From assembly GCA_003223215.1 (NCBI GenBank), contig QHYH01000118.1, positions 1 to 44,652 on the forward strand: a stretch of DNA of 44,652 nucleotides, read 5' to 3'. This document shows positions 1 through 44,652 of this stretch, piece after piece. The notes beneath the pieces were generated by a model, which had not been told where the DNA came from, did no database searches, and saw only the letters and a list, made by a program, of their open reading frames with translations. The translations under genes were made by a program, and so were the position numbers. This stretch comes from Acidobacteriota bacterium (GTDB lineage: Bacteria; Acidobacteriota; Terriglobia; Acidiferrales; UBA7541). Numbering within the stretch: position 1 is the stretch's first letter; each line of letters begins with the position of its first letter.

Positions 1-99
1 CTGGGATACGGCGACACCGGCAGTCTGACAACTTTACTGGAAGAAGTCAGCCGCTTGCTCAACGCTTATGCGTCTGCCATTCTGGCTTCTGAATCCTGA
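1..99 (+). CDS. C-terminal end of an unidentified protein (partial)
   Basis: Reading frame 1 is open from the window edge and stops at TGA (97-99), giving the last 32 residues of a protein that begins outside the window. The tail is alpha-helical in character, with regularly spaced leucines (TTLLEEVSRLLNAYASAIL). This would suit the last helix of a small four-helix-bundle (S23-type) protein, but the stretch is too short to assign. Positions 100-382 after it hold nothing I recognise. Confidence 0.3.
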   Translation: MGYGDTGSLTTLLEEVSRLLNAYASAILASES

Positions 100-862
100 C
101 TGCTGACTTCCATATCCCGCAGGGATATCAAGGGCGAAGCCCTTGCCTAGTTGGCAGCCGACCCTTCCCGGTGATCTTCTCGCCACTGATCCGATTGTCG
201 GGACACAAACGCAGCCAGGAAACACAGTGGTTCTCGGTCTCCCATTTGCTCATATCGGATGTCCCCAAGATCAGGCGCCAAAACCACATATCCTTTTGAT
301 CGGAATCAGAGACAAAAAGGTGATTTGGCTGCTGTATGATCCCGTGCGCGGAGCTACCGCAGATCAAGACAAAGAACGTGCATCACACACGGCGGGCAAG
401 AACCCCGATGAGCACCAATGTGACGACGATCTGTACGAAGACGACGGTTACCACGACTAGGGGAAGGCCGGCGAAGTAATACTCGGGGCCAGGGATGGCC
501 GGCGACAAGAACGACAGGTTAGCCAAGTTGCCGATAACGATGAGTGCGAGCAAACCTCGCCCACCGCGATAGACGCGCCAACAGAAGATTCCGTATGCGA
601 ACTCAATGATGAAAGCGGCGAAAGGAGCGGCCTCGTATAAGCCCAAGCCTAGCTTCGGCGATGGCAGCCCCGGCCACAGTACGATGTCATGCCCGTGGGT
701 CACAAGATCGAGGATCAGATGGGACATGATTCCAAGCCCAACCGCCCGGCCAAGTACCGCGCGACCAAAACCGTTCTCGATGATCAGCCAGGCGGCAAGG
801 GCAGCGACGAGGGCCGTGCCGACGGAGTGTGAGTAGGGCATGTACGCGAGGTGTATATCAGC

Positions 863-1357
863 TGTAATGCCGCCGATTGAACCAGGGTTAGGAAGAATTC
901 CCGGATCATCCCGCTTCAGGGACAAAGATCGTTACTGATCGCGTATCTCCTGCCAGAGTCCGCCACTTGCCGCAGGTCGCGCCGCGGCGAAACCTGCCTG
1001 CCGGGTTAGGCAGGCCCCGAGGGCTGAGGCGAGGATCCGCATACGGCTCTTTCCCTGCAGTCCACCAACCCCGCCGGAATCTTTCCCTCTGGCGGGGTAT
1101 TCTTTTGTTTGCTGCCTCATTGAGCCGGTTCGGTTTCTGAGCTGAAGTCCCTCGGAAAATAAACGCGACGTCCGCCGGCGTTCTTTGCCGGCGCTCCTTT
1201 TTTCCGGTTTTCCATCCGGCCAGACCATCGCCCTTCCGTTCCCGCCCCTTAGAGTAGAACGGGAAGGGAAGGTTCAAAGATTCACGCCCATCGCCCCGTG
1301 TGATTCAACCCTGGAGCAGCCTGCAGATGACCTCCTGCATCAGTGCGCCGCGTAACA
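863..1357. mobile_element. 495-bp non-autonomous insertion, hairpin-rich, interrupting the hydrolase gene
   Basis: Bounded by a short direct repeat (TCAGC or ATCAGC at 857/858-862 and 1357/1358-1362) that restores the host frame when one copy is removed. The two ends are only weakly inverted-repeat-like: TGTAATGCCGCC at the left against TGTTACGCGGCG inward from the right, about 13 of 21 positions matching. Inside are three clear hairpins: CCTGCCT/AGGCAGG (993-999/1008-1014), ACCCCGCC/GGCGGGGT (1068-1075/1091-1098) and CGCCGGC/GCCGGCG (1173-1179/1187-1193), the last followed by six T. No transposase is encoded; the ORFs inside look like shadows. It fits a MITE-like or REP-derived element mobilised in trans. 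Confidence 0.6.
1173..1203 (+). terminator. Intrinsic-terminator-like hairpin inside the insertion
   Basis: A 7-bp GC-only stem (CGCCGGC/GCCGGCG, loop of 7) is followed within 5 nt by T6 (1198-1203). This is the textbook shape of a rho-independent terminator on the plus strand. It belongs to the 495-bp insertion. Confidence 0.4.
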
Positions 1358-1544
1358 TCAGCGACGCTGCGAACTGTGGATTCTGTGGTCGTTCGCTCTA
1401 TGCCGAGATAGTTGAATGTAACCCAGGCTAGTTCCATGGCGTGAACGGAAACAAGGAGCGGCGCGATTGGGACCGAAGGGAAGCGACGTTTGATTAGCAG
1501 TGCTGTGGCTGCGTGGTCGATCGCAAACATAGTTTTTCCATCTG

Positions 1545-1562
1545 AGTTAGCGATTGCTAACT
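1545..1562. promoter_or_regulatory. TetR-type operator, copy 1 (upstream of the hydrolase gene)
   Basis: A perfect palindrome with a 4-nt centre, AGTTAGC-GATT-GCTAACT, lies 15-32 bp upstream of the hydrolase start at 1530, between it and the TetR stop. A second copy with the same GTTAGC/GCTAAC arms is found at the TetR start. Two matching sites at the two transcription-unit starts strongly suggest that this TetR protein binds both. Confidence 0.72.
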
Positions 1563-1580
1563 AGTGCGACAAAAAAAATT

Positions 1581-2177
1581 CTATACTAAGAACTTTCGAA
1601 ACAAGCCCACGACGCTGCTCGTCCACCGACCTGCGGGTCCCTTAATTACCCCGACCTGAATCATGCGAGTTAGTTCTGCCAAAGTCCCCTGCAGGTTGGC
1701 GGCCGCAAGGTCGGGATTGACCGGCGATGGATGATGTGCTTGGGGTGCCTGGGCAACGAGCAACTTGGCTAGCCCGATCATCGTGTGCCGCCGCACCGTT
1801 GCGCGTGACTTAGGCCAGAGGACACGGGCACTGTCGGACAGAAAGGCCAGAACGTCCGGGTACTGATCCCACAATGCGAGCCATCGGCCAGCGTACGCGT
1901 CCAACTTGCCCTCGAAGTCGTTCCTCGAGGCAAGGGCGGCAGCGCAGCTAGCCCACACTCGTCCGTGACAGGTTTCGAACAAATGCAGCGCCAGCTCTTC
2001 TTTACCAACGAAATGCTTATAAAGCGCGGGATTCGTGAAGCCGCTCTCTTGGGCAATGTCACGGATGCTGGTCGCAGCCAAGCCGCGTTCGCTAAAGAGC
2101 TTCATTGCCGCCCGGAGGATTTCCCGTTTGGCGGGAGGATCATTCTCGCTAATGTAGAAAGGAAGTGGGGTGGTCAT
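1581..2177 (-). CDS. TetR/AcrR family transcriptional regulator
   Basis: A 198-residue protein from ATG 2177. The N-terminal domain (about residues 15-62) has the TetR helix-turn-helix: AKREILRAAMKLFSERG, then ATSIRDIAQESGF and ALYKHFVGKEEL. The C-terminal ligand domain is not specific enough to name an effector. A TTG start six codons upstream is possible but would sit inside the operator palindrome (2188-2203), so I prefer the ATG. The stop lies 51 bp before the disrupted membrane hydrolase gene, which reads in the same direction and has a matching operator. The likely regulon is therefore itself plus that gene. Since the target is broken, the regulator may now control only itself or distant genes. 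Confidence 0.85.
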   Translation of the reverse strand: MTTPLPFYISENDPPAKREILRAAMKLFSERGLAATSIRDIAQESGFTNPALYKHFVGKEELALHLFETCHGRVWASCAAALASRNDFEGKLDAYAGRWLALWDQYPDVLAFLSDSARVLWPKSRATVRRHTMIGLAKLLVAQAPQAHHPSPVNPDLAAANLQGTLAELTRMIQVGVIKGPAGRWTSSVVGLFRKFLV

Positions 2178-2187
2178 ACACAAGTAG

Positions 2188-2203
2188 GTTAGCAAACGCT
2201 AAC
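2188..2203. promoter_or_regulatory. TetR-type operator, copy 2 (autoregulatory)
   Basis: GTTAGC-AAAC-GCTAAC, immediately upstream of the preferred TetR start (ATG 2177). The six-base arms are identical to those of the palindrome at 1545-1562; only the 4-base centre differs. This position suits autorepression. Confidence 0.75.
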
Positions 2204-2312
2204 TTCCTTGTCAAACCCTATGACCTGCCGGCCTCCGGTTCCTCACACCTGGTTCCGTTGATTTGAATCGAATGAATAATGCTATCATGCGGTTCGTTTT
2301 CGGAGATTCTCG

Positions 2313-4448
2313 ATGCTTACGGTCCGGCTCGCCCTTCTACTTTTCACGTTAAGTCTGAACCTCGGCGCTCTCCTCGCGCAATCCGCTCCCGATGCCACCG
2401 TCCACATCGACACCACTCCCTCCCACCAAATAAATTCCTTCGATCCCGACTACGCCCTTGGCAGCTCCCTCGACGTTCTCTCCCGCCGCGACATCGACCG
2501 CGTCCACACGCCACACATCGTTCAGGAGTCCATCTCCGCGGGCTGGGGCCCCATCACCTACCGCAACAACAGTGAACTCCGCATGGCCGCCTGGCACTGG
2601 AACCCGAACGGCTCTTGGAGTGACGCCGCGCATCAAAGCGGATACTTCACCGGCAGCACCGAACTCAAAACTCCAATCCGCTACATTCTTTCCTACGCCC
2701 TCCCACACCGGGGCTTCGCCACCAGCGGCGACCGTCCCGTCCAAGGCCCCAACCTTCTCTATTGGAAAAGCAATCCCTACCTCACTAGCAAATTCACCGG
2801 CGAATCGGATGCGCTCCATCCACAATGGGTCATCGTCGATCTCCAGTCCGACAAACAAATCAATGCCGCGCGCATTCAGTGGGCTTCTCCGTTCGCCAAA
2901 ACCTATCAAGTCGAATACTGGGTCGGCACCAACGCGCTCGATTTCGACGGCGGCCCCAAAGGCGAATGGAAGGTTTTCCATTCCGGCAAGATCGAAAACG
3001 CGCAAGGCGGAACGCAAATTCTCAAGCTTGCAGACACGCCGATTTCTTCGCGCTACGTACGCATTATGATGTCGGAATCTTCGAACACTTGTGATGAGCA
3101 CGATCCAAGGGACATTCGTAACTGTGTCGGCTATGCAGTCCAACAAATCGAACTTGGCAGTAGCGATGCAAGCGGTAAATTCGCATCTGCGCCAAAAGGG
3201 TCCGGTGAGCGTGCGACAACCTACAGCGCCTCCTCCATCGATCCCTGGCATTCTGCGGAAGACGTCCGCGATGGCGGCGACTATCAGCACACTGGGTTCG
3301 ATCTGTTCTTCACCAGCGGCATGACTAACAATTTGCCCGCGATGATTCCCGTCACGATGCTCTACGGCACTCCCGAAGATGCCGCCGGACAAATTGCCTA
3401 CATCGAGAAACGCGGCTATCCCATCAGCTTTATCGAAATGGGCGAAGAGCCCGACGGCAAACATACGATGCCGGAAGATTACGCCGCGCTCTACATCCAG
3501 TGGGCCGACGCAATTCACAAGGTTGACCCAAAACTGAAACTCGGCGGCCCTGTTTTCGAAGGTGTCAACAAGGACATTACCCTCTGGCCCGATTCCAAAG
3601 GCCGCATCTCCTGGATGGGCCGGTTTGTCGTCTACTTAAAAGACCACAACCATCTTTCCGATCTCGCGTTCGTTTCCTTCGAGCACTATCCGTTTGAGCC
3701 CTGTACCGTCACCTGGAAGGATCTCTATCGCGAACCGCAACTCATGAAAGGCATCCTGCAAATTTGGCGCGATGACGGCGTGCCGCAAGACGTTCCCCTC
3801 ATGGTCACGGAAAATCATCTGTCCTGGCAACTCACGGGCCCCATGACCACAATTTTCGCGGCGCTTTGGCTCGCCGATAACGTCGGTTCATTTTTCGAAG
3901 GTGGCGGCGCCGCGTTTTACCACTCGCCGATTCAGCCACAGCGAATGAACAACACTTGCCTCGGTTGGTCATCCTGGTCGAATTTCGTCTCTGACGAAAA
4001 TTACGAAATTAGAGGCTATACCTCTCCGTACTATGCGGCCCGCATGATCAATCTCGAATGGGTGCAGCACCGCTCGGGGGTTCATCAAATGTTTCCATCC
4101 TCAACCGACATAAAAAACCCTGACGGAAATCTTCTTGTCACCACTTATGCGGTGCATCGTCCCGACGGTAACTGGTCACTCATGCTCGTTAATCGCGACG
4201 AAAATAACTCACACACCGTTCGCGTCTCTTTTGAAAATGCAAAGGAAAAACGCCATTCATTTCTTTCCGGAAATATATCCTGGATGAGTTTCGGATCCGA
4301 TCAATACGTCTGGATCAACGACGGTCCCAACAGCCATCCCGACCCCAACCTTCCTCCCGCCGCCGCAATCATCGCCGCCAACCCGCAAACCATTTTCACG
4401 TTGCCCAAAGCCTCCATCACCGTCATCCGCGGACGACTGGCAAACTAG
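2313..4448 (+). CDS. Exported glycoside-hydrolase-like protein with discoidin-type domain
   Basis: A 711-residue protein with a Sec signal peptide (MLTVRLALLLF...ALLAQ, about residues 1-23). Residues about 140-290 look like a carbohydrate-binding F5/8 type C (discoidin) fold, with WVIVDLQSDKQINAARIQWASPF and SSRYVRIMMSES. Residues about 330-610 resemble a TIM-barrel glycosidase of clan GH-A: FIEMGEEPDG (E378/E379) would hold the acid/base glutamate and MVTENHLSW (E500) the nucleophile. The C-terminus (about 620-711) looks like a beta-sandwich, NGNLLVTTYAVHRPDGNWSLMLVNRD. GGAG sits about 9 nt before the ATG. It is monocistronic, with a hairpin after the stop. I cannot name the GH family (GH39-, GH44- and GH51-like are options) or the substrate; it probably attacks a plant or microbial polysaccharide outside the cell. 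Confidence 0.7.
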   Translation: MLTVRLALLLFTLSLNLGALLAQSAPDATVHIDTTPSHQINSFDPDYALGSSLDVLSRRDIDRVHTPHIVQESISAGWGPITYRNNSELRMAAWHWNPNGSWSDAAHQSGYFTGSTELKTPIRYILSYALPHRGFATSGDRPVQGPNLLYWKSNPYLTSKFTGESDALHPQWVIVDLQSDKQINAARIQWASPFAKTYQVEYWVGTNALDFDGGPKGEWKVFHSGKIENAQGGTQILKLADTPISSRYVRIMMSESSNTCDEHDPRDIRNCVGYAVQQIELGSSDASGKFASAPKGSGERATTYSASSIDPWHSAEDVRDGGDYQHTGFDLFFTSGMTNNLPAMIPVTMLYGTPEDAAGQIAYIEKRGYPISFIEMGEEPDGKHTMPEDYAALYIQWADAIHKVDPKLKLGGPVFEGVNKDITLWPDSKGRISWMGRFVVYLKDHNHLSDLAFVSFEHYPFEPCTVTWKDLYREPQLMKGILQIWRDDGVPQDVPLMVTENHLSWQLTGPMTTIFAALWLADNVGSFFEGGGAAFYHSPIQPQRMNNTCLGWSSWSNFVSDENYEIRGYTSPYYAARMINLEWVQHRSGVHQMFPSSTDIKNPDGNLLVTTYAVHRPDGNWSLMLVNRDENNSHTVRVSFENAKEKRHSFLSGNISWMSFGSDQYVWINDGPNSHPDPNLPPAAAIIAANPQTIFTLPKASITVIRGRLAN

Positions 4449-4461
4449 ACGGAAGAATTAT

Positions 4462-4488
4462 CGGCCTCCCCACCCTCATCTGAGGCCG
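4462..4488 (+). terminator. Hairpin after the exported glycosidase-like gene
   Basis: A 7-bp stem CGGCCTC/GAGGCCG with a 13-nt loop starts 14 bp after the stop codon. No clear T-run follows, so termination is only suggested. The remaining bases up to 4773 show nothing recognisable. Confidence 0.35.
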
Positions 4489-4773
4489 CACCTTTGCAAT
4501 TCTGTCGCCAGCAACGTCGGGCGGTCCTTCGCCAAAATCTCATCCGCAGACAGCGGCCGATGCACATCGTTTCTCAAGCCGGGAATCTTGTCAGCCTTTC
4601 ACATTTCTCGCGATGATGCCGAACGACCCCGGAGGCCGGCCTTCTTCCGCGATGCTTTCTCCCCTTGGAGATTGACGCCCAATACCGACGGAATCCAGCC
4701 CGGTGTCAACGGACCACGGTTTCGGGTTTGACGACAGCCGGACCGGAACCGGCGAACAAGGAGCCAGAAAACC

Positions 4774-4962
4774 ATGTCGAGCGAATCGAGCCTTGCGCGC
4801 GATGCCTCCGTGGCTTGCATTACCGATTGCAAAGACTGCATGATCGCCTGTGGACTAAACGTAGCTCAGAGCGCATGTGCGCAGCTTCGTACAGATCGCG
4901 GACGCCATCGGTGGCACCTCCAAAAAGCTCGAGAAAGTGCGTTTGATCGGCGAATTTCTTAA
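4774..4962 (+). CDS. Small Cys-rich ORF, possible truncated copper-binding (DUF326/Csp-like) N-terminus
   Basis: An ORF of 62 codons with AAGGAG (4758-4763) 10 nt before its ATG, a better ribosome site than the ligase gene that overlaps its 3' end. Residues 14-26 read ACITDCKDCMIAC, a CxxxCxxCxxxC pattern like that of cysteine-rich four-helix copper-binding proteins. After about residue 38 the sequence turns Arg-rich and overlaps the ligase start, so it looks like a gene cut short. It could also be a leader whose translation is coupled to the ligase. Real expression is uncertain. Confidence 0.3.
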   Translation: MSSESSLARDASVACITDCKDCMIACGLNVAQSACAQLRTDRGRHRWHLQKARESAFDRRIS

Positions 4963-6520
4963 ATCTCTCAGCGCTACTGACGCCGCGATCGCTGCACGGT
5001 TTCTTGCGGGCCGCGTGTTCGCTGGACATGACGAGCGTGCGTTGGGGGTTGGGGCAGCTACCCTTTCCCGGGTGATCGCAGAAACGGCTGGCCAGCCAGG
5101 CCACGTCCTCGGGGCTACGTATCGAAAGCACGGAGACCTAGGCGGCATGGCCGAGGAGCTCCTGCGCAGCACGAATCGCGACGGAGACTTATCCCTTGCG
5201 GACGTGGCCCGGCTTTTTGACGACTTAGCAGCCGCGCGGGGGCAAACGCATAAGGCGGAACTGCTAGCCAATGCTTTCGAGCGCTCCAGTGCCGCCGACG
5301 TGAAATATATCGTGAAAATTACTACTGGCGATCTGCGGATTGGATCGAAAGAAAGCCTCGTCGAAGAAGCCATTGCGAAAGCATTCGAGCGTCCACTCGC
5401 GGAAGTTCGCCGCGCAAACATGCTGACTGGCGATATCGGAGAAACATTGACGCTGGCGGCACAAAACCAGTTGGCCTGTGCAGCCGTACGCCTGTTTCAT
5501 CCAATGGGATTCATGTTGGCGGCGCCCGTTGAGACTCCCGATGAGCTGTTCGACAAAAGAGATGGGCTGGAGCTCCCCCCGCTGCTGGTAGAAGAAAAGT
5601 ACGATGGAATTCGGGCACAGGTTCACAAGAATAAACGCGGCGAAGTGCGGATTTTTTCGCGGACGCTCGCGGAGGTCACAGAATTTCCCGAGCTCGTCGA
5701 GCCCATAAGCGAATTGCCAGGAGAATTGATCATCGACGGTGAAATCCTGGCCTGGCGCGACACCCGGCCGCTGCCGTTCACGGAATTGCAGAGGCGGCTG
5801 GGACGTAAACGCTTGGATCTGTTCGTACAGAACGATATTCCGGTGAAATATGTCGCTTTCGACTTGCTTTTTCAAGATGGCGAATTGTTGCTGAATGAAC
5901 CTTTGACAAAACGCAAGGCATTTCTGGATGCGGTTTGCGCGAATGCTCGAACGGCGTTGCACGTTGCGGGAGGCAGGGAATGCCGAACCGCAGGCCAAGT
6001 GCAGTTGGCATTTCATAACTCGCTGCAAGCCGGGCACGAAGGAATTGTGGCCAAGGCGGCGACTTCTCCGTACGTGCCGGGCCGGCGCGGCGGTTTCTGG
6101 TTCAAGTTAAAACAGCCGTTTGCGACATTGGATGTTGTCGTAACCGGCGTGGAATATGGTCACGGAAAGAGGCACAAGGTGCTTTCCGATTACACCTTTG
6201 CAGTGCGAGACGGGGAGAGGCTGCTGAACATCGGCAAGGCCTATTCGGGTTTAACTGACGCGGAGATTCGCGAATACACCGATTTCTTCTTGCAACACAC
6301 GATTGAGGATCATGGGCATCGACGTACCGTCACGCCGGCGATCGTGCTTGAAGTAGCATTCAACAACATCCAAAAATCTGGCCGGCACGAGAGTGGGTAT
6401 GCGCTGCGCTTTCCCCGGATTGTTCGCGTTCGCAGGGACAAGGCGGCACCGGAGATTGACACGCTGGAGACCGTGGCAAAGTTGTTTGCCCGCCAGACGG
6501 TCAGACCGGAAGAGGTTTGA
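4877..6520 (+). CDS. lig: ATP-dependent DNA ligase
   Basis: A 547-residue ligase of the archaeal/bacterial LigB type. An N-terminal DNA-binding region (about 1-210) precedes the adenylation domain with motif I EEKYDGIRAQ (nucleophile K241), motif III-like IDGEILAW, motif IV EGIVAKAA and motif V FWFKLKQ, then an OB-fold domain (about 425-547). The family seals nicks in double-stranded DNA with ATP. The start is GTG 4877, giving MRSFVQIADAI; this fits the usual N-terminus of the family, although no strong Shine-Dalgarno is present. It stands alone; no Ku, LigD polymerase or Lhr-type helicase partner lies next to it. Bacteria normally rely on NAD-dependent LigA for replication, so this is probably a repair ligase. 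Confidence 0.93.
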   Translation: MRSFVQIADAIGGTSKKLEKVRLIGEFLKSLSATDAAIAARFLAGRVFAGHDERALGVGAATLSRVIAETAGQPGHVLGATYRKHGDLGGMAEELLRSTNRDGDLSLADVARLFDDLAAARGQTHKAELLANAFERSSAADVKYIVKITTGDLRIGSKESLVEEAIAKAFERPLAEVRRANMLTGDIGETLTLAAQNQLACAAVRLFHPMGFMLAAPVETPDELFDKRDGLELPPLLVEEKYDGIRAQVHKNKRGEVRIFSRTLAEVTEFPELVEPISELPGELIIDGEILAWRDTRPLPFTELQRRLGRKRLDLFVQNDIPVKYVAFDLLFQDGELLLNEPLTKRKAFLDAVCANARTALHVAGGRECRTAGQVQLAFHNSLQAGHEGIVAKAATSPYVPGRRGGFWFKLKQPFATLDVVVTGVEYGHGKRHKVLSDYTFAVRDGERLLNIGKAYSGLTDAEIREYTDFFLQHTIEDHGHRRTVTPAIVLEVAFNNIQKSGRHESGYALRFPRIVRVRRDKAAPEIDTLETVAKLFARQTVRPEEV

Positions 6521-6659
6521 CTGCGTCTGGATGTAGGTTCACTCGAAAACCTTCCCTGCGATGGGACTCCCTCCAACAGCCTCGCTCCAGGGCCGCGCAT
6601 CTAAGCGGACTATGTTCCTCGTCTTGGTCTGCTCCACCAACACTTCCCTGGGTAGTGCC

Positions 6660-6854
6660 TCTCTGCTTTCGAATGTACTCGGCGATCTCGGCCACGGTAC
6701 CGAGCCAGATTCCGTGCGCGGGGCCCTGCAAAGATTCACAGAGGGCTTCCAGCGCAGCCGTCACCCAGTAACCTCGTTTCCCGATATCGTGGCCGACGAA
6801 AATAATCCAGCGGCCCTCCTTGACGGCTTCGTCAAGAGAGGCGAAACCGTTCCG
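6660..6854 (-). pseudogene. C-terminal relic of a polysaccharide deacetylase-like protein
   Basis: A minus-strand frame, different from that of the lactonase gene, reads SLDEAVKEGRWIIFVGHDIGKRG, then LEALCESLQGPAHGIWLGTV and AEIAEYIRKQR. This has the look of the last 60 or so residues of a NodB-type polysaccharide deacetylase (the 'GHDIG' strand and the closing helix). The catalytic N-terminal part is missing. The relic begins inside the 3' end of the SMP-30 gene, whose stop codon (6832-6834) lies within it. The frame continues to 6501 without obvious homology. Confidence 0.5.
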
Positions 6855-7752
6855 GGGGTAGGCCCCGGACATCGACTGGTATTTCGAACAGCCCTCCGGC
6901 ATGATCCTCGCGGTCCCTGGCGTGAAGGGACGCAGTGGTCACAAAAAGCGTATGTAAAGAAGGCCCACCAAAAGTGCAGTTGGTTATATTCGACACCGGC
7001 ATCTCGACAACCCTATCTAGCTTTCCTGAGGGACTGAAGCGGAGGATGCACCCTCCGAAAAACCGGCAGTTCCAAAGATAGCCATCTTCGTCGATCGCTG
7101 AACCGTCGGGAAGCCCCGGGGTGACACCAGCGATAAAGGGGCGACGATTGCTGATCGAGCTATCTGCGGCCCGATAGTCATAGGCGTAAATGACATTACT
7201 GGGAGAGCACCCACAATAGAATGTCTTGCGTTCCGGGCTCCACGCCAGAGTGTTGGTGATGCCAAAGCCGGTGTCCCAAACCGACACGCTCCCGTCGGGC
7301 GTTACACGATAGAGTGATCCCGAGTTTCCCGAGACCTCGATATCCTGCCCAGTTGGACCAACATTGTTTCGCATGCTGCCTATCCAGAAAACTCCATTGG
7401 GGTCAGTTGCGCCGTCATTCAAGCGGTTGTGAGGCCAGTTCGGCTCCGGGGAGGCGAAGTCGGTGCGCTCATCGGTTAACGGGCGCCACAGAAGCAACCG
7501 CGATCCCAGAGCCACGAGTATTCGATCAGGGGCGGTGGTCAGTGATAGCGCACAGACGGGCTCAGCGAACGACCAACACTTCTTTTCTCCTGATTTGAGT
7601 ATGTGACGGTGAATTCTGAAGCCGTTCACATCGGTCCAATAGAGGCTACCTTCCTCGGGGTGCCACAATGGACTCTCCCCAACGATATTCTTGGAATCGT
7701 CAAGCAAGCGTGGTGTGGGCATGTATCTCAATTTTCCTGCGGTTCTGGTCAT
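6832..7752 (-). CDS. SMP-30/gluconolactonase-like (LRE family) protein, last gene of a sugar operon
   Basis: A 306-residue six-bladed beta-propeller of the SMP-30 family, which hydrolyses sugar lactones with a divalent metal. Expected metal ligands are visible: E in VGESPLW, N in RLNDGATDPNG, N in GITNTLAWSP and D in GLPDGSAIDEDG. No signal peptide, so cytoplasmic. The ATG at 7752 overlaps the MFS stop (ATGA), implying translational coupling; a second ATG at 7722 (MPTPRLLDD) would also suit the family. The last ~10 codons run into a deacetylase relic, so the native C-terminus may have been replaced. It probably opens the lactone made by a dehydrogenase of the same operon. Confidence 0.87.
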   Translation of the reverse strand: MTRTAGKLRYMPTPRLLDDSKNIVGESPLWHPEEGSLYWTDVNGFRIHRHILKSGEKKCWSFAEPVCALSLTTAPDRILVALGSRLLLWRPLTDERTDFASPEPNWPHNRLNDGATDPNGVFWIGSMRNNVGPTGQDIEVSGNSGSLYRVTPDGSVSVWDTGFGITNTLAWSPERKTFYCGCSPSNVIYAYDYRAADSSISNRRPFIAGVTPGLPDGSAIDEDGYLWNCRFFGGCILRFSPSGKLDRVVEMPVSNITNCTFGGPSLHTLFVTTASLHARDREDHAGGLFEIPVDVRGLPPERFRLS

Positions 7753-9011
7753 CCGGCCACAAAGGATCTATTCGTTTGCCCTGGTTTTGTTCCTCGCTGA
7801 ATCTTCACTGCTCTGTAACCGCCGTGCGTTTTGTAGTACAAGAACATCAACCCGAAAACAAAAACCAGCACCAGAGGAGCTACGGTAACGTAACGGAAGG
7901 ACTGGGCCGCTCCGTATCGATCATAAATTCGCCCCATCAAAGGTAAAGCGCGGTCGACGGCTATATTTCCTATCGCGCCCATCACACTGAGCAACAGTGC
8001 GCCGCCCTTCGGGAACAGCTCGCTGGTAATCCCCAACATAGTGGGCCAGAAGTAGCAAACACCGGCAGCAAAAACCGTCGCTGCAGCGAATGCGGTAAAA
8101 GCGTTGTAGGCGTAGCTAAGGGCAAACAGACCTATGCCTGAGAGAGCTGAACAACCAAGCATCAGGCCTATCGGGGAAATCTTTCGGGCAACTGTTCCGG
8201 CGAAGTTTCGCATAATGAACATCAGCCCGCTGATATACACCAAAACGAGAATTCCCGGCGTATGGGCAATGTTTCTCAGCACCGACTCCATCCATTGGTT
8301 AGGCGCTAACTCTGTGGCTGCTGTCAGCACCATACAAGAAGCCAACAGAAGAAACATGGGGCGAATCGCCTCCCGAAACATCTCGCTTGCGGAAACCCCG
8401 GATGCGACCCGCTCCGTCGCCGGAAACTTCTGGCCAACGATCATCAGACCGTAAATGATAGCCGGGACGAGGATAGTTGCCATCTTTGCCTGCCATCCCA
8501 GACCTAGCCTGGTCAGCGCATATGGAGCGAGACCACCAATGATTAAGCCGCCCGGCCACCAGGCATGAAGGATATTGAGCTTTTGAGTCTTCACCTCAGG
8601 ATACGCTGTAGCGACCAGAGGGTTGATGACTCCCTCCACCAAACCGTTTCCTAGTCCGACGACGAACGTCGCCAATTCGAGCACGCCATAACTCGGAGCG
8701 AAAATTATTACGAGTACGCCGGAGATGTGGAGAAACCAAGCCGCGCACAAAAGCGCTCTCATCCCTAAGGCATCGCAGAGCGGGCCGCCGATGAGAATGG
8801 CTGCCGCAAATCCGAGAAAAGCTTTGCCAGCAAAGATGCCGACAAGCTGTTTGTTCACATGAAATTGAGCGCCCAGATCATCGAGGGTGGCGGCGCGAAC
8901 GGAAAACACCATTGCCGTGGTCATGAGTGCCATGCAACTAGCCACAAACAAGCGCTTGCGTTGGCCTGCGGATAACGTCACATTTTCTGGAGGGAACGCT
9001 TGCGAGCTCAC
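7749..9011 (-). CDS. MFS transporter, probable sugar or sugar-acid uptake
   Basis: About 420 residues with about 12 hydrophobic segments and a central loop of the major facilitator fold. I place the start at GTG 9011 because GCAGGAG lies 7 nt upstream; the longer frame begins with TTG at 9068 inside the preceding SDR gene and adds an Arg-rich, unlikely N-terminus. It lies 34 bp after the SDR stop and overlaps the lactonase start by 4 bp. Context points to import of the carbohydrate handled by the operon. The sequence does not tell the substrate. Confidence 0.85.
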   Translation of the reverse strand: MSSQAFPPENVTLSAGQRKRLFVASCMALMTTAMVFSVRAATLDDLGAQFHVNKQLVGIFAGKAFLGFAAAILIGGPLCDALGMRALLCAAWFLHISGVLVIIFAPSYGVLELATFVVGLGNGLVEGVINPLVATAYPEVKTQKLNILHAWWPGGLIIGGLAPYALTRLGLGWQAKMATILVPAIIYGLMIVGQKFPATERVASGVSASEMFREAIRPMFLLLASCMVLTAATELAPNQWMESVLRNIAHTPGILVLVYISGLMFIMRNFAGTVARKISPIGLMLGCSALSGIGLFALSYAYNAFTAFAAATVFAAGVCYFWPTMLGITSELFPKGGALLLSVMGAIGNIAVDRALPLMGRIYDRYGAAQSFRYVTVAPLVLVFVFGLMFLYYKTHGGYRAVKIQRGTKPGQTNRSFVAG

Positions 9012-9045
9012 GAAATTTCTCCTGCCTTTGGTGGCCAACCGCTCT

Positions 9046-9840
9046 CTACCAGTCCGGCGGAGCTCCAACGGGGTACTGCTCCAAATCGACGATGGACCCG
9101 GTTATACACTGGCTCTCGTCACTAGCGAAATAAAGGGCTGCCAGGGCAACATCTCGAGGAACGAGCAAACGGCCGAACGGGCGAGTGCGTATGGCCTCTT
9201 CGACCCACCGTTCGCCCTTTCCCTCTTCAATTTTCATGCGCCGCTCGTTGGGGGTCATGGTCCAACCGGGATTGAGCTGGTTGACACGGATGCCATACCT
9301 GTTCAGATAGGCGGCGGTGTTCTTCGTGAGTGTCATAAGCGCGCCCTTGGATGCTGAGTACGCCATCAGCTTCGGCTCTCCGATATAGGCATTGATCGAA
9401 CCAATGTTGACGATGGACCCGCTTCGTTGCTGTTTCATGCAAGCGACCGCTTCCCGCATGCAGAGAAACGCGCCGCGCACGTTGGTGGCGAAAACTTTAT
9501 CCCACACTTCACAGGTCGTATTCTCGATGTTCCCCCGCGTGCTTATGCCTGCATTGTTAATGAGCACGTCGATGCGACCATAAACCTCGACCGCCTGACG
9601 TATTAGCGCCCGACAGTCGGCCTCAACGCTGACATCCGCCCGCTGGAAGATGGCCCGGCCACCTTCCTTTTCGATGCTTGCAGCAACGGTCGCCGCGTTC
9701 GCTTCATTTTGGTCGGACACGACCATCGCGGCGCCTTCGCTCCCAAACAAACGCGCGATGCCTTCACCCATTCCCGCACCTGATCCAGTAATGATGGCGA
9801 TGCGATTTTCTAAGCGTGGCGTATGCACAATCTCGCTCAA
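9046..9840 (-). CDS. SDR family NAD(P)-dependent oxidoreductase
   Basis: A 264-residue classical short-chain dehydrogenase: nucleotide motif TGSGAGMGEGI (about residues 18-28), INNAG, NIGSIN with the catalytic Ser region, and YSASKGA (catalytic Tyr and Lys), then LNPGWTMT. The family interconverts hydroxyl and keto groups on sugars, polyols and sugar acids. The start appears to be TTG 9840, overlapping the upstream gene's TGA by 4 bp. Second dehydrogenase of the operon, alongside the zinc enzyme at 10777-11826. Ends CITGSIVDLEQYPVGAPPDW, lacking the common final GG. Confidence 0.9.
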   Translation of the reverse strand: MSEIVHTPRLENRIAIITGSGAGMGEGIARLFGSEGAAMVVSDQNEANAATVAASIEKEGGRAIFQRADVSVEADCRALIRQAVEVYGRIDVLINNAGISTRGNIENTTCEVWDKVFATNVRGAFLCMREAVACMKQQRSGSIVNIGSINAYIGEPKLMAYSASKGALMTLTKNTAAYLNRYGIRVNQLNPGWTMTPNERRMKIEEGKGERWVEEAIRTRPFGRLLVPRDVALAALYFASDESQCITGSIVDLEQYPVGAPPDW

Positions 9841-10715
9841 AAATGCTCGGCGATTTTAATACGTAGAAAGCGGACGGATTCTCTCAGCTCGTCGATTCCA
9901 TTGATTCCGTCCTCGATGGAAATCCATCCATCGAACCCTTCGGCCTTGAGCATAGAGAAAATCTCATCGTAATTGTTAAGGCCTCTTCCGATAACGCCGT
10001 GCTTGAGGTTCTGAGCATAGCCGCTCGTTCCATCCTGCTGTTCCAGTTCCTCCAAGGTGCCGCTCGCCAAGTATCGATCTGACGCATGCATGGAGACCAC
10101 CCGGCTCTTAATGGCGGCGAGCACCTCAAGAGGGTCTTGTCCGGCGATGATTGCATTGGATGGGTCATAGTTGACGCCAAACCAGGGTGAGTCGATCTGA
10201 CCAATGATTTCCAAAAATATCTCTGTATCCTGGGCAAATTCGGGGTAAAGCCAGTAACCGTCCTTATAATGATTCTCCATGTTTAGGACGATCTTTCGCG
10301 AGGCCGCGTGTTCGAGCAGTGATCTGATCGATTCGACCGTCCAGCGCACGCCTTCCGCGCGGGAAACATCTGGGCGGCGCTGACCGGAAAGCACGCGGCA
10401 AAAGTAGCCGCCGAGCTCCGCTGCGACGTCGATCATTTGTTTCTGGCGCTCAATTTCCGCGCGCCGGACCCGTGCATCAGGCGTTGTGAAATCTGGCGAA
10501 GCGCACATCATCGGCACTTCCAGGCCATGTTTCACGAGTTGCATTTTTACGCGTTGAAGATACTTCGGTTCAAAGCTCTGAAAAAATCCGGGGTACACTT
10601 CGACGCCGTCAACACCAAGAGTGCCAGCCAGCTCGATCCAATCAAACAGCGTCATGGTCTTGGTGACGCACAACTCATCCATGTAACATTTGGGAAACGC
10701 GCTCAACTTCGGCAT
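9837..10715 (-). CDS. Sugar phosphate isomerase/epimerase-like TIM barrel
   Basis: A 292-residue protein of the xylose-isomerase-like (AP_endonuc_2) fold. Candidate metal ligands lie at the barrel strand ends: E in LNMENHYKD, D in FGVNYDPSN, H in VSMHASDR and E in ISIEDGING. Members isomerise or epimerise keto-sugars, some phosphorylated, others not; UlaE and inosose isomerases share the fold. ATG start at 10715 with only a weak ribosome site. 61 bp separate it from the upstream dehydrogenase stop; downstream it overlaps the SDR. Interconverts ketose intermediates of this operon by inference. Confidence 0.85.
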   Translation of the reverse strand: MPKLSAFPKCYMDELCVTKTMTLFDWIELAGTLGVDGVEVYPGFFQSFEPKYLQRVKMQLVKHGLEVPMMCASPDFTTPDARVRRAEIERQKQMIDVAAELGGYFCRVLSGQRRPDVSRAEGVRWTVESIRSLLEHAASRKIVLNMENHYKDGYWLYPEFAQDTEIFLEIIGQIDSPWFGVNYDPSNAIIAGQDPLEVLAAIKSRVVSMHASDRYLASGTLEELEQQDGTSGYAQNLKHGVIGRGLNNYDEIFSMLKAEGFDGWISIEDGINGIDELRESVRFLRIKIAEHF

Positions 10716-10776
10716 AAACGTCCACTAACAACTCGGCGAACATATCACTGAAGCATCCGGCTAGGGTTACCTCGAC

Positions 10777-11826
10777 TCAATTGGGACACAGCACTGCTTT
10801 GACATACTTACCGGTGTACATCCCGTCGAAACAATCTTGCCAGTGATCGAGCGTCGCCACCTGGGTGATAATCGGGCCAAGGTTAATCTGCCTTGCAGTC
10901 AACATTGGCACAATCTTTTCCCAATTCTCAAACGTATGGCTGAAGCTGCCTTGCAGATGTATGGCCTTTTGCACCAGCGGGTCAAGCGAAAAGTTCAGCG
11001 GCTGAGGCCCCCACCCAACTTTAGTGATTTGACCTCCCGGGCGGACAATTTCGAGGGCGGTCTTCAACGCCGCCGAGACGCCCGCCGCATCGATTACCAG
11101 ATCAGCCCCGAGCCCGTCGCCGATTTCCCGCATGTATTCGACGAAGTTCGTGTTCTGAACATCTACGGTGTGTGTGGCTCCAAGCAGGCGAGCCACATCG
11201 AGCCGAGAGGCATCCTGTGTCGTACCCGCGACAATTAAATTTCTGGCGCCAGCGATGCGGGCCATCTCGGTGCAAAGCAAGCCAATCGGCCCCGGGCCAA
11301 TCACGACGACTGTATCACCGGGTCGGACAGTGCTTTTCGAGGCCACCGCGTTATATGCGACACAGCAAGGCTCGGTAAGCGCGGCGCGTTCGAATGGAAG
11401 TTCGTCAGGGATGTGGTGCAGACAACGAGCTGGGACGCATACGAAGCTGGCCATCGCACCGTCTGTCCCCGCACCGAAGCCCGAACGACTGGGGCAGAGG
11501 TTGTATTTGCCTGTGCGGCATAGCAGACACTCGCCGCAAATGTTTGCCGCGGTTTCCGAGACGACCCGGTCGCCCTCACGAAATCCCCTCACCCGAGCGC
11601 CGACTTCAGCGACTGTGCCGCAGAATTCATGCCCAAGCACGACGGGGACGCGGACCGGCCAGCTTTGGGAGTTGTGGTATTGGTGGATGTCGCTGCCGCA
11701 GACTCCGACCGCACCGACGTGTAGAAGTACTTCCTCGTCCTTTATCGCCGGCACGGGCTTCTGGCGTAATTCAACTGCTAGGGGTTCAAGAGCATAGTGC
11801 ACGACACCGTCCATCACGTCCATCAT
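10777..11826 (-). CDS. Zinc-dependent (sorbitol/threonine-type) dehydrogenase
   Basis: A 349-residue medium-chain dehydrogenase. Catalytic zinc ligands C43 (GVCGSD) and H66-E67 (GHEF) and the four structural-zinc cysteines C97, C100, C103 and C111 (CGECLLCRTGKYNLC) are intact. The Rossmann motif VVIGPGPIGLL lies near residue 173. The family oxidises secondary alcohols of polyols and sugars with NAD(P). Its ATG overlaps the stop of the HPS-like gene (ATGA), so the two are translationally coupled. With the SDR in the same unit it supplies two oxidation steps for a polyol, aldose or sugar acid. Confidence 0.92.
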   Translation of the reverse strand: MMDVMDGVVHYALEPLAVELRQKPVPAIKDEEVLLHVGAVGVCGSDIHQYHNSQSWPVRVPVVLGHEFCGTVAEVGARVRGFREGDRVVSETAANICGECLLCRTGKYNLCPSRSGFGAGTDGAMASFVCVPARCLHHIPDELPFERAALTEPCCVAYNAVASKSTVRPGDTVVVIGPGPIGLLCTEMARIAGARNLIVAGTTQDASRLDVARLLGATHTVDVQNTNFVEYMREIGDGLGADLVIDAAGVSAALKTALEIVRPGGQITKVGWGPQPLNFSLDPLVQKAIHLQGSFSHTFENWEKIVPMLTARQINLGPIITQVATLDHWQDCFDGMYTGKYVKAVLCPN

Positions 11827-12515
11827 TGCCGAACCCTCCGAGTTATCTCGCTCAATAGTCCTTTCAAATCGCCGGCAGCAACCTTAAACGAGTGAGCATC
11901 GATGGCGAGCGGAGCACCGATCACAACGAGCGGGGCGCCACGCTTTGGCATTTCAACTGCCTCCTCCAGCGTTAAGCCGCCGACAGCTTGCACAGGAATG
12001 CGGACCGAGTTCACCACGGCCTCGAGATCATCCAGTGGGCTGACACGGCCCCGCCCTGCCGCCGCCACGCCGTTGCGTTCATCATAGCCGGTATGATGAA
12101 CGATGTAATCCACGCCGAGGTCTTCCATCATCCGGCTTGCTGCCACTTTGTCTTCACATCCGAGATTGTCGCCCATGATCTTGATACCGTAGTCCCGTCC
12201 GGCTTTCACCGCGACCTTAATCGTTTCCACATGCGCGCGCGCCATAACCACCATGTGCGTGGCGCCCGCCTTCGCCATCATTTCGGCCTCGAGATATCCC
12301 CCATCCATCGTTTTCACATCAGCTACGATCGGATGGTTAGGAAAGGCCGCCCGCAAGGCGCGGACACCATGCAGGCCCTCCGCCAAAATCAGGGGCGTCC
12401 CCGCTTCAAGCCAATCTACGCCCGCCTCGACGGCAACGCGCGCCGTGTCCAGCGCTTCATGGACATGCATCAGATCCAGGGAGATCTGAACAACCGGTGG
12501 GTGAGCGCTTGGCAA
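11823..12515 (-). CDS. HPS/KGPDC-like (OMP decarboxylase superfamily) TIM-barrel enzyme
   Basis: A 230-residue protein close in layout to 3-hexulose-6-phosphate synthase and 3-keto-L-gulonate-6-phosphate decarboxylase. The superfamily motif DxKxxD is clear in ADVKTMDGG (D66, K68, D71), with the partner Glu in WLEAGTP (E37) and phosphate-binding-like VGGLT and VIGAPL near the C-terminus. These enzymes form or decarboxylate an enediolate of a phosphorylated keto-sugar. First gene of the operon; start TTG 12515 with AAGGAG about 10 nt upstream. No sugar kinase or phosphotransferase is encoded nearby, so either phosphorylation is supplied elsewhere or the substrate is not phosphorylated. Confidence 0.82.
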   Translation of the reverse strand: MPSAHPPVVQISLDLMHVHEALDTARVAVEAGVDWLEAGTPLILAEGLHGVRALRAAFPNHPIVADVKTMDGGYLEAEMMAKAGATHMVVMARAHVETIKVAVKAGRDYGIKIMGDNLGCEDKVAASRMMEDLGVDYIVHHTGYDERNGVAAAGRGRVSPLDDLEAVVNSVRIPVQAVGGLTLEEAVEMPKRGAPLVVIGAPLAIDAHSFKVAAGDLKGLLSEITRRVRQ

Positions 12516-12943
12516 CGGAAAGGATCTCCTTGTGGCCTGCTGTTCCGTATTTAGACTAAGGACCAGCAGAACTGTGGAGTCAGAGATTTTTCACTGACTG
12601 CCCACGCATTGCAAGCAAGATCCTACTGCATCTCCGGATTTTTCCGCTCATCACAGCGTAGAGGTGACGGCGAGCGGCGCAGAAGCCCCCTCTGCTCCTC
12701 TTTTTTTAGTACCGAAATGAACGCGTGCGATGGGAGAAACATACCAGTTGAGCCGATCCGGTGTCGCGGCACTCTGTCTCCAACCCAGCAGGAAGAAGGT
12801 CCCTTCATCAAGCCCGGAACTGCGGTCGCGCCACGCGATAAGAGCAGACAGATCCAGCATGACCTTTTCACGTGAGCAACGTCATTTGAGTGGGAACACT
12901 CTGCGCGGACGGAACGTATCTAGTGAAGACAGGGAGAAGAGGG
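12516..12943. other. Divergent intergenic region, no gene recognised
   Basis: 430 bp between the minus-strand sugar operon and the plus-strand permease. It must contain both promoters, but I see no convincing -35/-10 pair or strong palindrome. The short ORFs on both strands have no recognisable features. Confidence 0.5.
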
Positions 12944-15508
12944 ATGCGGATGAGAGACCTGCTTGGCAACGTTCGCTACGCTCTGAGACAGTTTCGAGCC
13001 GCTCCGGTGTTCGTTGCCGCAGCCGTGCTCACGCTGGCACTCGGAATCGGCGGAACCACGGCAATCTTTACGCTCATCGATGCCGTGATGGTAAGGTCCC
13101 TGCCGGTCGGGGATCCCGGGCGCCTTTACCGCGTCGGAGAAGGGGATGAGTGCTGTGTCGAGGGAGGGCCCCAGGACCGGTGGGGTTTTTTTTCCTATCC
13201 CCTCTTTGAGCGACTGAAGGCCGCGACTCCGGAATTTGAGGAAGTAACAGCATTCCAGGCAGGCCGCGGCCGTTTGGGTGTGCGGCGGGAAGGTGTTAGT
13301 TCTGCTGCCCGACCCCTGCGGTCCGAGTATGTCACGGGCACGTATTTCTCGACGCTGGGCGTGCGGGCGTTTGCCGGTCGCGTGTTCACTCCAGAGGATG
13401 ACCGGCCGGCGGCGCCGCCTGTCGCGGTGTTGAGCCATCGGGCGTGGCAGACGATTTACGGTGGGGACACGTCCGTCTTGGGGGCGACGTTTGTCGTGGA
13501 GGGGCATCCCTTCACGGTAGTCGGAGTAGCGCCGCCGGGATTTTTCGGCGAGACGCTCGAGAGTGATCCACCCGAGATTTGGGTTCCTGTGCAGCAGGAG
13601 CCTTTGATCGACGGCCAAAGCAATCTTCTTCATCAGTCTGTTTCGGCATGGTTGCGCATGATCGGAAGGTTGAGGCCTGGCGCGTCGATTGACGGAATGG
13701 CCCCGCGGCTCACTGGAGTTTTGCGGCAATGGATCCAGAACGATTCCGGGTATCCAGCCAACTGGATGGAGGGCGTGATCGGGATGCTTCCCAAGCAAGT
13801 CCTGAACGTCATCCCGGCAGGGGCGGGCGTCGCGGTAATGAAGGAAGAGTATGGACACAGCCTGCGGATTCTGTTCTCCGTTTGCGGAGCGGTGCTGCTC
13901 ATCGCCTGCGCCAACGTCGCAAATCTGTTGCTTGCGCGGGGCGTGGCCCGGCGCGGACAGCTGGCTGTGCGCATGGCCATCGGCGCACCGCGGCACCAGA
14001 TTATCGCGCAGGCCTTGACGGAAAGCATTCTGCTGGCGGTTGGCGGCGCGATGGTGGGACTCGCGGTTGCCGTTGGAGCTGCGAGGTTGTTGCTGGCCTT
14101 GGCCTTTCAAAGCGCGCACTTCCTTCCGATCAGCACCATGCCGTCGTTGATGGTTTTGGCGTTCGCCTTCGTGCTGGCGCTTGTGACGGGAATCCTTTTC
14201 GGCGCGGCTCCTGCGTGGCTTGCAACGCGCACCGATCCCGTCGAGGCTCTGCGCGGGTCGGGCCGGGGAACAAGCGATCATGCTTCTCTTGCGCACAAGG
14301 CGCTGCTGCTGGTGCAAGCGGCCCTGTCTGTGGTGCTGGTGGCGGGTGCGACGATGCTGGGCAGGAGCCTGAACAAGCTCGAGAACCAGGATTTTGGATA
14401 CGAAGTCAAAGGGCGCGTGGTCGTCGCCCTGCATAATCCGCCGGCGAGCTACTCGCCAGCCAAGCTGCAGGCGCTTTATCGTCAGCTTGAGGACCGCCTC
14501 AGCCGCTTGCCGGGGGTGCAGGGAACGGGACTCGCTCTTTATAATCCGCTAACCAACAACTGGGGTGAGATGATTTTTGTTGCCGGGCACCCACCAGCCA
14601 AGATCGAGGAGGAGTCCGGTGCGTCGTGGGATCGCGTGAGCGCCGGCTATATGCAAAATTTCGGTATGCGTATGGTTCGCGGACGGAACTTCACCGAGGC
14701 TGACAACGAAACGACAGAGCCGGTTGCCATCATCAACGAGGCGTTTGTCAGGCGCTTCTTCAAGAGCGGCGAAAACCCTTTGGACCAGCACTTCGGCTTG
14801 GATTTTCCTGAAAACTCCGGAATGTTCCGGATCATCGGTATCGTACACGATGCGAAATTTGCGGGATTTGCGCTGGGACGGCCGACGCGCCCGATGTTCT
14901 ACGTGCCGCTGGCGCAAAGCGTGGACTATAAGCAGGATCTGATGGCGAGGGTCGAGAGGGCATCTCAGTTTGTCGGCGGAATCATGCTTGTCACCGGGGT
15001 TTCGCCAGGAAGGCTCGAAGGGCCGATCACCCAGGCATTGTCGGAGGTTGATCCGAATCTGGCTATAACCAGCGTGCGGACCATGCAAGAGCAGGTCGCA
15101 TTGACGTTCGACCAAGAGCGAGCGGTAGCGAGCCTCGCGGGACTATTTGGTACCATCGCGCTGCTGCTGGCGGCCGTGGGGTTGTACGGTGTGACTGCCT
15201 ACATGGTAGCTCAGCGGACTCGCGAAATCGGCATCCGCATGGCACTGGGTGCGAAGCGAGCAAAGGTGGCGCAGCTTATCCTGGGGTGGGTGTCGAGACG
15301 CGTGTTCGCAGGACTGCTGTTGGGGTTGCCGCTGGCTGTCGGCGCCGGGCGGTTGATTTCGAGTCAGCTCTACGGCGTTTCGAGTTGGGATCCGATGGCG
15401 CTGATGATTGCAGCGAGCGCGCTCGCGATGTCGGCATTTGCGGCGGGAATTCTTCCCTCGACCCGAGCGGCTTCGATTTCACCAATGGAAGCGTTGCGAA
15501 TGGAATAG
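12944..15508 (+). CDS. ADOP-family MacB-like ABC permease
   Basis: A protein of about 854 residues with the layout of acidobacterial duplicated orphan permeases: an N-terminal leader LLGNVRYALRQFRAAPVF, a membrane helix (LTLALGIGGTTAIFTLIDAV), a periplasmic MacB-type core domain, three membrane segments with an FtsX domain (CANVANLLLARG...RMAIGAPRHQIIAQ), then a second core domain and a second FtsX domain (GVTAYMVAQRTREIGIRMALGAKR). The family lacks its own ATPase and is thought to export small molecules or peptides or act in mechanotransmission. I place the start at ATG 12944, with AGGGAG 7 nt upstream; GTG 12890 is possible. A hairpin follows the stop. Confidence 0.9.
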   Translation: MRMRDLLGNVRYALRQFRAAPVFVAAAVLTLALGIGGTTAIFTLIDAVMVRSLPVGDPGRLYRVGEGDECCVEGGPQDRWGFFSYPLFERLKAATPEFEEVTAFQAGRGRLGVRREGVSSAARPLRSEYVTGTYFSTLGVRAFAGRVFTPEDDRPAAPPVAVLSHRAWQTIYGGDTSVLGATFVVEGHPFTVVGVAPPGFFGETLESDPPEIWVPVQQEPLIDGQSNLLHQSVSAWLRMIGRLRPGASIDGMAPRLTGVLRQWIQNDSGYPANWMEGVIGMLPKQVLNVIPAGAGVAVMKEEYGHSLRILFSVCGAVLLIACANVANLLLARGVARRGQLAVRMAIGAPRHQIIAQALTESILLAVGGAMVGLAVAVGAARLLLALAFQSAHFLPISTMPSLMVLAFAFVLALVTGILFGAAPAWLATRTDPVEALRGSGRGTSDHASLAHKALLLVQAALSVVLVAGATMLGRSLNKLENQDFGYEVKGRVVVALHNPPASYSPAKLQALYRQLEDRLSRLPGVQGTGLALYNPLTNNWGEMIFVAGHPPAKIEEESGASWDRVSAGYMQNFGMRMVRGRNFTEADNETTEPVAIINEAFVRRFFKSGENPLDQHFGLDFPENSGMFRIIGIVHDAKFAGFALGRPTRPMFYVPLAQSVDYKQDLMARVERASQFVGGIMLVTGVSPGRLEGPITQALSEVDPNLAITSVRTMQEQVALTFDQERAVASLAGLFGTIALLLAAVGLYGVTAYMVAQRTREIGIRMALGAKRAKVAQLILGWVSRRVFAGLLLGLPLAVGAGRLISSQLYGVSSWDPMALMIAASALAMSAFAAGILPSTRAASISPMEALRME

Positions 15509-15542
15509 GCGAGGAGCCCGCCTCAGAAAACGGATCTGACGA

Positions 15543-15563
15543 GCCAGGGCGCCGACGCCTGGC
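15543..15563 (+). terminator. Strong hairpin after the permease gene
   Basis: GCCAGGGCG (15543-15551) pairs with CGCCTGGC (15556-15563), with one bulged G and a 4-nt loop, 34 bp after the stop. No T-run follows, so it may be a terminator or simply an mRNA-stabilising stem. Confidence 0.35.
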
Positions 15564-15749
15564 GCTTCCATCGCATCCTCTCCGCAATCTGCGACCTCAG
15601 GGCTCGAACCCGGCCAAATTGTTCGGCGAACGAGGAATCCCACGGCGCAGCAAGCGCCAAGGCCGATGGAAACGCAGTTGCAGGCCAGGGGTTTGGACGG
15701 TCGCCCGGACTTGCGCCCAGGGGGCCATTGGTAGTTTTCAGGGCTGGAA

Positions 15750-17132
15750 TTGCGAGGCGCGCGACCCCCGAGAACCTATCGCGCGATTCATCTGAAGAGC
15801 AACGTTGTGCTTCATCTTGAGCCGGGCGCGACGATCCTGGCGGCCGAGACGCCCATGGAAGGCACGACCTCGGGCGGCTATGACGCAGCCGAGGCTAACG
15901 CCGGCGACAACAAATTTCAGGATTATGGGCACAGCCACTGGCACAACAGCCTGATTTGGGGGGAAGAACTGCACAACATCGGGATCGTGGGTCCCGGACT
16001 GATCTATGGCCGAGGGTTGAGCCGCGGCGCCGGGCATGACACGCCCCGCGCGGAAGCGCCTGGGGTTGGCAATAAAGCAATCGCCCTCAAAAACTGCCGA
16101 AACGTCTTGCTGAAGGATTTTGCCATTCTCAAGGGCGGGCCCTTCGGCCTGCTCGCCACCGGAGTAGACAATTTCCAAATCCACGGGCTGACCATCGACA
16201 CCAACCGCGACGGCATGGATCTCGATTGCTGCCGCAACGGGCACGTCTCCGACTGCAGCGTGAATTCGCCGTGGGATGACGCGATCTGTCCGAAGAGCTC
16301 CTTCGCTCTCGGGTACGCGCGCTCAACGGAAAACATCACCATTGCAAACTGCTATGTCGCCGGCTGCTACGAGGTCGGAACTCTCCTCGATGGAACATTT
16401 AAAAAGTACGGTCCTGACGTTCGCGTGCCGCGCACGGGGCGCATTAAGTTTGGGACAGAATCCAACGGCGGATTCAAAAACATCACGGTCAGCAATTGCA
16501 TCTTTGAGGGCTGTAACGGCATAGCTCTGGAAAGCGTGGATGGCGCACTGCTTGAAGACGTGACGTTTAACAACATCACCATGCGCGACATCAGCGGCTC
16601 GCCGATTTTCCTGCGACTTGGCGCACGCATGCGCGGCCCGCAAGGCATACCTGTTGGCGCTCTGCATCGCATCATGCTGAACAACATCGTGAGCTATAAC
16701 GCCGCGGGACATCTGCCGGCGATCATCAGCGGCATTCCTGGACACGCCATCGAGGAGGTCAAGATCAGCAACTTGTATCTCCAGCACCGCGGCGGTGCCA
16801 GCAAGGAAATGGCCGCTTTCCAGCCGCCCGAAGACGAGACCAAATATCCGGATCCTCATATGTTTGGCCCCGAGCTCCCGGCACACGGCTTTTACATCCG
16901 ACACGCGAAGAATCTGGAATTCAGCAACGTGGAAGTCGCTTGCGAGGCGCCCGACGAACGAAGCGCGTTCGTCGTCAACGACGTCCAAGGCGCAGATTTC
17001 TTCCGCATAAAGACGCCTCCAGAATCACGCGGCCGGGTTTTCTCGCTGACCAATGTGACCGATTTCCGCACCGTGGCCGCCCCCGGAGTGAAGGACGCCC
17101 AACTCGACAGGGTCGAAGCCAAGGCGCTTTGA
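15750..17132 (+). CDS. GH28 polygalacturonase-like protein with a decayed 5' end
   Basis: A right-handed beta-helix protein of the pectinase family GH28, which hydrolyses galacturonan or rhamnogalacturonan. Family landmarks are visible: IDTNRDGMDLD (the NTD/NxD region), SPWDDAICPKSS (the DD pair), and TGRIKFGTES (equivalent of RIK). The expected N-terminus (signal peptide and the first ~90 residues up to TIHLKSNV) is missing: the only in-frame start is an implausible TTG with no ribosome site. Upstream fragments of the right kind appear in other frames (WTVARTCAQG, then PLVVFRAGI, then RTYRAIHLKSNV), which suggests at least two frameshifts between about 15640 and 15770. Either the gene is a recent pseudogene or the assembly has base errors in G/C runs. 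Confidence 0.75.
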   Translation: MRGARPPRTYRAIHLKSNVVLHLEPGATILAAETPMEGTTSGGYDAAEANAGDNKFQDYGHSHWHNSLIWGEELHNIGIVGPGLIYGRGLSRGAGHDTPRAEAPGVGNKAIALKNCRNVLLKDFAILKGGPFGLLATGVDNFQIHGLTIDTNRDGMDLDCCRNGHVSDCSVNSPWDDAICPKSSFALGYARSTENITIANCYVAGCYEVGTLLDGTFKKYGPDVRVPRTGRIKFGTESNGGFKNITVSNCIFEGCNGIALESVDGALLEDVTFNNITMRDISGSPIFLRLGARMRGPQGIPVGALHRIMLNNIVSYNAAGHLPAIISGIPGHAIEEVKISNLYLQHRGGASKEMAAFQPPEDETKYPDPHMFGPELPAHGFYIRHAKNLEFSNVEVACEAPDERSAFVVNDVQGADFFRIKTPPESRGRVFSLTNVTDFRTVAAPGVKDAQLDRVEAKAL

Positions 17133-17314
17133 GGAAAAGCACCGAGTTCATATAGTGAAACGCGAGACCTGGTATATAAAACTGCGGACCTCTGCTAGAC
17201 TTGCCTCTGCTTCAATGAGCCCGGACTTCACCTAGGTACTGGCCAAGAGCTCTGCGGCGCCTGACGGACGTGTTTTTCCTCGGGCTTGCCGGCAAATCCA
17301 GCCCTGGAACCATT

Positions 17315-18121
17315 ATGAAAGTCATCCGCTATGAAGATCCCTACGGCAAGATTCATCATGCTGTCGAGGGCCAACAGGCAGGGCCGCTCCGCGTCGAGGG
17401 TGATCCGCTTCATGGATTCCAAGTGACCGGAGAAACCGCCATCGTCGGAAAGATTTTGGCCCCGGTGGTCCCGACCATGATCTGGTGCATCGGGAAAAAC
17501 TACCGGCGCCACGCCGACGAAGTGGGCATGGGAGTCGACGAATACCCAGAGGTCTTTGCCAAAGGAGCAAACGCGGTGCAGGACCCGGGCCAGCCGATTC
17601 GGTTTCCGGAGCGCGCCAAAAGCTCCGAAATCGATTACGAGGGCGAGTTGGTGGTGGTGATCGGAAAGGCATGCAAGGATGTCGCGCGCGAGCGGGCGCT
17701 CGGCTATGTCGCCGGTTATACCTGCGGGAACGACGTCAGCGCGCGCGATTGGCAACTCAAGACAGGAGGGAGCCAATGGTGCCGGGGCAAGAGCTTCGAC
17801 ACTTTTGCCCCGCTAGGGCCGTGTCTCCTGACCCGGGATTCCCTTGCGGATCCCGCCGGCTTACGAATTCAGACGCAGGTAAACGGCCGCATTATGCAGG
17901 ATGCAACGACGCGCGACATGATTCACGACGTGCCGGCCTTGATCGAGTTTCTCAGCCAAAGCACGACGCTGCTTCCGGGCACAGTAATCTTTACGGGAAC
18001 GCCGAGCGGCGTTGGCATGGCTCAGAATCCCCCGCTCTGGCTGAAGGATGGCGATGAGGTGAGCGTGACCATCGAAAAGATCGGGACGCTCACGAACCGC
18101 GTCTGCGGGGCGATTGCCTGA
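17315..18121 (+). CDS. Fumarylacetoacetate hydrolase (FAH) family protein
   Basis: 268 residues from ATG 17315 (MKVIRYEDPYG); an upstream in-frame start at 17270 gives an unlikely leader. FAH-fold landmarks: WCIGKNYRRHADE, KSSEIDYEGELVVVIG (metal-binding acidic residues), GNDVSARDWQ, KSFDTFAPLGP and FTGTPSGVG. The family cleaves C-C bonds of beta-diketo acids. With the SDR 84 bp downstream it matches the pairing known from the diketo-hydrolase routes of L-rhamnose and L-fucose, where a 2,4-diketo-3-deoxy acid is split to pyruvate and a hydroxy acid. The neighbouring GH28 gene supports a pectin-sugar context, which is inference. Confidence 0.88.
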   Translation: MKVIRYEDPYGKIHHAVEGQQAGPLRVEGDPLHGFQVTGETAIVGKILAPVVPTMIWCIGKNYRRHADEVGMGVDEYPEVFAKGANAVQDPGQPIRFPERAKSSEIDYEGELVVVIGKACKDVARERALGYVAGYTCGNDVSARDWQLKTGGSQWCRGKSFDTFAPLGPCLLTRDSLADPAGLRIQTQVNGRIMQDATTRDMIHDVPALIEFLSQSTTLLPGTVIFTGTPSGVGMAQNPPLWLKDGDEVSVTIEKIGTLTNRVCGAIA

Positions 18122-18204
18122 AGGCTGCGTGATGACGGCGGCACTGCCGGCCGACAGGAGCTCCGCGTCGATGATTTCATTTCACGGAACGGAGGAGCCT
18201 TCCA

Positions 18205-19002
18205 CTGACGAACGCACCGAAGCAATCCAATTGCAAGCGGCTTGACGGCAAAGCGGCGGTTGTTACCGGGGCCGCCAGCGGCATAGGCCAGGCCATTGCG
18301 CAAAGATTTGCGCAGGAAGGTGCACGGGTGTGGCTCGTGGATATTGATGAAGAGCGAGCGAAAAGCACAGCTCGTGAGATTGTGAACTACGGTGGTAGGG
18401 CCGCGGCGCATGTTTGCGACGTCACCCAGCAACGGTCGGTAAGAGATCTGTTCCGACGGCTCGCCAGTGAGAACCCACTTCATATCCTCGTAAATAGTGC
18501 GGGGGTCTCCCACATTGGGAAGCTTGAGAGCACCTCCGAAGCGGAATTCGACAGGATTTTTCAGGTAAATGTAAAGGGAACCTACAACTGCATGCATGCG
18601 GTGATCGACGCGATGAAGACCAGCGGCGGCGTCATTTTGAATATGGCTTCGATCGCCGCGACCGCCGGTCTCGCCGATCGCTTTGCCTATTCGATGAGCA
18701 AGGGCGCCGTCCTTTCAATGACGTTGTCCGTAGCCCGGGATTATTTGGCCCACAAGATCAGATGCAACTGCATTTCACCGGCGCGCGTGCACACGGCCTT
18801 CGTCGACGGCTATCTGAAACGGAATTATCCCGGCCGTGAACAGGAAATGTTCCGGACTCTCTCGCAGTCCCAGCCGATAGGCCGCATGGGAAAACCCGAG
18901 GAAGTAGCGGCGCTTGCTTTGTTTCTGTGCTCGGACGAGGCCGCCTTCATTACCGGAACAGACTATCCGATTGACGGTGGATTTTTTAACCTCCACGGAT
19001 GA
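18205..19002 (+). CDS. SDR oxidoreductase, probable 2-keto-3-deoxy-sugar-acid dehydrogenase; unusual CTG start
   Basis: A classical SDR: VVTGAASGIGQAIAQ nucleotide motif, VNSAGVSHIG, NMASIAA, YSMSKGA (Tyr/Lys) and a closing TGTDYPIDGGF. The first ATG/GTG/TTG in frame (GTG 18328) lies after the nucleotide-binding motif and would destroy the fold. The frame is open back to TGA at 18172, and GGAGGAG (18191-18197) sits 7 nt before CTG 18205, so I take CTG as the start, giving 265 residues (TNAPKQSNCKRLDGK). The sequence style (SPARVHTAFVDGYLKRNYPG) and the FAH neighbour resemble 2-keto-3-deoxy-L-fuconate or -rhamnonate dehydrogenases. Specificity is inferred from context. Confidence 0.85.
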   Translation: MTNAPKQSNCKRLDGKAAVVTGAASGIGQAIAQRFAQEGARVWLVDIDEERAKSTAREIVNYGGRAAAHVCDVTQQRSVRDLFRRLASENPLHILVNSAGVSHIGKLESTSEAEFDRIFQVNVKGTYNCMHAVIDAMKTSGGVILNMASIAATAGLADRFAYSMSKGAVLSMTLSVARDYLAHKIRCNCISPARVHTAFVDGYLKRNYPGREQEMFRTLSQSQPIGRMGKPEEVAALALFLCSDEAAFITGTDYPIDGGFFNLHG

Positions 19003-19119
19003 GAGCGGCCTCTGCCGGAAGGGGCAAGCGACTCGCAGCCAGGCCCGGTTCGTTTTTTCTCGCGACGGTGCAACACCAATTGCAGGGAAGAAGATTGCAA
19101 GAGCAGCGGATGAACCGGC

Positions 19120-19239
19120 GCGTTGCTTCCGGGAGGGCCACACCGTCAGCCCGGGCGCCGAAGACGCGACAGCCGCACGGCCGCCTCCTCCCAATTTGAG
19201 AAAGGTGCGCCTCGGGATTGCACTGGTTTGCTGCCTCAA
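19120..19239 (-). pseudogene. 5' fragment of a twin-arginine-exported protein gene
   Basis: A minus-strand start, TTG 19239 with AAGGAG 7 nt upstream, leads into a signal of twin-arginine type: IPRRTFLKLGGG followed by AAVASSAPGLTV. The frame then degenerates and runs antisense through the end of the SDR gene to 18775 without further recognisable sequence. It lies 60 bp downstream of the IclR stop in the same direction. I read it as the surviving start of a gene once co-transcribed with the regulator and truncated by the event that placed the SDR here. The product's function cannot be told. Confidence 0.45.
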
Positions 19240-19299
19240 GGTGGAACTCCTTGGCTCGGCGAATTTCTTGCCCTCCGGTGAACTCCTCTCCCCTCGCTG

Positions 19300-20079
19300 T
19301 CAGTGCGAATGTCCAAGCTGTGCGGAGATGGCTCGTGCCGCTTTTTTTGTTGCGAGGGCATAGCCATGAATGCGGTCGCGGCTCATCCGCGTGATAGGTC
19401 CGGAAACGCTGATGGCGGCGGCAACTTTCCCACTCTCGTCCAAGATCGGGGCGGCCACGCAGCGGGCGCCCATGTCGGTCTCTTGATCGTCGATGGCGTA
19501 TCCTTGTTGCACGACGCGAACAAGCTCTTTCCGGAACCTTGCAAGATTCGGAATCGTGCGCGGAGTGGCGCGCTCAAAGGTCAGCAACGGCAATAGCTCT
19601 TCGCGGTGCTCGGCGGGAAGAAAAGCGAGCAGTGCTTTCCCCAGGGCGGTGCAGTTCAGCGGACGATGCATTCCCGGCTGCGAGGCCATGCGAAAAGAAT
19701 GAGGGCTCTCGATCACGTCGAGGTAGAACACCTCGTGCCCGTCGAGGACGCCGAGATTCACGGTTTCCTTGGTGCTGTTGGCGAGCGCGATGGCCACGGG
19801 CCGGCTGACCTTCCGCAACGTGGCGTGATAAGCAATCCCGGCGCCCAGCCTTGCCAATTTCGGACCCACGACGTAGGCGCCGGCATCGTCACGCAGAAGA
19901 TAGCCTTCGCTCGCCAAATGCGCCAGGAATCGGTAGGCAGTGCTCTTGTTAACCCGAGTCTGCTGGGCGATTTCACGAAGCTGCAACCCTGTGGGAGAAG
20001 CGTCGAGCACCTCCAAAATGCGCAACACTTTTCCTACCACTCCGACGGGGGCGGATTTTGATTCGCGTGCGCGGATCAT
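19300..20079 (-). CDS. IclR family transcriptional regulator
   Basis: 259 residues from ATG 20079, chosen because AAGGAGG lies 9 nt upstream. Residues about 12-72 form the winged helix (VLRILEVLDASPTGLQLREIAQQ, NKSTAYRFLAHLASEGYL). The C-terminal effector domain is complete, with GMHRPLNCTALGKALLA, QGYAIDDQETDMGARCVAAPI and AAISVSGPITRM. IclR proteins commonly control aromatic or sugar-acid catabolism (KdgR of pectin breakdown is one). It converges with the FAH/SDR genes, the likely targets. Two palindromes with 5-nt centres lie 68-107 bp upstream of its start. Confidence 0.9.
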   Translation of the reverse strand: MIRARESKSAPVGVVGKVLRILEVLDASPTGLQLREIAQQTRVNKSTAYRFLAHLASEGYLLRDDAGAYVVGPKLARLGAGIAYHATLRKVSRPVAIALANSTKETVNLGVLDGHEVFYLDVIESPHSFRMASQPGMHRPLNCTALGKALLAFLPAEHREELLPLLTFERATPRTIPNLARFRKELVRVVQQGYAIDDQETDMGARCVAAPILDESGKVAAAISVSGPITRMSRDRIHGYALATKKAARAISAQLGHSH

Positions 20080-20133
20080 CCGGAGAGTCCTCCTTCCGTC
20101 CCGAGCGGGCCCGGCAGGCAAATTGATTCCGGC

Positions 20134-20139
20134 ATTTTA
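20134..20139 (-). promoter_or_regulatory. Candidate -10 box of the IclR gene
   Basis: On the minus strand the bases read TGTAAAAT, giving a TAAAAT -10-like hexamer just downstream of the two palindromes. No good -35 is visible at 17 bp. The position, if right, would let a protein on the palindromes block or recruit polymerase. Confidence 0.3.
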
Positions 20140-20146
20140 CATGAAG

Positions 20147-20159
20147 AAACGTTCAGTTT
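20147..20159. promoter_or_regulatory. IclR operator-like palindrome, proximal
   Basis: AAAC-GTTCA-GTTT. Four-base arms and a 5-nt centre, the same spacing and arm sequence as the longer palindrome centred 24 bp further upstream of the IclR gene. Confidence 0.45.
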
Positions 20160-20167
20160 TTTAGCCT

Positions 20168-20186
20168 TTAAAACGCACAGTTTTAA
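20168..20186. promoter_or_regulatory. IclR operator-like palindrome, distal
   Basis: TTAAAAC-GCACA-GTTTTAA, a perfect 7+5+7 inverted repeat. With the proximal copy it forms a tandem of similar sites, as expected for dimers of an IclR protein binding next to each other. Confidence 0.5.
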
Positions 20187-20427
20187 TATTGAATTAGGCA
20201 ATGCAGCCTGCTAAGAGCCTTTCGTCTTCTTGTGTACGTCGCGAGTCCACGGCAGTGGGGATAGAAGGCGCAATCCGGGCGGAATCCATCGGCGGCAAGC
20301 CGAATTTCAGAGACGCTCTTGCTGGGAATCCTGCATGACCCTCAATGACGGTGGGGGATACCGGACCGCACCTGCATGGAGAAGGACAAGTGATCGTGCC
20401 CTGCGAAATCGGTAGAATGACAGGGCT

Positions 20428-21831
20428 ATGGCAAAACTAACCTTTTTGGGCGCGGCAGGATGCGTCACGGGATCGAAATATTTGGTCGAGGCGGCGGGCA
20501 AGAAGCTCTTGGTCGATTGCGGCCTATTCCAGGGGACAAACGAACTGAAAGACCGCAACTGGAAGCCGCTGCCGGTGGATCCCGGGGCGATCGACTATGC
20601 GATGCTGACGCACGCGCACCTAGACCACACCGGCTGGCTGCCGGTGCTGGTGCGGGACGGCTATCGCGGGCCGATTTTTGCCAATCCCGCGACGATCGAG
20701 CTGACCGAGATTCTGCTGAAGGACTCGGCACACCTGCAGGAGGAGGAGACGGAGCACGCGAAGAAGAAAAAATATAGCCGGCATGCGGAGCCGCGGTCGC
20801 TCTACACGCCCGATGATGTTGAACCCGTCCTCAAACAATTGAAGATCATGCCGCGCCTCGGGGGCTTCGACATCAGCCCGGAGTTTCATGTGGCGTCGTT
20901 TGACGCGGGACACATTCTCGGTTCATCGAGCCTGGAGCTGACGATCCGCGAGGGCGGCAAGAAAATTGTCGTGGCGTTTTCCGGGGACATCGGGCGCTAC
21001 GGGCAGCCGATTTTGAATGAGCCGACGACGCCGTCCTCGAACGCGGACGTGCTGATTTGCGAGTCGACTTATGGCGACCGCGAGCATCAGGATGGCAATC
21101 CCGAGGAGTTGCTGGCGCAAATCGTGAACCGCGTGGTGAAGCGCGGAGGATCTATCGTGATTCCGGCGTTTGCCATCGGAAGGACGCAGACCTTCATGTA
21201 CTATCTGCGCCGGCTCGAGGACCAGCAGCGGATCCCGCGCATTCCCGTGTATGTGGATAGTCCGATGGCGCTACGCGCTACGGACCTGTACATCAAGCAC
21301 AAAGAAGATCACGACCTGGAGTTTGCGCGTGAGGAAGGCAGCGATGGAAAAGGCGATCCGCTGAATGTGCATGAGTTTCATCTGACGCCTTCGGCGGAGG
21401 AATCAAAGGCCATCAACAAGGTGAAGACGCCGTGCATCATCATTAGCGCGAGCGGTATGGTGAGCGGCGGGCGCGTGCTGCACCACATGGTGCAGCGGCT
21501 GCCGGACGCAAAGAACGCGGTCATCCTGGCGGGATTCCAGGCGGAAGGAACCCGGGGCCGCGCGCTGCAAGAAGGCGCGAAAACGCTGAACATTTTTGGG
21601 CAGGCGGTGCCGGTTTGCGCGGAAATTGTAGAGATGGGGCAGTTCTCAGCGCACGCAGGCAAAAGCGAACTGCTGCGCTGGCTGGCGGCGCTGCCCACGC
21701 CGCCAGTGCAAACCTATCTGACGCACGGCGAGCCGGCGGCAGCGCAGGCGCTCCAGGGGGCGATTCAGGAAAAATTTAGATGGAAAGCGGCCGTAGCGCG
21801 CTACCTCGACACAGTTCCGCTCGGAGCGTAG
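20428..21831 (+). CDS. MBL-fold beta-CASP metallohydrolase (RNA-processing exonuclease/endonuclease-like)
   Basis: 467 residues. The metallo-beta-lactamase motif THAHLDHTG (about residues 61-69) and further ligands DAGHILGSSS and FSGDIGR bind zinc. The beta-CASP insert follows, ending in IISASGMVSGGRVLHH, and the C-terminal motif SAHAGKSELLRW supplies the last histidine. This family includes bacterial and archaeal CPSF-like nucleases that cleave RNA (YSH1/RNase J relatives). It stands alone between the IclR and a hypothetical gene, with no visible operon partner. Confidence 0.9.
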   Translation: MAKLTFLGAAGCVTGSKYLVEAAGKKLLVDCGLFQGTNELKDRNWKPLPVDPGAIDYAMLTHAHLDHTGWLPVLVRDGYRGPIFANPATIELTEILLKDSAHLQEEETEHAKKKKYSRHAEPRSLYTPDDVEPVLKQLKIMPRLGGFDISPEFHVASFDAGHILGSSSLELTIREGGKKIVVAFSGDIGRYGQPILNEPTTPSSNADVLICESTYGDREHQDGNPEELLAQIVNRVVKRGGSIVIPAFAIGRTQTFMYYLRRLEDQQRIPRIPVYVDSPMALRATDLYIKHKEDHDLEFAREEGSDGKGDPLNVHEFHLTPSAEESKAINKVKTPCIIISASGMVSGGRVLHHMVQRLPDAKNAVILAGFQAEGTRGRALQEGAKTLNIFGQAVPVCAEIVEMGQFSAHAGKSELLRWLAALPTPPVQTYLTHGEPAAAQALQGAIQEKFRWKAAVARYLDTVPLGA

Positions 21832-22020
21832 CGGGGAGCGGGAAGTCTCTCGAGTTCTGACGCAACGGCGTGCGGCGCGGTTGGGATTCCTGCTTACAGC
21901 ACGGCGGCCTCCCCGCTTGGTGGAGATGCCAACCGAAGCCCGAAGGTTGTGAATAGATTTTTGTCGGATTCAGGAAACTATTTTGGGGCTGGCATCGTCT
22001 ATATGGGTAAGACCACTCGC

Positions 22021-22071
22021 GGGGTAGGAGGCTAACCACCACAGGGCAACCGACCGTCAGTCTCCTACCCC
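22021..22071. other. Long perfect hairpin with conserved-looking loop, candidate structured RNA
   Basis: GGGGTAGGAGGCT (22021-22033) pairs with AGTCTCCTACCCC (22059-22071): 13 bp with a single G-U, loop of 25 nt. On the plus strand it is followed by TAAAAA. It lies in a 362-bp gap, 190 bp after the metallohydrolase stop and 123 bp beyond the 3' end of the minus-strand hypothetical gene. It may be a terminator, a repeat-family hairpin or part of a small RNA. The rest of 21832-22193 holds nothing else I can name. Confidence 0.4.
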
Positions 22072-22193
22072 TAAAAATGCCGCAACCTGATGAAACCCCT
22101 GGATTTATATAGCTTTTAGCTAAACCGGTCGCTGTTTATAAGACGCAAAACCTGCCGGAAATTAACGTTAAAGATACTCCCAGCACTAAGCCC

Positions 22194-22601
22194 TTACCTG
22201 GCCGCCATTGCGGCGCTTTTTCCAGGTGTTTCCCGGGACATTGGGGGTACTTCGGTCAGCTCCAACCCAACCACGAACATCGGCAGCGGAGCGCCTCTTC
22301 CCCACCGGTTGAGCTCCCAGCGGGCGCGAGTGAATTTGATCTCAGGGCGGAGCGACAGGTCCAGAATCATTTTGGACTGCCCGCGATAGAACTGCTGAGG
22401 GAGCTTCAGGAGCGGCTTGGGGGTCCAGGTTGCGCCGTCGGCGGAACCGTAAATCGAGACGTCGAGCGATTCCTGCTCCATCTGGTCGGTCACGGTCAGC
22501 AGGCAGAGGAAAGTACGCGTGGAGCTCCTAGAAACATCAAAGGAGTCGCCGTCCCCGTTGGCTTGCATTTTCGTGTTGGGGGGGATGAGAGTTAGTTTCA
22601 T
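22194..22601 (-). CDS. Hypothetical protein
   Basis: 135 residues from ATG 22601, no signal peptide and no membrane segment. The sequence suggests a beta-rich sandwich: SSTRTFLCLLTVTDQME, LDVSIYGSADGATW, SKMILDLSLRPEIKFTRARWELNRWG and FVVGLELTEVPP. That alternation recalls carbohydrate-binding or discoidin-like modules (comparison of a measured value to the mean, as in 'STDGATWTP'). I do not recognise a named family. It is downstream of the aminotransferase gene, same strand, 103 bp apart. Confidence 0.6.
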   Translation of the reverse strand: MKLTLIPPNTKMQANGDGDSFDVSRSSTRTFLCLLTVTDQMEQESLDVSIYGSADGATWTPKPLLKLPQQFYRGQSKMILDLSLRPEIKFTRARWELNRWGRGAPLPMFVVGLELTEVPPMSRETPGKSAAMAAR

Positions 22602-22642
22602 GGGTAAAGTGTTCCGCGCGCGATTCTAGCACATTACCTAGT

Positions 22643-22667
22643 GGGTCGTGACGGTGACTAGCGACCC
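22643..22667 (-). terminator. Hairpin between the aminotransferase and the hypothetical gene
   Basis: A 6-bp stem GGGTCG/CGACCC with a 13-nt loop directly after the aminotransferase stop. No T-run, so only a possible terminator. Confidence 0.25.
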
Positions 22668-22704
22668 TTCGCTGCGCTCCGGGCTGGCTCGTCGAACCCC
22701 TTCC

Positions 22705-23925
22705 CTAGGCGCGGAGTCTCGAGAGGCGCTGTTCGGCGGCGGCGAGGGTTTCTTCTTTTTTGCAAAACGTAAAACGGACTTGCGAGGCGCCGTCGCGAGG
22801 GTCGTTGTAGAAACTGGAGCCGGGGACAACGGCCACGCCGACTTTTTCGACAAGGTATTTGGAGAAGCGCACGTCCTTGGTTTCCGCGGGAAATTGCACG
22901 GGGTCGGGATCGGCGAAACCAGAAATATCGGTCATGACGTAGTAAGCGCCCCGCGGCTTGAAGACGGTGAAGCCGGCGGCGGTGAGAATTTTCAGGATGC
23001 GCTCGCGTTTGGCGGCGTAGGTCGCAGCGAGCTTGTGGTAATAGCTCTGCGGGAAATACAATGCGATCGAGCCAGCATGCTGTAGGGGAGCCGCAGCGCC
23101 GACGGTGAGGAAGTCGTGGACTTTGCGGATGGGCTGCGTCGGTCCTGGAGGGGCGAGAACCCAGCCCACGCGCCAGCCGGTGACACTGTAAGTTTTCGAG
23201 AGGCCGTTGACGACAATGGTGTGGTCGCGCATGCCGTCGATGGCGGCCATGGAAATGTGTTGCGCGCCGTCATAAAGAATGTGTTCGTAGATTTCGTCGG
23301 TGATGCAATAGGTGTTCCAGCGAACGCAAAGGTCGCGGATGAATTCGAGTTCGGAGCGCGTGAAGACTTTGCCGGTGGGATTGTTCGGCGTGTTGAGAAT
23401 GATCGCTTTGGTGTGCGGGCCGAAGGCGGCGGAAAGTTCTTTTTCGTCAAAAGACCAATCAGGAGGACGCAATTTGACGAAGCGAGGGCTGGCGCCGCTG
23501 AGAATTGCGTCCGGACCGTAATTTTCGTAGAACGGCTCGAACACCACAATCTCATCGCCTGGATTGATGATGGCCATCATGGCGGACATCATCGCTTCCG
23601 TGGAGCCGCAGCAGACGGTGATCTCGCGCTCCGGGTCGTAGCGGACGCCCTGGGCTCGGGCAAATTTTTCAACGACGGCATCCCGCAGAGGTTTTGCGCC
23701 CCAGGTGATGGCGTATTGATTGATGTCCTCGGCGATGGCTTGCCGCGCGGCTTCCTTGATTTCTTCGGGAGCCGCAAAATCGGGGAAGCCCTGAGAGAGA
23801 TTCACCGCGTGATGCTTCATCGCCAGGCGCGTCATTTCGCGGATGACGGATTCGGTGAACTGCTCGGCTTTGGCCGAGAGCATGCGCCGGGAGATTTGAG
23901 CCATGGTGGAATCAGGAGCCGTCAT
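22705..23925 (-). CDS. PLP-dependent aminotransferase, class I/II
   Basis: A 406-residue fold-type I aminotransferase. Substrate- and cofactor-binding motifs: SQGFPDFAAPEEI, NTPNNPTGKVF (Asn contact), CITDEIYEHILYD (Asp and Tyr) and NGLSKTYSVTGWRVGW with the Schiff-base lysine. The layout matches the kynurenine/methionine/aspartate transaminase subgroup; the amino donor cannot be fixed from sequence. GGAAGG lies before ATG 23925. Followed downstream by a hypothetical gene; no pathway partner nearby. Confidence 0.92.
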   Translation of the reverse strand: MTAPDSTMAQISRRMLSAKAEQFTESVIREMTRLAMKHHAVNLSQGFPDFAAPEEIKEAARQAIAEDINQYAITWGAKPLRDAVVEKFARAQGVRYDPEREITVCCGSTEAMMSAMMAIINPGDEIVVFEPFYENYGPDAILSGASPRFVKLRPPDWSFDEKELSAAFGPHTKAIILNTPNNPTGKVFTRSELEFIRDLCVRWNTYCITDEIYEHILYDGAQHISMAAIDGMRDHTIVVNGLSKTYSVTGWRVGWVLAPPGPTQPIRKVHDFLTVGAAAPLQHAGSIALYFPQSYYHKLAATYAAKRERILKILTAAGFTVFKPRGAYYVMTDISGFADPDPVQFPAETKDVRFSKYLVEKVGVAVVPGSSFYNDPRDGASQVRFTFCKKEETLAAAEQRLSRLRA

Positions 23926-24012
23926 TGCACCTTCCCAGGCAGATGAAATGGCGCCCGACAGGACGCGTTGTTTCAGGGCACGGATAAAAAACGGAGGACT
24001 TGCTTCCGTTTT

Positions 24013-26310
24013 TCAGCGGGCGTGGCCGGTGGACTCTTGCGTGGCCTCGCTGGGCTGACTATAAATCATCCGGTAGAGTTGGGCGTTTCGCAAGACGATT
24101 TGCACGTATTCGCGGGTTTCCGTGAAAGGAATGGACTCGACGAGTTCGGGAATCTCTTCGTAGTTGCGCTCGGCTTTCCAGGCAGCGATGCGGTCCTCGC
24201 CCGCATTGTATGCAGCAGCGGCCGCTTCGGGGGATCCGAATTGCTGGACGAGGTTGGCGATATACACCATGCCGAGCTCGATATTGTAGTCGGGATCGAA
24301 GAGCTTGTTCTTTACGTAGCGGACTTTGATCTGCCTGGCGAGAAGCTTGCCGGTTTTGGGGAGCACTTGCATGAGGCCAATAGCGTTTTTGTGCGACACG
24401 GCATCAGATTGGAAAGTGGATTCCTGGCGGATCAGGCCGGCAGCGAACATGGGATCGAAGTCGTTCTTGGCGGCCTCGCGTCTCAGCGCCGCTTCGTAGG
24501 GCAAAGGAAAAAGCACTTTCCAGGCTTCGATGGGGACATCACTGAATTTGCGGGCGTCCACGTTCGGAACAGCAGTGCGCGCGTAAGTCATGCCTGCGCC
24601 GAAGTGTCCCTCATCAAAGGCCGCTTGCGCGGCTTCCAGGAGAAAACGTGGGGAAGGGCTGGCAAGGTTAGCGTTCTTCAGCTCTTGTTCCGCAGAAGAA
24701 TCAAAGGCAATGGCGCGAAGCGCCTGGGCGCGCTGCCAGCGCTCCTCGGCAGCAACGGGAATGGGCTCGTCGAAAGGACGTAGCGCCGGCGCGGGTGGAA
24801 TCTTCTCCAGGAACTCCGCAGGGTTTTCTTCGCCCGGGCCTAGCTTGGCGCGACGCGCCGCGGCAGCGATGCCAAAATACGTTTCCGGAAAGCGCTCGAC
24901 GGCTTTGTTGTAGAAACTGCGCGCGTGCGCGATGTTTCCCGCGCGTTCCGCGCTCCGGCCGAGCCAGTACAGCGCATCGACGGCGTTCGCGGAAGTCGGG
25001 TACTTCAGTAGAAAATTCGTGAGGCGGTCGTCGGCATCCGGCTGATGATCCAGGTAAGCAACCCAGGCAATGCGCCATTCGCAGTTGTATGCGTGTTTGC
25101 CGTTCGGAAAGGAGTCCAGAACGTGCTGATAGGCAACGGCAGCTTGCTCGCGCTCCAATTCCACCCAATGGTAATTCCCTGCCGCCATCAAGCCGTCTTC
25201 ATTCCATTTGCTGACCGGGTAAGTTTGCGCGAGGTTGTTCAGCGCCGCGAACATCTCTGATTCTTTCTTCTCGGTGCGATACGCCTGGGAGAGCGCGTAG
25301 AAACGTTCAGCGTCGACATTGAGGTCCGGCGTCTTCAAGGAAGCAATCAGCGAGGCAGACCCCTTCATCTGCACGCGGCTCTCGGCCACGCGAAGCTGCG
25401 CGCGCTGCCGCACGGAATTGGCGGGATCCTTCAGCATGGTGAGGAGCTTCTCAAATTCTACGCGGGCTTCCCGCCATCTGTGGGTGTCATAAAAAATCTG
25501 CGCACGCTGCTCCTGCATCTCGACGCCAGGATACGGATATTCTTTTCGCAGCGCGTGCATGATGGTAGTGAGGGCGGCGCCCGAAGGCTTGGCCTCGTCG
25601 GCGAGGGGGAACTTGTAGAAGAGGGTCTGATAATCCTTGGCGGCACGGGGAAGCTGATGCGCTGCCTGATAAGCGCGGGCGCGCTCGATCAAGAGATCCG
25701 GCTTTGATGAAGTTCCGGCATTAGCGTTGAGGACGTCGATCGCTTCCTGCGCATGACCCGTTTGTACCGCGGTTTGCGCGAAAGACTGCAGCACTTGCTC
25801 GCGCAAGGCGGTATTCGGATAGTCGTGCTGGAGGGTCTGAAGAGTTTTGTAAGCTTCGGCGTTGCGGCCCAGGTTGCGTTGAGTCTGCGCCGTCCAGTAT
25901 AGGGCGTATTCCCGAAGAAGCGCGTCCCCTTGGGACTTGAGCAGCCAGCCCAAAGCTTGCGCCATGCGGTTCTTCGAAAAGTCCTGGTAACCGAGAGCCA
26001 GAGCAGCGCGCGCACCCCAGACGTTCGTGGTGTTTCTCGTCGCGAAGGCAGAAAGCTTTCCGTAAGCGTCGGGCGCGCCATTGCGAAGCTCACGCGACAA
26101 CGCCGAAAGTTCTTTTTCCGCCGCATCATCCTCGGGGGTGCCCACAGCCACTTGCGGAGCCGCGGTTTCCGGCTTGCAGCCCTCGCGGCAGGGGGGCGCA
26201 GCAGGCTTTTTCGATTTGTGCCTGTGCTGAGGGGGTTGCGCGCGAAGCTCAAAGGAGCTACCCAGCGACAAGACCAGCGCGAGCACCAAAGCAGTGAAGG
26301 AATGAATCAT
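24013..26310 (-). CDS. Soluble lytic murein transglycosylase with TPR-like superhelix
   Basis: About 765 residues from ATG 26310 (MIHSFTALVLALVLSLGSS), which begins a Sec signal peptide; longer frames reaching 26526 read into the upstream gene. Residues 60-590 are alpha-helical repeats like the doughnut of Slt70. The C-terminal SLT domain has the catalytic Glu in AGLIRQESTFQSD, then AIGLMQVLP, NIELGMVYIANL and AAAYNAGEDRI. It cleaves peptidoglycan glycan strands to anhydro-muropeptides in the periplasm. It lies 62 bp downstream of the hypothetical gene 26372-27160 in the same direction. Confidence 0.9.
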   Translation of the reverse strand: MIHSFTALVLALVLSLGSSFELRAQPPQHRHKSKKPAAPPCREGCKPETAAPQVAVGTPEDDAAEKELSALSRELRNGAPDAYGKLSAFATRNTTNVWGARAALALGYQDFSKNRMAQALGWLLKSQGDALLREYALYWTAQTQRNLGRNAEAYKTLQTLQHDYPNTALREQVLQSFAQTAVQTGHAQEAIDVLNANAGTSSKPDLLIERARAYQAAHQLPRAAKDYQTLFYKFPLADEAKPSGAALTTIMHALRKEYPYPGVEMQEQRAQIFYDTHRWREARVEFEKLLTMLKDPANSVRQRAQLRVAESRVQMKGSASLIASLKTPDLNVDAERFYALSQAYRTEKKESEMFAALNNLAQTYPVSKWNEDGLMAAGNYHWVELEREQAAVAYQHVLDSFPNGKHAYNCEWRIAWVAYLDHQPDADDRLTNFLLKYPTSANAVDALYWLGRSAERAGNIAHARSFYNKAVERFPETYFGIAAAARRAKLGPGEENPAEFLEKIPPAPALRPFDEPIPVAAEERWQRAQALRAIAFDSSAEQELKNANLASPSPRFLLEAAQAAFDEGHFGAGMTYARTAVPNVDARKFSDVPIEAWKVLFPLPYEAALRREAAKNDFDPMFAAGLIRQESTFQSDAVSHKNAIGLMQVLPKTGKLLARQIKVRYVKNKLFDPDYNIELGMVYIANLVQQFGSPEAAAAAYNAGEDRIAAWKAERNYEEIPELVESIPFTETREYVQIVLRNAQLYRMIYSQPSEATQESTGHAR

Positions 26311-26371
26311 GGAGATACACAATGATACGGCATCTCCTGAATGGCCACAAAACCGATGAATGCCCAAGCGG

Positions 26372-27160
26372 TTAACGGTGGCGCGCCGGTGTGGAGTAAG
26401 GATACTCGCCCAAGGCGTGAGGGTCGCCATCGGCGAGGATTTCCACCAGCCAGCGATAAAAATAATCCACCGGGTGGTCCATGATAGGTCTGAAACGGCG
26501 GTCGTATTCACGATGCGCTTTTTCAATGTCGTCTTTCAATCGGACGCAGAGATCTCTGTTTTCGCGGCCCAGCCGGACTTGTTCCGGCCGAAGCATCTTG
26601 ATGTCCTGCATCGAAACTTTGGCCACGCGATTCGCGCGGCGATGCAATTCCTGTTCTTCCAGCGAGAGGCGGTTGACATCGAACTCTTCGCCGAACTCTT
26701 CTGCTCCGTCGGGAGCAGGTTCGACCAGCTCGAGCGTCTCGGGCTCAGTCTCTTCTTCAAAGGCCGGAGCCGGAGGCGCTTGCCCTCTGCGGGCCGGGGC
26801 AGCCTTCGAGGCCATGGGGGTTGGCGTAGAAGGCGCCGGGCGCTGCTGAGCGGGAGCCGGCTGGGGAGCCGCCCGGCCGACCAAATCCGTAATCTGCGCC
26901 TCGAGCGGCGAACGCGGGCCGGTCTGAAGAGTCAGGGCAACAAATCGTGACAAGACTTCCAGCGCGGCCGTCAGAGAAGCCGCCGAAGTCTGCGCGCGAA
27001 GTAGCGGCGGGAGCGCATTCGTCGGTTTGTTGCTGGCACAAGCGGAAACGACGTCGTTGACGGCGTGGTGGAGTTCGTCAGAAGTGTGCTTTAGGCGCTC
27101 GAGGTTATCACGAAGCGCTCGAGCAATGGCCTGTTCGACGGCGTTGAGTTCGTGTGCCAT
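26372..27160 (-). CDS. Hypothetical protein with a proline/alanine-rich linker
   Basis: 262 residues from ATG 27160 (MAHELNAVEQ). The N-terminal ~95 residues are helical (IARALRDNLERLKHTSDELHHAVNDVVSA); a Pro/Ala-rich linker spans about 105-150; an acidic stretch EEETEPETLELVEPAPDGAEE follows; the C-terminus (about 175-262) is charged and helical, REYDRRFRPIMDHPVDYFYRWLVEIL. No signal peptide. Three-part layout of coiled coil, flexible linker and helical tail suggests an adaptor rather than an enzyme. I do not recognise the family. Likely co-transcribed with the transglycosylase. Confidence 0.65.
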   Translation of the reverse strand: MAHELNAVEQAIARALRDNLERLKHTSDELHHAVNDVVSACASNKPTNALPPLLRAQTSAASLTAALEVLSRFVALTLQTGPRSPLEAQITDLVGRAAPQPAPAQQRPAPSTPTPMASKAAPARRGQAPPAPAFEEETEPETLELVEPAPDGAEEFGEEFDVNRLSLEEQELHRRANRVAKVSMQDIKMLRPEQVRLGRENRDLCVRLKDDIEKAHREYDRRFRPIMDHPVDYFYRWLVEILADGDPHALGEYPYSTPARHR

Positions 27161-27341
27161 ACGAGTCTTCGAAACTGCTTCGCCTGCGATCCCCCACCTT
27201 GGCATTTTCGAGGCTAGTCGGATTTGAGTCAACCGAGTCGCCAAAACGGTGTGCTCAATTATTGCTTATTAAACGGGGGCAAGCCCCTACGATGTCCAAC
27301 TCGCGGGTCCGCCGAGGGACAACCTGTTTTGACGTGAGTGA

Positions 27342-27347
27342 TATAAT
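27342..27347 (+). promoter_or_regulatory. Extended -10 promoter of the tmRNA gene
   Basis: TGATATAAT: a consensus TATAAT preceded by TGn, 9 bp before the mature tmRNA 5' end at 27357. No consensus -35 is seen at 17 bp, which an extended -10 can offset. Confidence 0.65.
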
Positions 27348-27356
27348 TGCAAAGAA

Positions 27357-27709
27357 GGGGGCGACACGGTTTCGACGGAAGCTGTCGCGACCTGAAGGCA
27401 TGCCGGGAGCCACCTGCCCGTAACTTGGTGGAAACCTAGAACTGCCAACAACAACTTGGCACTTGCTGCCTAATTAATTAGGCGCACGTCTCCCCGGGCT
27501 TTGCTCACGGGCCCGGCAAGAGGCGTCGCACTGTGAGCTGGCCCGAGCCTTTCGGTCCGTAAGGCTCGGGCGAGATTCATCGGACTAGCCGGTTGCGTTT
27601 CTTGCTCATTCTGACCGCGGCTGGCGAACCAAGACGAATTGAGCTAAGCATGTAGGCTTCAGGCCGTAGCGCTTTTCGGACGGGGGTTCGACTCCCCCCG
27701 CCTCCACCA
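27357..27709 (+). ncRNA. ssrA: Transfer-messenger RNA (tmRNA)
   Basis: A 353-nt tmRNA that rescues stalled ribosomes. The 5' end GGGGGCGACACGG pairs with the 3' end CGCCTCC-A-CCA (one G-U), and GGGGTTCGACTCCCC forms the T-arm-like stem with the genomic CCA at 27707-27709. The tag frame begins after the TAGAACT sequence: GCC resume codon, then AAC AAC AAC TTG GCA CTT GCT GCC TAA, encoding ANNNLALAA. Several GC-rich stems between (for example the CCCGGGC and CCGAGCC arms) are pseudoknot candidates. One-piece form, not the two-piece permuted type. Confidence 0.97.
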
Positions 27710-27729
27710 TATTAAAGCAGTTTGTAATC

Positions 27730-27750
27730 AATAGGTTACACCTATTTTGG
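27730..27750 (+). terminator. Likely tmRNA terminator
   Basis: AATAGGT-TAC-ACCTATT, a perfect 7-bp stem 20 bp after the tmRNA CCA end, with TT following its own TT. AT-rich for a stem but placed where an ssrA terminator is expected. Confidence 0.45.
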
Positions 27751-27791
27751 GTCTATCAACGTTCCAATAAGGTTCCAACTGAACGTAGTAA

Positions 27792-27803
27792 TGGAGGCGG
27801 GGG
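27792..27803 (-). repeat. Inverted 12-bp copy of the tmRNA 3' end
   Basis: TGGAGGCGGGGG is the exact reverse complement of the tmRNA acceptor-stem bases 27695-27706. tmRNA 3' ends are frequent integrase attachment sites. An inverted copy 85 bp downstream is not a classic attR (which would be direct) but may be a leftover of island integration and inversion. Chance in GC-rich DNA is possible. Confidence 0.35.
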
Positions 27804-27944
27804 AAATGGAACCACTTCCCTCGCGTGGGCGAGGCATGTCGTGAAGGTCTCCTCTTGGGCGTCCCAACTGGCATATTGAGTCCCCGTAGGCGGAAGGAAT
27901 TCTCGGCGGCTCAATCTTGCCCAAGAATCGCTTGAACTACGGGG

Positions 27945-28652
27945 ATGCCCCGCCTAGAAGTTCACAGGCCAGTCGTCAACGGGGCGCCTTATTCCGCGGA
28001 AGAAGTGACCGATCGCACCCAGACTCTGGCAGATGGGACGCACATCACCCAAAACACGCAAATCGTTAGGTTATACCGAGACTCAGAAGGAAGAACGCGC
28101 AGGGAGTGGTTCGTAGGCTCGAGCAACCCTTCCGAGGGCGTGATGATTGTGTGGATCATGCCCGTCAGCGGATTTCGCTATCTCTTGGACTCCTACAATC
28201 ATATCGCCCATCGATTCGCTCCCCCTGAAAAGACTAATGATCCAGTTCGCTACTCGCAGGAAGCTCACGTGGTTATGCAAGGAGCTAATGCTACAGCGTT
28301 GCAGGCTGTGAAACCTCCCACAGCTCGCACCAAGGCCCCCGAGGTCTCCGCCGAGTCACTCGGCTCCCAAGTTATGGAAGGCGTCTCTGCCGAAGGGAAA
28401 AAGGTGACGAGAACCTTTCCTGTGGGCACGATAGGCGATGACGGACCTTTGGTAAGCGTGACGGAAACTTGGTTTTCGCCCGACCTTAAGGAGTATGTGC
28501 TGACCAAGACTTCCGATCCGCGCACGGGAGAATCCATCGTGCGTCTGCGGAATATCGAGCGCTCGGAACCCGATCCAGCCTTGTTCCGCGCGCCGTCTGA
28601 CTACCAAATGGTCGACGATGAGCACGATCACGCCGAGATTAAGATTCCCTGA
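27945..28652 (+). CDS. Hypothetical protein, Acidobacteria-type, probably N-terminally truncated
   Basis: 235 residues from ATG 27945; a stop (TGA) lies four codons upstream. The body is beta-rich: NGAPYSAEEVTDRTQTLADGTHI, NTQIVRLYRDSEGRTRREW, then VTETWFSPDLKEYVLTKTSDPRTGE and RSEPDPALFRAPSDYQMVDD. This looks like a periplasmic protein family common in Acidobacteria, yet no signal peptide is present, so the 5' end may have been lost when the sequence joined the tmRNA locus. Function unknown. The stop lies 6 bp from the end of the convergent toxin gene. Confidence 0.6.
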   Translation: MPRLEVHRPVVNGAPYSAEEVTDRTQTLADGTHITQNTQIVRLYRDSEGRTRREWFVGSSNPSEGVMIVWIMPVSGFRYLLDSYNHIAHRFAPPEKTNDPVRYSQEAHVVMQGANATALQAVKPPTARTKAPEVSAESLGSQVMEGVSAEGKKVTRTFPVGTIGDDGPLVSVTETWFSPDLKEYVLTKTSDPRTGESIVRLRNIERSEPDPALFRAPSDYQMVDDEHDHAEIKIP

Positions 28653-28658
28653 TACACG

Positions 28659-29036
28659 CTAGACGATAAGTTTGAGGCCCGCCGCGTCGGTAAATGCCCG
28701 GAAATCTCGGTCTCGCGCGAGGAGCGAAATTCCACCATCGATGCAGCTTTGTGCGATCAATGCGTCGCCTAGACGTGCTCGTCGTCGCTTCGCCAAAACT
28801 TTGGCTCGCAAAGCTCCAGCCCGCTGCCAATACTCGCTTCCAATCTCAATCGCCGGCACGTCGCAAAGGGTTCTGGCGACCTGAACAGGGACCTTCGGAT
28901 CACTTAACAGCTCAGTGAGCACCACCGGAACCATCAGCAACTGTCGATCCCGCAACGCCTGATCGAGGAGCTCAGTGTCGGGCGCCCTTTCTCCTTCAAG
29001 AAAGGCTATCCACGTACTCGTGTCCGCAGCGATCAT
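28659..29036 (-). CDS. vapC: VapC-type PIN-domain toxin
   Basis: A 125-residue PIN ribonuclease. The acidic metal-binding residues are visible: D5 in MIAADTSTW, E42 in VVLTELLS, D91 in RLGDALIAQ and D109/D111 in LLARDRDFRAF. Such toxins cleave tRNA or rRNA when the antitoxin is lost. Its ATG overlaps the antitoxin stop by 4 bp (ATGA), the usual coupled order antitoxin then toxin. Convergent with the hypothetical gene 27945-28652. Confidence 0.9.
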   Translation of the reverse strand: MIAADTSTWIAFLEGERAPDTELLDQALRDRQLLMVPVVLTELLSDPKVPVQVARTLCDVPAIEIGSEYWQRAGALRAKVLAKRRRARLGDALIAQSCIDGGISLLARDRDFRAFTDAAGLKLIV

Positions 29037-29230
29037 CTATCCTCTTTCAGGTCCGCCGCCGTTCGCGAGAATTTAACTTTCCCCCGCAGCTCCCGCAATC
29101 GCTCATAAGTTCGCGAAGCCGCGAGAAGCTGCAATCCCGTGCGCACAGTTTTCGTGATACCCTCGCCGCTGGCCTCCTGCGCTCTCTCCAAAAGCTTGTC
29201 TGGAACTTCGACTGTAATTTTTCGTGCCAT
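29033..29230 (-). CDS. VapB-like ribbon-helix-helix antitoxin
   Basis: 65 residues from ATG 29230 (MARKITVEVPDKLLERAQE); a GTG/ATG start upstream at 29254 would add eight residues. The N-terminal beta strand (KITVEVPD) and two helices fit an RHH DNA-binding domain; the C-terminal tail (LRGKVKFSRTAADLKEDR) should wrap the toxin. It is coupled to vapC and has a palindrome directly upstream, consistent with autoregulation by the toxin-antitoxin complex. Confidence 0.85.
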   Translation of the reverse strand: MARKITVEVPDKLLERAQEASGEGITKTVRTGLQLLAASRTYERLRELRGKVKFSRTAADLKEDR

Positions 29231-29249
29231 ATTCGTGACTTGTAATTCT

Positions 29250-29279
29250 ACCATACTCTACACTGGTATCAAGTATGGT
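29250..29279. promoter_or_regulatory. Antitoxin operator palindrome
   Basis: ACCATACT (29250-29257) and AGTATGGT (29272-29279) form perfect 8-bp arms with a 14-nt centre, 20-49 bp upstream of the antitoxin ATG. This suits binding by two RHH dimers of the antitoxin. Confidence 0.6.
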
Positions 29280-29443
29280 GTCATGACTGGAAATGACTGG
29301 AGAGAGGAACCCGATATGACGCAACGCTGCGACCACAACCCCTCGGGTGGAGAGCGCTACGGTCGGTATGGAATTTACGAGGGGACAAACGATTGAGGCA
29401 CCTCTCGGGACCCTGCTTCCTGAGAGAAAAATTAGCGGGTCGG

Positions 29444-29484
29444 CGAAAAATCGGCGTTCCAGATACGTTCCAGTTTAGGCGCAA
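29444..29484. repeat. 40-bp imperfect direct repeat, copy 1
   Basis: Matches 29598-29637 closely; the core GGCGTTCCAGATAC is identical and a CCAGTT...GGCGCAA block follows in both. The 113 bp between copies has no gene. The gap 29280-29768 contains only these repeats besides the promoter region of the cupin gene. Confidence 0.6.
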
Positions 29485-29597
29485 TTAAATCGCACGAAAA
29501 CGCAATGGAGATGGAGAGTTCACGTCGAGGCAGTTGTGGTAGCAAATAACGACGCTCCATCAGGAATCTAAAGGGTAAAGAACCCCGATGGCCCCAA

Positions 29598-29637
29598 CGA
29601 AAATCCGGCGTTCCAGATACCTCCCAGTTGGGCGCAA
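29598..29637. repeat. 40-bp imperfect direct repeat, copy 2
   Basis: Second copy of the repeat at 29444-29484, same orientation, about 154 bp further on, with a few substitutions and a 1-bp length difference. It ends about 130 bp before the bicupin start. Confidence 0.6.
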
Positions 29638-29768
29638 CCATTGGGGCGCGTGGCCCCACTGACCCGTGCGTGTCAGGCAAGAAACCGTAGCGGAACGCAA
29701 TCTGGCGCGGTGTTTGGTATAGTTCGCACGGATTGGGAGCGGTTACGAATAGAGTGGAGGACTCGCAA

Positions 29769-30638
29769 ATGCGGACGTTCCCAGCGGTGCTCTTGGCAAT
29801 CGGGGCGGCGGCACTACCAGCTCAGGATCGGAAAGTCGAACCGACTTGGTTGTACCGAGACGCGTCTGCCGTCCGCGAGCAGCATAATGACCTGACGAGT
29901 AACTCCTGCCATTACACTCCGATCTTTGGTGAGGGGGACGTTGAGGCCCGCTTTCCGCTTAGCGTAGCCCGCTTCGGAGAAGTGACGGTCGAGGCGCACG
30001 GCGCTTGCCAGACAGTCGAGTATCCGCGTCAAGAAGAACTCTATTTCGTCGCCAACGGCAGCGGAGTCTTGCGTTACGGCGAACAATCGTATCTCTTGGC
30101 CCAAAATGATTTCACATATGTGCCTCCGACTGTTCGACACAGCGTGTCGAATCCGTCCGATCAGAAGCTCCAGCTTGTCGTCATCACCGTCAGAGTTTCT
30201 CCTGAAACCTCACTTGCGAAACAAGCGAAGTTAGCGGTGGCTAATCTTAGCGAACTGAAGGAACAGACAGTGGAGGGTCATCCGCAGTCTGTGCAGTATA
30301 AGCTTCTCATCGGGCCGCACACGGGCGTGCGTGACCGGATCAACGCCGCCTATACCGTCGCCGACTTTTTCCTGATGGACTTCGAGCCGGGCGGGACCAA
30401 CTTTCCGCATCATCACGAAGTGGCAGAAGAGATTTATCTCGTGCTGGACGGAAAGGGACAGATAGCTGCAGGCGGGGGGATGGATGGAGTTGAGGGCTTG
30501 CATCCTGCCAAGCCGGGAGACGCCTATTATTTTCGCCCCAATTGCACGGTCGGCTTCTACAACCAGAATACGCCCGGTGCGAAGGCTCATGTTCTTGCAG
30601 TACGAGCCTTCGTCCCGATGCCCAAGAATCCCGACTGA
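29769..30638 (+). CDS. Exported bicupin protein
   Basis: 289 residues from ATG 29769, chosen because TGGAGG lies 9 nt upstream and MRTFPAVLLAIGAAALPAQDR is a signal peptide. Two cupin barrels: the first around VTVEAHGACQTVEYPRQEELYFVANGSGVLRYGE...FTYVPPTVRHSVSNP, the second around FEPGGTNFPHHHEVAEEIYLVLDGKGQ...GDAYYFRP, whose HHHxxxxE ligands can bind a metal. The first barrel lacks the usual histidine triad. Cupins of this kind may be dioxygenases, isomerases or sugar-binding; no assignment is possible. It is monocistronic. Confidence 0.8.
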   Translation: MRTFPAVLLAIGAAALPAQDRKVEPTWLYRDASAVREQHNDLTSNSCHYTPIFGEGDVEARFPLSVARFGEVTVEAHGACQTVEYPRQEELYFVANGSGVLRYGEQSYLLAQNDFTYVPPTVRHSVSNPSDQKLQLVVITVRVSPETSLAKQAKLAVANLSELKEQTVEGHPQSVQYKLLIGPHTGVRDRINAAYTVADFFLMDFEPGGTNFPHHHEVAEEIYLVLDGKGQIAAGGGMDGVEGLHPAKPGDAYYFRPNCTVGFYNQNTPGAKAHVLAVRAFVPMPKNPD

Positions 30639-30735
30639 GTTTGTACACGTCCCCTAATGATGGGCTTACCTTGCTTTAATCGCAGATTGGAGCAAACTTC
30701 CGATTACTCTTCTCACATCCGCGTGGATACAGTCC

Positions 30736-31878
30736 TCAGCCCGCTCGCTCACTGAGGGCCTGATGGGTGGTGCTCCAGTTCAAAATCTCTTCCTTAACGC
30801 GCTCGACCTCCTGGTTCGTCAGCTCAGGATACATGGGAAGCGAGAGAACGCAGGCAGCCGATTTTTCAGTGATGGGCAGCGGATGGACCCGAGCCGGGCG
30901 CCCCCAGGAGAACCCCTCCTGCTGGTGAATCGCAATTGGATAGTGGGTGAGTGCCGTGATTCCCTTCGAGGCAAGATGCGTCTGCAACTCATCCCGCAAA
31001 TCACACTCAATCGCATAAAGATGGTAAACGTGCTCGTAACCCGGTGGAGTGAACGGCAAAGTCAAAGGTGCTCCGGCGAGACCTCGGTCGTATATTTGTG
31101 CCAGTTCGCGGCGTCTCCGGCTCCACTCGTCAACCCGTTTTAGCTTGACCCGCAGGACAGCCGCGTGGATATCATCCAGACGACTGTTATAGCCGATGCT
31201 GTGATAGGAGCGCTTCAGCGAGCCGTGGTTGCGCAGCTTGCGAATTTCCGTAGCAAGCTGCTGATTGTCGGTCACAACCGCGCCACCGTCACCAAAGCAT
31301 CCCAGATTCTTTTGGATGATGAAGCTTAGACAAACCGCATCACTCAGCTCACCGATGGCGAAACTATCGCCCCGCGCCCCAATGGCCTGAGCGCAATCCT
31401 CTACGACAAACAGGCCGTGCCTTTTGGCTGTCTTGGCGATCTCGGGCATGCTCGCGGGGAGCCCATACAAATGGACCGGCACAATAGCACGAGTTTTTGA
31501 CGTGATGGCCTCTTCAATCTTGGTCACATTGATGTTGCGCGTTCTCGGGTCGCAGTCCACGAATACAGGAGTCGCGCCGGCCAGCCAGATCGCTTCCGCA
31601 GTTGCAAAGAAAGTGTTCGAAGTTGTGATAACCTCGTCGCCCGCGCCGAGACCCAGGCCGAGGAACGCGAGAAGGAGGGCATCGGTGCCGGAGTTCACCC
31701 CGACGGCCTCGCGTTTGCCCATGTAATGGGCAAGTTCTTCTTCAAACTTCACGAGTTGCGGCCCGAGGACATAACTTCCACTTTCCAACACTTCGAGAAT
31801 GGCTTGATCGATCTCGGCCTTCAGGTGGTGGTACTGCTTCACATGGCCGTAGAATCCGATTTTTGTTTGCGACACGTT
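30736..31878 (-). CDS. DegT/DnrJ/EryC1/StrS family sugar aminotransferase
   Basis: 380 residues from GTG 31878, preferred because AAGGAGG lies 9 nt upstream; an ATG at 31905 gives nine more residues. PLP-enzyme landmarks of the family: GVNSGTDALLLAFLGLGLGAGDEV, VEDCAQAIGA and SFIIQKNLGCFGDGGAV (Schiff-base lysine in place of the common SFHPSKNLG), with the C-terminal substrate motif GYEHVYHLYAIE and LTHYP. Members transaminate keto-sugar nucleotides for cell-surface glycans or antibiotics. No other nucleotide-sugar genes lie nearby, so it is an isolated gene. Confidence 0.9.
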   Translation of the reverse strand, partial: NVSQTKIGFYGHVKQYHHLKAEIDQAILEVLESGSYVLGPQLVKFEEELAHYMGKREAVGVNSGTDALLLAFLGLGLGAGDEVITTSNTFFATAEAIWLAGATPVFVDCDPRTRNINVTKIEEAITSKTRAIVPVHLYGLPASMPEIAKTAKRHGLFVVEDCAQAIGARGDSFAIGELSDAVCLSFIIQKNLGCFGDGGAVVTDNQQLATEIRKLRNHGSLKRSYHSIGYNSRLDDIHAAVLRVKLKRVDEWSRRRRELAQIYDRGLAGAPLTLPFTPPGYEHVYHLYAIECDLRDELQTHLASKGITALTHYPIAIHQQEGFSWGRPARVHPLPITEKSAACVLSLPMYPELTNQEVERVKEEILNWSTTHQALSERAG

Positions 31879-31905
31879 GGAATGCCTCCTTCCCTTCTTC
31901 ATGCA

Positions 31906-32280
31906 ATGAGGCCCGTTGGAATCGTTTGATCCCCGACAGTAAAGGTAACCTTGTTTAGCCCTCTGTTCTAGATACAAAAATCTGATGGGGAAAATGCAAA
32001 AAACTGTTAGCTGCTAAGGCTGTTGACGCCCCGCAGATCCTGAATCGACACCGGTCTCAGGGCAGTATCGAGTGGCTGAACTGCACCACAAGCTTAGACT
32101 CGTGAAGCCGAGCTTCCATTCTCGCTCGCAAAGATCATGAGCGCATGACGCTCTATCGGAACCCAGGCGATTAGTTCCGAGTGGGCCACCGTTCAGGCGC
32201 AAGACGTTTGGAACAAACGAGGATTACCAATTCCCGTTCGGTCGTTTAGCGTAACGAACGAACACAGCCCGACATTAAGA
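31906..32280. other. Intergenic stretch without a recognised gene
   Basis: 375 bp between the sugar aminotransferase and the IS200/IS605 relic. Only short, stop-broken frames occur. It probably includes the aminotransferase promoter and remnants of the insertion element's missing 5' part, but I cannot identify either. Confidence 0.4.
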
Positions 32281-32505
32281 CCGACCGCCTTATCGTTCGC
32301 TGACATGTCAAGTGAAATTCGGCACGGACCTGACATCGAAAAGCGGTATTGTAAAGACGTTCTCTGGTTGCCATCGTATTTCGCTGCTATTTATGGCGGT
32401 GCCCCCATCAGCATATTGAAGGAGTACATCGAGCAGCACAACCCCGCTCTAGCATTTTAAGGAGATCACCGGATGCCTTGTATTCCCGCCCTGAAAGGCG
32501 AGGTT
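32281..32505 (+). mobile_element. IS200/IS605-type relic: transposase C-terminus and right-end hairpin
   Basis: The frame ending at TAA 32458-32460 reads KRYCKDVLWLPSYFAAIYGG and then APISILKEYIEQHN, the closing part of an IS200/IS605 TnpA-like (Y1 transposase) protein: strand 'LW-PSYF', then the 'GGAPI' turn and final helix. Just after, CCCGCC-CTGAAA-GGCGAGG (32485-32503) followed by TTTTACGG is the characteristic imperfect right-end hairpin of these elements. The catalytic HUH part and the left end are missing, so it is dead. The lactonase gene on the other strand ends three bases beyond the hairpin. Confidence 0.62.
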
Positions 32506-33477
32506 TTACGGCACAACGGATAAATATGGCACGAAGCCGTGCGACTTGGTGCGCAACCGGTAGACTGAGGTCGTCGCGGTGATGTAAAGAGTGGCGTACC
32601 CCGGATCTCCCCAAGCCAAATTCGCAGGTTGCTCCGGCAGGACAATAGTGCCCAAGTAGCGTCCCACAGGGTTCCAAACCCAGATTCCCTTCGGGCCGGT
32701 GACGTAGATATTCCCGGCCTGGTCAATTTTCATTCCATCCGGCACGCCGTCGCCTTTTCCGCCCGGCTCCTGCGCGAAAATTCGCCCGTTGGCTAAGGTG
32801 TGTTCGGAGGTGAAATCAAAGACCCGAATGTTCCTACCCTCGCTGTCATCCACGTAGAAACGCTTGCCATCCGGAGAAAATGCCAGGCCGTTCGGTTGCG
32901 ACAATTCCTTCGTCAGCAAAGTCACCTTTCCTGAAACATCGAGGCGATAGACGCCCTGGAACGGCAACTCCTGTTTTTGTCCATTTGGAAGGTCGAGTGT
33001 CGGATCGGTGAAATAAAGCGCGCCGTCGGGACCCATCACGACGTCATTAGGACTGTTGAATCGTTTATCCTCAAAACGGTCTGCGAGAACTTCATATTCA
33101 CCTTGACGGTCAATCCGAATGATGGCGCGCAGAACGCTGGCGCAATCGATGAGTCGTTGTTGGCGATCGTAGGTGTTGCCGTCGGGATCGCCGAGAGAAA
33201 CGAGCTCCTCTTTCGTTCCATCCATGTATACGTGAAGAATCTTGTTACTGACTTCGTCGCTGACAATCACGAAGCCGGCAGGATCCCACACCGGGCCTTC
33301 GGTAAAACCAAAGCCGGACGCCACGGTGGATAATTTGGATTCCCGGTCAACGAGTGTCCAAAAATCGTCAGAATTCGCTTGCAGCTGAAATTCACGCCTA
33401 GGTTTCTGCGGTCCGGTACAAACCCCGCCTAACGAAAGAACGGAAAACAACAGGACCACTGAAAATCTCCACCTCAT
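32506..33477 (-). CDS. Exported SMP-30/gluconolactonase-like protein
   Basis: 323 residues with a signal peptide (MRWRFSVVLLFSVLSLGGVC). Six-bladed propeller with the SMP-30 metal ligands: E in GFTEGPVWDP, N in RFNSPNDVVMGPDG, N in QPNGLAFSPDG and D in GVPDGMKID. Exported sugar lactonases of this type hydrolyse aldonolactones in the periplasm. It sits 26 bp downstream of the cytochrome gene on the same strand, so the two probably share a transcript. Its stop lies at the very edge of the IS200/IS605 right end; the last few residues (SHGFVPYLSVVP) may be altered. Confidence 0.87.
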   Translation of the reverse strand: MRWRFSVVLLFSVLSLGGVCTGPQKPRREFQLQANSDDFWTLVDRESKLSTVASGFGFTEGPVWDPAGFVIVSDEVSNKILHVYMDGTKEELVSLGDPDGNTYDRQQRLIDCASVLRAIIRIDRQGEYEVLADRFEDKRFNSPNDVVMGPDGALYFTDPTLDLPNGQKQELPFQGVYRLDVSGKVTLLTKELSQPNGLAFSPDGKRFYVDDSEGRNIRVFDFTSEHTLANGRIFAQEPGGKGDGVPDGMKIDQAGNIYVTGPKGIWVWNPVGRYLGTIVLPEQPANLAWGDPGYATLYITATTSVYRLRTKSHGFVPYLSVVP

Positions 33478-33503
33478 TAGCGCGCAATCCCCCGGCTCAA
33501 TTG

Positions 33504-34379
33504 CTATTCCTCGTCCCGGTCTTCACGATTGCTCTGCGCCTTTCGGACACTGGCTGACCGCGATGTCCAGAGCAAATAACTCACCAAGTCGTCGAGTTCC
33601 CCAGACGACAGGATAGTGCCGTAGTCTGAAGGCATTGCGGACCGTCCGGTATAAGTCAGGTCCTTGATATCCGACTTGTTTAGGAGATGAAACACGCCAT
33701 CAGGAGTCTGTAGTTGCAGTGAAAAATTGTCTTCGTTGCGTGCTATGCCGGAAAGCGTGGTCGAATCGGCAAGAATGACAGTAACCAAGCCGCGTCGGGG
33801 ATCGAGATCTTTGTTGGGATTGACGATCACGGAACGAATGTCATCGGCACCCATTCTCGTTGCGTAGGAAGTGAGGTCCAGACCAAAGAACCCACCCTGG
33901 CCGCTGATCATATGACACTCCGCGCATTTCGCTTTGCCAAAGAACAGCGCCTTTCCGCGTGGGGGATCACCCGGGAGAGGGGGCATTTTGCTGCCGCCTT
34001 GCAGCGAACGCAGATAGTCAACGAGCGCCGACAGTTTGGCGGGTGCGTAAGACGCGAACGATGGCATGCCGGCCGAGGTTTTTCCATCGGTCAGGATCTT
34101 GCGGAGTTCCGCATCTGTCTTGCGCACGACTTCGGAGCGGGACACGAGGTCCGGTCCGCGCTCGCCACCGCGTGCGTCGAGCCCATGGCACGACGCACAT
34201 GCGGTGTCAAAAGCCGCCTTGGCCTCCATGAGGCTCACGGCGTTCGTTTTGGACGCGGTCCTACCTGGCCTGTTCTGCGCGCTAAGAGGAACGGCAGCGA
34301 TCGCAAGAAAGCAAGACACTGCCGTCAACCGAATCAAGACTTCCGCTGAGACAGACCGCTTCCTTCGTTCCTTAGGCAT
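33504..34379 (-). CDS. Exported di-haem c-type cytochrome
   Basis: 291 residues. An uncleaved or cleaved hydrophobic N-terminus (LIRLTAVSCFLAIAAVPLSAQN) directs export. Two haem c sites are visible: CASCH near residue 60 with a distal SAGMPSF methionine, and CAECH near residue 150; the second domain (about 140-260) resembles the haem-binding domain found fused to Planctomycete/Acidobacteria membrane dehydrogenases, with DLDPRRGLVTVILADSTTLSG and the closing MPSDYGTILSSGELDDLVSYL. Role: electron acceptor. The quinoprotein gene across the divergent promoter is a natural donor. Confidence 0.88.
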   Translation of the reverse strand: MPKERRKRSVSAEVLIRLTAVSCFLAIAAVPLSAQNRPGRTASKTNAVSLMEAKAAFDTACASCHGLDARGGERGPDLVSRSEVVRKTDAELRKILTDGKTSAGMPSFASYAPAKLSALVDYLRSLQGGSKMPPLPGDPPRGKALFFGKAKCAECHMISGQGGFFGLDLTSYATRMGADDIRSVIVNPNKDLDPRRGLVTVILADSTTLSGIARNEDNFSLQLQTPDGVFHLLNKSDIKDLTYTGRSAMPSDYGTILSSGELDDLVSYLLWTSRSASVRKAQSNREDRDEE

Positions 34380-34496
34380 GGCCGATCTTAAGCAATTCGG
34401 TTTACGGGATCAACTCTTCCGCAAGCAACGCAAAAGACTTCTCCGAATGCTTCCAAAGATGCTAAAGTGCGCGCGTCTTAAGTGCAAGGAGGGTCT

Positions 34497-35276
34497 GTGC
34501 TAACTCTTCGATTTTTTCGTCGTGACGTCGCTTTGTTCTTGAGTCTGCCGGTCACTCTGAGCCTATTGGTTCTAGCACATGCCGCGAAAACTTCGGCAAG
34601 ACAAGAATTGCCCGCAGCACAAGCGAAAGATGAGGCATCTCTGCTCGATGGTTTTCGCCATGTGGAGGTCGCCTCCGTGTCCGATGCCCTCGAACAGATT
34701 GCCAATAAAAAGATGTATATGACCCATCGCATGCGCCCGATCTTTCAAACACGGTTCGCAGGTTATGCACTCACCGTTTCGCTGAAAAAGGATGCCAATC
34801 ACGATCCTGACGCCCTCAAAGGCATGCTGCAGGCCATCGACACGGGCACGCCCAATTCCGTTTACGTCATGGTGGTGGAAGATGGAAACGACATCGCCGG
34901 CATGGGCGGATTGATGGGCACGGCTATGGCGGCCAGAAACTTTTCGGGCGCAGTGATCGACGGTGGAGTGCGAGACACCGCCTATCTCCAAAAGATTGGC
35001 TTCCCGGTATACGCACTCGGCGTTGTCCCTTCGACGTCCGTCAGCCACTACCGATTTGCCGGCTCGAATATCCCCGTGACTTGCGACGGCGTACCGGTAA
35101 ACCCGGGAGATATCATCACCGCCGATCCCGATGGCGTAGTGGTTGTACCCAAGGGCATCGCTCCTCAGATTTTAAAACTAGCGCAGGAAATGGACTTCAA
35201 GGAGCACTCGATGTATGCCTACATAGAGAAGCTTAAATCGATTCTGGAAGCCGTGGCCAAATTCGGCCGGTTGTGA
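34497..35276 (+). CDS. Exported RraA-like protein (HMG/CHA aldolase fold)
   Basis: 259 residues from GTG 34497; GGAGG lies 4 nt upstream, and GTG 34482 would put the ribosome site inside the frame. A signal peptide (FLSLPVTLSLLVLAHAA) precedes a full RraA domain: SVSDALEQI, GGLMGTAMAARNFSGAVIDGGVRDTAYL (the G-x3-R/D metal and pyruvate site) and the closing VNPGDIITADPDGVVVVP. Family members split 4-hydroxy-4-methyl-2-oxoglutarate or decarboxylate oxaloacetate, others inhibit RNase E. An exported member cannot be an RNase E regulator, so an aldolase/decarboxylase-like role is more likely. Divergent from the cytochrome gene, with 117 bp between. Confidence 0.85.
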   Translation: MLTLRFFRRDVALFLSLPVTLSLLVLAHAAKTSARQELPAAQAKDEASLLDGFRHVEVASVSDALEQIANKKMYMTHRMRPIFQTRFAGYALTVSLKKDANHDPDALKGMLQAIDTGTPNSVYVMVVEDGNDIAGMGGLMGTAMAARNFSGAVIDGGVRDTAYLQKIGFPVYALGVVPSTSVSHYRFAGSNIPVTCDGVPVNPGDIITADPDGVVVVPKGIAPQILKLAQEMDFKEHSMYAYIEKLKSILEAVAKFGRL

Positions 35277-35341
35277 AATATTCTGGCCTCCCGCCGCCGA
35301 CTTGTAGTATATGAGTTTCATTCTTTGGAGCCGCCTTCATT

Positions 35342-37018
35342 GTGACGAAGTTCCGATTGTCGCTGAGGAGACAAAACTCTAGCGATGGCCCGATGGCGAC
35401 CATTTTTCTTTTACTTGCGCTGCTTTTGAAAGCGATGCCGTTGTCCTCCCAGGACGACCGGATGACTTCCCTGACCACTACCATTGACGTGCTCCCCGCC
35501 CAATTATTGTCAAGGCCGAGTGCTACAAACTGGCTGTCGTACAACGGGGATTACACTGGCCGCCGCTACAGCGCTCTACGCGAAGTCCATGCTGGTAACG
35601 TCGCGCAGCTCCGCGCCCAGTGGGTCTTTCACGCATCGAGCTCCAGCAACCTCGAAGTTACTCCTGTTGTCGTAGACGGAATCATGTTCATCACCGCAGC
35701 CAACGACGCATTCGCCCTCGACGCCCAAACGGGACGGACTCTCTGGCATTACTCGCGTCCGGTCACCGAAGGACTCATCGACGACGCCTCGCAACATCAC
35801 AATCGCGGCGTCGGCATCTGGCGCTCACGCATCTATATGGAAACGGACAATGCGCATCTGCTTTGTTTGGACGCCCGCTCCGGACATCTTCTCTGGGATG
35901 TCGCTTACACCGATGGCAGCCCAAATTACGGCGCAACTAGCGCGCCACTGGTCGTGCAAAATAAAGTGATCGTAGGAACTTCTGGAGGCGACGACGGCGT
36001 ACGCGGCTTTGTCGCCGCTTATGACGCGGAGACCGGCAGGGAGGCGTGGCGTTTTTGGACCATTCCGCCCCCCGGCGAATTCGGTTCCGCGAGCTGGCCG
36101 GGCGAAAGCTACAAACTGGGCGGCGGCACCACCTGGATGCCAGGCACGTTTGATCCTGAACTCAACACCATTTTCTGGGGCACGAGCAATCCTGCGCCCG
36201 ATTTTGACGGTGCCCCGCGCCCTGGCGATGACCTCTACACCGATTGTCTGCTCGCACTCGATCCGGACACAGGCAAACTCAAATGGTATTTTCAGTTCAC
36301 CCCGCACGACCTTTTTGACTATGACGCAACCCAGACGCCAGTCCTTGTCGACGCAACGTTCCGCGGACGGCCGCGGAAACTCATCATCGAAGCAAACCGA
36401 AACGGTTTTCTGTACTTGCTCGATCGCACCAACGGCCAATTTCTCTCCGCAATGCGCTTCGCCGAGAAACTGAATTGGGCTACCGGAATTGACGAGAAAG
36501 GCCGCCCCATCCGCACGGAAATCAAGCCTAGCGCGGAAGGCACGCGCGTTTGCCCCGGCATGGTCGGGGCCACCAATTGGCACGCGCCTTCTTACAATCC
36601 CGAGACTTCACTCTTTTATTTCATGGCCCTCGAGTCTTGCAGCGTTTTGGTTTTGAAACCCCAAGCATTCAAGCCCCGCGAAACGTACTATTCCACCGGT
36701 GCCCGTCACAGCGAAGGTGACTACAACCAGAAAATCTTATTGGCCTATTCTGTCGACGGCGACAAGCCCGCCTGGCGCTACGTCCAGACAGGCCGGGGCC
36801 ATTCTGCAGGCGGAACGATGACCACGGCCGGTGGACTTGTCTTTTTCGGTGACGATGCGGAATCCTTTGAGGCCGTTGACGCGCAGACGGGTAAGCCACT
36901 TTGGCACTTCCACACCGGCCAGAACATCGCCGCATCCCCGATGAGCTACGCCATCAACTCGAAACAATATGTGGCGATCGCCGCGGGGAGCGACATTTTC
37001 AGTTTTGCCCTGCCGTGA
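35342..37018 (+). CDS. Exported quinoprotein-type (PQQ) dehydrogenase
   Basis: 558 residues from GTG 35342, with a hydrophobic leader (ATIFLLLALLLKAMPLSSQ). An eight-bladed propeller with tryptophan-docking repeats (DAQTGRTLWHY, DARSGHLLWDV, DAETGREAWRF, DPDTGKLKWYF, DAQTGKPLWHF). The catalytic region TPHDLFDYDATQTP carries D326 and a second acid D328, as in lanthanide-type enzymes. The vicinal CysCys that stacks on PQQ is replaced by QHH before NRGVG. No cytochrome domain is fused. From memory, some Acidobacteria proteins of this kind are called 'empty' quinoproteins because PQQ synthesis is missing, so cofactor content is uncertain. Ends 91 bp before the RidA-like gene. Confidence 0.85.
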   Translation: MTKFRLSLRRQNSSDGPMATIFLLLALLLKAMPLSSQDDRMTSLTTTIDVLPAQLLSRPSATNWLSYNGDYTGRRYSALREVHAGNVAQLRAQWVFHASSSSNLEVTPVVVDGIMFITAANDAFALDAQTGRTLWHYSRPVTEGLIDDASQHHNRGVGIWRSRIYMETDNAHLLCLDARSGHLLWDVAYTDGSPNYGATSAPLVVQNKVIVGTSGGDDGVRGFVAAYDAETGREAWRFWTIPPPGEFGSASWPGESYKLGGGTTWMPGTFDPELNTIFWGTSNPAPDFDGAPRPGDDLYTDCLLALDPDTGKLKWYFQFTPHDLFDYDATQTPVLVDATFRGRPRKLIIEANRNGFLYLLDRTNGQFLSAMRFAEKLNWATGIDEKGRPIRTEIKPSAEGTRVCPGMVGATNWHAPSYNPETSLFYFMALESCSVLVLKPQAFKPRETYYSTGARHSEGDYNQKILLAYSVDGDKPAWRYVQTGRGHSAGGTMTTAGGLVFFGDDAESFEAVDAQTGKPLWHFHTGQNIAASPMSYAINSKQYVAIAAGSDIFSFALP

Positions 37019-37109
37019 CGGAAGCAGGCATGGCTTCGCAGCACAACGATGTTGAGGGTAAGGGCAGTTGGAAAGAACGGAACGAAGAACCAATCAAGAA
37101 GGAGGAACA

Positions 37110-37616
37110 ATGCTTTCATTTCTGACTTCGCGGCGTGGTTTCGCAACAAGGCTGGCCGCACTCATTCCGGGGTTTGCCGTTTCCGGGGCTCGGGTCAGCG
37201 CAGCGGCCTCTCCGCAAGCTGCAACAGGCGTGAAGAAACTCAATTACGAAGGCAAGCCGGCCGGAACCGGGTTCATCACCCCGCTCGTCATACACAACGA
37301 CACCATCTACATCGCTGGCCAAGGAGCCCATTCGCATGATCCCGAAGGGCAGTTCCCCATGGACATCGAGACCCACACCAAAAAGGTGATGGACAACGTC
37401 AAGACTCTGGTCGAGACCGGCGGCGGCACCATGGACAGCATTCTTCAGCTCACCGTTTATCTGACCAAGATCGACGACTACGATGGCATGAACAAAATCT
37501 TCAAAACTTATTTCCCGAATGGCGGCCCCGCGCGAACCACGGTAGCCGTTGCCGCACTTCCCGGGAATTCGCTGGTGGAAATCAATTGTATTGCCGCCGT
37601 CACGCGGAAGGGATGA
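37110..37616 (+). CDS. RidA-like protein with a twin-arginine signal
   Basis: 168 residues from ATG 37110, with AAGGAGG 5 nt upstream. N-terminus LTSRRGFATRLAALIPGFAVSGARVSAAA has the SRRGFATR twin-arginine pattern, a hydrophobic core and an AxA site. The mature part is a complete Rid/YjgF domain: IYIAGQGAHS, MDNVKTLVETGGGTMDSILQLTVYLT, and GGPARTTVAVAALPGNSLVEI with the deaminase arginine R142 and E157. Rid proteins hydrolyse enamine/imine intermediates released by PLP enzymes. The stop lies 12 bp before the PLP-enzyme gene. Export of a Rid protein is unusual and matches export of its likely partner. Confidence 0.88.
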   Translation: MLSFLTSRRGFATRLAALIPGFAVSGARVSAAASPQAATGVKKLNYEGKPAGTGFITPLVIHNDTIYIAGQGAHSHDPEGQFPMDIETHTKKVMDNVKTLVETGGGTMDSILQLTVYLTKIDDYDGMNKIFKTYFPNGGPARTTVAVAALPGNSLVEINCIAAVTRKG

Positions 37617-37628
37617 GAGGCGTTCCCC

Positions 37629-38888
37629 ATGACCATCAAGAATTTTTTGAACCGGCGAAACTTCCTCGGAAGCGCTGGCGTGCTTGGGGGCATGATGCTT
37701 AGCGCGCGCAGAGTATTAGGCTTGACAGCCCTCCTTCCGGCACCAGCGCAACAAAGACTCACTGGCTTTGGCGCCACAGGAAACGTTTACGAAGAGCTGG
37801 GAGTCACCACCGTGATCAACGGCCAAGGAACCATGACTTACTTGGGCGGCTCACTCCCCCGTCCGGAAGTCGCAGCCGTTATGGCCCTTGCGGCGGAACA
37901 TTTTGTTTCCATCGTGGAATTGGAACAGGCCGCGGGAAAGCGCGTCGTGGAACTGCTGAAGCTTCCCGCCGACTACGATGCGATTGTCACCTGCGGCGCA
38001 GCGGCAGGCATGCAGTCCGGCCTCGCAGGAATTCTCACCGGCAACAATCCCAAATTCATCGAGCAACTGCCGGATCTCGCCGGCATGAAAAGTGAAGTCA
38101 TCATTCAAAAGTCGCACCGAAACGGGTTCGATCATCAGTTACGCGCTACCGGCGTCAAACTGGTCGAAGTGGAATCGCGCGAGGACGTGAAGCGGGCCAT
38201 CAATTCACAAACGGCCATGATGCACTTTTCGAATTTTGCCAACGCGGCCGGCCAAATCAAAGTCGACGAATGGGTAAAGCTCGCGCATGAAAACCAGATT
38301 CCCGCCTTCAACGACGCTGCGGCGGACACCCCGCCCGTTTCGCATCTCTGGGACTACGCCAACATGGGCTACGACCTTATCGCGTTCAGCGGCGGCAAAG
38401 CCATCCGCGGACCGCAATGCGCCGGGCTGCTCATTGGCAAAAAAGAATTGATCGCCAACGCACTGCTCAACAACAGCCCGCATGAAGATACGCTTGGCCG
38501 CGGCATGAAAGTTGGCAAGGAGGAAATCATCGGCATGGTCAAAGCCCTGGAATGCTACTTGAACGAAGACCACGCCGCGCTGGACAAGGAATGGTGGCGC
38601 CGCCTGGACGCAGTTTCCGCAGAGGTTGCGCGAGTTCCCGGAGTGGCAACCTCCTTCAACGTTCCCGACGTTGCCAATCATGTCCCGCACATGCGCATTT
38701 TTTGGGATCCGCGCAAGATTTCTCTGTCTCCCCACGACGCCGCCAGCGCGCTGCGAAATGGCAAGCCCTCCATCGTGCTCGGTTCATCGGAAGGCGGCCT
38801 GGGCATGAACTCGTTCATGCTGAAACCCGGCGAAGAAAAAATCATCGCCGCACAACTTGTCCAGCTCTTCAAATCCCATACCGCGTGA
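37629..38888 (+). CDS. Tat-exported SelA/DgaE-like PLP enzyme
   Basis: 419 residues. The N-terminus (NRRNFLGSAGVLGGMMLSA) is a twin-arginine signal. The mature enzyme is fold-type I: VTCGAAAGMQSGLAG binds the phosphate, PAFNDAAADTPP (D229) pairs with the pyridine nitrogen, and AFSGGKAIRGPQ holds the Schiff-base lysine K257. The closest families are SelA-like 'selenocysteine synthase' homologues, including D-glucosaminate-6-phosphate ammonia-lyase; a selenium role is unlikely since tRNA-Sec must be cytoplasmic. It may perform alpha,beta-elimination (ammonia loss) on a hydroxy-amino acid or amino-sugar acid. Coupled with the RidA-like gene; the MFS gene follows after 66 bp. Confidence 0.87.
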   Translation: MTIKNFLNRRNFLGSAGVLGGMMLSARRVLGLTALLPAPAQQRLTGFGATGNVYEELGVTTVINGQGTMTYLGGSLPRPEVAAVMALAAEHFVSIVELEQAAGKRVVELLKLPADYDAIVTCGAAAGMQSGLAGILTGNNPKFIEQLPDLAGMKSEVIIQKSHRNGFDHQLRATGVKLVEVESREDVKRAINSQTAMMHFSNFANAAGQIKVDEWVKLAHENQIPAFNDAAADTPPVSHLWDYANMGYDLIAFSGGKAIRGPQCAGLLIGKKELIANALLNNSPHEDTLGRGMKVGKEEIIGMVKALECYLNEDHAALDKEWWRRLDAVSAEVARVPGVATSFNVPDVANHVPHMRIFWDPRKISLSPHDAASALRNGKPSIVLGSSEGGLGMNSFMLKPGEEKIIAAQLVQLFKSHTA

Positions 38889-38954
38889 CGGCGGGATGCG
38901 TCATTTGAGGGCCGGCGAGTTGGGCATGCTGGAAGGCGACTCGAGTATCTGTCA

Positions 38955-40253
38955 ATGACTTCACAGCCGACAAGCCACGTACGCTGGTTTCTCGTCTTCT
39001 TGCTTTTTGTCCTGAGTGCCGTCGCGTTTCTCGACCGGGTGAATCTTTCCATCGCGGGCGCAAAGATCTCCGAGGAGTTCGGCATCAGCAACATCCGCCT
39101 CGGCCTTGTCTTCAGCGCATTTCTTTTCGGGTATGCGCTCTTCCAAACTCCCGCAGGATGGCTCGCCGATCGCTTTGGTCCCAGGCGAATGCTTACTCTT
39201 GGAGTCCTGTGGTGGGGCGTCTTTAGCGCCTTGACGGCAGCCATCTCTCCCAACATTGGCCATACCGTGGTGGTCCTCGTGGTGATTCGCTTTCTCCTTG
39301 GTGCCGGCGAGGCCATCGTATATCCCGCTTCCAACCAGTTTGTCGCGCGTTGGATCCCTAGTCACGAACGCGGCGTGGCTAACGGGATCATTTTCGCCGG
39401 TGTCGGCATCGGCGCGGGGATCACTCCTCCGCTCATCTCCTTCGTTATGCTGCGCTACGGGTGGCGCTCGTCCTTCTTGATCAGTGCGCTAATCGGGCTT
39501 GCCGTCGGCGCCGTATGGTTTCTGGTCGCACGCGATACGCCTGATGAGCATCCTTCTTTGTCGTCGAATGAGCTCACACTCATTCAGCAGGGGATTCCGA
39601 AATCGGCAGCTTCGAACGAAGGAAACCTGCTCTCATGGTCCAGCATCCTGTCGAGCCGCAATGTCTGGATTCTCTCGCTTGCGTATTTTTGCTTCGGCTA
39701 CGTCGCCTGGGTTTTCTTTAGCTGGTTCTATCTCTATCTCGCCAGAGTGCGGGGCCTGGACTTGAAGACTAGCGCCCTCTACGCAACGCTGCCTTTTCTA
39801 GCTATGGCGGTCTGCAGCCCATTTGGCGGAGCCATCAGCGACACCGTGACTAAACATCTGGGCTCGCGACTGGGTCGCTGCAGCATCGCCGTCCTCGGTT
39901 TCATCCTTACCGCGACCTTCCTTGTTTTTGGGTCCGCTGCCCACGATGCACGAGTCGCGAGCTTTGTTCTGGCCGGTGGCGCAGGCTCTCTCTATCTTTC
40001 ACAAAGCTCGTTCTGGGCGGTTTCCGCAGATCTCGGCGGAAAATCCTCCGGCTCGCTCTCCGGCTTCATGAACATGGCAAATCAAATCGGCGGCATGATT
40101 ACCGTGTCCTTGACTCCTTTCCTGGCGGACAGATTTGGGTGGAACACGGGATTTTACGTCGCGGCTGCCATTGCCGGGCTCGGCGCGATCGCTTGGCTTT
40201 TGGTCAACCCAGGACTTACCCTGGCCCCTTCGTCGAGAAATTCATTGATCTAA
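38955..40253 (+). CDS. MFS transporter, anion:cation symporter (ACS) type
   Basis: 432 residues with 12 predicted membrane segments. The N-terminal signature AVAFLDRVNLSIAGAKISEEFG and the loop GWLADRFGPRRML match the ACS family (ExuT/GudP/GarP-like), which imports hexuronates, aldarates and related organic anions with protons. FLLGAGEAIVYPASNQFVARWIP is also typical. Its place straight after four exported-enzyme genes suggests import of their acidic product. ATG 38955 has a weak ribosome site. Confidence 0.88.
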   Translation: MTSQPTSHVRWFLVFLLFVLSAVAFLDRVNLSIAGAKISEEFGISNIRLGLVFSAFLFGYALFQTPAGWLADRFGPRRMLTLGVLWWGVFSALTAAISPNIGHTVVVLVVIRFLLGAGEAIVYPASNQFVARWIPSHERGVANGIIFAGVGIGAGITPPLISFVMLRYGWRSSFLISALIGLAVGAVWFLVARDTPDEHPSLSSNELTLIQQGIPKSAASNEGNLLSWSSILSSRNVWILSLAYFCFGYVAWVFFSWFYLYLARVRGLDLKTSALYATLPFLAMAVCSPFGGAISDTVTKHLGSRLGRCSIAVLGFILTATFLVFGSAAHDARVASFVLAGGAGSLYLSQSSFWAVSADLGGKSSGSLSGFMNMANQIGGMITVSLTPFLADRFGWNTGFYVAAAIAGLGAIAWLLVNPGLTLAPSSRNSLI

Positions 40254-40452
40254 CCGGGTTCATCTGAACAAAGAATACCTCCCTGAGCCTCCCTTCCGAT
40301 CGACGAAGGCTGCTCGCCTCTTGTCAGCTTGGGCGAAGTGGCACCGACTTCGCTCCGCCGGAGTTGTCCACGCGGAAAGAAAGTAAAGTTAGTTCGGCCC
40401 ACTTGACTTCCACTACACTTCGTCATAAGCTCCGCGCCAACTGGGGGTCCCG

Positions 40453-43400
40453 ATGAGCAAGCACCATTTCCGTATTTTCTTTCCCATTTTAATCGTTTTA
40501 ATAATGCTAACCAGCGGTGCCCTGGTGCGCGCAGACGTGACCGGATCGATTCTCGGTGTGGTACATGACCGTTCGCAGGCCGTGGTGGCAGGCGCGCGCA
40601 TTGTAGCCACAAATGTTCAAACTAATTTCAGCCAGCAAACAACTTCAGCTGCAGACGGTTCCTACCGCATCCTGGCTCTGCCGGCCGGAACTTACAAGAT
40701 GACGGTGACAGCAGCCGGATTCAAACAGTACAACACGACGGATATCGACCTGAAAGTGAACGACCAATTGCGCATCGACGTCGCGCTGGAGGTTGGGGGT
40801 GTCAATGAAGTGGTCGAAATCTCTGCCAATGCCGTGCAGGTCCAGACCGAAAACACGCAGTTGGGCGACGTGATCGAATCGAAGAAAATGCTGGCGCTCC
40901 CATTGAATGGCCGCAGCTACCTGGACCTCCTCGGCCTGCAAGCAGGAGTGGTGCCGGTGACTTCCGGCTCGATTCAGCAGGACCGGTCGGTTTCGGGGGG
41001 ATACTCGCCGAACGCTGGCAACCTTTCCGTAAATGGCCAGCGGGAGACCGCCAATGCGTTTCTGGTGAACGGCGGCGACGTGAGCGAGGGGCGCAACCTG
41101 GGCGCCGGGCTGATCCCCAATCTTGATTCCGTGGAGGAATTCCGGCTGATCACCAACAGCTTTGATGCCGAGTATGGAAAATTCAGCGGCGCGGTGATGA
41201 ACACGATTACCAAGTCCGGCACCAACGGCATCCACGGAGATGCGTTTTATTTCTGGCGCAACGACACACTCGATGCGCGAGGTTTCTTCGACCCGTCCAA
41301 GGCGGAGCTGCGGCGTCACCAGTTCGGCTACGCAGTGGGAGGCCCGTTCTGGAAAAACAAGCTTTTCTGGTTCACGGACTATCAGGGGACGCGCGAGGTC
41401 AGGGGAGCCAGTACGGGTGCGGTGACGGTGCCCACGGCCAACCAACAGAAGGGCATCTTCACTCCGGCGGACTTCGCGGATTCCAGCGGCAACCCACTGC
41501 TAGTGAACAGTCAACCTTGCCCCGGGGGTGCTACGTGTGGATTAAATTGGGCGGACGCGCTCACGAGCCGACTGGGCTACACGGTTGTCAACAATGAGCC
41601 CTATTCCACGCCAGCCTGCAACACTACCGATTATACCAGCCCCACCGGCTGTGTTTTTCCCAATGGCGTAATCCCATCGAGCGCTTTTTCCACACCCGCC
41701 ATCAAGATACTGCCCTACATCCCCCTAGGCGATGGGAATGGAAATTTCGCGGACGCCAACCAAAGGAACAGGATTGGGGATAACAAGTACGGACAAAGGG
41801 TAGACTTCAATAACAAGATGACCGGCGATTGGTCGTTTTATTATCACTTCGACGACGCGAATAACTTCAATGCCCTGAACGCCAGCGTGCCAGGCTTTTC
41901 CAGCGTCACGAAAACCCGTGCACAGCAGATCGTCATAAACAACAACAAATCTCTTAGCACGACCTCGGTGAATCAATTTCGCTTGAGCTTCTTCCGGACA
42001 GCTACGCATACGGACGAGCCAAATAGCAGCTTCGCAAAACTCTCGGATCTGGGGTTTAAAACCGGACCAGGAACATTGGGCATCATCCCTTCGGGCCCCG
42101 CTGGATTTCCAGAGACGGTGCCGCCGATATACTTCAACAACTTCTCCCTCGGCGTGAACACGCTGACGACATTTCAGCCAAACAACACCTGGCACGTCTC
42201 CGACACTTTTTCGAAAGCGCGAGGCCGACACACGGTCAAGTTTGGCGGTGAGTTCCGCTACCTGCAGATCAATGAGCGCAATACGTGCGCGCCGAACGGA
42301 GACTTCACCTTCGATGGCAGCATAACCGGCTCAGATTTCGCGGACTTCCTGCTCGGCGCAGCGCAAAACTATAACCAGTGCAGCCAGCAGTTTTTGGATT
42401 CACGGTCGCGTTATGGCGGGGCGTTCGCTGAGGACACCCTCAAGGCGAAGTCGAACCTCACTCTCAATCTTGGTGTGCGCTGGGAAGTGAGTATGCCGTG
42501 GTATGACACGCAGGGCAAAATCGAGACCATCGTTCCCGGGCTGCAGTCCACGCAGTTCCCGACTGCGCCGCTCGCTTGGGTGGTTCCGGGAGATCCGGGC
42601 ATTCCGAGCACACTGGCACCGACCCGGTATAACAACTTTTCTCCCAGGCTCGGTATCGCTTACTCGCCCGGCTTTAAAGATGGGATGGCGGGCAAGATCT
42701 TCGGTGGCCCGGGGAAGACTAGTATCCGAGCAGCCTTCGGCATTTATTACACGTCCATCGAAGATTTGAATCTGTTCTATGAGGTCGGAGATGCTCCTTT
42801 TGGGCTGTATTGGGTTTCGCCGAACCCCGTCAACTTCGACCAGCCGTTTCAGGAAGTCGCCAATGGAATGTCAGAGGGGCAGCGATTCCCATTTGTGTTT
42901 CCTAAACCGGGAAGCCCGGCTAATAAGACGCTAGATTATTCGATCTATCTGCCCATCTCGTTCTCCCCGGGCTACGACATTCACAATCACCCGCCATACG
43001 CGGAGCACTACAACTTGTCCATTCAGCGGGAGCTAAGTAAGTCCACGGTGCTGACCTTGGCCTATGTGGGAACCCAAGGCCACAAGCTAATCTCCCAATA
43101 CGACGCGAATCCGGGTGACTTCGCGCTATGCCTGCAGCTCAACCAACTCGGCGCCACGCCTACTTGCGGACGCAATGGTGAGAACCAAACCTACACTCTG
43201 CCTCCAGGCGTAGCGGCTCCGGCTAAGGCGTATATCACTCCATGTCCCTCTGGAACCCCCGCTGGAAGCACCTGCATACCTGGTACGCGTGACCATTTAG
43301 GGCCCGACTTTAGCCAGGACAACAGCTTCACTGCCAACCTCGCCAACTCCGTGTACCACGCAGGACAGATCACCGTGGAACGTAAGGCCGCGGATTTTAC

Positions 43401-44070
43401 CTTCCTGGCGGCGTACACGTTCGCCAAGGCGATGGACAATTCTTCCGGCTTTGGCCAATGGGTGAACTTCCTGAACCCCCGGCTCAGCCGCTCACTTTCG
43501 CAATACGACATTACGCACAACTTCGTGGCGAGTTACATCTATGCTATGCCCTTCGACCGGGCATTCGGCAAACTGCCGAAGCGCTTAACGCAAGGCTGGG
43601 CCCTCAACGGCGTTACGCGCTATTCCGGTGGTCTGCCGGTATCGCTCAGACAGGGCGGGGATTACTCACTGGTCGGCGGCGGGAACACCGATGTGCCCGA
43701 CCTCGTCGGGAAAGTCGTGACCCAAAATCCCCGAAATCCGGGTGCCAATGGAGCGAACACCTACTTCCTGCCGGACGCGTTTGCCAGTGGTCCAAACGGC
43801 GGATTTGGCAATGCCAACCGCCAGTTCTTCCACGGCCCCGGAATCAGCGTCACGGACTTCGGGATCGGTAAGAGGACCATGATCAAAGAGGCCATGGGCT
43901 TCGAGATTCGCGCTGAATTCTTTAATGTATTCAATCACGCGAATTTCAATAACCCGAACGGCAATTTTAACAACTCCGACACGTTCGGCCGAGTGACCAG
44001 TACCAGGTCATTTGGAGACCTTGGCAGCGGCTCGCGCGAAGGGCAAATCAGCGCGAAGTTCACCTGGTAA
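40453..44070 (+). CDS. TonB-dependent receptor, Acidobacteria CarboxypepD_reg/Oar-like type
   Basis: 1205 residues. Signal peptide (residues 1-28, IFFPILIVLIMLTSGALVRA), then an Ig-like carboxypeptidase-regulatory domain (VTGSILGVVHDRSQAVVAGARI...YKMTVTAAGFKQY, about 28-115), a plug-like domain (ALPLNGRSYLDLLGLQAGV...LSVNGQRETANAFLVNGGD, then FSGAVMNTITKSGTNGIHG) and a long beta-barrel ending in GSREGQISAKFTW with a C-terminal aromatic. Typical exporters/importers of glycans or oligosaccharides across the outer membrane. No clear TonB-box is seen. Follows the MFS gene after 199 bp with its own leader, so co-regulation is likely but not shown. Confidence 0.93.
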   Translation: MSKHHFRIFFPILIVLIMLTSGALVRADVTGSILGVVHDRSQAVVAGARIVATNVQTNFSQQTTSAADGSYRILALPAGTYKMTVTAAGFKQYNTTDIDLKVNDQLRIDVALEVGGVNEVVEISANAVQVQTENTQLGDVIESKKMLALPLNGRSYLDLLGLQAGVVPVTSGSIQQDRSVSGGYSPNAGNLSVNGQRETANAFLVNGGDVSEGRNLGAGLIPNLDSVEEFRLITNSFDAEYGKFSGAVMNTITKSGTNGIHGDAFYFWRNDTLDARGFFDPSKAELRRHQFGYAVGGPFWKNKLFWFTDYQGTREVRGASTGAVTVPTANQQKGIFTPADFADSSGNPLLVNSQPCPGGATCGLNWADALTSRLGYTVVNNEPYSTPACNTTDYTSPTGCVFPNGVIPSSAFSTPAIKILPYIPLGDGNGNFADANQRNRIGDNKYGQRVDFNNKMTGDWSFYYHFDDANNFNALNASVPGFSSVTKTRAQQIVINNNKSLSTTSVNQFRLSFFRTATHTDEPNSSFAKLSDLGFKTGPGTLGIIPSGPAGFPETVPPIYFNNFSLGVNTLTTFQPNNTWHVSDTFSKARGRHTVKFGGEFRYLQINERNTCAPNGDFTFDGSITGSDFADFLLGAAQNYNQCSQQFLDSRSRYGGAFAEDTLKAKSNLTLNLGVRWEVSMPWYDTQGKIETIVPGLQSTQFPTAPLAWVVPGDPGIPSTLAPTRYNNFSPRLGIAYSPGFKDGMAGKIFGGPGKTSIRAAFGIYYTSIEDLNLFYEVGDAPFGLYWVSPNPVNFDQPFQEVANGMSEGQRFPFVFPKPGSPANKTLDYSIYLPISFSPGYDIHNHPPYAEHYNLSIQRELSKSTVLTLAYVGTQGHKLISQYDANPGDFALCLQLNQLGATPTCGRNGENQTYTLPPGVAAPAKAYITPCPSGTPAGSTCIPGTRDHLGPDFSQDNSFTANLANSVYHAGQITVERKAADFTFLAAYTFAKAMDNSSGFGQWVNFLNPRLSRSLSQYDITHNFVASYIYAMPFDRAFGKLPKRLTQGWALNGVTRYSGGLPVSLRQGGDYSLVGGGNTDVPDLVGKVVTQNPRNPGANGANTYFLPDAFASGPNGGFGNANRQFFHGPGISVTDFGIGKRTMIKEAMGFEIRAEFFNVFNHANFNNPNGNFNNSDTFGRVTSTRSFGDLGSGSREGQISAKFTW

Positions 44071-44129
44071 TTTTCGCTCGGTCGGGTGGGACAGGGGAGA
44101 ACTGTCCTACCCAGTTAGCTCGTGCCTGA

Positions 44130-44652
44130 ATGAAACCAATTCCGCAATTTTTGGAACGGTGCAGGCTTTCGGTGTTTCTGCTGGCTTTGGGTCCCTTGTT
44201 CTCGGCGCGAACCCCTGCGCAAACAGCTGAGAGTTATCGCCAACGCGCCATCGAGCTTTCTCGCGCCAAGTTATGGGATGAAGCCATAGCCAGTTATCAC
44301 CAGGCATTAGAACTCGCGCCCGACGACGCCCAAACCCACTACAACCTGGCGCTCGCCTTGAAGTATAAGGGCGACAACAGGCAAGCCGTTGACGAATTCG
44401 AGACCACCCTGCGGCTGAAACCAAAATGGGAAGAAGCGCACTACGGTTTGGGTTCCACCTGGTACGACCTCGAGGACCTCAGCGCGGCAAGAAAAGAGCT
44501 ACGTAAAGCAGTCGAACTGAATCCCAAGAATGCGCCGGCCCATCGCCTCCTTGGGCGCATTTATTCGCAGCAGAACGATTTTTCATCCGCCGAAGGGGAA
44601 CTCCGCCAAGCCCTTGCGCTGAAACCTTCCGCTGAGACGCATTTCGAATTGG
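44130..44652 (+). CDS. TPR-repeat protein, cut by the window edge
   Basis: ATG 44130, 59 bp after the receptor stop, opens a frame that runs off the window after 174 codons. A signal peptide (LSVFLLALGPLFSARTPAQ) precedes at least four tetratricopeptide repeats: AIASYHQALELAPDDAQTHY, AVDEFETTLRLKPKWEEAHY, ARKELRKAVELNPKNAPAHR and AEGELRQALALKP. Acidobacterial receptor genes are often followed by such TPR proteins, so it probably works with the receptor or belongs to the same transcript. Function of the missing part unknown. Confidence 0.85.
   Translation, partial: MKPIPQFLERCRLSVFLLALGPLFSARTPAQTAESYRQRAIELSRAKLWDEAIASYHQALELAPDDAQTHYNLALALKYKGDNRQAVDEFETTLRLKPKWEEAHYGLGSTWYDLEDLSAARKELRKAVELNPKNAPAHRLLGRIYSQQNDFSSAEGELRQALALKPSAETHFEL

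Follow-up and report, generated by a model that had tools for sequence, protein, structure and literature searches.

We found an acidobacterial gene cluster that points to an extracytoplasmic oxidative route by which an amino-aldose, glucosamine being the most likely one, would be converted to 2-keto-3-deoxygluconate (KDG). We give this reading a probability of about 0.46, and infer its reactions, its export and its substrate from the genes, their linkage, their signals and conserved residues, all read from sequence. In relatives of the cluster, a protein of mutarotase fold would act first. The quinoprotein would oxidize C1 to give a lactone, with electrons passing to the di-haem cytochrome c, and the SGL protein would open the lactone to a 2-amino-aldonate. 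A DgaE-like enzyme, predicted to be loaded with PLP and exported by the twin-arginine (Tat) route, would eliminate water and release an enamine or imine, which a Tat-exported RidA would convert to a 2-keto-3-deoxy acid and ammonia. An ACS-type permease would take up this acid, and cytoplasmic KDG kinase and KDPG aldolase would yield pyruvate and glyceraldehyde-3-phosphate. RraA is related to pyruvate aldolases and may cleave some of the keto-acid outside or have another role.

Gene organization

The cluster lies in a window of 44,652 nucleotides (the whole stretch of DNA analysed), and the features considered are as follows.

2313..4448, plus strand: F5/8-type-C protein, possible accessory; cluster-side homologue (up to 76% identity) in 8 relative loci
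29733..30638, plus strand: bicupin, perhaps accessory; 5 relative loci have homologues (47-58%)
32506..33477, minus strand: SMP-30/gluconolactonase (SGL) family protein, 323 aa, Sec-type signal; proposed lactonase
33504..34379, minus strand: di-haem cytochrome c, 291 aa, CASCH and CAECH, signal; proposed electron acceptor
34380..34496, no strand: intergenic region with the two divergent units on either side
34497..35276, plus strand: RraA/HMG-aldolase-like protein, signal; open reading frame listed from 34482
35342..37018, plus strand: quinoprotein dehydrogenase homologue, signal; C1 oxidation proposed
37110..37616, plus strand: RidA-family protein, twin-arginine signal (TSRRGFATRLAALIPG), key Arg present; proposed enamine/imine hydrolase
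37629..38888, plus strand: DgaE/SelA-like PLP enzyme, twin-arginine signal (NRRNFLGSAG); proposed amino-sugar-acid ammonia-lyase
38955..40253, plus strand: ACS-type MFS permease; proposed to import KDG or an acid like it
40453..44070, plus strand: CarboxypepD_reg and OMP_b-brl_4 outer-membrane barrel (Pfam)
44130..44652, plus strand: first part of a TPR protein that continues beyond the window

The original prediction placed seven genes at these coordinates and strands, with the SGL/cytochrome unit divergent from the other five, and our reading agrees. The families it gave for all seven were borne out by Pfam matches above gathering scores: SGL (164.7 bits, cut-off 26.3), Cytochrome_CBB3 (65.0), RraA-like (124.6), PQQ (308.7), Ribonuc_L-PSP (PF01042; 84.1, cut-off 27.3), SelA (46.1) and MFS_1 (217.0). 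Translation of RraA probably starts at GTG 34497, which follows the Shine-Dalgarno-like AGGAGGG, and that of RidA probably at ATG 37110, also preceded by a Shine-Dalgarno-like sequence. The gene after the cluster had been called an outer-membrane receptor. It does encode an outer-membrane barrel (609.5 bits), but its TonB_dep_Rec score of 25.6 is below the cut-off of 27; some relatives carry a barrel gene close to the cluster, in the same orientation in 4/47 and in the opposite one in 13/47. Beyond the window, after the TPR protein, lies a second SelA-RidA module with an RraA-like gene alongside, and also found there is a sugar-acid dehydratase of the enolase superfamily whose N-terminus is Tat-like. 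In the left half of the window, annotation covered parts.

Linkage and export signals in relatives

We compared the best 80 of 461 relatives' loci, which were picked by the PLP enzyme, and all counts are conditional on that enzyme. Genes in these loci were called as plain longest ORFs, identity thresholds in the linkage and neighbour-gene counts were set by us, and the short pieces of PLP genes split in L021, L050 and L053 were excluded. Around 47 close PLP-enzyme relatives among these best 80, a quinoprotein gene was present in 42, RraA in 41 and RidA in 38. RidA, quinoprotein and RraA genes shared one strand in 34 of the 42 close-relative loci with 7 kb to the left, compared with 1 of 29 distant homologues. 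The linkage is far beyond chance, and a chance neighbourhood is thereby ruled out. The set had been proposed to form one pathway; in other Acidobacteriota its genes stay together in sister genomes, and scattering was not seen. The locus of KBS 96 (L018), which appears to be an isolate, carries just a portion of the genes. No description of this gene set was recognized in the open-licence PMC literature searched.

Export signals had been claimed for all six non-transport proteins, and they are conserved in sister genomes as well. A home-made scorer that allowed any in-frame start was run on the window and on homologues of the 80 loci. It called a signal in 39/48 SelA-core proteins (all Tat-type; 6 none, 3 cut), 34/39 RidA-core proteins (all Tat-type; 4 none, 1 cut), 40/42 RraA proteins (2 cut), 41/43 cytochromes, 27/31 SGL proteins (3 none, 1 cut) and 37/48 quinoproteins (7 none, 4 cut); distant PLP homologues (n=59) gave 29 calls, 29 without signal and 1 cut. 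Among the controls, PfkB (0/9), NagB (0/9) and Eda (0/6) gave no calls, and IclR gave 6/19 false 'Sec' calls because any in-frame start was accepted. The scorer does not distinguish between signals and first membrane helices (the permease was called in 33/35), and its Tat label is loose, as the RraA of the window was called Tat and appears Sec-like by eye. An RR-x-[FLIVM] motif within 75 residues before the PLP domain was found in 44/44 close rows including the window and in 57/58 distant rows (1 cut), counted in stop-to-stop frames so that some motifs may precede the true start; its near-universal presence suggests that the scorer missed signals. An alignment of 44 PLP enzymes, selected by us from the homologues, likewise showed no variation at R9 and R10. 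Recurrence in dozens of loci rules out single-gene reading errors as the source of the signals, and it is from these signals that export of the enzymes is predicted.

Quinoprotein, cytochrome and lactonase

The oxidation step of the original prediction came out weakened. The quinoprotein does pass the cut-off of TIGR03075 (PQQ-dependent alcohol dehydrogenase; 485.3 bits, cut-off 480.05). It has lost the vicinal Cys pair (Cys103-104), however; among homologues of other genomes this pair was absent in 42/42 with letters there, and the Ca-ligand Glu (Glu177) was Asp in 43/43. In the window's genome (97.65% complete), searches that were positive elsewhere returned no PqqC match and no PqqE match over cut-off. 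Four of ten carriers had both over cut-off and six had neither; PqqC passed in 25/151 class genomes, and these numbers are too small to establish a link. Two CxxCH sites are present in the cytochrome, which scored 94.7 bits with TIGR02603 (cut-off 68.15), and the closest solved relatives of the SGL protein are named gluconolactonases (3e5z, 3dr2).

These results bear on an unlikely alternative in which exported PLP/RidA deamination and KDG import operate without C1 oxidation, the quinoprotein being 'empty' or differently used. The substrate would then be a ready-oxidised amino-aldonate, for example glucosaminate released when chitin or chitosan is broken down oxidatively. The quinoprotein scored higher with TIGR04528 (acido-empty-quinoprotein group A; 541.3 bits) than with TIGR03075, which together with the lost Cys pair, the six carriers with PqqC and PqqE under cut-off and a polysaccharide deacetylase adjoining the cluster in 2/47 loci speaks for this alternative; yet the TIGR04528 cut-off of 650 was missed and that of TIGR03075 was passed. 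The Trp, Asn, catalytic Asp and Arg that we assign to the PQQ site are also kept by the window protein and by almost every homologue, although the two TIGR04528 members over cut-off retain them as well. Moreover, the lactonase, the cytochrome and the mutarotase-fold neighbours suit C1 oxidation, as do the four carriers with PqqC and PqqE.

Permease, KDG-type neighbours and RraA

The permease scored 246.9 bits with TIGR00893, below the cut-off of 395. Behind it, a KDG-kinase-like PfkB was found in 10/47 and a KDPG aldolase (Eda) in 8/47 close-relative loci, and IclR, DUF4380 and NagB-like genes occurred in 23/47, 14/47 and 9/47, respectively. Each was found in 0/33 distant-homologue loci, of which 22 had 5 kb downstream and 17 had 7 kb upstream, and the count is biased toward the close-relative loci from which its queries came. 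Kinase and aldolase genes adjoin the cluster in fewer than half of the loci, and the window has neither. Eda passes the TIGR01182 cut-off; NagB, IclR and PfkB matches are all under equivalog cut-offs, and IclR fits best to KdgR, only 1.4 bits above BhcR. In the window's genome, a 70% identical PfkB adjoins Eda, an ACS-type permease and a D-mannonate dehydratase (726.2 bits, cut-off 550), the product of which is KDG. The exported DUF4380 protein that precedes the quinoprotein in relatives gave a model with a partial galactose mutarotase fold (3mwx, E 3.9e-13, TMq 0.43, TMt 0.60). The kinase and aldolase neighbours, and the pair beside the mannonate dehydratase in the same genome, indicate that KDG is most likely what is imported, and that the exported module most likely acts on an amino sugar, which it would oxidise, ring-open and deaminate. 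A sugar-acid route that ends in KDG is supported by the kinase, aldolase and mutarotase-fold neighbours, and the substrate named for it is putative.

Aldol cleavage by RraA had also been suggested. Arg123 and the metal-ligand Asp124 are kept in 39/39 homologues, which agrees with the suggestion, but the residue that we take to be the first Asp of the HMG/CHA aldolase D-X20-R-D motif is Gly in 38/39, with 1 gap. Passages of a paper on the RraA family call most homologues likely class II pyruvate aldolases and speak of two motifs (PMC5065237); as the motifs come without sequence in these passages, the Asp-to-Gly argument is not conclusive. It is improbable, in our estimate, that the pathway ends outside as an exported non-phosphorylating Entner-Doudoroff route, in which RraA would split the 2-keto-3-deoxy acid into an aldehyde and pyruvate, and pyruvate or a small acid would enter through the permease. 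The presence of RraA in 41/47 loci and of an RraA-like gene by the second module fits such an ending, as do the kept Arg/Asp pair and the family assignment in those passages (PMC5065237), whereas the replaced Asp, inconclusive as it is, weighs against it and the linked KDG kinase and KDPG aldolase argue for uptake of intact KDG.

The PLP enzyme and RidA

The PLP enzyme found its best NCBIfam models in the DgaE family (147.4 and 181.7 bits), in a collection from which a Cap15 model is perhaps absent. Identity with DgaE itself was rejected, as the scores fall short of the cut-offs and the His pair and phosphate site are missing. In a sequence search DGL ranked first (7.6e-33, versus 1.2e-28 for Cap15), and Foldseek with the predicted model placed Cap15 (8t7j, E 2.7e-30, TMt 0.89) on top, followed by DGL (7lc0, 3.2e-30, TMt 0.85). 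The catalytic Lys is present in 102/102 aligned rows, and a KxGKE segment is common to the PLP enzyme, Cap15 and DGL.

Two sites of DGL are changed. None of the 44 close rows has Arg at 301, 332 or 346, where the window protein has His, Gly and Phe, and none has His at 162/163, in a loop whose alignment is uncertain (three alignments place it differently). Both absences are as expected with an unphosphorylated substrate. A few residues before the place of the DGL pair, a His in MMHF is found in 43/44 close and 9/58 distant rows. This His could serve as proton donor, and the notion of an enzyme without any proton donor is weakened by it. With the DGL proton-donor pair absent and a conserved His nearby, release of the enamine to RidA is uncertain. 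That loss of the pair tracks a neighbouring RidA was not upheld: His at 162 or 163 occurs in 0/51 rows with RidA within 1 kb and in 5/51 without, so that 46/51 rows lacking a near RidA lack it too, and the full pair is kept only in RSHH-type rows (L067, L068, L076, L079).

RidA scored 85.0 bits with TIGR00004, under the cut-off of 106.25. The Arg of its GGPaRTT segment, which we take to be the catalytic Arg105, is present in at least 95% of 37 homologues. According to passages of the DGL study, H163A DGL remains active but lets the enamine go, and its authors point to RidA as an example of the enzymes by which such enamines are degraded (PMC9529869). We tentatively entertain the possibility that the whole deaminating sugar-acid pathway is extracytoplasmic, in that a Tat-exported ammonia-lyase carrying its PLP cofactor and lacking the DGL pair would free its reactive enamine in the periplasm and the co-exported RidA would finish the reaction. 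The enamine would then never meet cytoplasmic PLP enzymes, and the keto-acid alone would be imported.

The conserved MMHF His lowers both this possibility and the amino-aldose-to-KDG reading, and raises two others. It is rather doubtful that the PLP enzyme works as Cap15 does, as an oxidase or oxidative decarboxylase that depends on O2 and acts on a periplasmic amino acid, with RidA hydrolysing an imine. The top Foldseek match, the shared KxGKE and the O2 consumption of Cap15 recorded in passages on that enzyme (PMC6411801) are consistent with it, against which stand the first rank of DGL by sequence, the DgaE-family models and the KDG genes close by. Equally doubtful is a substrate other than an amino sugar (another hydroxylated amino acid, or a pectin uronate-derived acid with PLP/RidA deaminating a different side product), for although a rhamnogalacturonidase lies inside the window (587.4 bits, cut-off 500) and the sugar-acid dehydratase with the Tat-like N-terminus beyond it, no rhamnogalacturonidase homologue was found in the relatives' loci searched (E 1e-20) and the PLP/RidA pair requires an amine.

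Comparison with known systems

Soil Acidobacteriota are abundant and poorly understood. If the amino-aldose-to-KDG reading is true, they split amino-sugar breakdown across the membrane, with ammonia freed and electrons collected outside and a single acid imported. RidA would gain a partner of its own outside the cytoplasm as well as a defined enamine substrate, and the 'empty quinoprotein' question would become testable within a defined pathway. To our knowledge, PLP elimination with Rid clean-up has been treated as cytoplasmic chemistry.

In known periplasmic aldose oxidation, PQQ dehydrogenases and gluconolactonase act outside and the aldonate is imported as such. The proposed route resembles these systems in extracytoplasmic oxidation, lactone hydrolysis and electron transfer to the respiratory chain, and differs in that the deaminating PLP/RidA step also carries export signals. 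With DGL it shares the fold and family of the PLP enzyme, the proposed elimination chemistry and an Entner-Doudoroff exit. By contrast, the DGL substrate is a phosphorylated acid after PTS uptake, whereas the enzyme here has an export signal and lacks the phosphate-site arginines and His162/163 at the aligned places. Cap15 of capuramycin biosynthesis (8t7j; PMC6411801), which in structure comes closest to the PLP enzyme, level with DGL, performs a biosynthetic oxidative decarboxylation; the neighbours here are Rid and KDG-type genes.

The Pseudoalteromonas ong cluster, as described in passages of PMC9537276, converts the amino-aldonate GlcN1A to KDG through a PLP deaminase and an essential RidA, followed by a KDG kinase; GlcNAc1A use requires each of the deaminase, RidA and KdgK. 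Of its features, RidA is adjacent in the window, and a KDG-kinase-like PfkB is adjacent in 10/47 relatives and present elsewhere in the window's own genome; no OngB-like gene was seen in the cluster. In those passages OngC is a fold-type III deaminase and OngB and OngC are predicted to be cytoplasmic (PMC9537276), whereas the PLP enzyme here is of DgaE/SelA type with a Tat signal, and is accompanied by a lactonase, a cytochrome and a quinoprotein. Read from its sequence, the route would be a variant of the glucosaminate-to-KDG route relocated outside the cytoplasm, and that location would be new.

Conservation of the gene cluster

Gene calls and family profile scores confirmed that seven genes lie at the positions, and belong to the families, named in the original prediction. 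An SGL lactonase and a di-haem cytochrome c are encoded on the minus strand; RraA, a quinoprotein, RidA, a DgaE/SelA-like PLP enzyme and an ACS-type permease are encoded on the plus strand. Better starts than those of the longest ORFs were assigned to RraA (34497) and RidA (37110), and the former leaves a gap of 117 bases between the divergent units. The window forms the first part of a contig of 96,950 bases (C203) from a genome of 8.8 Mb that is 97.65% complete.

We scanned genome contigs with the PLP enzyme as query and obtained 461 relatives, of which the best 80 loci were kept; the closest relatives are Acidobacteriota. Among these best 80 of 461, 47 close-relative loci encode a PLP enzyme sharing 60% identity or more with the query. 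Neighbors were counted within 9 kb of the PLP enzyme at family-wise identity thresholds of 36-55%: at the 47 loci, the quinoprotein was found at 42, RraA at 41, RidA and cytochrome c at 38 each, the permease at 36 and SGL at 24. When at least 7 kb of sequence was available to the left (42 loci, again from the best 80 of 461), RidA, quinoprotein and RraA occurred together on the same strand in 34; 17 had all five genes, the cytochrome and SGL genes lying on the opposite strand. The corresponding numbers for distant homologues among the best 80 of 461 were 1/29 and 0/29. The proposed set recurs around close relatives of the PLP enzyme. In a sample of the class, 10 of 151 genomes possess a PLP enzyme that is 60% or more identical across almost its whole length. 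One locus (L016) comes from a record titled Betaproteobacteria, yet it carries the Acidobacteriota cluster with neighbors like those of L015 and is probably a mislabelled or misbinned contig. At L021, L050 and L053 the PLP-enzyme gene is in two frames, reflecting an assembly error or a pseudogene.

Export signals

All six non-transport proteins had been predicted to carry export signals, and this is borne out in relatives: a home-made scorer called a signal in the majority of members of each family. Control families gave 0/9 for PfkB, 0/9 for NagB and 0/6 for Eda, but a less clean 6/19 for IclR; among 59 distant PLP homologues, this scorer called no signal in 29. A twin-arginine motif precedes the PLP domain in 44/44 close and 57/58 distant rows (the remaining one is cut), and it does not vary across an alignment of 44 chosen PLP enzymes with identity down to 37%. 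At least 95% of the 37 RidA homologues that have a letter at that place retain the twin arginine. A second type of RidA-like protein lies close to these loci, and 29 of its 33 members were called Sec rather than Tat by the same scorer. Tat export would suit an enzyme that needs folding and PLP loading in the cytoplasm beforehand.

PLP enzyme, RraA and quinoprotein

The predicted structure of the PLP enzyme (pLDDT 86.6) matches Cap15 (8t7j), an O2-using PLP enzyme, and DGL (7lc0), a DgaE-type ammonia-lyase, nearly equally. Residues were numbered by the 7lc0 chain, in which the SGAK lysine is 213 (Lys-217 in the paper's text). The catalytic Lys is present in 102/102 aligned rows, and the position of Arg226 in the carboxylate site holds Arg or Lys in 43/44 close rows; the 44 close rows have no His at 162/163 and no Arg at 301, 332 or 346. 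According to excerpts of PMC9529869, DGL H163A is still active but frees a 293-nm enamine, and its authors point to RidA-type clean-up for such enamines. Such release would give a rationale for exporting a RidA alongside; two points call for caution. First, an MMHF His just ahead of the 162/163 loop, conserved in 43/44 close rows, could act as proton donor. Second, absence of the His pair is not specific to enzymes with a nearby RidA: the pair is missing in 46/51 rows without one as well as in 51/51 with one. The placement of this loop differs among three alignments.

The Arg-Asp pair of RraA, needed in RraA-like proteins for enolate and metal binding (PMC5065237, in excerpt), is kept in 39/39 homologues, and the Asp of an upstream motif is Gly in 38/39 (one gap). 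As the excerpted text speaks of two motifs marking likely aldolases, an RraA with this Gly could nonetheless be active.

The quinoprotein scores just above the cut-off set for the subfamily of PQQ alcohol dehydrogenases; it scores higher with 'acido-empty-quinoprotein group A' (TIGR04528), yet below that model's cut-off. Among homologues of other genomes, vicinal cysteines are absent in all 42 with letters there, and the Glu177 position is Asp in 43/43; the PQQ-site Trp, Asn, Asp and Arg are retained. A search of the own genome gave no match for PqqC and none over the cut-off for PqqE, so that either PQQ is imported or the propeller functions another way. Both proteins are present in 4 of 10 carrier genomes. 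The quinoprotein is the weakest link of the proposed oxidation step. In a close relative carrying the PLP enzyme, pqqC and pqqE were found as pieces only, on one contig (G058:C173:8679-11342), reflecting either decay of PQQ synthesis in that lineage or poor assembly. The own genome encodes several more TIGR04528-related quinoproteins (e.g. at loci L001 and L002), and two over the TIGR04528 cut-off have the Glu ligand replaced (Val/Phe).

Linked genes and neighboring modules

Additional genes were counted, at chosen thresholds, at the 47 close-relative and 33 distant-homologue loci (best 80 of 461 relatives). A PfkB kinase lies in or beside the cluster at 10 close-relative loci; an IclR regulator was found at 23, a DUF4380 protein at 14, a NagB-like protein at 9, a KDPG aldolase at 8 and a polysaccharide deacetylase at 2, and each of the six at 0/33 distant loci. 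The best models for PfkB are KDG-kinase types, below cut-off; that for IclR is KdgR, by a margin of 1.4 bits and below cut-off; the one KDPG aldolase tested exceeds the TIGR01182 cut-off. The scorer called a signal in 14 of 17 DUF4380 members, and galactose mutarotases are the nearest fold to the predicted DUF4380 structure (pLDDT 81.1), with a TMq of only 0.43 and partial cover. On another contig of the own genome (C190), a homologue of the PfkB kinase (70% identity) adjoins Eda, next to an ACS-type permease and a D-mannonate dehydratase (ManD) that scores over its cut-off. Because the product of ManD is 2-keto-3-deoxygluconate (KDG), a role as KDG kinase is very likely for this homologue. 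The window also encodes an F5/8-type-C protein (2313-4448); 8 relatives have a homologue next to the cluster, and one relative shows a weak, below-cut-off GH39-like match.

Other features of the region (L096, a stretch of C203 reaching beyond the window)
L096:2461-6278 (C203 about 46.5-50.3 kb), beyond the window: second module, with SelA homologue, Rid-family protein and RraA-like protein
L096:6487-7902, beyond the window: enolase-superfamily sugar-acid dehydratase, Tat-like N-terminus by eye
Window 15750-20121: rhamnogalacturonidase (587.4 bits, cut-off 500), then FAH-type hydrolase, SDR and IclR regulator
Window 7749-12515, minus strand: MFS, SDR, xylose-isomerase-like barrel, zinc dehydrogenase and hexulose-phosphate-synthase-like protein

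The SelA homologue of the second module has the twin arginine in the PLP-enzyme alignment. Its Rid-family protein comprises 419 aa, with an L013 homologue containing three Rid stretches, and the RraA-like protein is on the opposite strand. These latter two and the dehydratase, a type of enzyme that is normally cytoplasmic, have signal-like N-termini by eye. Several relatives likewise have TPR, SelA and RidA genes of the second-module type close to the cluster, so this region may have exported sugar-acid chemistry as a common thread. The 15750-20121 genes look like rhamnogalacturonan or L-rhamnonate breakdown, and the 7749-12515 run is perhaps another sugar pathway.

Comparison with known pathways

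The ong pathway, as described in excerpts of PMC9537276, leads from an amino-aldonate to KDG via a PLP enzyme, RidA and KdgK, and is predicted to be cytoplasmic; DgaE performs the same amino-aldonate chemistry in phosphorylated form. We recognized no published account of the present gene set in searches of open-licence papers. The cluster is set apart by its predicted location, its type of PLP enzyme and the linkage to lactonase, cytochrome and quinoprotein. The amino-aldonate-to-KDG chemistry itself is already known; for this cluster, the substrate and every reaction are proposals.
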